Shown here: piece by piece, positions 1 to 64,000 of the stretch
Position numbering within the stretch: the stretch's first letter is position 1
Layout of the letters: every line of letters begins with the position of its first letter
Source of the DNA: Styela clava
Taxonomy: Eukaryota; Chordata; Ascidiacea; Stolidobranchia; Styelidae
NCBI RefSeq assembly: GCF_964204865.1
Contig: NC_135259.1
Coordinates: 12,968,974 to 13,032,973 of the forward strand
Direction of reading: 5' to 3'
DNA length: 64,000 bases
Made by a program: the position numbers and the translations under genes
The notes under the pieces: model-generated
The model's database searches: none
Seen by the model: the letters and a program-made list of their open reading frames with translations, nothing else
Told to the model about the DNA's origin: nothing

Positions 1-13
1 CAGCAGATGATAG
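1..13 (+). CDS. MTBP: Possible 3' tail of an upstream MTBP exon
   Basis: The first 13 bases are followed by a consensus donor (gtaatg at 14). The reading phase left (two bases of a codon) is exactly what the next MTBP exon at 323 needs, and the 13 bases are open in that frame. This is only a splice-phase argument on a very short piece, so it is tentative. Confidence 0.3.
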
Positions 14-322
14 GTAATGCTTTTATTGTGTTTTTTTGCCTTTATTGAGCCAGCCAGAGTATTAGGGGAAGATTCGCTAAGATTATGTATAGTGAATGAA
101 GTGTTGAAAAATGTTTGCAATTGGTGGTTATTGTAGACCAGTGTTTTTTAAACTTTTTCCATCATAAACCACTTGGCTTAGTAATATTTTTTGCTAACCC
201 CCCATTGTGTCTTTTCGTGACACGTCGAGGGTTAGTCCCCCAGTTTGAAAAGCCCTTATGTTGACTGTTTATATCATTATTGTAATTTGTTTTTCTGACA
301 CATATTAATATACATTTTACAG

Positions 323-3300
323 GCTGTGGGCCATTGCAAGTTTTGTGGATGGGAATGCTTCTATTGTGACAGAAGATCAAGTTGATAATAACGTGATCAG
401 TTTACAGAAAGAAGTGGTTTGGCGTGGCACTTTTGATATATTATCTCAGGTAGGGTGTTGTGTATAACGTAAGTGCGAGTTACGTAACAATAGAGGCAGA
501 CAATACATAACAAAAAGTAAATGACATAGAGACATAAAATGAATTTATTTATTCATGTACTCAGCGTTTAAAATAATATACAATAAAACATCAATGCGAT
601 ATGTAAATTATTCAATCATATATTAGTCATGTTTAACACGATTCTGTTAATTTTAGGGGCACACTTAGCAAATCGTCGAGGCTAGCTCTCTTTGGAAACT
701 GCTGACATTAGGTCATTGTCATAGTTTATTTGGCATATGCGGAGATATGGCACCGAGACCGAACCATTTCATATAAACACATTTATCTCATCTAAGTAAA
801 TATCTAAGTAATTGACATTTTTAATTTTTCAGGGTACTCCATTACATAGGTTACCTGGATTCACATTATCAAGATCTGATGATGCAGCTGCCAATAAAAC
901 TGATATTCAAATCAGCTATGAAGCGACAGAAGTACAGGAATCAAATTCAAATAATTGTTCATTTACTGAAGAACAAAAGGTATTTGGATGATCTTTTTAG
1001 TACTCTTTATCAAGTATTGTAGATGGCATAAATTGCAGCGATTGGACTATTGTTTGTGTGTTCTATTAGGTTTATTTCTTCAATCTAACTGATGGTTGGT
1101 CGTTACTTACAAGTCGTGCATCAATCAACATTTGCTGGCACGGACAAGTTAAGAAATAATCTAAGTTTAAATTTAGTAGGCTAGGCGATGTTTCTTATAA
1201 AGTATCATCTGAACACAGTTCTGTAAGGCATCAACTGATATCCAAATGTCTTGGATTTATTTTAAATGATTGACATGTTTCTGGTTCGGCATTGTCTACC
1301 TCTTGAGATTCTAATTATTTCAATGTTATCCTATACACAAGATACAACAACAAATGTTGAAAGTTGAAACTATTTACTGATACTATTTAAATATAATGCC
1401 AAACTAACTGATATTTGCAAGTATTGAAATAACTGGCTACAATAAATAAATTAATACTCATGACGATCTGGACTTTATTAACAATAAATGTCTAGCTTTT
1501 TCTATATTTTAGGACCATGTTTGGTTTGACCCTAACCTGACTTTACTGGAATATGTTGATGTTACAACTATACCTTTGATATTATTGAGTGGAAAAAAGT
1601 GAGTTTTATGTATATGTAAAATATTTTTTTGGGTCATACCAAAATGAAAATTTTAAAAATGAGAATAAACAAATTTTCATCATATTTGCTTTAAATACTT
1701 GTGTTGAGTGTACTTCTTCACTGAAAAGACTCTTTAGTCTCTTTACTCTTTTAGCTAATTATTTTAGACTCGTATTTTTATCAGAATAACTTTTTTTGTA
1801 TAAAAAATATCATTAACAGAAATAAGTTCAGGTATATAATAATAAGACATAATAATTTTTTTGTCCTCAACTTTTTTCAATTATTAGATTTTTTTCGATG
1901 CATTCAATTTTTTTTTTCAGGCTTATTTTACGTTATCACATCAATGAAAACTTACCAGACGATAAAAAGAAAGTAGAAATATTAAAGGATTTATTAAGTT
2001 CAAGCCCTGTGGTGAGAAATATTCAATGATTTTTTGCATCGCTTTCGGTTGAATTCGGGTTGTTAAAGGATTTATCATTTTTATGTAATTTTACTGAGAA
2101 CAAGGTTATTGAAGGCCCTTTATTGATTGCTATGATGAGCTTTTAATTGTGAAGGGACTGAATTTCAAACTATATAGATAGCTCCGAGTATTCATGAATA
2201 GAATCTAATTTGTGTAGTTGTTGTTTTTTTCAGGGTGGATTCCTGTGCAATATTGACTATGCTGTTTCAAATACTGAATTTGAACCGATTCCCGAATACT
2301 CTTCAAAAAATTGGCAAAATATTGTTTTGAAAACTCCAAGAAATTTAGCAGGTTACTTTTTTAATTATACACATTTTTATACTGCTACACTTTCATTAAG
2401 TTATTTACCCCATGCTATGGATTTATAGATATTCCTGATTGTGTCACGAGTTGGACATTCAGGGCTAGGAATTGGAAAAAATGTAGTACACCGAAAACTT
2501 GAAATTCGAACCTCTGCTCCTGATCTATTAAAATTGTGACGTTCCACTCCTATTTCCAGGTTACAGGAAATTTTGACTCTTACTCTTACACCAGTTCGAG
2601 AAAATTAAGTTTTAGCCGCAAAAACGTCAACGGGGGCAGAATTTTCATTATCGTTTTTCTTGTTGACACTAATCTTACCTTCATAACCATACTATCTATG
2701 ACTTAATTTTTAGCTCCAAAATATCGATTTCGTCACAAATTCCAGTTGTTACATTTACTATTGATGCAGTCAGACTTTGATCGATCGATTTATGAAAAAA
2801 AGGGGAGGAAAATTATTCAATTTTCTGCTCATATACTGCATCGGGTATCGGAATTGAACTTTGAATCTTTTATACAATCTATGGACTCGATGACAAAAAC
2901 TCTAGGTAATAATGAATGATTTTCTGTTTTGTTTTTTGATTATTTTTTTTTTATAAATATTATTATGAGTTTCCTGTGAGTGAGGGGTATTTTAAATTGT
3001 TTGGGCCAAGGTTTCAAATTGTCGCAATCTGTAATAGAGTGTAGGCATTAGGCAATTAAGCACAAAGCCCTACCTGATCCATACATTATGAGCATCGGCT
3101 TTTTGAGACAAAAAGTACTTGAGAGCATGGTTCTTAAAATATGGTATATGCGAGACAAAATTCTTCAATATCATGCTATTTAGGTATAATCATCCCTTGT
3201 AATAGCTCTTTCATCATTTTAAAAACTGAAAGGTCTTACAAAAATTTCAGGTATCATTAACAAAAAGATGTTTATTTGTCTTGTAATTATAGGATATTTA

Positions 3301-6300
3301 TATAAGGTGGCATATATTAATGTTTTAGGCGAAGCACAAGACAATACTGTCTAAAACATGTGTGGCTTTCATTCTATTGGACTCTTGTTTTTGTTATGCA
3401 ACAAATGACGATGATTAAGATGAAATCAATAAGTTTTCTTGAGAATCAAACAAAGCTACACCTATTTTGCAGGTACTGATAATGCTGAAAAATCTATCAG
3501 TTCAATTTTGGATGATTTACCAACAATCAACCCTGCAGGATTGTTTTACAAAGATGAAAATTTTAATGATAGAATATCAAGTGCAATTAAACAATGGACA
3601 GGTTCGTTGAAATATTTTCAAACATCAAGTCAAAGTCATCAAATAATGTAATTGTCAAGCTTTCTCAATAACCACTCATAACCATTAAACAGCCAAAATT
3701 TTACACTCATGAAATAGTATGGTAGGTACAATAGTAGGCTACTGCTGGTATTGCTGGCTATAAAGTGGTTATGTAATGTCAATGGTATAAAAAATTTCGG
3801 CACTCCAAAAGTATGTGCACTAAGATGGCACACAACCGGATAACCCTAACCTGGTACACATGCTATGTTCAGGTTGTGCACCATCTTGGTACACATCCTT
3901 CTGAAGCACCGAAATTTCATCTATCTCGTACAGATTTGTTACGTCCTCATATTTCATTAGCGTTCAGTATTTAATATACCTTCATTTGGATTTTATTTAG
4001 AAACGAATTCAACTTCGTCAGTACCTGGTAATGAACTTAAGAAATTGATTCAAGAAACCTCAACGCAACTCAATTTAGAGCAAGAATCTGTGATACATGA
4101 TGTAACGAATCTTCCGAAGGATACAACCTTGGAACAAAATTGTGCATTCCCTGATTCAGATACATTACATAAAATGGAGTTGCTAGCTTTAAGAAACAGA
4201 GATAAAATTAAAAGCGACGCTGAGAGGTTTGTATGTATTTTATTTTTGCATTTATAAAAAATTTAGACAAAAATTAATTTATTATTTTATTCACAATAAT
4301 TTTACACTTTTACTTAAGAGTTTAGAGCTACTCTTTACCTACTTGCCTCTTTCATAAGCAGCTACTTATTGAAATCTCTGATTCATCATTGCCTACACAA
4401 TTTTATTGGGCACGGTGGTGATATGCATGGTAGTCCAAGAACTTTGACCTGTGAGGGTGAGGCCATAAATATGTTCAATGTCAAATCATTGACACGGCCG
4501 ATTTTTTTTTCCATGGCAACAGGTCCGTAACAACTACTAAAAGTCAAGTTATGACGAAACAATAGTTGTGTCACGCATGATGGCTCGTCTACGTTTGGTT
4601 TTGTTCTGGCTGGCGTACTAAATAAAATTTTCTCATTCTTTTTCAGCTCAAAAATGAGATCAGTGAAATCCAGTGATTCTATTCGATCATGTACTACAGC
4701 AAAGCTCATAGGTATAAATTTTCTTTACGTCAGTATAATATTAGAAATTATAGTTAACCTCAAATCTTTAACCTGTCATGCCGATGTCATTATAGTTGGA
4801 TGAATACTAGAGCAGTGGTTCTCAACCTTTTTCAGTTTGCGGACCGGCGAACCTTGGAAATTAACCAAAAATGTCATGAACACAAAACATAATTAAATGA
4901 ATGCAATTACGACAAAAGTAGGCGGTGCAAATGAAGACAATCCAAATTAATGAGAAATTTGCTGCTGTCTTCTATTATATTATAAGTTTCTGCAAGAAGC
5001 GCAAATAAATTAGATGCTTTTAAAAAGGGGTTTTTCAGTCGTCATTTAATTCTTTTTCAGCTTCGCTCGGTCGTCTCATGAAATACGCAAGAGACTTTCC
5101 AACGAGGTTGCTGTGCTGCAAGTGAAATTGTCGCGTTAGCTTTGCGGGTTTCATTGCGTCGTTTGAAAGAATTTAGCGGACCGGCGGTTGAGAACCACTG
5201 TGCTAGAGTGATAACAGTAATTTTGTTGCTTGAATTTGCTTAAATAACTTATAACGTGAAATTTTTTGTTTAAGAGCGAAATGCCTTGGGAAATTTCTAT
5301 GAAATCGGATTAAAGATCGTTATAATATATTAGTCAATGGGTTATATTTAGCTAGTTATGGCTGAATCATATTCTAAATTTTCTATCATTGATCTTCGAT
5401 GTACGGAATATATTTTTTAGGCTTTGTACATTGGCAATTAACTTGTGATTGTTGCCAATACCATGTATGATCCCATCCCACTCTATTCTTCATTTCAGAT
5501 ATGCATTTGAAACCGTTTGATGTTCTTCAACATTTTTCATTGTCTGGTCAACCTAAGAATGCAAGTTTAATAAATTCTGATGTGAAATCAGAAGATCAAT
5601 CATTACCTAGTCCAGGAAAATTACAAAATTTCGATGAAGCAATTAAACTTTCGTACCACGGCATATCGTATGTTATTATTTCATTTAGAATTAACTTGTT
5701 TGATGAATAAATTTACGGCTTTACCAAACAAACGTTTTTCCGATGTCGTTGAACATCATTAACAACCTGATTATTTTGTCTCCTACGCGGACATAAGTTG
5801 TCAAATGCATTGATCGCCAGGAAATCGTGGTCGTGGCTCATCCAAAATTGATTCTGCCATGTAAGGATGCGACTTATTTCAAATTTTACGTCTATTTGAG
5901 AGAATAAAATTTTCCGTTGTACACCCAATGTACAAGATCTCTTTATAACTTATACGAAATGTTAGGCTTGAATATGGCATGGTTAAGCTGCTGTAAAGAT
6001 TGAAAATATTCTTTTTTAATCGGAATCTTTGAAAACGCCTCATTTTGGAATACGGTATGTGTGTTCCATATATATCTTAAATTCTTCGAGACCTCGAAAA
6101 AAAAAAATTGTTAACAAAGCTTAAGATGGGTGCTCCTGAAGTATGCGCACCAAGATGTCGCATAACCTGAACCCTAACCTGGTACACACCCTGAGTTCAG
6201 GTTGTGCGCCATCTTGGTGCGCATACTTTAGGACAGGGGTCTGAAACTCAATTTACCTGGGGGCCGCCGAGACGAAGCCTTAGTGAGTTCGGGCCGAATC

Positions 6301-9300
6301 CGGTTTTTCACAATAAAAGCATTAAACTTAAAAAGTTTTTCTTTTTCACTGTTTTTCTATACGCAAAACATGTTAAAAACATAAATGTAAGTAATTCCGC
6401 GATGGACCTTTCCCCGAGCATCTACTTCCTTGTTTATTCCGTAACATGAGCTAATCAGCAAGACGCAATAAGTGACGTAACAATAGACTTTTTCGCAAAC
6501 GCTCAGACACTTGTCACTCAGAAAGATTTTTAGGCATGTTTGTAAACATTATCTCATTTTTGCATGCTATTTGTTAGTATTGGGTTGTGTTTCAGAAATT
6601 CAAGTATGAATTAAAGAACTCAATGATCATTCTGATTGCTTGGGCGTCGTAGCTTAATTGCAGTAATCAAAAATTAGTCTAGAAATAGCTGTGATAGACT
6701 AGGCTAAACTTCTCTACCGGTAATGTTGAAAAACAGATTGTTGAATGTTTTGAATCAAAATGATGACGTTAAACACATACACCAGTTTATAGGCTTCAAC
6801 TCGCGAAGCCACCTCTAAAATAAGCACCAAGAATTTGCAATGGTAAAGTATAGGAAAATTTTTTTCGGGGCCAAAGGTCCATCGAATATCATGCCTACAG
6901 GTACGGTACTAGTAGGTTACAGTATCGCATATTCCTTTCGAGGGATAGATTATAAAATATTTTGCTTTGCTCTACTTGTCCTGATCATATATTAAATGCA
7001 TCAATCATTCTAACTGAGCTGAGTGACTTACGGGCCGCACTAACATTAAACTTTCATACCAAGGCGGGGGCCGCAAACTATCGTCCTGCGGGCCGCAATT
7101 GGCCCGGGAGTTTGAGACCCTTGCTTTATATTATGTTTGCTTCGGAATTGTGCATTGAAGGCATAAATAGCATTTATATAAAAAGAAACAATCCTACTTT
7201 CAAATAGCTCAATAATACAGGTACAATATTGATGAACGAGCGGCAGAAAAACATGATCGAATGTGCAGAAGATTAGTGGAACGACAAGTCAAATTTGAAA
7301 CAAGTTCAATTGGCTCTAACGAAAAGGTAGACTAAAGAATCGACATATCATTTTAAATCAAAAACGAATCAGTGATGAAACTTGATTAGAATAGTCCAGT
7401 AAAAATGGAATTTTTACAAATTTTATTCTGCTCAATTTCTTTTACCTTTACTTCACCGATCCTCCCAATTGCGTGAGTTCGAAAATTTATAAAGTGTTGT
7501 ATCCACTTCCATAAAACGCTTTTATTGGTCTTGGTACAATATTGTAGTTAAAAAGCAGCCTAATACTCAAGCATATTCATGTTGGAAAAATTTGATATAT
7601 ATCGTGTATTCAGGTACCATCACCTGCTACACTAAACATAGCAGACTCTCCTGTCCGAAGGTCATCATTAGCAGGTGATTCAAATCCTGGCAAAGTTTCA
7701 AATACTCAAAAACGTATACAGTTACAAAAAGTTGCAGAAAAATTGTACAAAAAGTAAGTTTTTGTCATCATAACAACATGCACACTGTTTTTCAGAAAAC
7801 TGTAAAACACAATCATAATAAGGATCTATTCACTTCATTAATTTGCATCGAGAATTTCTTCAGTTGTGGCCTTATTATTATTCATCTATTTACTTAACAA
7901 AAATGTAAACTTATCTCTCAATTAACTATCTTTTGTTTAACTATTTTTCCTTTATTTTCAATTTCAGCAAGGTGCTTGACAGGCTGTATCTTTTTTGCTC
8001 TTTCTAAGGCATTTTTACATTCAGGAGAATTCGAAGTAGGAGTAGTGTGACTTCAACATCCTCTCAGAGACTTCCTTCGAGTTCAATGGTACTCAGATCT
8101 ACACCAACCAAAGCCAAGAGTGCAATGGGCCTTCGCTCTGCTTCAACATCAGAAAGTACCAGTAGAGATGTCAAAAAGGTAGTGTATGTTCTTTTTCTTG
8201 GTGGTTTGCTGCCAGAGAAAATTGTTTTTGACAGGAATTTACGGTTATATTATTAGAAAAATATAGATTTTGTCTTACTCTGTCTATTTTTTGCTTAGGA
8301 TAGGATTTACATATTTATCCTGGGGCAGAGGAAAGACGATAAAACGGCTTAACCATATGGGAAATGACGGCCCCTCGTCCGGTTACCATCCCATGTCGGG
8401 TATGGGATTAGTTAGTTATTTGTTTTCGGAAGCATGGACTTGATGGTGGAGGAAGCCGTAACCACCAGCGGGAATGTGAACCACCCTACGGCGGCGAGGA
8501 GTCCAGCAGTCCTCTCGCACATAACCATCCCCGCATGGAATTCGAACCTGCGAACCCACTCAGAGTAATCAGAGGTGCGGTGGCGAGTGTATTCCTAACG
8601 CTTAGCACAATGAGCCACGCCGGAATCTATACTGTACATATTTTCTAACTTTATTTTGAGAGGCTATATTATTGTTAAATTATTGTTAGCTTAATCAATA
8701 CATTAATAATTCAATTGAAACTTGTTATAAAATCAAATCAAGTCCAAAACTGCTGATCAAAGTCTTTATGGTGCAGTTGTAGTTAGAATATTCAATACTA
8801 ATTAACTTAACATTTTTTGAAGTGTAAAACTCAGGTGAATAAGGAACCAGTATCAGAAGATGAGAAAAGGTTACGGAGAAGAACGTATGTTCAGGTTAGT
8901 TTTCACATAATGTGGGACATGCATTTCTGTTCCGGTTGAATTTGATTTACGATGTGATATATCAGTCTCTAAAATATATGTAACATGTATAATATTTGTT
9001 GATAATGCTAGTTTTATTCCAAATAATATGGATAGGTATAAAAATTAATGCATGTTTAAGAATAAAGAATTCAAGATTTTGTTTCGCATATAACAGTTTG
9101 TACACAGCTTCGACGATTGCAAGCCATGGCAATAACTTTTCATTCTCTGTTTTGCTCCATCACAGATTGGACATGTTGTTCTTGGACATGAGTTCTTTGT
9201 CTCATGAAAAAAATCACTTTACTCATTAACTACTTGACTAATTGCTTCGAAATTTTCAGTGGTTAAAAATTGTTGTTTTCGCTAGACGGCTATTACTTTT

Positions 9301-9809
9301 ATTTATTTCAAATGTTTCACTGGGCTCTTAAGGGATTTGTTTATTTTGTGTACGATGACATCATAGGGGGTTAGATTGGTCTGGTAATAAAGTTCTGGAC
9401 ACTGCAGGTACTGGTAGTCTACTGTGAAATAGATTGCATAGCCATAAAAATTCGTTTTGGCCTTGGCCGTTTGTGTCCATAAATTTGGGCATCGCTCTCT
9501 TGCTTTCACTTTCATGACTGTAATACCATTAGTCGATCTTATTCATTTTAATTTCTTTTGATAATTTTTTTTTCGAAACCCATCTTATTGCAGGACAATA
9601 AGAAAAGGTTACAGGATCTTATCACTCTATCTCTACTGGAAAATGGACTAACGAAAGAGAGTAAGCGATTCAATGCTTGCTCCAAGAGATTGTATAACGT
9701 CAGTATGGCATTTCTGAGAGATTTGAAAACTTCCAAAGATCTGGATAAAATCATGAAACAGACTGTATCTGATAACGTCCAATCAGTATTGTCATTTAAT
9801 GCAAAGTGA
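323..9809 (+). CDS. MTBP: MTBP (MDM2-binding protein), C-terminal ~674 residues, 15 exons; 5' end outside window
   Basis: Exons read from splice sites and phase: 323-449, 833-979, 1513-1598, 1921-2011, 2234-2351, 2714-2905, 3473-3601, 4001-4226, 4647-4711, 5499-5667, 7221-7326, 7614-7753, 8025-8178, 8835-8894, 9594-9809 (stop). All junctions are GT-AG and in phase, giving about 674 residues; human MTBP is about 900, so the N-terminal quarter or so lies upstream. The call rests on the last exon, whose ACSKRLYNVSMAFLRDLK block closely resembles the conserved C-terminus of vertebrate MTBP, and on YHGISYNIDERAAEKH, which resembles the family's YHGIEYCLDGR block. The exon at 8025 is Ser/Arg/Lys-rich, probably a linker. 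In animals MTBP binds Treslin/TICRR and is needed for CDC45 loading at replication origins; its C-terminal part binds DNA. Nothing is visibly broken. Several introns carry transposons (separate entries). Confidence 0.9.
3799..3910. repeat. MITE family M1 (AAGATGGCG type), intact copy in MTBP intron
   Basis: 112-bp inverted-repeat element. Arms of about 45 bp run from ggcactcc inward through a degenerate AAGATGGCNCACAACC block. It is flanked by aaaatttc (3791-3798) and gaaatttc (3911-3918), a 7/8 match, so an 8-bp target duplication of hAT type. It has no coding capacity. Confidence 0.8.
4813..5200. mobile_element. Non-autonomous hAT element, CAGTGGTTCTCAACC ends
   Basis: 388-bp element in an MTBP intron. 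It starts CAGTGGTTCTCAACC and ends GGTTGAGAACCACTG, with GCGGACCGGC next to both ends. The flanks tactagag (4805-4812) and tgctagag (5201-5208) match at 7 of 8 bases, the 8-bp duplication expected of hAT. The ends resemble the Charlie-type consensus. The internal sequence has no open frame of note. Confidence 0.88.
6129..6233. repeat. MITE M1 copy, right end cut by a hAT element
   Basis: Both inverted arms (AAGATG near 6150 and gccatcttgg near 6210) are present, but the last few bases of the terminal repeat are missing where the CAGGGGTCTG element begins at 6234. Confidence 0.75.
6234..7123. mobile_element. Non-autonomous hAT element, CAGGGGTCTGAAACTC ends
   Basis: 890-bp element in an MTBP intron, with ends CAGGGGTCTGAAACTC and GAGTTTGAGACCCTTG and GGGCCGC-rich subterminal stretches (6260s, 7080s), typical of Charlie-like hAT ends. 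Flanks ctttagga / ctttatat share only the first five bases, so the target duplication is decayed. Internal sequence at about 6400-6880 recurs in inverse orientation at about 18020-18760. Confidence 0.8.
8305..8624 (-). mobile_element. tRNA-derived SINE, copy 1
   Basis: Read on the minus strand this begins gcgtggctcattgtgctaag (A-box-like) and continues to a B-box GGTTCGAATTCC (around 8540-8551). A long tail follows, containing a conserved caagtccatgcttccgaaaa segment. The whole 300-bp body aligns by eye with the + strand copy at 15948-16225. It lies in the MTBP intron between the exons ending 8178 and starting 8835. Confidence 0.85.
9240..9515 (+). repeat. Interspersed repeat R3, copy 1
   Basis: Contains two blocks shared with other copies: 'attgcttcgaaattttcag' near 9241 and 'tgggcatcgctctcttgc' near 9490. 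Related copies lie near 36440, 45415, 49600 (minus), 55205 and 57560. Class unknown. It sits in the last MTBP intron. Confidence 0.6.
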
Positions 9810-11399
9810 AATATGTTAAATGAAGAATATATTTTGGGGAACAAGTCGTTTGGTGAATCTTGACGAGATGTTTCAAATGTGCAGAGTATTTAACGTTTGA
9901 GAAAAAGGATGAGAGACATTTTAAACATGATTACTAAATCAACTTCCAAGCTATGTTCGGACATGGTGTGCTACAAATCTACTGTGTTGATATGGCATAT
10001 ATAAGCTGACTCTCGTCAGATGTTGTTAATCTAAAGACAAAGCTGAAAGAAATTTTTGATGCTGTCTGTGCGCCTGTGCCTACTTCTAAAGAAGATTTCA
10101 AAAACCTTGGGAGGTCCTACTATGCAAATATGTGTGATTAAAGTCGAGAGTATATAACTTCGTCACCACCATAGTGCAGGAGCGCCATCTGTCATTTCAA
10201 TTTTTTTTGAATTATATCGTAAGATCAACCAGTTATTAGTGACGAAGTCATATATTGAAATTGTTAAGAATAAAAATACCTTTACTACGCTGGCGCGTTA
10301 CTGCATTCTCGTGTTTCCATCTAAAATATTAAACTTGTGACCAGGACTGATGGCGAGAAGAGTATGACGGCAAAATTAATACAAACGACTTTTGATTAAA
10401 CTGTCTTTGTTACCACTGAAAAGGATTCTGTTGAATAATTCAGGTATGGATGCTTCGCCAATCAAGTGGCGGTTAATCTCAGCTTAATTTAAATTTGGTG
10501 GATCGCTCGGGCATTTTTTGACTTCTCAAGTTTAAAGAGTTATATACGGCTTGGCTTTGTAATTTCGAAAAATAAGGTCTTGGATGGTTCCTACTTCTAA
10601 GTTGAAAAATCTTGTTTTCTTCTTAATTTGCTGCATAGACTTTTAAAAGTAGGAATGCGATAAAGTGTTGATCTTGCTAAGATCCGGAACAAATCAATGA
10701 TGGAATGAGGTTCTCCTTGTTACGCACAAATATTCAAATTGTATGTTTTTGCAAAGTTAGCATCTTCGATTGGATTGGTTGAAAATCGCCATACTAATAT
10801 TCAATTTTGGAATTTATTCGAATAAATAATTTCAGTCCTTAGGCGGTCAGGGGCAATGACAGCCCACATACCGGCAGTAATCGAATCAAATTGTCAATTT
10901 GATTTATTGCATCTGACTCTCTTTATCAGAGCGCAAGGTCCATCATGGCAGCACTTTCGGAGGGTCTGCGAAACATATCTATGATATGTCTGATGGTTTG
11001 ATAATACAAAAATTAAGTGCTCAAACTTGCAAGCACACAAATATCGCCTTTTTTGCTGCTTCGTAATCACCACTACAGACACTGACTGATTCTTCACTGT
11101 CTGTTTCGATCACGATGCCCCATTGTGATGTCACAGAGCTGTGATCACAGAGAGAGTTCAATTCATGCCACCACAAGTTTACTAACTGCAGCTGACACTG
11201 CCTTTTTCATGTTTACCAAATATCGAAACAGACTGGATGTCACATATGTCATCAGAGTTGCGCTTTATATACATTTGTTCTTTTCACTATACGGAGCATT
11301 AATTTTTTGTTGAGATTTTCTAATGTTTTGTTCTAGTGCACAAGGCCGGAAATCAATGAAAAAAATTTATGGGGTGCGTAATGTAATTTGTTTTAAAAA

Positions 11400-11820
11400 G
11401 TTCGGGAGCCACTGTGCTAAGCGAGTTCGAATCAGCATCAATTCGAGCAATTTCAGAAAAAAGGGCTCGACTCTATAAAAAGAAATATATACAGAACACT
11501 TGGTAATTGCACGGCGCAGCAGCAATGTCTCAATATACAGCGACTTCTTTCTCTCTTCCGTTTATATTTCTGTTAGACTAATTCACGGGTGTCGCTGCTC
11601 GTTAACCAGTTTTGGTTTTATTCCTTTTGCCCTGAAATGCCGTATTTAAATTCCTTTTTTATATTTATTTGCATGAAGTTTTTTTTCTGTTTGGTGAAAA
11701 AATAAATTTTACTGATCACAGCTTTTCCAAGTCAGAGTTGTTATATTTCATATGGGTAGCAGCTGTAGAGAAATCAAGGGTTTCACTCAATTTTGTTCGA
11801 CTACTTCGAAGATATTATTA
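11400..11820 (-). repeat. Decayed partial copy of a TTCGAAT-type hAT element
   Basis: Several stretches here match, on the opposite strand, the 3' half of the element at 13155-14292: a gttcgaatcagcatcaattc-like block, ttgcacggcgcag, cttttccaa, gttatatttcat and caattttgttcgactactt, in the same order. No ends or target duplication could be placed. Confidence 0.6.
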
Positions 11821-11873
11821 AAACATGAAAACATCATTGTATGTAATGTAAGTAACTCTATGTAACAAAAAAT

Positions 11874-11941
11874 GGCGCTCCCTGAAGTATGTGCAAGATG
11901 GCGCACAACCTGAACCCTTACCTGGTACACGTACTATGTTC
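11874..11941. repeat. MITE M1, half copy
   Basis: Only the left arm (ggcgctccctgaagtatgtg, then aagatggcgcacaacctg and accct) is present; the partner arm is absent. Confidence 0.65.
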
Positions 11942-12714
11942 CCATGAAATGTGTTTTCTAGTAACTTCATTCTTTAAGTTTAAGCTCATTATTGTTACAT
12001 TAATTTATCATACTTCATACTATAGTTCTAAAAAAGTTAACAATAATATTATGATATACTAACTGACTAAAAAAAATCAGATTCGAATCAGAACATTAGG
12101 ATTCTAAAATGAAAATGAAATATTTCTAATCCAACCTCTTGACATCGCAAACGGCTAGGTCACCTAATTTCGGTTACAAAACTCGGCTTCAAGTAATTCA
12201 GCTGAATTGGGGAATTCCCCGACCATCCGTCTTGTGACTTTTCAATACTATTTATACTAATTGTCTATATCTTGTTGTTAGTTGAATAATTCTTACAATA
12301 CTCACCATCAGTAGTTTTAAAATTCCAAACATTTCTCGAGTGTCGCTGCTCGATTCCCCGCTTCTCCCCTTTCCCAGTAAAACTGTGCAATTATTATTTT
12401 CTCGTAATTTGTGTCTGAGTGATTTTTTTCACTGGTTAGAAAAATAAAACTTGTTTTGAGTTTCACATAGTTTGTTTTTTTAGAATGGAGAAAAACAGTC
12501 CCGGTACTCTTTGTGCAAAATCGTGATTTTGTAAAAATGTTTAAGCGTCTTCTTTTACAGTTCATTGGCGCCTTTTTAATACTCACGTGTTCTGTTTCTT
12601 TGCGTGGTATGTGCGCGTTTCAGCGCGCAACTGGTGGGGCAGCTTCATCGTTTCGTGTTTTGTAACCTGCTCTGTGACTACGAATGTTCTCCGTTTGCAC
12701 ATGTGAATTAGAAT

Positions 12715-15700
12715 ATGGATGAAGGATATTTTATTGGATTACTTAATCAAGATGATATATCCTCAGAATTCATGTTTGGTAAGTATAATTAACGTTAAGA
12801 AGATAATACATTTTCATTAAATTTGGTCTAGGTATTGGAGTAGCATATTGCAGCATTACGACAATCTACTGCGAATCGGGTCTTATGTAGTTTCGTACCT
12901 AACATACCGCACTTCTAGTCGGCGTAGCATGACAATTTTTTCACGTATCAATCCCAACCCCCACCTGACTACACCATCCAAAAACTACATCATTACGAGG
13001 TCACAGTGACGTAATATAGCCCTTCAAACTATATGAACTGCCATCCAAGACCAGTACGGTACGGCACACTATACAAATCGGGTGACCTTGTCTCGCTTCA
13101 GAGAAATTCATTTTACAGATGATCAGACACTCCTGCTTTGGCAGTTATCTGGACTAGGGATGTAGGTTTCGAATATTGTTTTTTCGAATCGAATTTCGAA
13201 TCACAATGTTCCGATTCGAATATTTCCGAATCTGATTCTATTTAGTATATCATCATATTATTGTTAACTCTCTTCAAATTTGGAAGAAATAGAGTATATA
13301 TTTTGATATCATAACAAAAATGATCTTAAAGAATTGAGAAAGTTACTAGAAAAACACACTGAATGGATGTAACAACTACCAAATAAATTTATTTTTTGTT
13401 ACATAAAGGTATACTCAGTTACTAATTTTATTCACATACAATTATGTTTGCAAATATTACCGGGTGTACAGCGATTGTTTCTTCTGAAATTGACTTTCAA
13501 AATTCATCCAAATGTTAAACGCTAGTTAGTACCTAAGTACGTAGGCGCCATGATTTTGAAAGAATCAATCAATCAATCAATTTTATTTGGTCACTCTGAT
13601 ACAAACAAAGCACAAAACAACAACAAAGGGACAAACAAAATACAGAGGACCTGGAGGACGGGCATAACTTAATAATAAAGTTAAATACGTACAAGAACGT
13701 GCCCGTCCCCCAAAAACAGTCAGAACACAATAAAAAAAACAAAAACACGATGTGACATCGAGCAATATCTTATAAATTCAAATTAAAATGTGAGACGTGT
13801 ATGTGCTTTTCCTATAGATGAGCTTTGCTGATGTTGATATTACGCGATACAGATACCGAAACATATAACGCGTAGCATTCACTAGTCTTTTCCAGCTGAC
13901 ACGTCCAGCTGAGAAGTAATGATAACGAGGGAAGCATCGTAAACATGTTTTTTAATAAGATATAAAGCAATGATGTTTTATTATAATAATGTTATGTAGA
14001 TAATTTGAAGAAACGTTTAAAATATTTGTGAAACTTTGTAACATTTTAAGTAGTCGAACAAAATTGAGCGAAACCATTGGTCCCTCGAAAGCTGCTACAA
14101 ACATGAAATATAACGACTCTGGGAGTGCCACGGCTTTGGAAAAGTCAGCGCCGCTGTGTCGTGCAATTGCCTTGTGTTGTCTATTAATTTTTTTTTAAAT
14201 AGAATCAAGCCCCTTTTCCTTAATTTGCTTCGAATCGATTCCAATTGATGTTGATTCGAATCGATTCGGAATTCTGAATCTTACAATCCCTAGTCTGGAC
14301 ATTGCTGTCCCTCAATACCGGTAATAATATAGTAAAATGAAGTTGCGCAAAATACTACAAAAAAGCGCAATCTAGTAACGTCATCATTGATTTCCTAGGG
14401 AAAAAATAATCCGATTTACCGAAGGAAAATTTTTTTTACAGTAGCATTAGAGAGTTTTTAGCAAAAAACGGCATTTGGGTCATGTGACAGCTGCGATTAA
14501 TTTGGATTATTATTGAGACAAGCATGGCGCGATATGAAGCATCTGACGTGGTCCCAGACGCCCCTCGTTTGTGAGACACATAGAGTGTTTGTTTCATTGT
14601 GCCAAATGGAGGGAAATTCTTGGAATTTGGATAGTTTGCTGTACTGAAGACGTGCAAACGAGCACTCGAACTCTTAACAGTTATTTTGCTCTTCGCAACG
14701 ATTCCAATAGGAGAGAGATTGATAACGTCAATCAGTTCTTTATCGTAGGCGCCAATGCCATTTCGTGCGATTGTACGTATATTTGGCAAGATCTATGACG
14801 TGATTGTGATGTCGTAGTGACGTAATTTTTGGATAGCATAGTCAGATGGGGGTTAGGATTAACATATCAAAAAATTGTTATGCTACGCCCACTAGAAGTA
14901 CGTTAGGTACGAAACTACACGAGACCCCTGCGAATCTGCCAGTATTTTTGTGGTTGAGGATTACCGGTAGTAATGGTATTGCTGACAGCATCAGGCAGAT
15001 TTTGGTGTGGTATTTTATATCAGTATGTTTAGTTGCTTGGTTTATGGTAATCTCTTAGTCATGCATCTGGAACAAGCACCGTACTGCCGTACCGTAGAAG
15101 TGCCTAACTTCGGACAAAACTACCATATTTTCATCAATAACTCGACCATTTATTGTTACATCCTTCTTTCGGTATTTTTATTATATCAGATTATAATAAC
15201 ACATTAGTCATTCCAATCAGGAAATACATACGTAAAGTTATCTGATGCAAACCGTTTCAATCTACAATGAAATATTTTAACGGGCTTGTATTGTAAGTCT
15301 TTGAAATATTAATATTCTCGACAGATAGCTTTGTTGATGTTACGATAGGTCCCAGAATTTTTGTTGGAAATTAAATTAATTTTTCACTTTGAGTGAATAA
15401 AATTCACCCAGGCTGTATTCAATAACTGCCATTTCAAGGCATAAAATAATTGTTAGGTCAGTATACAGTGCCATATGAATGTTTTCGTATATTCGATTTT
15501 TGACCTCGAAAATGATCTACGTGACGTTGACGTAACATTTGACGTAGCGTGAAATCTCAATATTTTTACGGAATTTATAATTCAGAACTTTAGGTTTTAT
15601 TCAAATCTTGTACGACATCTTGCGATCACTCAAATAAATTATATACATTGTTATTGCCCTCTACCGAACGATGGCATTTTGACGATGATAGTTTAAGTAG

Positions 15701-18700
15701 GAACGATGCTCTGTGCCATTGAATACCGGGCAGTCATTTTTCGGCAAAATTTCTGTTTTTTAACCAAATACATAATTATGTAATTTTAATATAACAGCGC
15801 TACCTATAATATAATAATTAAAATTGGCAATTTAAGACGCCTTTTAGTCAAGATATGGCCGTTTGAAATTTTTGTCCGAAGTTAGGGACTGTCTGAAGTT
15901 AGGCACTTTCACGGTACCGGTACAGAAGTAAGAGAGACTCCTATTAGCGCGGCGGTGTGGCTCATTGTGGTAAGCGTAAGGAATATGCTCGCCACCACAC
16001 CCCTGTTTACCCTGCGTGGGTTCACAGGTTCGAATCCCATGCGGAGAAAGTTATGTGATTGCTGCACTACTCGCTGTAGGGTGGTTCACGTAACCACTGG
16101 CCGGTTGTAGCTTCCCCCACCATTAAGTCCATGCTTCCGAAAATAAATAAATACCTACGGTAATCCCATACCCGACCTGGAATGGTAATTGGACGTGAGG
16201 CCGTGGTTCGCCCAATGGTTACATGCTGCATGCACATCATGTGTATATACAGTGATACCTGAGTGTGCCAGCAGTCAAACATAATTCGTTCAGGATTGGT
16301 GTTCGAATGCCGGAAACTTTTTTGCCATGTTAAACAGTGGTAATTATTTTGATTTGTTCTTACACAATCCAAACTACTAACAAGACATGTCCCCAACAAA
16401 CATTGAATAATAGTTTTTAATAATGTACATAATAGAGATCAAACATAATGGAGATGAAATTCAAAAATATTTTGTATTGGGTACTGTACGTTTAAGCAGA
16501 TTACCTTGGGCTTCATGGGATTCGCTTTTTTTGTGTGATGGCTTTATCAAATATTTCGCATCTTGCGGCGGTTCCGCTTTCTCGTTAGCCAGACTGTTTT
16601 CTGTGGCAAGTGCATGCCCAAGTCAGTAAGACACACTTTATAGATCGAGTGACGTTGTTTCGTTTCAGAGAATCAATCCCATTTTGCAGATGAACAGACA
16701 CCCCTCCTTTCGGGGACGTCTGGACATTGTTGGCCCGCAATATTGGTAACTAAAAAGAAGCGCAATCTAAAACCACCACCATTGGATTCGTCTGGAAAAA
16801 ATAATCCGATCTACCTAAGGAAAAAGAAAATACTTCAATTTCATGATTCATTTTAACTTCGTTATACAACAATTTGAACGATGTCATGGATTCACAAAAA
16901 TTTATAAAAATATCGACCCGACTCCTATAAATCGAAACGCATAATTTCTGATTCTCTTTCAAACTAATTATTGTAATTACCCTCCTTTTTGTTACGCACC
17001 ATTATTCTAAAAGGAATCGTCAGGACTATCGATATTATTAAACTAAATAAAAATGGTTCAGAAATACATTGTATCTGTAATTGCATAGATCGATGAAAAA
17101 CGAGAATCAAATTGGCAAAATAATTTAGAGAATATTTTAATCCAATGCCACCTAAGAGGCATTCATTTTACTATGGATTGGTGGTGTCTAGGGGTTGGCA
17201 AAATCGAATATTTTTCTCAAATCGAATAATTCGACAATTTTTACCGAATACCGAATAGTCGAATAACGAATACTTTTTATACACGACGGGAGGTCCAGAA
17301 CGTCGGTCGATACTTCCTTTGGAAATTAATGAAGACATTGAAAAATCGGCTACAAAGCTTTTTTTACTGGTTAATTTCGTCATAATTGCTGATTGTTTTT
17401 GTCAACGTGACCGTTTTTGCGGGGATATATAATCTATATTACCACTCTTTCTGTTTTTTGCAAGTATCAATCATTTCGGGTCGGCGGACATTAAAGTTTA
17501 TATTTCTGGTTTTCACGTCGGCAACAGCTGTTAAAACCATTAAGAATTGATTTTAAAACTCAAATTATTATTATTCTAATTTTTAACCTTTTGCGTTGGT
17601 TCTCATATTACTTATTACTTACTTGTAAATTTACCATCACAAATTAAGTGAATGGTAATAATATTATCGATACCGGGATGCTGATATTTATTATTAAGAC
17701 AATACCGTAATTAACTTTGCTATGCTTTTCTATGGTGTCTATGTTACTTTACAGATAAACCTCGCAATGCTGCGATCGCGTCAATCCTGAATGTTGATTT
17801 AAAATAGTGACTGAATAATTCGGCAATGAGGGCATTTCTGCGTGCCAATATGTTTCTGCGGGTCGAACCCCCTCCCTTTTGGAATAAGTTAAAAACAACG
17901 ACTAATAGGCGCGACTGTCGAATTCGACGAGCCGAATTAGCGCATAAAATTTTATGGCTTCGTCTCCGGATGCCATCAAGTAAAAGCACCATGATTGTGA
18001 CCGAATAACGCGATTTTTGGACCTTTCCCCGACCTTTGTCCCCGTGAAATTCTTCCTATACTTTACCAATGGAAAATTTTCGATGCTTATTTTAAGAGTG
18101 GTTTTGCCAGTTGACCCCTGTAAAATGGAGTATTTTTGTTTCAAACCATCATACTGATTCATAGCATTCAACAATCTCTTTTTAAATGTACCATTAGCAA
18201 TGATAGCCTAGTCTATAACAGTTATTTCTACACTAATTTTTGATTACTGCAATTAAACTGAAATTCCTAAGAAGACAAAGTGATCATTGAATTATTTGAT
18301 ATATTTAAATATCCGAAACGGTCCATTACATTTGAACCCACGTACATTTGAACCCATGACAATTGCACCTGTATGCTATTTATTGCACCTATGGAATTTT
18401 TTTTGTTTCACGGATAGTTGAACCCATACTAACCCTAACCCATGGGTTTTAGCACACGCATATAGATTGAACCCGTGGATATACGCATGGGTTCAAATGT
18501 ACGGTCACCATCCGAAACACAACTAGAAACTAACGAATAGATTTCAAAAACGCGAAAACGAAGTAATGTTTACGACGATGCCTGAAAATCTGTCTGAACG
18601 AGAAAAGTGTCTGAGCGGATGCGGAACTAAGTCACTTTTTACATCTTGCTGATTGGCCAATGTCATGGAGTAAACAAGGAAGTCGATGCTCATCCATTCA

Positions 18701-21700
18701 GTTCGAAATTTCCATTTGAAGCCCTTGTTTCTATCGAATCCTGACATATTCAGTTTCGTTTTCTAAAAACATTTTGTATCACACATAGCAATTTTTAGAA
18801 CATCAGTTCTCCTAGAAACTCTCGTTTTGCGGCATCCGGCCAGACCACCTGTTACAGTCAAACTTGGCAATTACAAATTTCAGGGTGCTCCCGAAGTGTG
18901 TGTACCAAGATGGCGCACAACCTGATCATAGTATGTGTAACAGGTTAGAATTCAGATTGAAACGCAAAGAAAACAAATAACACCACAATGCAAAGACGAT
19001 TTTTCAAATTTGTCGCTTTTGTCTGTTAGCGCTCGTTGTAGGTGAATTCTCGTGTCCAAGTGAAGCGGCGCAGATCACGTGGTACCTGATATTTGAATAG
19101 TAATATATTAAATAATTTAATATTAGATTCGCTATTCGTTATTCGAATATTTTGCCCAGCCCTAGTGGTGTCTAGAGTTAAATAAAAACCGACAAGTTAG
19201 ATAATATTGAACGATCTGGAAGTTTCAATTATGGAAAAAAACGAAGATGATAATGATATTATGTTCAGTTGTTATTATTATACGGATGGACAGACTAACG
19301 GACATAAAAAGTTTCGTTCACTATCGATAATAATTTAACTTTTGAAAAAAAGTTTCAATTTCAAACTTTGTTTTGACTTCGTTATACATCAATTTGAACG
19401 ATGTCATGTATTCAAAAAAATTTAAAAAAAATTGACTCCTATAAATCGAAACGCATAATCTTGTAATCCTTCGATTTTCTCCAAAAGTAATTATCGTAGG
19501 CTTATATTGACCGACTTACGTACTACGCACCATTATTTTGATAAGCATACGTTCAGAAATACATCGTGTCTGTATTCGCATAGGCCAGTACAGATCGCTG
19601 AAAAACAAAATTCAAAATAGCATAATTCGAGAGCCACGCTGATGCGTGCATGCATTGAGCTTCCTGTCCACACGAAGCCCCTCGTTTCAATAACGGGCAT
19701 ACATGTTTTAATGTTCTAGTGTGCCGTACTGTAAGTCCACTGGTGCTACCCAAAAAGCCCATTATCAACTAAATCGGCCTGTTTTGAAATGTGAGACTTT
19801 TTCCGCAAACTTATATAAAACTGTTTATTGCGTTTTGTTTGACCTGATTAGTTGACCTTTGACCGGAGCAAAAATACTCATTGCTGTCATTGTTTTGCAT
19901 GAAGAACCGATTGGGATGCTTCGTCTAACAATTTTATACTTAAGTTTTATTCAACCATTCTGTTTCACTACAGCGCTAAGAATCTAGGCTTACAGGTGGC
20001 ATTTTTGGATTTGCACGCCGGGATCTGTGATTGCATCTTGAGAAAATGACAATGAAACCCAGTCTGGCCTGTTAGTCACTGATTTGCGACAATCTTCCTC
20101 CTGCCTAGGAGGTCGTTACCAGAATAAAAGAAGTAGTCCAATAGTCCATGAATGTGATGCATAAAGAGAGATTACTAATTGATATGTATTTTTTTTTCAC
20201 ATTTAATAAAATTCTTATTAAAAAAAGTAATTCGGAGGCGTTTTACGAAACTCTACAAAATAATTCAATGTACTGGTAATATGGTCTTGGCCCAAGTCTG
20301 TCAACCTACATCAGTTATCAATTAAATGCCCACATTTTCCCTCTTGACCATGCTGTAGTTTTGCATTTCATTAAACGCAGTTATTTGTCGCGTATGCGTG
20401 GACTGCGCATAGTGGAGAAGTAGTTGCCGATAAGAAAAACACCATGATTTATGATATATGAACCTGCGAAAAATAAAACAAAACTCTATTTTAGATGTGG
20501 TATATTGATACCCTTTGGAAACTATATCATAGTCCATTATTACCGGTAAACGACATAATACCAATGTTTATTCCCTTAATAAACAGCTGACGCCGAAGAA
20601 TACAATTGGCGATGCTAACAAAATCAGGTTTCAAAAATTGCATGTCTTCATTACCAACTTTTTCGATTTCCCAAAAATTTGAAAAGAGAGGAGATTTTTT
20701 CACATTTTCACAATTTTGTTTTCATGTAACTTTCGAACAATGAATCCTTTGCAGGATGATGCACATTATTTCAGAAAGCTGTTTAGCCCAAGCTGTTAAT
20801 TTAGTTCAAACGATATTCGAAATGTTTTTCAGTGTTACTAAAGTACCGGTAGCTCAGTATTCGGATATGTACATTCCAAGTCTGACATTCGTGCGGTCAC
20901 AGTTTTTGAGTCAGCATGATGCACCCCTAGTCATAGATCACTTTTTCATAGTGGTTATATTTTTGGAATTCGCTTCTGCCACTCTATTTTGTTCTTTTTT
21001 TGTTCCATATGTAGGGACAGTGGTCGTCAATGCCTCGTCATACATAGTGGCAAAAGGGGACATTTACCGTATGCAGTAATTAGGATTCATGTAACTTTGA
21101 AAAACTTTATCTTCATCTGCAAAGCTTGCCTTACTGCAGTAGCGAACATAAACGAGAACAAAATTCGTCCCAAGGCAGAAAATTCCCAATCGTTTTGTTG
21201 ATTACCGCATTTCTCCGTGTATAATACGCACTTTCAAGGCCAAAGTTCAAAAGGGGGTGCGTATAATGCATTGACATAGAGAATATTGAAAAGATATCAA
21301 TCCTTATTTTATGCTTAACTGGCTAATAATTCTCACATATATTAATCTTACGGTAAGTGTTTCAATTTCATTTAGCAAAGTCGTTAGAATCAGATCATGC
21401 TTGTTTCGGTAGTAACATGCCCAATTCAACAAAATTTAGCGGTAGTAAAATTAGCAAGAGTCTTGAACAATTCATTAACTCAAGTGTCCGAAAAAACGGT
21501 GGATTAAAAGTGATAAGTACAACTGTACATCTGTCTTGTCTGGGCCCCCCCCCCCCCCGGTTCTCTCACTCAAATTAGTGGTCGGCGGACAGTCTCCCTT
21601 GGCGTCTGAGAACACGCTCTGACCTCAGCTCTCATCAGCTTTGAAGAGGATATAACCAAATACCAGCATGATGCTTCAATGTCAAATAACTTCACATCAT

Positions 21701-24700
21701 GATTGGTAGACGGTTTCACCGTAAATACATGAAACAACATATTAATTAGGAGATATAGCTAACTTATAGCAGACAGAATGTCTTAACGCTTGCGTGAAAA
21801 AACACCCACAACGCAAGGGGAACAAAAATTCCATGTACGTATTATGCAAGGAGATTGAAAACTTCTCGATATGGATGTCCTAAAATACATTATGTGTATT
21901 ATATGCGGAGAAATACGGTATATTAGTCCATAACCTAGGCTATCACTGGAAAACTTCAATACTCATGAGCTTTCAACAAAGTTTTATCGTCATAAACTAA
22001 AATTGGATACTTTTCGTGAAATATATTGGCATAATGCGGGTTACTTCGTAATTTTTATATATTATTTCTCTGTTAACCCTTATTTATATAATTCATACAA
22101 ATGTTATGTCCGAGTTTTGTGGGGACTTAGAACAGATTAAGGCAGGGGTGTCCAACCTGTATCCGACCGCGATCGACTGAAATCTTCAAAATAGCTTGCA
22201 ATCGACTGATCGGTAATGAGGTCATACACAAAAACAATAATTACTGAATATGCAGATGAACACAGACATGCATACAAAAAATTCCACTAGTGCCAATAAC
22301 CCCGGCATTGTGTTTGAAGTTTTATTGAAATTGACACAAAATTTGTATTTTTCATGTTCCATTTAGGCTGTTAATTTGATTATGTAATTGTACCCGGAGT
22401 AAATGTTTCGTCATTCAAATAAGATTCATTCAAATCATACAATTCAGATATGAACCCCCCTAACTTTTAGTCGTGTTCCAAATTCCTCAGTAAACCTTAC
22501 CAAGTATCCATGCATTATCAAACTAAACAGCAAAATACTAATATCCTCACATGACTACTCAAACTTCAGTATCTACTTAACAATTTTTCGATTCTTTGAT
22601 CGCTTGAAACGAGAAAAAATAGGGCTTTCTGATGCCACCGCTACCAATGCGAATAAAATTTGTCACTAGGGATGGGCAATATAGAATACCGAATCCGGAG
22701 GATTCGAATCCCAAAGTATTCGAATCCAACGGGATCCGATAACAGGATTCGGTTTCCGGCGCCATGCGTCAATTTTTGTATTTCGGGTTTCTAATTTGTC
22801 AATTATAGACGAGCGTTTTTCTCGCGTGGAAATCTCTCTCGTTTAATTAAACTTGCGTCTGCTCGCAAAGAACCCGTAAATCGGTAAACTTCAAACACCG
22901 TAATTTCAATCGGCATATTCAGGACAAGAAGTCGGCAATATAACCTCACGGCGAGGACTCGTTATTGCATCATTTTTGCGTTTTCCTTCTTTGCTATCTA
23001 GCTAGCGTTATTTGTGCCGACTTACTGGTGATATTCCGATAATCTGAATGCAACAATCTTTAATTCTTTACAGACGTGCCTTGCCTCATTTTAAATTAAA
23101 TGATTTTTCGCGACCTACGAGTTTTCCCAAAAAATGATGCACGTAAACCAAAAGCCAGGCGTTAAATGTTATAACATTACTCGCGATTAATTTAGATCAA
23201 ATATTATTTACGAATAATTTTATTATACCATTTTCCGAAACATTTAAATTTCACTCTCAAAAGAATACATATTTTTCGGTCCTTTTCTATCGTTTAAGAT
23301 AGACGCACGTTTGATCGAGTGTCTGTAGTATTTTAGTCGCCAATAAATTTTGAAGAAAGTTGCCGCATCTGGCGAAGATAGTGACGTGATGAATTTGAGT
23401 AGGGCTAAGTCTGGGTAGATAATGATAAATGATAACATTTCAATCGTTCAAGATAGACGCACGTTTGATCGAAAGTCTGTAGTATTTTAGTCGCCGATGA
23501 ATTTTGAAAAAAGTTGCCGCATCTGGCGAAGATAGTGACGTATTGAATTTGAGTAGGGCCAAGTCTGGGTAGATAATGATATGTAACGATAATCGAACGT
23601 ATTGAATTTGAGTAGGGCCAAGTCTGGGTAGATAATGATATGTAACGATAATCATAGAAAATGAGTTTGTCTTTAGATGTTATTACTTAATAACTAAGTA
23701 CGAACTCGCGGCGCATAGGTTGCAGTGGCCACACGCTGGTTCAGCATCTAATTAATTCTCAGCGGGTATGTTTTGGTATACTCGGCAGACTTACATTAAT
23801 AATGATTTAACGCCGTTTCATGGCTATTTTATATTTGTCCGCTTACTATTAAAGTGTGTAAAGCGTGTCTTAATTTAGCATATCAGTATTTAGGGATTAC
23901 ATACATTTGGAACAATTGAAGACAAAAATATTGTAATATTCCTAAATTTTATTGTCCTGGGAACTGCCTGTTTAGTATCAAGTGAAATCCAATGTTCAGG
24001 ACATTTCCAAATAGATAATACATTTATAGTAAGTAATACATTTGCAATTTTTTAACATCTAAATCCAGCAATGATGAAATTCCCACTATTTGAATAAGTA
24101 TGAAAATAGAATAGGATTCGGTATTCTGGATTCGATTTAACTATTCTAGAATATTCTAGAATAGTAAATTATTCTACATTGCCCATCCCTATTTGTCACA
24201 TTACTCTCCGAGTGAGAAATTATTGTAGGATTGTTTGTCAGTCAAGACACACAATATTCGGCACTTCATTTTACACTTGGTCAGCTGCAAAACTTGCATT
24301 GTTACATAATAATATGTTCTATCGGTTATGCCCAGACTCAAAAAACTGTATGTGTGTATATATATCCTATTTTGCGCATGTACAGTACTGTATTCTTGCG
24401 GTAACACATAGCAGGTTCAAGGCAATTTTAGGGTATGTTATTAAATTCGTTTCACATTAGTTACAATTGACTGCCGGAGATGTGGCGATCGACCGGTCGA
24501 TTGCAATCGACGTGTTGCCACCCCCCGTGGATTAAAGCATTTTTAGGTAAAATATGATCCTATTACCGAAATTTTCTACCTGCGTAGCGGTTTTTGGAAC
24601 GATATGATTTCATAAGTTGAGGTTGTACTGTAGTAGTGCCATTTCAAGGCACTAAGTTTTTAGAAAGAATGAGGACTAATAACAGCTGGCAGGTCGAAGT

Positions 24701-27700
24701 CTAATTACAGTAGCCAGACTGATTGACAGACTATTTGATGTCGAATACAATATAAAATATATCTATCCAGAGATGAAGTTAACAAAAATTATGCTCGTGG
24801 AGGATTTTGTGAAAAAAATGAGTCGACCCCAGAAAAAAAAAAAAAAAAATAGGCATAGGACTCCGCAGAAAATTGAGTAAACAATTGGGTCCAGAAAACC
24901 CTCCCATTAGCCAGAAAATCCGATAATAAATCATGCATTTCAAATAATTTTGTTTATTATTGTTGTTTCAGTACAGTACCAATTAGGGCTTGTGAAATAT
25001 GGTCAGCTAGTCAAGAGTATGATCAACGAACTGCAGTCAACGCATGTCCAATTGGGGCTAGCGAAATATGGTCTTAAGTGGTTGAGGGTGTCATGCCTAA
25101 TTAGGGCCAACAAATGCCTAATTAGGGCCAACAAAATACACGATGTTCAACGAAATAAGGTGAGTGAGTTCGAATTACCACCAGCAAAGTACTATGAATG
25201 TGTGTCTAATTAGGGTACGCGAAATAGAGACAGTAAGTCCAGTTACGATCATATTATGGTTGGTGTATGTCCAATTACGGTCAAGAAATTGGGTCTGATT
25301 AGGATTAGCGACTCTGTCTCATTTGGCCACAAGCTCGGCTCAGTTGTTCGAGCTTCAAATTTTCGTTTGAGTATCGCAGCCTTTTCTGACAAGAATTTTC
25401 TGGTCGACTACCGAAATTGTTCTTGTGTCGAGTTGTTCGACTACTGTATTATGGTTCACTGATTACGTTACCGGTAATTTTATGCAACTCGAGTTGGCAG
25501 AAAAACATCAGTCTAAAATGACTTTATTGACCCTTCCACTTTTGAATTTCTCTGGACTTAATGTAGTTTACACTGACGAATTTTTTGTGTAAATTCCCGA
25601 ATTAATTGTTACTTCTCAAATTGTAACATATGTGATGTAAGAAACCTTCTAATGCCTACTCCTGAATTTGATTGAGATTAATAATTATCACCATGCAGCA
25701 CTGTCTTTGCATACGAGGAAACTGGCATGCAAATTTTCGTAAAAGTGCACCATGTTAACATAGGAAAGGCATTCATGAATACTTTGGAACAAGGGTGTGC
25801 GAACTGCTGGCAGCAAAGAAAAATTGTGCGGCCGGTAGAAAAGTGCCTATTTTGAATGGGGTACCCGCGAAACGAGTTTCCATTTAGCTAATCTGCTATG
25901 TGGGAGCAATGTCTTTGCGTCACAAAGCATATACAAATACCTGAATGCCACTGTCATATTAGCAAAACTATCTAGCAAATCCTGTTGAAAAGTACACAAT
26001 CTCATTATAATGTTTTTCTCACTAGGAAAAATAGGGCATTCTGATGCGACTGCTACCATTGCGAATAAAATTTGTCACACTACTCTTGGAGTGAGACAAT
26101 AATTTTCGTATACTGCATAAGTTATTGTAGGATTGTTTGTCAGTCAAGACACACAATATTCGGCACTTCATTTTACACTTGATCAGCTGCAAAAATTGCA
26201 TTGTTACGTAATAATATGTTCTCTCGGACTTGCCCTGACTCAAAAACTGTATGTGTATATATATATCCTATTTTGCGCATGTACAATACTGTATTCTTGC
26301 GGTAACATATAGCAGGTTCAAGGCAATTTTAGGGTATGTTATTAAATTCGCTCAACAGCAGTTGCAATTGACTGCCCGAGACGTGGCGATCGACCGGCCG
26401 ATTGCAATCGACGTGTTGCCCACCCATGGATTAAAGCAATTATAGGTAAAATACGATCCTATCACCGAAATTTTCTACCTGCGTAGCGGTTTCTGGAATG
26501 ATATGATTTCATAAGTAGAGGTTGTACTGTAGTAGTGCCATTTCAGGGCACTAAGTTTTTAAAAAGAATGAAAACTAATAACTGCTGGTAGTTCTAAGTC
26601 TAATTACAGTAACCGTGATTGACTGACAATTTGATGTCAAATACAATATAAAATATATCTATCCAGGGATGAAGGTAACAAAAAATATGCTCGTGAAGGC
26701 TTATGTGAAAAAAATGAGTCGACCGCAAACAAACTAGGCATAGGACTCCCTAGAAATATATCATGCATTTCAAATAATTTTGTTCATTATTGTTGTTTCA
26801 GTACATGTTTTATTAATATCCAAACACATTGGTAGTTGAATACCCAATCTCGAACGAATTATGTTTGACTACCGAGTACCGAGGTATCACTGCATACGAA
26901 ATAGTGTCAGTTCAAATTACAACCACCGAAGTACTAACAATGCATGTTTGATTATAGTCAGCGAAATACGGTCCAATTAGGGCTAGTGAAATATGGTCAG
27001 TTAGTCAGAGTATGATCAGCGCATCAGCACGATCAGCGCATTATGGTTGGTGTATGTTCAATTACGGTCAACGAAATTGGGTCTGATTAGGGTTAGCGAC
27101 TCTGTCTCATTTGGCCACAAGCTCGGCTCAGTTGTTCAAGCTTCAAAAATTTTCGTTTGAGTATTGCAGCATTTTCTGACTAGAATTTTTTGATTGATTA
27201 CCGAAATTGTTCTTGTGTCGAGTTGATCGACTACTGTATTATGATTTAGTGATTACGTTACCGGTAATTTCATGCAACTTGAGTTGACAGAAAAACATCA
27301 GTCTAAAATGACTTGCACAATCTCATTATAATGTTTTTCTCACTGAATTCGCTTAAAGTCTGTGATTTTCTCACTGAATTCGCATGAAGTCTGTGGGACA
27401 ATAATTTTGAATATGAGTTTCCATTTTTCGCGTTTTAACTCCACATATCCGCAAGGACCCCTAACAATGCCGTGAGATCAATAACAAAAAGAAACAATTT
27501 TTTGTGCTTGCAAGTTGCAACAGTAGAAACTCTACATACGAAATTAATTTTATCCGAAAACCCCTTCGCGAGTATAAAATTCCTTAGGTAGGTATGAATT
27601 TTACCTGTAAATAACTGAATCTGTTCTAAGCCCCCATAAAACTCAGACATACCTAATATTTGTATAAATTATAATAATGGTTAAAACCTGTAACAAATAC

Positions 27701-30700
27701 ATGTTGGAATTAGATTTCGGCATAATAAATAGAAAAGGTACACATGAAAAATAGAAACAACAGAAAAATACAGAATGAAATCTGTGAATGGTATGTTTGT
27801 TTATCTTTGGCATTGGCCGACTATGCTTGGCCAAACGAAGACCGCAGAGAGTGGGAGGACAGTGGTCTGAGGGGGAGGCAAAAGTTGACAGCTGTGGGAG
27901 ACCGCACACACATGAAATTTAAAATTTGTTATTTTTCCTCAGTGTATCATCGTTTATTCACTAAATTTACGCTAGCAACACATTGTTTGTACCGCAGGTC
28001 GGCGGTGTGGGGCGCCATGTTTGCGGCCTGTAGCTTTACCCACTTACTTATATCTGGCCCTCCTGTCCTGAAGGTGACCGTACATTTGAACCCACGTACA
28101 TTTGAACCCATGCGCATATCCACGGGTTCAATCTATATGCGGGTGCTAAAACCCATGGGTTAGGGTTAGTATGGGTTCAACTATCCGAAAAGCAAAAAAA
28201 ATTCCATAGGTGCAATAGCATACAGGTGCAATTGTCATGGGTTCAACTGTACGTGGGTTCAAATGTAATGGAACCGTACTGAAGATCGCACACCCCTTCT
28301 TTAGAAGTTATAGGGAAACTGATTGCATTGCAACTTTCATACTAATATTGTTTGATGTACACCAAGTTCATCGAAATGAATATATTTATGACTTCGACTC
28401 ATATTATGCCGACTATACATTTTGTATTTTATTGGCACATTATTAGTCACACAACCTGTCAGATTATTTTCAAGTTTTTCGATAACCATTGAATTTTGGT
28501 AGACTATTTTAAAATAGTTAGTGCTAATATATAATCCTTCCTAAACTTGTTCATTCCTTTGTGTCTTATGCATGTGGCTTTGATAAGTTGATAAAACATT
28601 TCTCTTTAATCTATATTAAGAGACACAATAATATTGTATTCACTGATTCTTCAGGTTTGACTAGACTTCGAACTGATGCTCTTGGACTAACTTATTGCTC
28701 TCTATACACCTGATGATATTCAGACACATGTTAAAAATGTTTAACACTAGCAAGTGTTATTTTATTCAAACAATCATTCAAAAAATTGAGAATAGATATA
28801 ACATTAGGTCTTTCACGAGACATTTTCAAATCAATGGTTCTAGAAAAAGTTGTGTTGCTGAAAATATCATCTTGGAGATGCCAAGTACACACACTTACAC
28901 TTATTATAAGTGGTGTAATTTTTATGGTCGAATCGAATAGGAATATATTTAGTTGTCAAGAAAAATCCATTATGATTTATAAAAAAGAACTTCAATCATC
29001 TATTTCATGTTGTATTGTTTCTGGGGTGTTCGAAACGATTCGAATCTGTAATAGAATTTAATTAGATATATTCCATATTCTGAATTTTTGACTTTAAGAA
29101 ATTCATACTTCGAATCGAATGTACATCGACTTCTTTCTGTTCGTTTTTGAGCAATTGATTCAAAATTTCATATTCAAAATATTTCGGAATATTATTGAAT
29201 TAGTAAGATACAGTGATATCTCAGTAGTCTTAACGAGTCTAGACTAACTATTCAGTAGTCGATCAAAAAATTATACTCAAACGGAAATTTGGTGCTTTAA
29301 ATACATGGATACGAACGCTAAAGGGAAGTAGTACTGGTATATAATCTGTCACAGTCGCGGAACTGCCAAAAGGTGCGCAATTTTTTATGATATCATCGCA
29401 AACATACAACGAATCCCATAGGACCCACAGAAATTTGCTCGAATACCAATCCCTATTGAATTATGTATCACTGTATTAGCTTTTGGTTATACCTGTTTTG
29501 CTACTTTTATGAATAATATTTTACTGTTCGAACAAGTATTTGATGAAAAGAAAGTGGTCCTTTTTTAGTACTTTATCAAGCCACTTGTTGTATAATCCGA
29601 TCATTTATACTGGTCGGAAAAGTTGTTTAGTTTTAAGTTATCATTTTAACTTATTCAATAACAAAATTATTTTACTGTAAATTATTGTCATAATAAAAAA
29701 GCTGAAAATTTACTGACTTGTCGCATCAGGCTGGGCTTTGTTGATATTGAAGAAAATGCTGCATAATATTGCTTAAACAAAACATAGAATTTGTAGTGGT
29801 AATATCGTTTTTGTTCCTTTCACTGTTGTTCGTGATATCTGCCATGACTTAGACTCACTCGATTCATAACTTGTAACAGCTGTCTATTTGAACTAGTAGT
29901 TCTGATGGCTTGTCAACTTAAATTGTGTTTCATTGTTTAAGGTCTTTTTTCCCACCGATATGTTTAATTTAAAGTTAATCATAACTGCTTTTTTTCAGAT
30001 GACTCATCTCAAAAGAGCCTATCATATCAAATGAGAGATGTTCGATCGCAATATCTTGACTCGTGTTCGGTTCTTCATGGAGAAGACATCACAACAGAAT
30101 ATGTTAATGTTGTTGTATTTGAAAATGAGTTGCCAAGTCTTGAAGCTGACCTGTTACATCCAGAAATAAAGAAAAAGATTCACTTTTTACAAAATAAAAG
30201 TTGTCGCAAAGAATTAAAAGATGCTATGCTCGATCAATTGCCAACATCTGATTCCACAACTTCCGATAAACTATTAGATTATGACAAGAACTCTAGTAAC
30301 TATAAGACTCTTTGTGATAGGTTACAAACCCCAAAGTGTAAGATTGAGCAATTGAGACCTTCTAAGCACAATGAAGGTCACAAGCAGTATTTTAATTCCA
30401 CTGTTGAAAGGCAACAACGACCACATTCTCCTGAAAATATTTCTACACCCAATAAAGTTGTTAAAAATTTGATACGGAACAAAATGAAACAACTGCATAA
30501 TGATCGTAACTATCAAACTCCTTTCAAAACGCAGCAAAATGAAGATGGGGACATTGTATTGGGTGTCAATTTTACTAAGTCAGTTGATTATCTTCAAAAA
30601 ATAAAACATTCATATGAGCGTGATGTGACAAGATCTTTGTTGAAATTTGGAAAGAAACATCATCGTCATGATGCTATGTTAGAAATTGTTAATGAGAAAA

Positions 30701-33700
30701 TTAAAAAGTGGACCTCAGGGACAGCAAAGAATAAAAAATTTGGTAAAGAATTGCATGGGAAAAATCATAAATGTGTGAGGCAGATTGCAAGTAATAAAGT
30801 TAATAATAAATGCCAGTCATCTAAGAAAACATATACTCGTGGTAAGACAACACTCCATTCTGAAAAATATGCTCTTCCTAATAAGTCCCCAACTACTCTA
30901 AGCGAGGGAGGTATTTCAGAGAAACATGTCAGCTCTTGTACAAAGAAGAAAAATGAGGAGAAAGACCAAGAAATAGATCACCAAAGTCATTTTAAATTGA
31001 ATTCGCAGATGCACACAACTCAAAGTATCTCAAATACATGTTTTGATACGGCTGTAGCAAAAAATAATAAAGAAGGCCCGAAATTGTTGACTGATACAGC
31101 AAAATCAGAAGTCAATTCTGCTAGAAATCTGAAATCATGGCTGAATTCAAGTGGTGAACAATCAATGTCAGATATTACTAAGCAATGTGGGATGCCCATG
31201 TGTGAATACAGAATCGTTGGCTCTAATCAGACTAAAGAAAATCCCAACACCCCTTGTACCTACAATAATGGCAAACCAACTATACCTAAAAATCCTAAAA
31301 ATGAATCAACTATGCTACAACACCCGATGGTATGTGAGAGCTCTAATTCTGAAATTCCTAATGCTGATAAGAATGGCAAATTATTGGAGGAGAATAAAAC
31401 TGAAACTTTTGATTCTATCGATGCCTCATGCTTGAAAATCTCTAAAGCTTCGAAAACGAACTTGTGTGATAGTAATACCTTTTCTAGTCCTTCAACTCAA
31501 TGCCAACTATTGAATAAAAATGAATGTGATATAGCGAATCAACAACTCAAGGAGCATTCTTATTCTAAAAAGAGTGGAATCCAGGCTCTAAGGTGTTTTT
31601 TATCTAATCAGAAAGAGACTATTCAAACTATTTCTATGAACTCAACTAAAATATGTGAAGTCAAACTTGTACACACACAATTTTCTGTAACTTCTCCATC
31701 CTCTCCATTAAAAGAAAATTTGATTTCTGTTCCGAAGTTCTCGAAATCCAACGGAACGAAGAAAACACAAAATATTGGGGAAACGAGAGTTTCTCTTGGT
31801 CTTAAACCAAATTTTATTGGAGTTGTAGAAAAATACCAAACTCAAGAAAGATTGAATGGTTGTCTTAATATGAATGATTTTGTGGTTGTAGATTCAACAG
31901 ATAATGACTCGAAAGTGAAAATTGATAAATACGAAAAAGGTGGAGGTATTATAACTAATATGAGTGAAGAACATCCCTTTGAAGAGCAGAAAAATGATAA
32001 TGATTCAATCAATGTGGATGATAACTGTGAAGAACATCCACTAGAAGAGCTTGAAATTGATGATGATTCAATCAATGTTGATGAATACAGTGAAGAACAT
32101 CCAATAGAAGAGCTTAAAAATGATACTGGCTCAATCAATATACACGATACCACAATTAAATGTGCCCGTTTTTTGAGAGATGATCTAAATAAGGTATTTA
32201 TTTTCGATATTTATTTGACACAAAAGCGGAAATTTTTCACAAAATTTTCTATAAACAATTGAGGCACTCACTAAGGTTTTGGTCTATTTGGCTAATGGTA
32301 TGTTTTAAATTTGGATTGATATAACAAATTGGGCTAATGGTTACAGTAAGTATTTTATTTCAAGTAGTCAAGTGTAACAAAACTGATTTACCACATAAAC
32401 AATTTTTGCAAATGATACAAACACTCAAAACTAGCATTGTCAAACCTGTTTGCTAAGAACTCATTCAGGAATTGTCATACCTGAAGAAATTGTCATTATT
32501 GGATTGAAAATGAAGTCACTCAATATGTGTTCGTTGTGTGTTTGTGAAATCTGTTACTGATTAAAAAACTCGAAATTTGCTTCCTCATGATTGTGACTTT
32601 TCTCCATAGCACGAAAAGATGATTATTCGAGAAGTTTTTTGTTAGGTTATTTTCAATTTCATATTTCATTTCCATTATATTTCACTGATCAAGTTATTTG
32701 TATAAAATTCTTAGGTATCTAAAAAAACGGATTGCAATTCGAAAGATGTTGGAGACAGTTTATTATCCAAATTATCAAGCAATGCGAAAAAGAAATGTCC
32801 TGCTTCCGTGCCAATGAAACAAGAAAATAGTGATTTTACAATAAAACAATATTACACTGTGAATGACCCTATTACGCCATCTTTGGCTAACGAGGAAGAC
32901 AACGGTGAAGAAAATTCAAATCCTACAATTGACCCAGTTGATTGTGATAACGAAAAGTCTGAAAAACAAAACCCCGATGGGACAATGTCACATGATAAAA
33001 TGGGTTATGATAATGGTGAGTGTTCGCTATTCGTAGACGGTTGCATTGGTCATGAAATCCAAAGTGATCATGACGATATCGCTGAGCCGTATGACCCCAA
33101 TGCAGGAGGAGTTTCTAAAGATGATCTTCAGTTTCAAATCAATCAAAAATGGATAAGTGAACAAAATGCTGTAGTTGATCGTTTATTGGAGGAGCTCGAA
33201 AATGACTCAATTGCAAATTGTAATCACAGAGGCCAGAAAAATCCTGCTATTGATTCAAATTGTGTCATAAAAGATTGTTCAGTTGTGTTATCTGATATAT
33301 TTCGAAAAACGAGCAGTTTTTCACGCTCTAGTGAAACAATTACTGTTAAACTAGGTGAAGATATGTTTTTGCCTACAATACCTGGCAATCGTGTGGAGAA
33401 AGAAGTTTCTACGGACATACCTGAGAATTGTGAAACGATTTTACAAGAAAACAATTCTTTGGATCCTCGCAAACAGGAAGAGAGTCCTGAAACAAATGAG
33501 ACTACTCCAAGCAGCGACGATGAAATTACAGATCCAGTGTTTCAGAGTACCAACACAAGTAATGATGCTGCAGGAAAAAGTGAAAGATCAGTCACAAAAC
33601 GGATCTTGACAGAGTGGTTCGAAAGTCAAAATAAGCGAGTTGATGAACTTTTAAATATGCTAGAAATAACGTTTACTGCAATTCCAGAAAAGACCGAAAA

Positions 33701-35255
33701 CCCCAGAATCAAACAAGAAGTTGTCTCAGATTCAGAGGAAAATTCGTCACCAGTAGATAATGATATGAAAATCAATATCGACAACTCAAATGCATTAGAG
33801 TGGCTCAATCAACAAAATAGTTATATTGATGCGCTTCTAGATGGAGTTTCAAGTAGTGAAAGTGACAAAAATGTAGATTCTATTAAATTCAATAGTGAGG
33901 GAACCAATAAAATAGATGACATAGATGCTGAGAATGGAATGTCTAGTGGGTACTTACACAACCTAGTCGAAACTGCATTTTGTCAAAATACTTCTGAATC
34001 GAGCGTAGATAAAACTGTGAGTGATAATACAGATGATACCCAGGCTAATTTACAAGCAAACCCTGGTGATCAAATTTTACATGCTGCCATGAAGAGAGTA
34101 GAGCGTACAGAACGTTTATTCGTCGATCTTGCAACAACACACACCAAGGAATACGGAAGGGGAAAATATGGACATAATGCAAGAAAATTGGCCAAATCTA
34201 GTGCAAAAAACAAGGCAACACACGATGAAGTGAAATATGATGGTATGCAAGTTAACAAAGATGCTCATCTTGCCTGTGGAGAAATAAATAGTGGTAATCC
34301 AGCAGGCAGTGTAGTTAGTGCTACTTTTTCAACTGGCAACACTACAAAACAAGTAAACATGAAAAAGGTAGACATGAGCAAGGATTGTACTTCCGATACA
34401 TCAAAATCTTGCACAAATAAGAATACGAAGCAACAGGATAATATAGCAGACCACATAAACAAAATTTCCACTGGTAGCGAATCAACGCTGCAGCAAACTG
34501 AGAATATAGGTCTTGGCAGCGATGCTTGTGAATTTGCATCAGAAAAGCCGTCATCTTTTAATAAATCAGGCAATAAAATTAACAGTAATTCGAAGAAACT
34601 GGAGGGGACTTCAAATTCATCCGAGCAATGTGTTGATTCATGCAAAGCATTGCCAGCAGAAGAAATTCCTATTTCATCTCAGAAAAAAGGCATTCGCGAA
34701 TCGGATGCTGCATGTACACTTGCATCTGAATCGAAAGCAAAGTCTGTAAAACGAAAAAAATATTTCCCTGAAAGAGTTCGATTGCCTGAAAAACGAATAT
34801 TGCAAATCGCTAAACTGACAAATAAAGGCGAACCCAAATTAAAAACTTTAACTGAATTAATTAATGGTGGAAAGACCACAAAAAGCACAGAAAAGTCTTC
34901 AGATAAAAATTGGAAAAAATTTATGACTCCAAGAAGATGGAGTGCACGAAAACGGAAAGCTGTCGAATACACAGATTATATATGCCCTCCAATTTCCGTT
35001 AGTTGCGAAAATTTGGAGTCTCGTCATTGCGATCACAGTCCTAAAACTCATGACAGTCCTGAAATTTTTGATGGAAAAGTTCGAAAAGTCCATCAAAATT
35101 CTCATCATGAAAGGACGGAATTTTTCTATGTTGATGAAAATGTGGACAATGGTGATCTTTCTCTTTCAGTAAGTTCTGTGAAAGGATTTTTCATTACAGA
35201 TAACAGTGATCGCGATTGCGCTCGTTGTAAAGTTTTTGTTAAAATTTCCGAATGA
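12715..35255 (+). CDS. Unrecognised large disordered protein, 1,599 residues, three exons
   Basis: Exons: 12715-12778, 29999-32193, 32715-35255 (stop). Exon 1 starts at an ATG with an in-frame TAG two codons upstream and ends at a GTAAGT donor leaving one base; exon 2 opens with two bases completing that codon; exon 2 to 3 joins in phase 0. The total of 4,800 nt divides by three. Exons 2 and 3 are firm because they are long open frames. Exon 1 is inferred across a 17.2 kb intron, though exon 2 demands an upstream exon of that phase. The protein is Ser/Asn/Lys/Glu-rich. Visible features: three tandem 21-residue acidic repeats (residues ~678-740), three W-x3-QN-x2-VD-x-LL motifs (Trp at ~899, 1054, 1116), and a basic stretch (KRKKYFPERVRLPEKR at ~1431, then PRRWSARKRKAVEY at ~1492) that could bind nucleic acid or act as a nuclear signal. 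No domain recognised. A nuclear scaffold role is possible but not shown. Confidence 0.75.
12870..14937. mobile_element. Long-inverted-repeat element with a nested hAT
   Basis: About 145 bp at 12870-13015 recurs inverted at 14795-14937; shared blocks include gtagtttcgtacctaac, gcgtagcat, aacccccat/ctgact and gtgacgtaat. The interior is interrupted by the hAT-like element 13155-14292. Parts of the interior (13080-13154 plus 14301-14430) are repeated at about 16645-16815 without the insertion. It starts just after exon 1 of the surrounding gene. Confidence 0.7.
13155..14292. mobile_element. hAT-like non-autonomous element, TAGGGAT ends (copy 1)
   Basis: Starts TAGGGATGTAGG and ends ACAATCCCTA. 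Flanks atctggac (13147-13154) and gtctggac (14293-14300) match at 7 of 8. Subterminal zones are dense in TTCGAATCGAAT-like palindromic words. A related sequence at 16725-16739 shows the uninterrupted target (gtctggacattg), confirming the insertion. The only long frame inside is low-complexity. Confidence 0.85.
15081..15925. mobile_element. Inverted-repeat element (GAAGTGCCTAACTTCGGAC arms)
   Basis: The arm near 15095-15128 (gaagtgcctaacttcggac, then aaaa) recurs inverted at about 15862-15920 (gtccgaagttagg, gaagttaggcactttc), each preceded by a gtaccg-type terminus. The roughly 750-bp interior is AT-rich with no coding sign. No target duplication was fixed. Confidence 0.6.
15948..16225 (+). 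mobile_element. tRNA-derived SINE, copy 2
   Basis: A-box-like tggctcattgtgg at about 15959 and a perfect B-box GGTTCGAATCC at about 16028, in a cloverleaf-sized head, then a tail matching the copy at 8305-8624 (gtagggtggttcacg, ccatgcttccgaaaataaat, atcccatacccgac). Inferred: an RNA polymerase III-derived retroposon, not a functional tRNA gene. Confidence 0.88.
16645..17130. repeat. Repeat paralogous to 13080-14430 and to 19375-19620
   Basis: The left part (16645-16815) matches the sequence around the hAT insertion at 13155 and carries the empty target. The right part (16855-17130: cttcgttatacaacaatttg, then gacgatgtcatg and ctcctataaatcgaaacgc) is repeated at 19375-19620. The two right-part copies flank the element 17189-19164. 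Confidence 0.7.
18320..18509. repeat. MITE family M2 with 9-bp target duplication, copy 1
   Basis: 190 bp. Ends ggtccattacatttgaaccc and gggttcaaatgtacggtcacc-type, with further internal GAACCC/GGGTTC repeats. Flanked by a perfect 9-bp direct repeat atccgaaac (18311-18319, 18510-18518). It is nested in hAT-like copy 2. Confidence 0.9.
18884..18950. repeat. MITE M1, half copy
   Basis: Left arm only (ggtgctcccgaagtgtgtg, caagatggcgcacaacctg), then the M1 centre (catagtatgtgtaacaggtt). No right arm. Confidence 0.65.
19375..19620. repeat. Second copy of the 16855-17130 repeat
   Basis: Shares cttcgttatac, caatttgaacgatgtcatg, ctcctataaatcgaaacgca, cgcaccattatt and cagaaatacat in order with 16855-17130. 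Confidence 0.7.
21204..21920. mobile_element. Inverted-repeat DNA element, CCGTATTTCTCCGCATATAA ends
   Basis: Terminal sequences taccgcatttctccgtgtat (21203 onward) and, inverted, taccgtatttctccgcatat (ending 21920) pair over about 28 bp. The target duplication may be only TA. The interior holds a poly-C run (21544-21558) and a Ser/Asn/Lys-rich open stretch (see findings). Confidence 0.7.
22667..24191. mobile_element. hAT-like non-autonomous element, TAGGGATGGGCAAT ends (copy 3, nested)
   Basis: Perfect 14-bp ends TAGGGATGGGCAAT / ATTGCCCATCCCTA and a perfect 8-bp duplication tttgtcac (22659-22666, 24192-24199). The duplicated segment at about 26065-26090 shows the same site without the insertion. 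Subterminal zones carry gattcgaatcc and attctagaatattc words. Internal tandem repeats are listed separately. Confidence 0.95.
23289..23655. repeat. Tandem repeats inside nested hAT-like element
   Basis: A unit of about 154 bp (aagatagacgcacg at 23296 and 23450) is present about twice. The end of the second unit is re-duplicated with a 59-bp period (tattgaatttgagtaggg at 23541 and 23600). Confidence 0.85.
24950..25345. repeat. Degenerate short tandem repeats (aattagggc...gaaatatgg)
   Basis: Words such as ccaattagggct, gcgaaatatggtc and taattagggccaac recur irregularly every 25-60 bases, with a nearby counterpart at 26940-27105 in the duplicated block. Open stretches here come from the repeat, not from a gene. 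Confidence 0.5.
26024..27315. repeat. Second copy of a segmental duplication (partner 22611-25524)
   Basis: This block matches the hAT right half and its flank from about 22611-22666 plus 24192-25524, without the nested element. It is bounded on both sides by the same 29-bp sequence (25995-26023 and 27316-27344; begins cacaatctcattataatg). Confidence 0.85.
27338..27395. repeat. Short tandem duplication
   Basis: ttctcactgaattcgc followed by aagtctgtg occurs twice in a row (27338 and about 27367), with a period of about 29 bases. Confidence 0.75.
28073..28275. repeat. MITE M2, copy 2
   Basis: Starts ggtgaccgtacatttgaacc and ends caaatgtaatggaacc, with internal cccatgggttagggttagta. Candidate 9-bp flanks gtcctgaag / gtactgaag match at 8 of 9 if the first G is shared. 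Confidence 0.85.
29020..29470. repeat. Decayed TTCGAATCG-type repeat
   Basis: Runs from ttcgaaacgattcgaatctg near 29028 to ctcgaataccaatcccta near 29437, resembling the hAT-like family of 13155. It also contains an acagtgatatctcagtagtc block related to 16248 and, inverted, to 26876. No clean ends. Confidence 0.4.
31966..32154 (+). repeat. In-frame 63-bp tandem repeat, three units
   Basis: Units start at 31966, 32029 and 32092. Each encodes a 21-residue EEHPxEE...SINVD-type acidic unit of the 1,599-residue protein. The 63-bp period keeps frame. Confidence 0.95.
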
Positions 35256-35760
35256 TTTTTGAAAATTATATTTAACACTAGGTATACATTGTTTTGCAAA
35301 TATGTTCTTCCTATTACTATGGTTGTTATTGAAAAAATGGCAAACTTATGACAATGATCACGTTGCGTTAGATGTGAATATTTGTTAAAATATGTAAATA
35401 TTCCCTGAAAATTATATTTACCACTTAGTGTACATTGTTTTGCAAATTTGTTGTTATTGTTATTGTAGTTAAAAAAAATGTGATCACGATTTCGTTAGGC
35501 GTAAAGTTTTGGTTAAAATTACAGAATGATCCCAGAAAATCATAGTTAACACTGAGTGTACATTGTTTTCCAAATATGTTGTTATTATGTTGTTGAAAAA
35601 ATGGCAAACTTATGACATTGATCACGATTGCGTTAGGTGTGAAGTTTTTGTTAAAATCACTGAATAATCCCTGAAAATTATATTGACCACTGAGTGTGGA
35701 GTGTACATTGTTTTTGAATATGTTGTTCTTCTTGTTGTTCCATGAAAAAAAATCGCAAAT
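35208..35760 (+). repeat. 3'-end tandem repeat beginning inside the coding sequence
   Basis: Units start near 35208, 35356, 35482 and 35620 (spacings 148, 126, 138). The first unit covers the last 15 codons and stop of the 1,599-residue gene. Later units in the 3' UTR contain recognisable copies of those codons (gatcacgat.gcgttagg, gttaaaat.ac.gaat) followed by tgtacattgtttt. Confidence 0.88.
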
Positions 35761-35868
35761 TTTTGGACCAGTTGATCGTAAGTCTCTGGAATCCAATTAT
35801 TACTTATATTTTTGCACTTCCAATTCAAAATTTCAAATTGATTCGTAATTTCTATAATCAGATTTCGA

Positions 35869-36100
35869 GGCTCCCGAAGTATGCGAACCAAGATGGCGAA
35901 CATCGGAATGTAATATCTGTACTAGGTTAGGGTTAGGCCATAATTTTAGGTATAAATACTACGGGAGGCTCTTGGCTAGTCTTCGAACTGATAATGGGAC
36001 TAAAATAGGGACAATTGGAAAAAAATTATCGCCTGGCCCTAACCTGTTACCCATGTTACGTTCCGATGTCCGCCATCTTGGTTCGCATACTTCGGGAGCC
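35869..36100. repeat. MITE M1, long variant
   Basis: Ends ggctcccgaagtatgcgaac and gttcgcatacttcgggagcc pair over about 45 bp (caagatggcg on one side, cgccatcttgg on the other). The spacer is longer than in other copies (232 bp in all) and carries ccctaacctgttac. Confidence 0.82.
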
Positions 36101-36138
36101 CCCAGATTTCTGTGTAGGTCACATAAACTACTGCTTTC

Positions 36139-36236
36139 GGTACTCCTGAAGTATGTCGCACAACCTGAAGCCTAACCTGGTACACAACCTGAGTTCAGGT
36201 TGTGCGCCATCTTCGTGCCCATACTTCAGGAGGTCC
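36139..36236. repeat. MITE M1 with perfect 8-bp target duplication
   Basis: 98 bp, ggtactcctgaagtatg to catacttcaggaggtcc, flanked by ctgctttc at 36131-36138 and 36237-36244. The left arm has an internal deletion of the AAGATGGCG block. Confidence 0.88.
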
Positions 36237-36439
36237 CTGCTTTCATTCATGTTACCTCAGTTTCATACATTTGAGCAATGTTATTTTCTTATTACATGTA
36301 TTTTTCTTATCTAATGACTGACTCTATTACTTGCCAAGGAAAGTTTACCTAACTATGGACGTTATGAACGTTCACAATCCACTGTGATGCGATGGTGTGT
36401 GAAAAAGGCAAATTTTAGATCATATTTGGACACGTTTAG

Positions 36440-36655
36440 TGGACATAACGATCGTTTTGTTATGTTGTTCTTTGACTCGTTTTGAAGAAATCGCTTTTCT
36501 CTTTGATTACTGGACCAATTGCTTTGAAATTTTCAGTGGTTAAAGATAAATTTTCTTTAGAAGGCTATTACTTTTAGTTGCTATGACGTCATCAAAATTA
36601 TTGCCATTAAGTGGCGCTACGTGTCCATATATTTGAGCATAGCTCTCTTGTTTTT
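36440..36655 (+). repeat. Interspersed repeat R3, copy 2
   Basis: Contains ccaattgctttgaaattttc, agaaggctattactttta and catatatttgagcatagctc, shared with the other copies. A fragment with catatatttgagcaaaacg follows at about 36880-36965. Confidence 0.65.
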
Positions 36656-36967
36656 TATGGGATCGCATTTTTCGCTTCGACGTTTTGTGTGGTGACGTTA
36701 ATGAAATTATTAATTAATTATAGCGGTTTTGCGACGCATGTTTGCGGATCTCGTGCTTAGCTAAAGTCTTAAGTTTTTTTACGGAGATCGACAGATTTGA
36801 TTTAATAATACAGTTGTGAATAGGATCATTTGGTATTGACAGAGGCAGTGGCCAGTTGCCATGGCTGTACCACAGTTCCAACTTTGTTCATGATTTTTTT
36901 TCGGGACATTCTTGATAAAAATTTTCCTTTGGCTTCGCTCGTGCCCATATATTTGAGCAAAACGTTT

Positions 36968-37030
36968 GGCACTCCGGAGGTGAACCGAGATGTCGCACAA
37001 CCTGAACCCTAACTTTGTACACATACGATG
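36968..37030. repeat. MITE M1, half copy
   Basis: ggcactccggaggtgaaccg then gatgtcgcacaacctgaac; no right arm. Confidence 0.6.
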
Positions 37031-37085
37031 CTTGAATTTCTTGTGGAATACAAAACTTTACTCACAGGTAAGTATTATACTAATC

Positions 37086-37200
37086 GGTGCTCCGAAGTGT
37101 GTGTACCAAGATGGCGAATAACCTGAACATAGTAGGCCTATGTGTAGCAGGTTTGGGTTCAGGTTGTGCGTCATCTTGCTACACATATTTTCGAAGCGCC
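37086..37200. repeat. MITE M1, intact copy
   Basis: ggtgctccgaagtgtgtgta to tattttcgaagcgcc, with flanks tactaatc (37078-37085) and tgctaatc (37201-37208), 7 of 8 matching. Confidence 0.85.
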
Positions 37201-37886
37201 TGCTAATCGCCCAAGCAGATTGGATAAGTAAGATAAATTTAAAAGCACTTCAAAGAATTCAAGGCAGCAATAAACATGACACCAAAAAATCCGACGGCAT
37301 AATACGCGTTTCTAATTGCAAGAGGTTGGTAGCGTGGCCCAAAATGATTATGTATTTTTCGACATAACGTGTATACGATAAAATAGATCCCAAGTCGTGA
37401 AAATAACAATTTTTACATCGTTATTGCTTGGTGAAATTAGTATATATATATATCGATATTTTTCACAAAATAAATGCATTTTTAGGATGCAAGTGTTCAA
37501 TTAATCTAAGTTATATTTTGTTTTTAAGGCTAAGAGAGTCGAATTCATTCATTCGATCGTGAATAAATTTTTGATCTTTCAAACAGTAAATATTCGGGAC
37601 AAGTATTATTGAACTCAATAAAAAATTGAACAAATATCAGTTTATATGATTTAAAACTGGTTTTAATTTGGAACAATCCTTCAAAATCTAAAAACTACCT
37701 AATATTTTAAAATTGAATGTCGAGGACCGTACGGCTTGAGGCCCCCATGCTTCAGCCTACTTTTCCTAATGATAAATTCGGACGACCCAACAGATGACCG
37801 TCCACCACGAGAATGTTTTTGCCAACAATAAAAAAAAAATTATTGAATACATTTTCAACTTGATATACAACCGGTAAAATATATAT

Positions 37887-39785
37887 GATAGGGTGGGGGA
37901 AGATAGACACACGGGGTTAGATGGACACCAACGACTAACATGTATGGACACTTATTTCCGAATTGACTTGATCTTATGGGCCTTGATTCTGCAAACGCCA
38001 TTGGTGAGTTCGTTGCTAAGGGAGGAATTCGTTCCAGCCATTTAGGTTTAGCGCTTGGCGTAGTTAGTCAGTACTACTAATCGCGCGTTTGTTGGTAAGT
38101 TTGTACTTTTAAACTATGATTCAGGACTGAACATGCGACTGGTGCTAGCTAGCGGCTAACTATAGCTTTCAGCGAGTGATCATGTAAAAATGGGGAGGTT
38201 ATAAATGGGGTACTCTTTAATTTTTTAATTGCTTTTATCTGTCAAAATATTTCTGCGAAAATTTCAATAATCTTATGAAATTATGGGAGATGGCCATCTT
38301 ACCCTTCTGTACTATCATGTTTTCTCCAGATGCAAGTTTTGGATGCATGGAGAAGAGAAAATCCTAAAAAATGACAAGAAAATACCAAAGAATATCAAAA
38401 AGAGGCTCTTGGTCAGAATCGAACATGAGAATGGCAGTGAAAAATATCCAGAAAGGCAAGAAATTAAAGAACGCAGCACGGACTCGCAACTTTCCCAGAA
38501 CAACCCTACGAAAGCATGTGTTTCGATCTGTTAGGAAGGCAATGGCATCTAAACATCTCGGCCCTAGTTCCATATTTCCAAAGGAGCGGAGGGAAATCTT
38601 GTTAAGCTTATTTTTGAATTAGGAAAGAGAGGATTTCCATTAACTGTAAATGTCATACGAGCATTGGCTTACGAGTTTGCTGTACGTAATGGAATCAAGA
38701 ACAAAATTGGCAAGTCGCGTAGAATGGCCGGAAAAGATTGGTGGGCTTAGTCAGATCTCGGAGCCGTGACATTGCAACAATTAGAGAACTTTAGACGCAT
38801 ACCATGGGGAGAGCAAACAGACCGTCTCCTGGAGTATTTTGACATGTTGGAAGAGGCATGAAAGAACTTTGTCGTTTTAATCATCCCAGAGAGAGTTACA
38901 ATGTTGATGAAACTGAGGTAGAAAGTGTCACAATTGAGGCCGGCGAGTCATGCTATTCTTTTGGCAAATTTTGATTGAACTTTGTTGGGTTTTCAGGTAG
39001 CTTCCGAGGAAGTTAGTAATTCTTTCAGTCAGGGCCTAAGCAGAGAACCAGTCAGCACCAGTTTGTCATATCAATCATTCGAAGATAACTTGTCTCCTCC
39101 AGGGGTTCCTCCAGGCAGCCGAGAAGCAATTTAAGCTAGAAACTAGAGTATTGACAGGTGAAACTGTCAGCCGAACTGTCAGCTCTTGCGGAAACTACGT
39201 CATCCAGCTCGTAGAAAGTAAAATAAAAAACTTAATAATGAGCGCCTATGAAGGGGTTGTTTGAGCAACTTTTGTGCTGTCTGCAACGGCAATTTTCATG
39301 ACGATGTTGTGGAAGCGAGAAGAACTCGGTGCATAGAATCCAAAAAGTTGCCTCTTCATATTTTCCCCGGTGTTTATGGAAGAAACATTGTGTAGTTACA
39401 ATGTGATGGCGGCTCTGTTTGAAGCTACTTTGTATAGCCTACAATTTTCTTCAACATACTAAATAAAAATTTATGACCATTCCTCACTCAACCCCACATG
39501 TTCTTTCTATGTTATGATAGTATTTGTAAAATAGTGCAAGCAAGTAAAATTTTACTGCTTCTTTGATAGTATTTATGTACATTTTTGTATTATGCATGTT
39601 GCTTGTTAGCTACGAAAATATATAGGGTAAAGTGGACACACGGTGTATTTTTGATTGACTAGGATTTTTTCGAATATATCATTTATTTTGGTATTCTAAG
39701 AAGCAGCAGAACACATTTTCATTACTTCAATAAAATTTTATTAAGGGTCCGTCATATCCGACCATATGTCCATCTTCCCCGGTGA
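37887..39785 (+). mobile_element. Decayed pogo-like (Tc1/mariner superfamily) element
   Basis: Terminal motifs tgggggaagatagacaca (37890s) and, inverted, atgtccatcttcccc (39766-39780) suggest inverted repeats of the gggGAAGATgGACA type. Between them lies a broken transposase (separate entry). Exact ends and the TA duplication are not certain. Confidence 0.65.
38371..39400 (+). pseudogene. pogo-like transposase remnant
   Basis: Starts MTRKYQRISKRGSWS then a helix-turn-helix of psq/CENP-B type (VKNIQKGKKLKNAARTRNFP, TTLRKHVF). After a one-base shift near 38615 comes GKRGFPLTVNVIRALAYEFA and RRMAGKDWW, then a stop. A YNVDETEV segment near 38898 matches the first catalytic Asp region of pogo DDE transposases. 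The rest of the DDE core appears deleted; a Ser/Pro-rich tail and a Cys-containing stretch (CAVCNGNF, ~39270) remain. Several stops and shifts make it non-functional. Confidence 0.8.
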
Positions 39786-40267
39786 TTTTTTTTGCAAAAA
39801 TCATCTCTATCGCCTCGAGTGTTGGCGAACGGCAGGCGTCGTCGAGTGCCAGAAGACTTATACGTATCTACCGACCAAGTTTTAATAATATTCGACAGAT
39901 AGTTTTTGAAATAGAGTTAATTTTCAATAAGGGGGTCCATCTTTTCCTGCCCTACAATATCACCTATTTATTACTTCTAAGTTCTAACTCATATCTTGGC
40001 GTATCGTAGCCTGTATTTACGATACTCAAAAAAATATGCAAACGCGAATGAATTAAAGGCCCGCTTTGCTCACTCATAATTGGTAACAAATTCCCATTAA
40101 AATTAGTTGTTTCGCGGATTATTTCACAAATGATTTCACAATATTAGCTTTTAACGCAAGGATTGTATAATCAATATTTGCCGGAAATAACGCGTTAAGG
40201 AATAATACAATTGATCGGTTGATTCCCACTTTCGAGTTACAATGTATATGCAAGACTTATTCTTAGA
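39786..40267. other. Upstream region of the HS2ST-like gene
   Basis: AT-rich, no repeat recognised and no coding evidence. It presumably holds the promoter and 5' UTR of the sulfotransferase gene, but I see no defined core element. Confidence 0.4.
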
Positions 40268-41173
40268 ATGGTTTGTAAACTGAACAAGTTGTTGTTAGTG
40301 CTTTTGTTTATAGTTGGATTTACGGTTCTTCATAAGCAGATATCGTTCGTAGGACAAAGACAACAACCGAATGGAAATCGTCAAAATTTAGTGGTAATAT
40401 ATAATAAAATTCCTAAGACTGCAAGTACGAGCTTTTGCAAGTTAGTAATTCGTCACCACAAAAACGAGCTTTATTCAATTAATATTCAGACAATTAATAG
40501 CTCGCCATTGCTAACACTACAAGATCAATTTAGATTGGTACAAAATGTTACAAATTGGGAAGAAATCACACCAGCATTTTATCACGGTCACTTTTTCTAT
40601 GTTGAATTCACTCGTTTTGGAAGTTCTTTGTCACCAATTTATATCAACATTGTTCGAGATCCGCTGGAAAGACTAGTGTCTCACTACTATTTTCTGAGGT
40701 TTGGAGATAATTTTCGCACCGACTTGATTCGAACGAAACAAGGTGATACAACGACATTCGACGAGTGTTTCAAAAGAAAACACAGTGATTGTAGAGTTGA
40801 TCGTCTTTGGTTACAAATTCCATATTTTTGTGGACAAATTTCAGAATGCCAAAAAGTTGGTAGTCGATGGGCGTTGGAAGAAGCGAAACGAAATTTAGTA
40901 ACAAAGTATTTGCTTGTTGGAATTACGGAAAAACTACATGATTTTATAATGCTATTGGAAAATATGATGCCTCAAATGTTTGAGGGACTTTCGGAACAAT
41001 ATCACAAAGATAAATCAACTTCTCACATGCGGAACACAAATAAAAAAGTTCCACTTTCTGCAAAAACAACAAGAAAAATAAAATCAACAAAAGTATGGGC
41101 CATGGAAATGGAGTTTTATAATTTTGCTAAAGATAGATTTCATTTCATAAAAGCAAAAATTCTTGAATCATAA
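40268..41173 (+). CDS. Heparan sulfate 2-O-sulfotransferase-like protein, single exon, 301 residues
   Basis: Type II Golgi enzyme predicted to move sulfate from PAPS to the 2-OH of uronic acid in heparan sulfate. Seen: short cytosolic tail and one membrane anchor (residues ~8-20), PAPS 5'-phosphosulfate loop PKTASTSF (49-56), YHGHFFYVEF (105-114) with His106/His108 at the place of the catalytic histidines of HS2ST, 3'-phosphate motif RDPLERLVSHYYFLRFGD (130-147), LWLQIPYFCG (180-189), VGSRWALEEAK and a DFIMLLE helix. Cys pairs 167/175 and 188/194 fit family disulfides. The match to vertebrate HS2ST1 is close along the length, better than to uronyl 2-sulfotransferase. Oddities: no introns, although vertebrate HS2ST1 has several, and the C-terminus stops about 20 residues early. 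It may be a retrocopy or a lineage-expanded paralog. The frame is intact, so probably active or recently so. Confidence 0.93.
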   Translation: MVCKLNKLLLVLLFIVGFTVLHKQISFVGQRQQPNGNRQNLVVIYNKIPKTASTSFCKLVIRHHKNELYSINIQTINSSPLLTLQDQFRLVQNVTNWEEITPAFYHGHFFYVEFTRFGSSLSPIYINIVRDPLERLVSHYYFLRFGDNFRTDLIRTKQGDTTTFDECFKRKHSDCRVDRLWLQIPYFCGQISECQKVGSRWALEEAKRNLVTKYLLVGITEKLHDFIMLLENMMPQMFEGLSEQYHKDKSTSHMRNTNKKVPLSAKTTRKIKSTKVWAMEMEFYNFAKDRFHFIKAKILES

Positions 41174-41328
41174 AATTTGTTTTGTCATTGAAATCACAAT
41201 TTTTTTTTATACTGAGGCCAGAATATAATTCAGGACAAATATGATCTTCGTGTACGACTTTTATTGGGCGAATCGAAATCCGGGAAAAATTTGAATAATA
41301 CCATAATATATATATAGGCAGTGGTGAG

Positions 41329-41773
41329 CTGTAGCCGGAACGGCGTTCCGGTTGTTGGACATTTTATTGCGTTTGCGTTCCTGTTGTTAAAATAAAATTA
41401 TGGATCGAAAAATATAGTTTCTGCGGGAAACTTAGTTATTAATTGGTGTTTTGTTGCATCATAATTCTTTTTACATTACAGCACGCAAATAATTAGTGCA
41501 CAGCAGTAACGTGTAATGAATGTTTCGCCGACCTTTAACCCCTGTGAAAATTCATCCAATACCTTTCTAATAATAGCATTCGTATTGAATTAGTATGAAT
41601 ATTCTTACAATTTTAAACAGTCACATTCAGATAATTTTTTCATATTTTATTGTAGTTCTTCGGCTCTATCTCACGACAGACAAAATTACTGGTAGCGTCG
41701 TGTTGTAAACATATATTACATTTTCACGAATTTGGTGCGTGCCGGTTGTTACGATTTTTTCAGCTCATCACTG
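41329..41773. mobile_element. Small non-autonomous hAT element, CAGTGGTGAGCTG ends
   Basis: 445 bp, starts CAGTGGTGAGCTGTAGCCGG and ends TTTCAGCTCATCACTG. Flanks tatatagg / tatatatc match at 6 of 8. Its right flank is the left target duplication of the larger hAT element, so the two are adjacent. Confidence 0.75.
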
Positions 41774-41780
41774 TATATAT

Positions 41781-44700
41781 CAGTGGCGGCGCGTGGTCAT
41801 TTTGACAACCGGGGCAAGCTACTGCGGGACCAAGTCACCCCCATCTACGGGGACAGGATGAGCGCTGTATGTTCTCCCATCATTTTATGAGTATAAAAAC
41901 CATTCCATCGGTAACAACCAATCGGCAAAAGCGACAATTTTTAACGATAAGAAATTGTCTTTAAAACCGGTCCAAGTCAAGGGATTAATAAATATAGACA
42001 TAGTTTATTTTGAAACCTCTTTCAAAAGGAAAGGCAATATTTACCCAGATAAATACAATGACATATTAACAGAAACTTCGGGAAAGCAGACAAAACCTAA
42101 AATAAGGTTTAAAACGTTACTATGAAGAAAGGAAAAATAATGCAAAGATAAGGACATGCGTCTCTCACTCATAGATATATATGCTGCTAGACTTCTACTG
42201 CTTGAACATATATGCAACACGCCGCGGTTTCTTGGAAGCAAAATGCTCAATAACGCGCTGATTAAAGTCATGCATCCCAGAAATAACGTCTCTGTGAATG
42301 GATAAAACAGCCAAGGAATTTAATCTATCTTGCTTCATTGTGTTTCTGAGATACGTTTTATTACGCTTCAGCGTGCTGAATGTTCGCTCTGCGTCGGCGG
42401 AAGAAATAGGCGTCGTCAAAATGATGTCCATAAATTTTGCAGACGCCGCAAAGGTAGTTACTAGAGTGTTATCTATGAGGAACCCATAGAGCGCGCAAGT
42501 TGATGTGATGTTCAAAAAACTTTGATTGGTGTATATACATCGCAATTCATTTCCAATTTACCCACGTTTATCATGGGGTAAAATTTGTAGACAGTAGCCA
42601 ACAAATGGATGGGAAATTGACGTGCAAATTTTGAAAAATTTTTGGGGTTCATCAAAGAGAACGCGGCAAGGTGTTCAGTGCACAGACGATCGCCTATTTG
42701 ATTCACCAGAATGTCACAGCATTCCTTTGCAGACAAAATCAAACGCTGCGTTGTTTGCCCGCGGCGTAAAGAAGCACTCCATGTGTCGTCGTATGTTATT
42801 GTTTCCCGGATACGAGATACAGCATCGCAGAAGTCTGAAATACACGACTGCACAGACGCTCCATCCATTAGCCTTGACTGCAATGCGCCGTATAATACAT
42901 CCACGTGATAGAATATTGTGGAGAAAAAAGCGAGAAAAATGAAAACTCACCATATCCTAGCAGACGCTTTAGACCTGCCGCCTCCCTCACAGAGCGTTCG
43001 TCCCAAACCGGAGAGCTCTGAATGCCATTGAAACACTCAATGAGCTCAGACCTAATTTCGGACACGCCCTGCACCACGCGTGATTGGAAGTTCCAACGTG
43101 TTGGTGCACAAGCTGGGAGACGGCGGCTACATATCTGGCGAAGGAGGTCAGAGCGCTTCGGCGAAACGGAAAAAAAATGAAGAAAACCCCGAAACATTTG
43201 CAAAAAATATACGGACGAGAGGGGTATCAAGACACATATTTTTAATAACGAGGTTAAATTGGTGTGCATAACAATGTAAAAAATGCGCATGAGGAAAATC
43301 TTCTTTTATATAAACTTGAACACCATGTTTCGACCCACTCATGACTGCCGCGCCGTCATAAGTTTGAGTTATCAATTTTGACTTCGCGTTGTAAGGCTGT
43401 AACACTTCTTTGAGTACAGCCGATATCCCGCAAGCCGTGCGATCAACGATTGGTACAAAGCTGTGAAATCTCTCGGTAGGTTTACCATCTTTCACAAACC
43501 GAAAAATCACAGCCAGTTGGGAAACGCACGTGATGTCAGTTGTCTCGTCAGACTGAATCGAAAGGAACTGGCAATTCTCAATTTCCAGGGCCAAATGTTG
43601 TAAATAAATTTTATACATTGACTCGAGCAAATCATTTTGGATATCCTTAGATGTCCCTTTCGAAACAGTTGCGGCATCGAGATGATCTCTCAATACTGTA
43701 TCTAGGGATGCGGTGTATTCCACCATATCCAAAAATACCTCTCTATTAGAAGAGCAAGCCCGTTCATCGTGCCCACGGAGCGACAGCTCGTGACAACCAA
43801 TGAACTTCAAAACATCTATCAATCGACCGAGAACATGGCGGTTTTTCTCGACGTTTTGGTTGTGCCGACGAATAGAAACCGCGCGTCCTTCATCCAACTG
43901 TGCTGCAATATTAACATTTCCGAATGTTCGGTATTTTACTGCATTGTCCAGATGCTCCATAGAAGATTGATGATCACTGGCACGCTCGGAAAGATGTTTA
44001 AGATCTCTAAAACCAAATTTACACCAACGTGAGTCACGGGCGGTAGCAAAAAGTAGGCAATAAAAACAAAAAAGTGCATTTTTGTCCTCGCTGTAACACA
44101 ACCATTCGTGTTTTTTATACCAAGTTTCTGCGCAGAATGTACGCCGACGCTTTCCTCCGTCATGGGATTGTTCCAGTGAACAATTTTTTGGTTGATAAGG
44201 CCCAAGATGTTGTACCTCTAATTTTTGTTCCAGCGGCAGCTGCGAAAACGGAGTGCGAAGTAGTGCATCAACCTTATTCATTATGAGGTTTAAGGCTAAG
44301 AAATGGGAAGCCGGAAAGAAGTGAGGAGCTCAAAAAGAATGTGGAAAATCGAAAGCAAATGGACTAAAGGTCTCTTACTGATTCAAATAGCGAAACAAGC
44401 GACAAAAACGAAGGCGAGGAAACTATCAACTCTTCAAGCAACCAACGAACGAGAAGGAATGCGTGAATATGTCAACACGTTGTTGTGAGAAACGTCGGCA
44501 TTGTGTCGTCATAATTTCGGGGCTAGCCCCGATCGGCCCCGATGATTTAGTAAAAGAAACAGAAAACAAACGAGACAAACGCGGCGAGTGGAAGATAAAA
44601 GAGAGAATACGATATACAATGAGCAACCGGGGCAAAATCGGCGTCGCCCCGTCGACGTTCGGCGAAGGCTTTGCGAGCGAAAAATGAACCATGTCGGGAG

Positions 44701-44821
44701 AATATGGCTAGTGTAGACAGTCTGTGCAACCGATATTGAGGTATTTTTCGAATTTTTTTTGTTATTCCGAAAAAACAACAGGGGCATTGCCCCGGTTGGC
44801 CCTATTGACGCGCCGCCACTG
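41781..44821 (-). mobile_element. hAT transposon with MYM/TTF-type transposase, near-complete
   Basis: 3,041 bp. Ends CAGTGGCGGCGCGTGGTCAT and (inverted) CAGTGGCGGCGCGTCAATAG, with GGGGCAA words subterminally. Flanked by a perfect 8-bp duplication gtatatat (41773-41780, 44822-44829). The transposase gene lies on the minus strand. The intact target duplication and ends suggest a fairly recent insertion. Confidence 0.95.
42195..44281 (-). pseudogene. hAT transposase (ZMYM1/DUF4371-like) with about three frameshifts
   Basis: Read from 44281 down. Segment 1 (44281-43148, 377 residues) has a TTF-type zinc-finger region (WYKKHEWLCYSEDKNALFCF) and the start of the RNase H-like core (SIQSDETTDITCVSQLA, TQTYDGAAVMSG, LHCYAHQFNLVIKN). 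Segment 2 (to about 42930) carries SPKRSDLLRQICSRRLP and CAPTRWNFQSR. Segment 3 (42904-42512) starts DVLYGALQSR. Segment 4 (42545-42195) has the hAT dimerisation signature SSADAERTFSTLKRNKTYLR. Segments 1/2 meet at a run of eight T (minus strand) near 43170, and 2/3 and 3/4 at similar one-base slips near 42940 and 42545. Each is a single-base shift, two of them at homopolymers, so either recent decay or read errors. No alternative GT-AG intron explains the first. Confidence 0.9.
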
Positions 44822-47719
44822 GTATATATGTACCCAAGAATATTCATAGGACCATGTGAAAGTATGTTATAAAAATTAAAATATAAAAACACACGTGTAA
44901 AATTCAAAACTGGCAAAACTCGGCATTAAAATCAAAAACCTATCGTCCATTATTATTGTTACGTCTCCAGACGCGGCATGGCAAAACCTGAGTTTTACGT
45001 CCGAATATGAAAGAAAAACGTCAAATTTCGTATCCACGTTTCGAGTGTTTTGTTGTACTGGGGCTATTCGATTTTTTACGTTTCGTACAATCGGTCTGTG
45101 CCAATTTGATGTCTGATAGAAAGGTCGAGGTCGGCTATCACTCAATACTAAAGATATGATACTTTGAACTATCAAGTATACTACTGGTCTCTTACCCATT
45201 GATTTTAAATTGGGCCATATAACGGAAGCGAAGATCTATATTCCATACTCTAGTCTACAGCATTATGGAACAGCACGCGCATAGATGGATTTATATTGAA
45301 GCAGTAATTATTTTTTCTTGGTGTTCACGGGGACAGAAGTTCCATATAGATATAGAAGCTGTTTAATTTTCTAAGGATGTTACATGTCTTTGCTAATCTG
45401 TAAAATGTTATGAATCGTTTTGATGAATTTTTATTGAATTTTCAGTACTCAAAGAAATTTTTATAAGGCTTTTACTTTTATTTTTCTAGGTCCTAAGAGG
45501 GAACGATAATTCACCCCAAATTCCATTGTTTTTATGAACCATGGATCTCTATTTCATGGACATGCCTACATTTGCCATTCAGTACAGTTTTTTCAACACT
45601 TTGTTGGGATTTTGCTGACATTGTTGTTGCCATATTACTATTAGTCATTCGACCTTCGCGACAGTTCGTGTATTTGAGCATTGCACTTTTGTTTTTCAAA
45701 TATTGGAACGGACGTTAGGTGTCGCTATTACACAGCACGTTTAATTTCTTGTTGTCTTTATGAAATCGAATGAGATTTGGAAATGGTGATAAAATCATTA
45801 TGTACTGCTGATTTTGTTTTGTATAGGAAACTCTTTTAACTGTGACTATGTGGACAGTGTGTATGTTATTTTTTCACAATTCATTTTGTAAAAAACAACA
45901 TTCCACGATCTTGGTGAATAGTAACACGTACTTCGGTAATGCCTGATAGTAGTGTTCCATTAACTTGTGACACTAAAATGGATAATAAACAGTCACATTT
46001 TATTGTTTAAAATCTTCGATTTTTCAATAAAGGGAAATATGAACTTGCCGCGAAAACATAGGATAAATAAATGGATGTTACTGATTGGCCTCTTGACTAT
46101 TTTGCCGATTTTGACTATCGACTAAAAGCAGTTTTGACTCCGATTGGTGTTTCAGCTTATAGGTAACGAAATATTTTGCCACAATATTATATTGAAATAC
46201 CAGTTCTCAATCGGCTCCGCAGAACGTACGTTACCAGAAATCATGAGCAGCATTTCTATGGCGCATCCAACCTCGATCTTTTTTTATTTCAGTATCCATA
46301 ACAAGTTTATTCATTCATGCTTGCAAATTTGCGCTTGGGCTGGGTTTAGTAACGTTAATATCCAAACGTTAGTCGACAACTATTTTTATAGGTAGTATTC
46401 ACATGACAGTTTCATACTATTTTATTTAATTTGTTATATATACATAAATAAGTTTTCTTCACTCGGATATAAGATCATTTAGTTGGTTGCTTCCGCTCTA
46501 TTCATAAGCTAACTGAATGCTGTAACTTCTATAACCTTAAAGTGCTACGTAGTGTATAGAATGTTTTTATAATATAGCCGCATTGCTGAGATATTTGATT
46601 TTTTTATTTAAATTTCATTCGAGTGAATTTTAGCTAGAAGTGTGAATACTACATTTGTAACCTTTTAGCAGATGCACTCGGAGTTCACTACCAGAAAGTA
46701 ATATTACCAGTTAGTCTTCCAAAATTTTTATTATATTTACAATATCAAGTAATAAGTTCCGTGATAGCCGCGCTTACCATCGCTCTTCAGTGAAATTCGA
46801 TATATAAAATTGTGGTCGAATTTTCGTCAGATTAGAAGTATTTTTACATTCTAATAGCAGTACGTAAGAAATTATAGATAGATGATTTTTATTGTAAGCG
46901 AAGCAAATATCGCATATCAGATAACAGGGATTTCGTAATCGATTTCTTGCGTCAACATGTTTTTGAATCATTATCATGTGCTTGGAGAAGGGTTCATTAT
47001 TTTTGTTTTTGTTTACGCACAAGCAAATTCTTCTAATCCGTTGCTTTTCATACTGAAATTTTGTCGTCGAACAAAGTAAATAGAAAAAAACAAACACCGA
47101 AGGAGTTTTACATTATCAGATTTCCACACAGATTTTGCCTGTACTTCATACGCAAATGTTTTGGTCGTATTTTATGATTTCTTTATTTGTGTCCAGGAAC
47201 TTCATAGTTGGGGAAAAGTAATTAGAAAATCGTACGCCTATTCATGACCTTGTATATGGAACAAAGAACTGACATGTTATTCAAATAACTGAGCTGGTGA
47301 AGGGACAACTGATTGTGATCGAGCCGTCCTATAGCCTTACCAATCGATTTGAATAAATATTCTATTCTATTCCTGATCTAATATCCGCGCCTAGCTGATC
47401 AGTTTCATGTCTAATGTTGGCCAAATATTCTTGAAACCAAAAACTTGGGCATTTGCTTTTTAAACAGTCGAGACGGATATTGGATACATCTTGTTTTGTT
47501 CTATGATGAAATCATTCCCAACAAAGGTCAAAATAAATTGACCAAGCTCATCTATCAAAGCACGATAAAAGCAGTACTAAGTTACGCCTGAGGCTCATTC
47601 AACAATAGGCATTATACTGAGAAGGTGTTGGAACCGTTGAGTATACTCTGCTTTGTCTCACTGATACAATTACTTTATTTTTGTTAACGAGAACCGTCTA
47701 TAAGTATTTTGATATAGTC
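44822..47719. other. Gene-free stretch before the peptide cluster
   Basis: No coding region supported. It holds an R3 repeat copy (45415-45695) and AT-rich sequence. Several short minus-strand open frames (for example 46774-47097) lack splice context or similarity to anything I know. Confidence 0.5.
45415..45695 (+). repeat. Interspersed repeat R3, copy 3 (diverged)
   Basis: Contains attgaattttcag, ggcttttacttttattt and gtgtatttgagcattgcac in the same order as the copy at 36440. Confidence 0.5.
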
Positions 47720-49033
47720 ATGACTAACTGGAAGCTTTTGGCCTTGCTAGCAATGCTCGCTTCATTACTTGTGACGTCAAGCGTCAAGGGAGATAAAGAA
47801 AAAATGATGACAAAGGTGATAATGGAGGAGGTACCGACACCAGCGAAACAACGTGAATATATTTTTTAACGTTTTATACTTTCAAACAAATATTTATCTA
47901 TACTCGAGCATAACTGAGATTTGTTGAGGACCAACAATTTTAACCAAACTGCTTATGTTATGAAATGTTATTCTTTAATGTTAGCACTAACTAGTTTAAA
48001 CTATTTTGATTTGTATATTTTCCCCCAATCTCACATTTCATTAAAAACAAATGTTCGAAACAATATCACGCACACTCAAATTCCATTGTTTTTTCATGCA
48101 TTTTTTAACAAATATTGACACGTACTTATTGCTATACCAGGGCAAACGACAAGGACGATGGGTTGTGGCCCAAGAGAAAACGAAGTTTAACAAAAAACGA
48201 TTTAGAAGGTGACTCATTAAAGTACTATTAAAAAAGACAGCAGTGCTAGCAATTCTCAAATATACGGACACAAATCATGCTACTTTAGTATGCGATCTTA
48301 GCAGTTCTGTGATTTCAGTGATTTTAGATAGGGTCTCATGCAATCGAGACGATGAGCAAGTGAGCATGTCAATGTGGCACCCGCAAATGATAGTGGCCAA
48401 CCGCATTACAGCTGCAGTGATGCGTCCAACACCGAAATCTGTTATCCAATCATTTAATAGGCACATAGTATTCCGACAAAATTTGAAAAAAATGGGATAG
48501 CCTTCCAGCGACTTCTTGAATCTTTGTATACTAGAATTGATCAAATCTTTAATTTTAAAGAAAACGATTTTACAACAGCTACAGTAGTAAAAACAAAAAC
48601 GTATCAGAACAACTTATGTTTCCCTGGATTACAATGTTAATGCCACCACATAGAGATCGTATCTTTATTTTTTAAGATATACGCGTCTGCCTAATAAATC
48701 ATATGGGGGATTAAATATTCCCCGCAGTAAAAAGAATAGAGTTATTGCATCCACAAAATTTAAACGATATCAAATTTTAGTCTGAAAAATAAATTGCTTC
48801 AACTGTACGGTGTAGCCTACTGTATCCCAACATCCGTGATTCAAATCTAAACTAATTTAATATATATATTTTATTTTGGATGAATAAATATTGAGATTAT
48901 GCAGCATGATGAAATGACCAATAGTAGAATATAGCATTGAATTATGATGGTTTAAACATGTGAATATGCATGTTCATATATATTTACTTTTTGACTTTGC
49001 ACTTCAGAAAACACCATCTTTGATTTCGAATGA
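47720..49033 (+). CDS. Secreted peptide precursor, cluster member 1 (exon 1 out of phase)
   Basis: Probable exons: 47720-47852, 48141-48208, 49008-49033 (stop). Exon 1 encodes a signal peptide (MTNWKLLALLAMLASLLVTS) and a spacer with VPTPAK, like the PKVPDNPPK spacer of member 2. Exon 2, in the frame shared with its siblings, reads GLWPKRKRSLTKND, with a basic cleavage site; exon 3 ends TIFDFE. Exon 2 ends in phase 1 and has the same length (68) as in member 4. The problem: the only donor at the expected place (47853) leaves one base, not two, so exon 1 is one base short for the conserved frame. Alternatives are a donor at 47812 or 47830 with an inner acceptor at 48153 (phase 0), a one-base sequence error, or a real disabling change. 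An aataaa lies at 49211. Function unknown; family evidence under member 2. Confidence 0.6.
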
Positions 49034-50911
49034 GATGAAAAGAAACACAAATCACATGATGGATGTACAAAGTCTTAAAATAGTTGTATCAATTTTTATC
49101 GTCAACAGCACAGATGAAATCGAAAAGATGAAAATTTTAAATTTCCTTTTTTATTTTGCACTAACAGACTACATTCAGAAAACTGTACCATTTATCGTAT
49201 GGAAGTTTTTAATAAACTAATATTCTTAGACTTGAAATAAACATTCATTTTCGCTCAGGTTTTTGTGACTTAAGTAGTTTTATAAGACTTGACTTCTGTT
49301 TTCATGAGTGCTCGCAATAAAAATAGTCTTGTTAGTAGGAGAGTGATATTTGAAGCTTTCATAGAATGTCTTACACATGTTACACAAGCACCCCAAATGT
49401 TGAATTCGATTCATTTCCTTAGGCAATTTTCGATATTTGTCGAAAAAAAGAGTATATATGTTCATAAGATTCTACGACACACAGGGAAGACGGCGTGTGT
49501 ATGCAAGGTTACGGGATTTGGTTTAAACACTTTGTCTAGTAAGGAGACGTTTTGTTTCATTTATCTCAAATACCCATTTTCTACTCAAAATGATATAAAT
49601 ACGTTTTTAATGGGAATTTCTACAAAAGATAGAATGCTCAAATATATGGACACGAAAGCCAAGTGGTATCATATCTTTTTTAATACCGAGCACCAGAGCA
49701 CTGAGATGTGTTCCCGGAACTACGCCACGTTGCGCAATTTTTAATTTTGATGATGTCAATAATCGAATCTTCGAATCCCATAGATCCAACATATATATAT
49801 TTGCAATCAAGAAATGAAATAGCCTTTTAGAGACAACAACAAGCTTCAACCACTGAAAATTCCAAAGAAATTGGTCCAGTAGTTGAAGAGAAAAGCGATT
49901 TGAACAAAAACATAATAGCAAAACAATCCATAGGTACATTTTGTGTCCAATAAAAATATAATTATTTTTATCAACCAGTTCTTCAGTGCATTGTCATCAG
50001 TAACAGTTGAGCAACAAACCTACGTTAGAATTGTTCAAGTAGCTTTTGAGCACAACGTATAATGCCAAACCTATTGTTTGAATATTTTACAGTTTGACAT
50101 TTCGTCGATCGTTGTTTTGGGTAAGTGGATACTGCATTTTGCGATTCATCAGGTCGTTACTACATATATTGTCATAATCCGACACGTTAAATTGAAGTTG
50201 TTATAGGGTCATGTTTCCGCCTGTTTTGTCATAAATACAAAGATAACAATTGTGCGTTGTTACCACTTACTGGAAATTTTTGCCTTCGATCACTATCTTT
50301 TTTAGTTTTCTAGATTTCTTCTGTCACAAAGTGTAAAAATGAAGAACAGTAGGCTTTACCCCACGATAATATTTTACGTGCGTAAGTTGAATAATTTCTT
50401 TTTCAAACCGAAGTCGTAAACAGTCTTAGTCGAAGTCTAATAACTGACATAGTGGGAGTAGTGCTGTTATATGGGGATGTATTAAAGTGAACAAAGTTGG
50501 TTCAAAATGGAATTAGGGGACATTATTGTTACTATATTATACTATACTAGAGTTGCCCTGAAGAATGGGATTACCTTTTGATCTATCCTTCTTGCAATGT
50601 TCTATTAATTACATCACGAGAACAATATAAAAAAAATTACTCGTAATCTGCATACATATATCGATTTTTAAATCGCGTTCAGTTAGTTAGGACAAATAAG
50701 CTGTTTTGTCAGAGCTAAAATGGCACCATCTTGCAGCGTATTAACTTTGTTTCGAAAATATCAATAAACAAAACTTTTATCTTTTATTATCTGCAAATCT
50801 TGTAGATCAATTTTGGTATTTACACTCTTTATAAATTGAATAGATTTATCTAAAATCAACTCAATTATATTTCTGAATAGCATTATTATAATACAAGGTA
50901 CAAATTATACA
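49034..50911. other. Spacer between cluster members 1 and 2
   Basis: Contains an inverted R3 repeat copy (49600-49935), which accounts for much of the 151-residue open frame at 49289-49744. No other gene seen. Confidence 0.5.
49600..49935 (-). repeat. Interspersed repeat R3, copy 4 (minus strand)
   Basis: Carries the reverse complements of catatatttgagcat (near 49635) and of the 'ttgctttgaaattttcag' block (near 49855-49875). Confidence 0.65.
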
Positions 50912-51900
50912 ATGACTAATCAAAAAAATTATGCTATTTGCATTATGTATATCACGCTTATAGTGATATCTTTTAGTAGAGAATGTTTTCCGAGTAAAAT
51001 ACCGAAAGTACCGGACAATCCACCGAAAACATCTTCTAAAACGAAGTGAGTTTTTTTATCAATACTTGACGAAACGGAAATACAAATATCAAATTTTGAA
51101 ACGAAAATAAATTCTACAGAATTAAGACTCGAGAGTATATCTTACTGTGACACAAGCTCCGACATTTCACATTTTTAGGAAGATGTACAACACAATTATA
51201 CATCAAATAATTTAATGTAAGGATAGGATTTGTATGATAAACATACTTGGCATAGATGAGGTTGTTGACATGTAGTGGCCAACGAAACTGGCATGCCTGA
51301 ATGGGATTGTCTCAAATAATAACCAATCACGGTGCAAATTGAGTTAAGTTTGAAGATAATATCTAAAGTAACAATAGGATCGTTTCACGTAAATTATTAT
51401 GTAGCTAGTATGCCATAACCGAAAAATATTGTAAATAGTAGACATAAGTTTGGCCTTCTACTTCTTCAACAGCCACTCGAAAATAATTACGGACCTCCTG
51501 AATTATGCGCACCAAGATGGCGCACAACCTGAACTTAGATTGTGTATCAGGTAAGGGTTCAGGTTATGCGACATCTTGGTGCGCATATTCAGGAGTAACA
51601 GAATTTCATTTCTAAAAAGCTAGGTACACGTTCAACTCTGATCGTATTTGAAGTTGTTTGGACTTCCGGTTTGAGGCCTACTAGTAATTCCAACTTAAGT
51701 GATTGCAAGTAATATCTTTCTATACAGTCACATCAGCGGAGGCGGTGGGTGGAGACAAGGGAAAAGAAAAAGAAGCTTGGATAAAGAAGAAACTTTCGAG
51801 CAAGGTAACTAATAACCTTGGGCAAAAATTCATAATTTGCTATTTTTCTAATTACTCAATATTTTCTGCAGTTGACGAAGACGCCATTTTGTTTGAATGA
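50912..51900 (+). CDS. Secreted peptide precursor, cluster member 2 (79 residues)
   Basis: Exons 50912-51045, 51728-51804, 51872-51900 (stop); introns phase 2 and 1; 240 nt in frame. Layout: signal peptide (~1-24, hydrophobic ICIMYITLIVISFS), proline-containing spacer (PKVPDNPPKTSSK), a Gly/Trp segment (HISGGGGWRQ) followed by GKRKR, then an acidic C-terminal peptide SLDKEETFEQ...DEDAILFE. GKRKR is the classical signal for prohormone cleavage plus C-terminal amidation, so a peptide ending WRQ-amide is possible; the acidic tail is the other candidate product. The same exon plan, phases and motifs recur in members 1, 3 and 4, which is the main evidence that this is a real gene. aataaa at 51984, 84 bases after the stop. 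I do not recognise the family. It could be a neuropeptide/hormone, or an antimicrobial precursor with an anionic C-terminal piece. Confidence 0.82.
51491..51595. repeat. MITE M1 copy in member 2 intron 1
   Basis: ggacctcctgaattatgcgc to gcgcatattcaggag, with caagatggcgcacaacctga and the inverse catcttggtgcgc. Confidence 0.8.
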
Positions 51901-52091
51901 AGTGTTTAAAGATAGAGGAGACATGTGAAAAATACCAAACATCTAAAAAGCATGTCAAAAACTTCCTTTCTACATATTTGTGTAATAAATGAAATATTGT
52001 TGTATGCTTCAGTTTGATATATTAGACTTTAATGTGCTGGACCTAAAGGTTAGCAACTAAAGGAAATTCATACCAGAATTATCAGTAGGTT

Positions 52092-52230
52092 ATTGACTTG
52101 GACAGTAAATAGAGGAAAAAATTCATAACACTAACTTTTGAAATCAAAAGAGACAAATAATTGACTTGGACAGTAAATAGAAGAAAAAATTCATAACACT
52201 AACTTTTGAAATCAAAAGAGACAAATAACT
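52092..52230. repeat. 68-bp direct tandem duplication
   Basis: attgacttggacagtaaata at 52092 recurs at 52160; the two units are nearly identical to their ends (agagacaaataa), so the duplication is recent. Confidence 0.95.
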
Positions 52231-52505
52231 GACACAATAACGAAATGGTTGCAGTGTTATGGTTTCGTTATCAGCCTGCTGGCTTACTTACTGGCTGGCG
52301 ACGAGCACAAGCATAATTATCCAGTGAGAAGGATGTAGACTCCAAGTGTCCAAATTTTCCATGTGACACTACAAAGGATAGAAACATTTAGAAATTAAAC
52401 GTAGGAGATATTTATAAATACGAGCAATCAATTGCAAAATTCGAAAACGTGTTGGTTTCGAAAATCCCCAGAAGTGAATGTTGCTTTTGTGTAAGTCAAA
52501 AAATA

Positions 52506-52711
52506 GGTACTCCCGTAATGTGTGTACCAGGTTAGGGTTAAGTCATATTTTTATTTCTACCTTATTTTAGTTCTATTACGAGTTCGGGGACTGTGTTAGC
52601 CAAGTGAATATACCCCCTGCCCATAGGTTTCCGTCCCTTTACACAACTTTATGTTAAGTAGGCGAACAATATTAGTTACTTCGATGTTGGTACACACACT
52701 TCTGGAGCGCC
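52506..52711. repeat. MITE M1, long variant without AAGATGGCG block
   Basis: ggtactcccgtaatgtgtgt to acacacacttctggagcgcc, with an M1-type ccaggttagggtt centre next to the left end; 206 bp with A-rich flanks (aaaaaata / aaaaatat). Confidence 0.65.
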
Positions 52712-53320
52712 AAAAATATGTGATACAATCAGAAGTAATGTTAGAGAATAAATTCAAGATTATTCAAAACTATTCTTATTGAAACAAGTTTATGATACGA
52801 AGTAACATTTACCGGGAACTCAAGTGCAACAAGGTTTAGGAGAATATTGCGCTGCAATGCCAGATATATATATATACAAATTAGATGAAATATTTCTCTC
52901 GATGTAGCTTTTTTCAACGCATATATGTTATCACAAACGTGAGATAGTATATCACAAACATATTTAATTGCATGACATTCCTAGAAATTTCACTGAAAAT
53001 AGAATTTGGGGCATGTTGCTCGAGAAAGAATATTCGTCTATTATGAACACGACAAACTCATGAAAAATAGCATGTTAATCCACTTCGTATGTATGTTAAA
53101 TTCATCAGCTCTTTGTTATGAATTGCCGCGAACGTTACGTCATAAAACACAAGTTTGACGTAATAATACAAAAATGCGACATCGTAATATCATGATCCCA
53201 TAATCCTAGGTGATTTATGACGTAAGTGTGGAGAATTTTATCCTATCAAACTCTAGCTTGGTTTATATGAGTATGAGTATGAAGTATGAGTTTCATAGTA
53301 AAATGACATTATTAATAGCC

Positions 53321-53516
53321 GGTGACCGTGCATTTGAACCCACGTCCATTTGAACCCATGTGTATATCCGCGGGTTCAATCTATATGCGGGGTGCTAAAA
53401 CCCATGGGATAGGGTTAGTATGGGTTAAAATATCAGTAAAACAAAAAAAAATTCTATAGGTGCAATAGTATGCAGGTGCAATTGTCGTGGGTTCAAATGT
53501 ACGGCGGACGGGAACC
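53321..53516. repeat. MITE M2, copy 3, perfect 9-bp target duplication
   Basis: Starts ggtgaccgtgcatttgaacc and ends ttcaaatgtacggcgg...ggaacc. Flanked by ttaatagcc at 53312-53320 and 53517-53525. Confidence 0.92.
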
Positions 53517-54888
53517 TTAATAGCCTACTCAGAATGTTGACGACAACATCATCTACATTTTATTGATGCGTTACAGAAATTAACTGAATATAGCATTTCA
53601 AACATCGGCAAAGTGTGATTGAAAAATGTTTTACTACTTATAAGATTGCATTTTCACACATCATTATAGTAAACTTGTTTCCTGTTTTATATATAAATCC
53701 ATTTACTTATTTGCTTCCGGTCATTCAAAATATACACTTACTTATGCATTAATATTGATATCGAAAGCTGTTGGGGTATTAAGAACGACATAGGCTTTTT
53801 AGTATAGTGAATTTGAGAGTGTAAATCGCGCTGATTTGGGCAACCAAAGATAGAAGCTTTACTTGCGCACTGAAGTAAAATGTGTAGGACAGTGTTAGAG
53901 CACGTATAGTCTTGTAAAACGAAAATCTGGTGAAATTTAGTACGAAATGGACGTAACGAATTTCTGTTTATTTCATATTATTTACTTCCTAATCATTTAT
54001 ATAACAACATGCAAAATAATAAAATCCTTTTCTTTATGTCTGATAAAATGCAAAAATTTTATTCAAATCATTTATCACAAACAGCCGCCAATTCCAATGC
54101 TTTTAGTAACAATTCTTTGCTGTCAAGAAATAATGATAATAAACGATATGATGACAGAGACTTTATACGGACACGTATATAACCTTCTAAATTGAGCGAT
54201 TAATTAAATACTCCAATTGCACGTTGTTTTCGTGTCATGTTCCCGTTGTTTTGAAACGTCATTTAATGGTAAATAAGCAATCTGATATGCCTTTTGTGAT
54301 ATCAGAGAAAACAACGACTCATGTTTACGAATGCTAGTACGTTGAAGGGTTTATAAGCGGAATCAAATATTTGCAAGATGATTTAGTTACGAAGTAAACG
54401 TAGACGACAGACGTAGGCCCGCCTGCTCATAGCAGGTAGCTATAGGAGATATTTTGGTCCGGAAAGGGGGAAACGTGACAGCTTTGAACCGCCAAAACTA
54501 CCTATGCATTCGGGCAGTGTATCAGAAATCAATTAGTAAGTGCGATCGCCTACCGGTTGAAGCCTTGGACTTATCTATGTTGACATTGACATTGCAGAAA
54601 AAACTACTGGAATATTCCACTTCAGTCCTTCTAAAAATAGTACCTCATTATCCAGAAGTTACTGCCCGTACATAGCCTTATTTGGAGTGACGGTCGTGAT
54701 TGTATAAAAACACACTCTTACCAAAACTGAACTTGTTTTGAGAATTTACTCCAAGAACATCAAATCATGTCTCATATGTAAATTAGCTTTATTCTAAGAT
54801 TTTATGTTTTCAAACAGCCCTGATTTTATAATTTATTGCTGTGATATATTCTAGAAAGAAAATTGTATAATCGGCTTACATATATATT

Positions 54889-56666
54889 ATGGAAAACTAT
54901 AAGCTGTTACGAATCATCCTTATTTGTGTTACGCTGACCATTTTATCTTCGTGTGATGGGTTTTTATCCGACGATTTTCCCACTCGAGGTCGGGTTGTTA
55001 GTCCACCAGGGACAAATCAGAACCGGTTAGTAGTTTTATTGCTAATATTATATAGAAAATTCACTATCGCATGATAGCAGACATCTTAGAAAATTTTTGT
55101 TTGAGAAATGGCATACAACAGTATTTGCCATACAAATACACGCTGTTCATTTCTTGGACACGTAATGTACATATGGATCGTTGTGTTAATATGTTATTGT
55201 TGTTGTTCGCGTTGGTATTTTTTGATATTGTTATACATATTGCTTTGCTCATTAACTATTTGATCATTTGCTCTAAAATTTTCCAGTGGTTGAAGATTGT
55301 ATTTTTGCTAGAAGGCGATTACTTTTTTTTATTTCAAAAATTTCTCTATGCGATTCGTTTTTGTTTTTGCGAGGACGTCGTCCAAATTGCGCACCTTGTG
55401 GCAATTCCGCTTTCGCGTTAGTCGTGAAGATTTCCATACCGGTCGTTTAATGTCACAGATTGCCTGTGGCCTTGGCCTTGGAGTTCATATATTTGAGCAT
55501 CGCTCTCTTGTTTTTGAACACGTTATGAATCGTTTTATAAATCTTTTCCTTTGAAAATTTGCTATTTTTATTTAACTCATAGGAATACTTTCATGTGACA
55601 TTAAGAATCACTTTTGCATGACATCTGACTTTCGTGTCTATATATTTCAGATCTGGTCCACTGTTATTATTATTTTTAAAATAAGACTCGGTTTTGGTAA
55701 ATTTAGTAACAAAGTTTCATTCCATAAACACCTGGGATTGGAAAAGTTTTTGACGTTTGAACACATTTTAGTGATCAAATTCGAAAATTTATAATTCGTT
55801 TTTTATATTTTATTAAAATACAGCCACATAAGAGGCGGCGGTGCTTGGTCTAATTCAAAAAGTAAAAGAAGTGCAATGAAAGAAGAAGATATTGAGAAAA
55901 GTGAGACATTTTTATTACGATTTATATTTCAATTCAAATACATTTAGTTTTTACAATTTCATCGTCTCACAACAATATAAATGGAATATACAGAATTTAG
56001 CTCCGAGTTCTGATTCGTGAAATATAAATTTTAAAAATCATTCAGGCTAGTTGTTACTGTTAGTACTTCCACTTCCACACGAATCGGGCAAATTTGATAC
56101 TTCCCGCATTGAAATAATTGGTCGATTCAATGAATATTTTGATGGGAAAATTGCTCAAAATTTTTAATATAATATTGCTGTAAAATTAAATACATTTATT
56201 TGTGTACGAGGCTAGGTTGGCCGTTTTCCAATTAGATTTGTTCAATTTTGTTAAACAGATGACAATGCTGTCACTGTCTTATCATTACTTTTTATCATTT
56301 GATATTTATCTAGTTGTGATATATATATAAAACCTTCTAATTGAGCATCTTAATTGAGAATAATTTAAGGTTCGTAACACCCAAAATCTTTCACATAGCT
56401 TACCCGTTTTGAAACTTTCGAATGAATCGTATTATTCAATCTCCTGTCCTAGGCCAATATCCTTTATTATTTTATAGAAAAATTTTATAGTAAAGAAGAG
56501 GGTGATAGTCTATATTTAGCCATTCATCTGGTTCAGTATCACATTGATGGTGCCAATACCTGACTATTTTTCACTTGAGGAGCTTGAATACTGTTTAAAT
56601 GGGTAAACAGACAAATTTGTTTTATTATTCATAATAGTGGATGAAGACACCGTTCTCTTCGACTGA
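54889..56666 (+). CDS. Secreted peptide precursor, cluster member 3 (80 residues)
   Basis: Exons 54889-55025, 55824-55900, 56638-56666 (stop); introns phase 2 and 1; 243 nt in frame. Signal peptide (LLRIILICVTLTILSS, residues ~5-20), spacer FPTRGRVVSPPGTNQN, Gly/Trp segment HIRGGGAWSNS, cleavage site KSKR, acidic tail SAMKEEDIEK...DEDTVLFD. Exon 2 has the same length (77) as in member 2, and the HI(S/R)GGG(G/A)W and DED(A/T)xLF blocks align position by position. Unlike member 2 it has no Gly before the basic site, so no amidation is expected. Intron 1 contains an R3 repeat (55205-55520). aataaa at 56707, 41 bases past the stop. Confidence 0.82.
55205..55520 (+). repeat. Interspersed repeat R3, copy 5
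   Basis: Contains aattttccagtggttgaaga, tagaaggcgattactttt and catatatttgagcatcgctc; it lies in intron 1 of peptide gene 3. Confidence 0.7.
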
Positions 56667-57422
56667 ACGCAATATTGTTAAACAACAAAAAGATGATAAA
56701 AGACTGAATAAATACAGACGTTTACGAGAAATCTACAAATAAAAATGTTTTGAGCTTTTGGTGTCTCAGAAAAGTACTTCAACACGCCCGAGATTGAATA
56801 CAGTTTTAAACACCAAAAGATTTCAAATCCCATCTATTGCAACTGTTTTTATTTGGCATAATTTTTACCTTTTTCAACTTGCTACTTATACAGCGAATAA
56901 GAATAAAAAATCATATACGTGTAAATAGGCTGCGCGAAGCGCATTTGTATTGTTCATCATGTTTCATTTTATTAATAGCACAAAAAGTATGTTTCATTTT
57001 TCAAGATTTTGAATTTGGGTATCCGCTTTTTTTACTCTTCATCGAAAAGTTCAGAAATATCTAAAAACGAAACAAAAAAAATTCGAGCAAAAATTGCATA
57101 AAAAATTATACTAAATCTGACCGAAAAAGTGCGACAAATTAACAGAAAAATATTCAATATTAGATCTACCTTCTTCCTGCTCTTCGATTTCCAACTCGCG
57201 CCTTTTTCTTTTCCATATTATGGGTATTTTATGTGTCCTGATTGTAGAAAGATGTCATTGATTTAAAAAAAGCTTTGTAAAATATTTTATGCGTGAAATA
57301 TGATTATAAGGTTACACTAAATGAGTACGTAACATCCTAGAAAAGACTTTTAAAGGCAGTGGACGTTAACAGTTGCCGCGATGATGGCTATACTAGAAAA
57401 TATTATATTTATAGCTTTTTTT

Positions 57423-57532
57423 GGACCTCCAGAATTATGTGCACCAAGATGGCGCACAACCTGAACATAGTAGTTGAACCAGGTTAGGGTTCAGTTTGTG
57501 CGCCATGTTTGTGCACATACTTCGGGAGCGCC
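57423..57532. repeat. MITE M1, intact copy
   Basis: ggacctccagaattatgtgc to gcacatacttcgggagcgcc, with caagatggcgcacaacctga and inverse gcgccatgtttgtgc. Poly-T flanks hide the target duplication. Confidence 0.85.
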
Positions 57533-57559
57533 ATTTTTTGAATGCTACAACACATGTAT

Positions 57560-57800
57560 CATTTATTGGACACATTCATATGTAGCGCTTTGCTAAATTG
57601 TTGTTATTGTTGGATGACATTTATTGTTAGGAACAATTGGTCTCTCCGATACCAATGAACAAATCTTTCAAAATTTCATATTGTGAATTCAGGATGTGGG
57701 ACGCGATTTGCAATTTTGATTTGAAGCTTTTGAATGATAAGAGAATTCAATCATTGAACCTTCGTGTCCATATATTTGAGCAATGCTCTCTTGCTAACTT
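57560..57800 (+). repeat. Interspersed repeat R3, copy 6
   Basis: Ends with cgtgtccatatatttgagca and atgctctcttgc as in other copies; the rest is diverged. Confidence 0.55.
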
Positions 57801-58179
57801 TTATAAATGTTTTGTGGTTACTGCTCAAAGCATTCTGGTGGAAAGTGCAATATAATTTTATAAATAAATATTTCACCTCGAAAGTCCTGCCACAGAAGGA
57901 CTTCGTGTTGTTGGCACACGTTCATACCACATGTTTCGACGGCCTCGTTGATGTCCAAGACTGGTTATTATAAATCCAGAAATTGTAAACAATATTACGA
58001 AGATCCTATAAACTTTCATATTCCTTATTACGAGTTATAAAAATTGTTGGAAAGTGTCTAATGACAATTTTAAAAAAGCATATATATTATGTAAATACGC
58101 GTTTTCAAATTTTCTGAAGGAAATAGATTGCAAAAAACGAGATGGAATCTACTAACTATCTACAGAATTATACTCCTTT

Positions 58180-58480
58180 GTGGGCGCGATGGTCTGGTAG
58201 TTAAGGTATCAAACTTACTATACTGGCCTCACTGGGTGAAGATCTTGTGTTCAAATCTTAAGCTAACTACTTTACCCAGAGTGTGATAGGGATGATGATT
58301 CAGTGGGCAAGGCCGAAAGAGGAAATATTCCGGTCGATCTGAAAGACTAGCCACATTAGTGGATGCTTTTACAGGAAATTGTTCAAAATAGAAGACACGA
58401 AGAAGCATGGATATAAAAACAGTTGGTAATTGCGTTAAAAATATTGAGTTCAATTGCCTTAAGAATAGTCTCAATCGTAG
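58180..58480 (+). mobile_element. tRNA-derived SINE of a second type
   Basis: A-box tggtctggtagttaagg (58190-58206) and B-box-like tgttcaaatct (58248-58258) spaced as in a tRNA, with a body running to about 58480. It is unlike the SINEs at 8305 and 15948. Not a functional tRNA by eye: the 3' half does not close an acceptor stem. Confidence 0.6.
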
Positions 58481-60193
58481 AAGTCTATTGAAAAATTCAA
58501 AGATAAAAATAGCTTCTCAAAATATCCATACTGTAACTTGTTTGACTGTTCTCCATACTATATCTGTTGACCTCAATTGACCTTATTTTATTTCTATTCA
58601 GATTATCATACATTGCCTGTTTATAAAACATAAAGGTATCTGACACTTTCAGAATCTAGCAAACATGCAGTAAATAAGTAACATATTGCGCACTATTTAT
58701 TATTGTATCCTGCCTCCCTAACACGTCACGTCGGTTTTCGATTTTCACACGATTTATACGTCATTTAAATTGCCGTTGAAATTTAATATTTTAAACACAG
58801 CAATAACATCGATGCTGAAAATCGCATCAGCAAATAAGATGATATCAGTTTTGCTTTCAATTGCTGTCCATATCGCTTATGTCCATATTTTTTAATTAAC
58901 ATACCAATGCCACATCAAATATTTTATTTTTTAATTTATACGAAATTCGATACCAGCTTTAAATCTTCAGACACCCTTTTCGGCAGTCAGATCCCACCAT
59001 TTGAAGAGGATTTGATCAATTACAGGAATATCTCAACAATTTTTTACACTCGAGTTTACATAGTTTTATCGAAAACAAAAATAAATTATGTATTCAAAGT
59101 ATGATGCTTTCGTGTTTCAAATTTATTATGAGGTGGTGTTATTTTCTTATCTCAAATATCACCATATTTAAATTAGGTAAACCTCGCTATAATACATATT
59201 TAACACATAAAGCAAAATTTTTATTAAACCTGTGTAATGTACGCGAGTGTGAACCTTTTATTGCGTGAAGTGAAAAAGAACCAGTGACAATTTTCAACCA
59301 CGATTAAAAACAGATAGATACTCTGTGATTTGATCCCAAATTTTAACCCCAATTCGAATTTTTTAATTTCAAAAAACCGTAGAAACATATTTCTTCATTC
59401 AATATGAGCACACATTTCGTTTGTTTCAAACGTTGCATCGTCCATACTTGACACTTACGTTCAGTAGGTATAGTACTTGCGATATGCTACAGCTATGTAT
59501 TAATTAAAAGAACGTACGTATTAATTAAAAGAACTTAAAAGTACATTCATTTCGCAGTCATCAACTCTCCAGTTTAAATCAAGACTTGCTAAAATGGCTT
59601 GAGTCTCATTTGCACAAGTCAAGTTAAAACTAAATCCATGGGTTTGGAGTTCATTCCAAATCATTTGATGTTCTCGACCTTGCTGCAGTCAAGTAAAAAC
59701 AAATTTTCATTTTAGCGATCTCTTAAAAGACACTGTGAAAATCAAGTGAAGTCAAATCATTATTTTATTCTTGACCCAGTTTTTCTCACTCGAGTTGACC
59801 AAATCAAGAATGCATGTATCACTAAAACAAATGAAAATGTACCAAGACCATTAGCTATTATTTACTTTTTTAAGTTTAAGTTGTAGATGTTGGTTTATGC
59901 ATATAAATAATTCGAACTTTGTAACTGAGTTAGAACGCGGGCAGAATAAAACCAGCTGATTTCAGATTACAAGTACTATGATTTCAGTGAATAAAATTTT
60001 TATATTTTTTTATGCTAATTCTGAAAAGAGGGACAGAAGCCGAAAATCTGGTTAATTTTACAATATAAACAAACCACGGCCTTGTCACAGATGCCATGTA
60101 TGCTGATGGTGAAGGTCATCGTGATAGTAATCATGTCTGTAATTCACCTTGCAAAATTGTACTTTATTCTATTGTTTAACACAATATCACAGC

Positions 60194-60546
60194 TAGGGCT
60201 GGGCAATTCGAACCGAATATTGGAAACGAATAGTAAATTATTCGAATCAGTATCGACAGAAATTTCGTATTTTCCCATCCTGTTTTTTTTTTCTGTTTTC
60301 CAAAGGACGAGGTGAAGACTTATTACTCTTTTCTTCGTTGTGAGTAGTTGTTTCCTATTTCTTGTGAAAACTCAGCAAACTATATGAGTGATTGAACTAT
60401 ATTTGAAGTAGTTTATGTGTCTGGAGAACCCATTACAATGAAAAAGTTAAAAACAATTACATATCTTTTAAGTATTCGTGATTCGATTCGAATAAAAAAA
60501 CTATTCGATTCTGAAATCATCAGGTGTTTGAAGATGCCGAGCCCTA
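60194..60546. mobile_element. hAT-like non-autonomous element, TAGGGCTGGGCAATTCGAA end (copy 4)
   Basis: 353 bp, TAGGGCTGGGCAATTCGAAC to GATGCCGAGCCCTA, with gattcgattcgaat words inside. Flanks atcacagc / gtcccagt match at 5 of 8. Confidence 0.7.
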
Positions 60547-61403
60547 GTCCCAGTCCATCAGATTTTGCTTTTGACGAGAAGAGTACTTGTTTTGATATAT
60601 TTGATTGGAATAGCTTATCTCGCAAATTGCCGTCTTTCAGCTTCAAGAAATTAAATAATAAATATGATTGACACCACCGGATGAATTATCCAGTTTTGCT
60701 TCCAATTTATTAGCAACTACGATAATAATTACGACACATTTTGTCATAATATTAATACCGATTGTGATAATAATCCGACAACGATGTGACGAAAATGCGA
60801 AATTATTGGTTGCAATTCAATTCAATAAAGGAGATTATTGGAAAGTTAATTGAATTTTTTGAGAAATTAAAAAGCAATTACATTTATTAAAATATGAAAG
60901 GAATAAACTGAAACATCACATTATGACTGCGGGCGTGTTGTAGTATATAAGTCGGTAAAATTTCAATTCACTGTATTACGTTACTGCAATTTGACGAATT
61001 ACGAAAGACATGAGATGTTATGAGTATGACTTTGAGGAGGTGTTTGGAGTCTGGACTCTGGAGTCAGTGAGTTGGGGTTTTATGTAATCTGAAATCGCAT
61101 TCGAAAGCACACTTTGGACTTTTTTTTCGGTCGAAATTATATCAACTGTTCGAGCAGCCAAAATTTTATAATTTTTAGCGGTGGGAGCTGGGATGGACAC
61201 GTATTCGTGAACTAAAGATAGGGTCCAAATTTGTTCAACTTGATGTCGGGAGTTTCAGCAGGTGGCGGTTTTTAAATGGTTGGCGTCAGAAAGTACTGAT
61301 GAACTTTTTCGACCCCACAGTCAACGCCATGGTTTAATCAAGCAGTCGGCATAATCCACGAGTTTCCATTCTCAGGTTGATTTTTAGGACTACCTGTATC
61401 AAT

Positions 61404-62261
61404 ATGTCTAAACTACAGTTTTATGTGATTATTACAATGTCTTGTTGCCTTGCTCTCAGTATCTTGCAAACATCTGGTACACTTTTGTCATGGTGGTCAA
61501 GAAAACTCTATCCGGATGTTCCTTTTAAAGTAGCACAATTACAGTCAAGGTAAAATCGTATTACACATCACTTAGTTATATAACAAAAGGAACTGTAATA
61601 CTTTTTTGCATGTATAAAACCCTTGGTTCTTAGATCTTTAAAATAGCTCAGTTAAAAACATCATTTTCATTTATAAATAAAAGTTTATTATGACAATTTT
61701 ATCTTTCCAGACGCTCATCATTCAGTGTTACAACTTTTATAACAACGTGGCGATCAAAACGTGACATTCCCGAAAGTGGTGAGGTTTTTATTAGTTATGA
61801 ACATTATCGTTATATCGTATATTAATTACAAGGCTGTATGGGAACATGAAATTTATATTTAAACCTCTTAATAAGATATCGGCTTATTTTTAACAGTTTG
61901 CTGCAGTGATAAACACATAATAATTCTGTTGCTGAATTACTGAAATAAATATTTTAATTCGCATGTTCGCAAGTGACCCTCTTTTTGAATCTGCGTTGAA
62001 AAAAACTTGGCTTTTACACTAGTTTTTACAGTAACCTAATTTGCTTTCAAAAGTCCGATATTTGCATATCATAATGCTATAGTTCCACTCCAACAGTAGG
62101 GGGAGGGGAGTCTAAATTTTTAAAAGAACTAAGTAGCAAACAGCTAAAACTAATAAACTCTTCGTGATCGGTATAGCAGAGTATTTAATTGGTTAAAATA
62201 TATGTGTTTTTTTTGTATTTCAGACGACGAAGCCCTTTTTGATATGGACGTGAAAAATTGA
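61404..62261 (+). CDS. Secreted peptide precursor, cluster member 4 (83 residues, diverged)
   Basis: Exons 61404-61549, 61711-61778, 62224-62261 (stop); introns phase 2 and 1; 252 nt in frame. Signal peptide (FYVIITMSCCLALSILQT), spacer with LYPDVPFK, a Ser/Thr-rich segment ending TTWRSKR (Trp two residues before the basic site), then the acidic tail DIPES...DDEALFDMDVKN. The plan matches members 2 and 3, but the Gly run is lost and the tail is extended past the ALF block, so this is the most diverged copy. aataaa at 62617. Function unknown. Confidence 0.78.
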
Positions 62262-63742
62262 CCAATATTTTATTTCCGGACTGGGAAAACAGACTTCCAT
62301 TTTATCATCATTATTTCTCACATGTTGACGAATTTAAACAACTTTTGACTGAGAGCTCTTTATTGAAACACAAATTTCATTGACATTGTTTAAGATTAAT
62401 CAAGAACATGGCAGGGGCTCCATAATTTAGCTACTAATTCTGAGTTGTACCATATCTGCTTATTACCTTTTTTTGTATAAAACGCATCCATGTTATCATA
62501 GAAGAATAAGTTTAAAATTATTTACTTCCGCGATCTAACATATATAAATTTATTATATTTGACTGTTGCTGTAGTGGATTATAATAATTTTGAATTTTGT
62601 TTATATTAATTCAGTTAATAAATTACGGATAATTACCGAGATAATTGATGCGAGTAAGTTATTATTCAACTATTTGGCGCCAATAAAGTATATTTATCGT
62701 ACAATGTGAATTAATTTTATGATCAATTATTCTTTGTCGATTACACCTCTGCGTACATTAGGTGTAACGTAAATGTGTTGATTGTGTGTGGAAAACGTAG
62801 TCATTATAATTTAATAAAATTCAATATTAAGTGAAAACAATAGTATATTTATCCAATTTTTTAAACTGCTGTTACGAATTTTCGTTGTTATTATATCACA
62901 GTAATTTCGGATTTCGCTGATCACAAAAATTTCAATTATCTTTAGTGTTTGATAAATCAGAGATTGGTTGATAGTTGCAGGCTTCAACCATTACAGCACT
63001 ATGATGAGCGCGACGGCGCAATTGATTTTGAACTCAAACTAGATCCCTATATTTGAATACCTTTTTTAATTAATATCACTAATCTCCATTTATTTACTTT
63101 TAAAAAATGATGACTTTTAACTATGGCATTATGATACAAATGTTTCGTTTCGATTTGCAGATCTTTATTCCAGACAAAAGCCTGGAAAACAGGCTTTTTC
63201 ATCCCGCCCAAATGAAAATAAATGACAACAAAACTTGTTTCTTTATGGTACATCGACTTTTATGTTTATATATACGGAAATAAGTTAACTCGAGTGAGTC
63301 TACTTTTAAAATGTTGTTTCTAGGTCCTTTATTTGGAGGTTCAGTTCATCGATATAAATAAGACTACAGGAAGTCGCTATCATACTCGGTATTAAGTCGA
63401 AATATCAGAATAAGCGAGGTTGGCCCATGGTTGAAGAATATTCTAGAAAGGTCTTGACTAAGGTTTCAAAAAGAGAATAAACTTTCGACGTGAAATCATT
63501 AAACTACAGAGAGTAATATATTATTTGATAATTATCTTATATGGTAGATACGTATTATTTGGATCCACTGTGACCAAGGGAGAAAATGCTATGTTGGTTG
63601 GTGCTCATTTATGGTCCACCTGAATCAAGCTATAATAAATTCCAAAAAGTATGCGGTTGGGTATACATGCCCAGAGCTATTTTCGGAGTGAAACATGTAA
63701 TAAAAATGTAAATAAAATCGATGACAAATCAAGTTTCGAGTA
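62262..63742. other. AT-rich region after the peptide cluster
   Basis: Nothing recognised: no repeat of the families above and no supported coding sequence. Confidence 0.4.
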
Positions 63743-64000
63743 ATGATGAACATAAACACAGTCACCCAACTTTCCATCCCTTTCTGCTTGAACAGCCAAA
63801 TCGTACTGTTGATTTCATTGTTACTTTGGTTTCAATCCATTCTTGGAAACTTTGTACATTCATGTAGATTCCCGTTTTCAGTTCCCAACCGCAGTATTCA
63901 GAGCCTAAAACAACGGTTACTGCTAAATACCATCCGCAACTCTGGCAACGCTGACAAACGACAGGTTAAATTATTTTCATGTCTTTTTCGTGGACAGAAA
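63743..64000 (+). CDS. Possible signal-peptide-bearing exon, runs off the window end
   Basis: ATG at 63743 with an in-frame TGA at 63722. The frame stays open for all 86 codons to the window edge. The N-terminal part is hydrophobic (IVLLISLLLWFQSILGNF, ~20-37) after a longer lead than the cluster genes. A dibasic ADKRQ lies near residue 73, followed by a possible donor (cag|gttaaa, ~63964). Chance alone could give such a frame, and the donor phase (0) differs from the cluster. It could be an unrelated secreted protein or not a gene. Confidence 0.3.
   Translation, partial: MMNINTVTQLSIPFCLNSQIVLLISLLLWFQSILGNFVHSCRFPFSVPNRSIQSLKQRLLLNTIRNSGNADKRQVKLFSCLFRGQK

Follow-up and report, generated by a model that had tools for sequence, protein, structure and literature searches.

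A tandem family of at least eight three-exon genes in Styela clava predicted to encode charge-balanced secreted-peptide precursors

INTRODUCTION

Among the described systems closest to the locus reported here are the linear cationic alpha-helical AMP (LCAMP) precursors of Ciona (Ci-MAM, Ci-PAP, Ci-META, and KH.S921 types), short secreted precursors that are mostly ordered as signal, cationic part, and anionic tail, often carry a tryptophan at the border of the last two, fall into several families of related genes, and are described as having no basic motifs at the boundary (PMC7387483). In Table 1 of that paper, we counted by eye 11 entries out of 22 with a Trp at the cationic/anionic border. 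The same text has styelins and clavanins cleaved ahead of D or DD rather than at KR (PMC7387483). Clavanins come from Styela clava and likewise combine a short cationic peptide with an acidic piece C-terminal to it. Styelins and botryllin are also styelid prepropeptides; botryllin is described as a strongly cationic mature peptide of 37 residues within a precursor of 158 residues, a description that sets it apart from the genes considered here (PMC9966394). Ascidian blood cells also contain the short halocyamines and plicatamide, for which the sources give, respectively, a modified Trp-type residue and three His in eight residues (PMC3039461, PMC7460354). Finally, non-homologous neuropeptides specific to Ciona have been described (PMC8936170).

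Here, we describe at least eight related three-exon genes that lie in tandem on a Styela clava chromosome, all on the same strand and spanning 61 kb within C13:13016600-13078000. They appear to form a new family, apparently specific to this lineage, whose general kind is known. Like the LCAMP, they would encode short secreted precursors with the signal/cationic/anionic order, a Trp before the tail, and several related members; in contrast to the boundary without a basic motif described for Ciona (PMC7387483), seven of the eight Styela clava genes have a KR-type site there. If real, the cluster would add an eight-gene, apparently lineage-specific precursor family to a species known for antimicrobial peptides. 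Its conserved tail and variable middle make a natural series for asking how ascidian defense or signal peptides diversify, and the cluster offers a ready peptide set for synthesis.

RESULTS AND DISCUSSION

Related genes lie in tandem on one strand

An earlier note, made from the letters of a window of 64,000 nucleotides (the whole stretch of DNA analyzed), had described four copies of a three-exon gene. All four loci were present with their exons where that note had placed them, and the exon sizes it had listed agreed with those measured in genes 1 to 4 (middle exons of 68, 77, 77, and 68 nt; last exons of 26, 29, 29, and 38 nt). The count of four was too low, as four additional same-strand copies, genes 5 to 8, follow downstream of the window. 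Across the eight genes, the last exon measures 23 to 38 nt and the middle exon 65 to 77 nt, sizes at which, if the genes are real, such families can stay hidden: protein searches gave only one of the eight.

Positions below are those of the window, + strand. Gene 1 has an exon 1 region at 47720..47852 with a signal-like start (MTNWKLLALLAMLASLLVT) and an uncertain 3' end, exon 2 at 48141..48208 (68 nt; ANDKDDGLWPKRKRSLTKNDLE), and exon 3 at 49008..49033 (26 nt), which encodes the tail ENTIFDFE and a stop. In gene 2, exon 1 (50912..51045) carries a signal-like start and a variable middle and ends at a phase 2 donor; exon 2 (51728..51804, 77 nt) reads HISGGGGWRQGKRKRSLDKEETFEQ, in which the G before KRKR is a possible amidation signal; and exon 3 (51872..51900, 29 nt) reads VDEDAILFE, stop. 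Gene 3 likewise has a signal-like start, a variable middle, and a phase 2 donor in exon 1 (54889..55025), followed by exon 2 at 55824..55900 (77 nt; HIRGGGAWSNSKSKRSAMKEEDIEK) and exon 3 at 56638..56666 (29 nt; MDEDTVLFD, stop). In gene 4, the signal-like start is followed by a cationic middle before the phase 2 donor of exon 1 (61404..61549), exon 2 lies at 61711..61778 (68 nt; RSSFSVTTFITTWRSKRDIPES), and exon 3 lies at 62224..62261 (38 nt; DDEALFDMDVKN, stop).

All seven settled models (genes 2 to 8) have GT-AG sites and intron phases 2 then 1, with predicted precursors of 68 to 100 residues. These phases had been proposed earlier with the first copy one base off; they held for copies 2 to 4, and in gene 1 the offset proved to depend on the donor chosen. 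Past the hydrophobic stretch of gene 1, donors occur in phase 0 (47782, 47815, and 47830) and phase 1 (47852). Among those listed, only donor 47775 (GAC/gtcaag), where the hydrophobic stretch ends, is in phase 2; it is earlier and weaker, and keeps a 49-residue frame open with phases 2 and 1. Two alternative phase-0 readings use the pyrimidine-poor acceptor 48154. Because either donor 47775 or acceptor 48154 permits an open frame, we regard gene 1 as unsettled, not broken.

Judged by exon count, intron phases, and alignable motifs, the eight genes are one paralogous family, with the phases of gene 1 agreeing only if donor 47775 is used. Genes 6 and 7 also align at the DNA level, with stretches 66 to 78% identical in exon 1, in parts of the introns, at the end of exon 2, and across exon 3 and its 3' flank. 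The local duplication proposed earlier is supported by the common strand, phases, and motifs, by this similarity between neighbors, and by the genome searches carried out, which gave no accepted relative elsewhere among the matches examined.

The predicted precursors share a plan around a variable middle

The plan common to the family consists of a hydrophobic start, a variable and mostly cationic middle, an invariant Trp, a KR-type site, and an acidic tail. One Trp is present in all eight genes, and the KR-type site between middle and tail is lost in gene 6. Arg stands at the exon 1/2 border in six of the seven settled models, with His directly after it in five. The tail motif is LF(D/E) in genes 2 to 8 and IFD in gene 1; L-F is invariant across the seven aligned proteins, and the tail ends at LFE or LFD in genes 2, 3, and 8 and continues further in genes 4 to 7. 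Before the basic site, Trp alone is common to all seven aligned proteins, at a spacing of 1 to 5 residues from that site. The motif HI(S/R)GGG(G/A)W, reported earlier as recurring with a single Trp as its alternative, was found only in genes 2 and 3, which are Gly and Pro rich; the single Trp was confirmed throughout.

With signal ends placed by eye, the charges up to the basic site in genes 2 to 8 are, in order, +8, +5, +7, +10, +1, +8, and +4, and those of the tails are -7, -6, -6, -5, -8, -8, and -6. Gene 1 reaches only +2 before the tail, and gene 6, without KR, is nearly uncharged there. The hydrophobic cores of genes 4 to 8 have a best 10-residue mean hydropathy of 2.2 to 3.5, although similar frames are not rare (three in 2.6 kb); those of genes 1 to 3 were judged by eye. 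The earlier interpretation as a tandem family of secreted-peptide precursors fits the genes, with secretion and cleavage as predictions.

Within 324 kb, paired motifs are confined to the cluster

Scanning 324 kb for exon 2 and exon 3 motifs in pairs, by rules fixed after the members were known, marked six places on the + strand, each within the cluster (genes 1 and 4 were missed), and none on the - strand, compared to a mean of 0.04 (maximum, 1) over 100 dinucleotide shuffles. Taken alone, exon 2 motifs matched 17 times on the + strand, always in the cluster, and 6 times on the - strand, at two places; a second such scan gave 10 and 1. Exon 3 motifs alone were about equally common on both strands (35 on + versus 27 on -), as would be expected if the genes were chance exon-like pieces or pseudogenes. 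The small size of the genes, the near neutrality of genes 6 and 7, and the weaker donor or acceptor that keeps gene 1 in frame point the same way. We nevertheless give artefact or decay next to no credence: chance pieces are rejected by the paired scan, given its opposite-strand and shuffle controls, gene 5 is identical to an NCBI protein, and genes 2 and 3 are under purifying selection (see below).

With relaxed settings, tblastn matched exon 2 of gene 2 to that of gene 3 within 264 kb (E = 8e-6). Scans for the motifs that reached 90 kb upstream and 110 kb downstream of the window yielded no member beyond the eight, and neither did one extending 170 kb downstream; a member with a different tail would escape such scans. 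Across 376.6 Mb, an LFDV-type exon 3 pattern gave 75 matches, of which 5 were exact: genes 4, 5, and 7 and two on C9. One C9 match lies in a frame reading NTDVIFLFDVDGTLTAP, presumably that of a phosphomannomutase; the other has no fitting exon 2, and both were rejected. A control pattern gave 45 matches, and therefore the one-mismatch matches are mostly chance; the 1 of 70 that was examined, on C13, is gene 6. The exon 3 pattern of genes 2 and 3 matched twice genome-wide, both times in the cluster (control, 0), and an exon 2-type pattern gave two exact matches in the cluster (control, 0) plus one with one mismatch on C2. The gene 7 protein matched the genome three times, at two exons of gene 7 and at gene 6. 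Genome-wide, with part of the one-mismatch matches examined, no member was accepted outside the cluster.

Database searches recover a single member

A family profile built from seven members, gene 5 among them, matched a single entry among 5.8 billion proteins, NCBI "uncharacterized protein LOC120338467 [Styela clava]," which is identical to gene 5 over all 100 residues. Since gene 5 is in the profile, the evidence is this identity and not the E value of 6.3e-25; another annotation thus reproduces one of the eight models. Searches with gene 2, gene 7, and the profile found no homologue in protein databases except gene 5 itself, and no Pfam family exceeded its cutoff for genes 2 to 8. Matches of gene 4 to Toxin_22 (E = 0.056; 13.9 bits) and of gene 7 to MRP-S22 (E = 0.021; 15 bits) fell below the cutoff of 25 and were rejected. 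Against solved structures, the best profile match, a histone hairpin-binding protein (E = 0.56), was dismissed, and exon 1 of gene 4 had none. For gene 5, a single-sequence AlphaFold model with helices at residues 5 to 20 and 29 to 98 (mean pLDDT, 72; pTM, 0.29), was set aside. The main texts of the literature searched contain no mention of LOC120338467, and no title or abstract start among the matches listed describes this peptide family. The family can still be called undescribed, as the earlier note had it, with the exception of gene 5, uncharacterized at NCBI. No other relative being found, it also remains apparently lineage specific, within the limits of a search that depends on common words of 5 residues and of gene finders, which miss such exons.

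Comparisons with nine LCAMP entries and with clavanin A gave no relative either. In hhalign, the family profile showed no homology to LCAMP (probability, 0.5%) when set against nine Trp-bearing entries of the 22 in Table 1 of PMC7387483. Membership among the clavanins was rejected, as a whole-genome search with clavanin A matched C1 twice and not the cluster, and gene structure differs: in the one clavanin-like gene read there, mature peptide and tail share a single last exon, as inferred from the acceptor site, and the boundary is GDD, without KR. By eye, that gene has no sequence likeness to the cluster.

A tentative defense reading and its alternatives

We tentatively favor reading the cluster as encoding charge-balanced prepropeptides, perhaps of host-defense peptides. 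The hydrophobic start would bring the product into the secretory path, and furin- or PC-type convertases are predicted to cleave the KR-type site, perhaps also after the border Arg. Basic ends would then be trimmed, and the gene 2 product could be amidated. The acidic tail would balance the cationic part during storage and be removed later, freeing divergent, Trp-containing, mostly cationic peptides that most likely would serve host defense in blood cells or epithelia; this role is a guess from precursor design and divergence. The order of parts, which is also that of most LCAMP precursors, and the constraint on exons 2 and 3 of genes 2 and 3 speak for this reading. The boundary KR, foreign to Ciona LCAMP, styelins, and clavanins, speaks against it, as do the low charges before the tail in genes 1 and 6, the loss of KR in gene 6, and the Gly and Pro content of genes 2 and 3. 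In an LCAMP window comprising part of the published criteria, coded for this analysis (H, 0 to 0.6; moment, 0.1 to 1; charge, 3 to 10), six of seven genes pass and gene 5 fails, but a fraction of 0.43 to 1.0 of the shuffles passes too, which leaves the window uninformative. Amphipathicity exceeds that of shuffles only in gene 2. No kappaB site lies within 1 kb upstream of the eight genes, an absence that is uninformative because the background is only 2.6%.

The genes might instead supply His-starting blood-cell peptides resembling halocyamine and plicatamide, each paralogue with a distinct H...W core. A cut at the exon border would give the His start, and finishing at or near Trp could involve bromination, oxidative C-terminal trimming, or amidation. 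The known halocyamine and plicatamide product sequences were not found in the cluster by eye, and we consider this origin highly improbable.

Selection between paralogues bears on which part of the precursor matters. Ka/Ks near 1 had been named in advance as evidence against the family; genes 2 and 3 show constraint (pN/pS = 0.64; P = 0.005; exons 2 and 3, 0.47; P = 0.013), and genes 6 and 7 cannot be distinguished from neutral (0.81; P = 0.33). This near neutrality, with the strong divergence of neighbors, would suit secreted recognition peptides (gamete, larval, or self/non-self) diversified by tandem duplication. No known relative of that kind was found, and we judge this very unlikely.

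After the Trp, the two pairs have pN/pS values of 0.54 and 0.53, neither significant alone (P = 0.11 and 0.12). Together with the invariant L-F of the seven aligned proteins, these values fit a precursor in which activity or sorting would reside in the conserved acidic C-terminal piece (DVxxLFDV..., DEDxxLFE), with the middle as spacer. However, the tail ends vary between genes, and relatively conserved anionic proregions are also described for the Ci-MAM family (PMC7387483), and we regard an active or sorting tail as unlikely.

The most constrained part of genes 2 and 3 is the H..W core (6 of 8 residues identical; pN/pS = 0.20; P = 0.048). This would fit a peptide-hormone or neuropeptide family in which the short stretch from the exon border to the KR site is excised and acts on a receptor and the acidic tail is a spacer. 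Such prepropeptides share with the cluster a signal-like start, basic sites, and an acidic spacer, and gene 2, with its amidation-type G-KRKR, adds possible amidation. A His start and a KR-type end frame peptides of 8 to 13 residues in genes 2, 3, 5, 7, and 8. However, outside genes 2 and 3 only Trp is common, unusual among ligands of one receptor family; each precursor holds a single peptide copy; gene 6 has no KR; and conservation of the tail rather than the middle inverts what is usual in hormone precursors. The non-homologous neuropeptides specific to Ciona (PMC8936170) offer a precedent. We regard a hormone function as the chief alternative to host defense, though somewhat unlikely. The segments so framed include, for example, HISGGGGWRQ-amide and HRTSGTWSGLV.

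Gene models and extent of the cluster

Reading and assembling the DNA bore out the four loci that the earlier note had placed on one strand, together with their exon plan of a signal-like first exon, a middle exon of 68 or 77 nt, and a last exon of 26 to 38 nt. Copies 2, 3, and 4 can be read without interruption for 79, 80, and 83 residues, with GT-AG introns in phases 2 and then 1, and exons 2 and 3 of copy 1 conform to the family pattern. Exon 1 of copy 1 had been called one base off; this holds for donors beyond the hydrophobic stretch but not for an earlier donor (GAC/gtcaag after 47775), which is in phase 2 and yields a 49-residue frame (MTNWKLLALLAMLASLLVTANDKDDGLWPKRKRSLTKNDLEENTIFDFE) with the family phases. 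This in-frame reading slightly weakens gene decay as an explanation, to which we assign a low probability. Two phase-0 readings of gene 1 are also possible via a second, pyrimidine-poor acceptor. Genes 2 to 8 are settled models, all seven of which have phases 2 and 1; gene 1 exon 1 has several candidate readings.

The initial count of four proved too small, the cluster being twice that, at eight genes. Motif scans of the window (C13:12968974-13032973 in the 376.6-Mb assembly) and its flanks, covering 264 kb and then 324 kb, found further copies, every one on the plus strand and downstream. By motif scan and splice rules, the plus-strand exons of genes 5 (1701-1903, 2269-2333, 2406-2440), 6 (4777-4931, 5614-5681, 6438-6472), and 7 (8710-8867, 9384-9457, 9891-9922) lie on flank piece L018, and those of gene 8 on flank piece L022 (4134-4240, 4552-4628, 4863-4885). 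Counted onward from the window, the eight genes occupy positions 47720 to 108885, a span of 61.2 kb, and ~34 kb separate gene 8 from the preceding gene.

Chance controls and outside support

Exon 2 of copy 2 matched that of copy 3 with an E value of 8e-6 (six frames, 264 kb). Across 324 kb, a rule pairing exon 2 with exon 3 identified six places on the plus strand, all family members, and none on the minus strand, against a mean of 0.04 (maximum 1) in 100 dinucleotide-preserving shuffles; this figure is a guide and not a probability, because the rule was set once members were known and recovers six of the eight genes. Genes 1 and 4 miss it by the tail-charge condition, and gene 3 passes only as a shorter form. 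Single-exon scans were less telling than the pair scan (exon 2, 17 plus-strand and 6 minus-strand matches, or 10 and 1 with a different set of rules; exon 3, 35 and 27).

Among 516 candidates, a profile of genes 2 to 8 returned one protein, the uncharacterized Styela clava LOC120338467 (NCBI), whose 100 residues are identical to the gene 5 model. Its E value (6.3e-25) has no weight of its own, since gene 5 was in the profile; the gene 5 plan, derived from motif and splice rules, predates our sight of the NCBI record. An outside annotation thus agrees with the gene plan for one of the eight genes. Genes 2 and 7 as queries gave no candidate in a set of 5.8 billion proteins, and Pfam gave no family above the cut-off for genes 2 to 8.

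Genome-wide, the LFDV-type exon 3 had five exact matches, three of them in the cluster, and 70 one-mismatch matches, of which one was examined and lies in the cluster; the control pattern had 45 matches. Gene 6 was first spotted as a one-mismatch match of the exon 3 pattern in this genome-wide search. The exon 3 type of genes 2 and 3 had two matches and their exon 2 type two exact matches, all within the cluster (controls, 0 each); the latter had one additional one-mismatch match on chromosome C2. The gene 7 protein had three matches, all within the cluster. As far as searched with exon 2 and 3 patterns and the gene 7 protein, the family is confined to the cluster. The other two exact LFDV-type matches were inspected and not accepted as members. 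On the minus strand of chromosome C6 (5533138-5584090), 21 near-identical one-mismatch exon 3 matches (CACACGAAAYCCTTCTCTTCGATAT type), spaced 0.4 to 3.9 kb apart, resemble a tandem array of a different kind of sequence.

Precursor anatomy and evolution

At the sequence level, the genes are paralogous and share a common plan: a hydrophobic start, a variable middle, a Trp-ended core, a basic site, and an acidic tail. With signal ends set by eye, the middle spans 11 to 42 residues up to the exon 1/2 border in genes 2 to 8. Arg stands at this border in six of the seven settled models and is followed by His in five of those, the exceptions being gene 2 (Asn-His) and gene 4 (Arg-Arg). The core ends in one Trp in all eight genes. 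Basic sites are KRKR, KSKR, RSKR, RKKR, RYKR, and LVKR, gene 6 having none, and the tail carries LF(D/E), in some genes followed by a short extension; gene 1 has IFD instead. The charges of genes 2 to 8 ahead of and past the basic site are +8/-7, +5/-6, +7/-6, +10/-5, +1/-8, +8/-8, and +4/-6, the gene 6 split being placed four residues past the Trp for want of a basic site. In seven of the eight genes, an AATAAA or ATTAAA begins no more than 250 nt past the stop, and in gene 4 it begins at 355 nt; these motifs add little, because 34% of randomly chosen 250-nt segments contain AATAAA alone.

Genes 6 and 7 appear to be closely paired: they are similar in exon 1, in portions of their introns, at the exon 2 end, and in exon 3 plus its 3' flank (pieces 66 to 78% identical). 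In tests with small counts and P values uncorrected for several tests, their pN/pS was 0.81 (P = 0.33), with 1.38 for the nine border-to-Trp codons (P = 0.66) and 0.54 for the part past the Trp (P = 0.11); for genes 2 and 3 it was 0.64 (P = 0.005), with 0.47 for exons 2 and 3 (P = 0.013), 0.20 for the H..W core of eight codons (P = 0.048), and 0.53 after the Trp (P = 0.12). The frame conservation (Ka/Ks) proposed as a check on the copies is therefore seen as constraint in genes 2 and 3, but none is demonstrable in genes 6 and 7.

Possible function and relation to known peptides

From this layout, the product would enter the secretory path, convertases would cut at the KR-type sites and perhaps also at the border Arg, the tail would balance charge, and divergent, mostly cationic Trp peptides would be freed, for which host defense is the most likely predicted use. 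The chief rival is a hormone, in which the stretch from the border to the KR would yield a short H...W peptide, possibly amidated in gene 2, and the constrained H..W core of genes 2 and 3 speaks for it. That the genes encode modified blood-cell peptides that begin with His and end in Trp, resembling halocyamine or plicatamide, is a reading drawn solely from the His start and invariant Trp and seems very improbable; no known product sequence matched.

Under the host-defense reading, the precursors may function in the manner of ascidian AMP precursors, membership in the Ciona LCAMP (linear cationic alpha-helical), styelin, or clavanin families not being implied. According to PMC7387483, most Ciona LCAMP precursors have a signal, a cationic part, and an anionic tail, the same order as in the cluster, and by eye 11 of 22 Table 1 entries have a Trp at the cationic/anionic border. 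The same paper describes Ciona precursors as lacking basic sites at the boundary and styelins and clavanins as cut before D or DD. Profile comparison with nine Ciona LCAMP entries, picked for the border Trp, found no homology, and by LCAMP helix criteria the cluster peptides (cut one residue earlier in genes 4 and 8 and four later in gene 6 than for charge) were not separable from shuffles. A clavanin-like gene of Styela clava (piece L037 of chromosome C1) has GDD at the boundary, and its mature peptide and tail are encoded together by a single last exon, whose start we infer. Two clavanin-like peptides, at C1:10574722 and C1:10538332, share 83% and 87% identity with clavanin A, in keeping with Styela clava as the source; the loci are on the same strand, 36 kb apart, and the gene structure is from C1:10574722 (L037) alone.

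The literature listings searched, with most subscription journals outside them, contained no description of the cluster family. The cluster represents a new, apparently lineage-specific precursor family of a known general kind. Relatives in other ascidians may exist, because the protein search depends on 5-residue words in common and exons of this size escape gene finders.

Surroundings of the cluster

Upstream, on the minus strand of window 42512-44329, a transposase-like frame (43148-44329; DUF4371, E = 6e-17) and an adjoining frame with no Pfam match are probably mobile-element remains. Long plus-strand open frames of 764 and 846 amino acids (29968-32262 and 32715-35255) matched no Pfam family above the cut-off. 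A plus-strand Sulfotransfer_2 frame of 316 amino acids (40223-41173; E = 3.9e-15) lies ahead of the cluster, and a minus-strand Sulfotransfer_1 piece (flank piece L019, 1433-2014; E = 3.1e-11) lies between genes 7 and 8. Many copies of a short palindrome (GGACCTCC..GCACCAAGATGGCGCAC type; window 51490-51600 and 57423-57530) occur in the 264 kb, one of them within the first intron of gene 2. Directly past gene 2, two adjoining 68-base copies (52093-52228) are identical at 67 of 68 positions.
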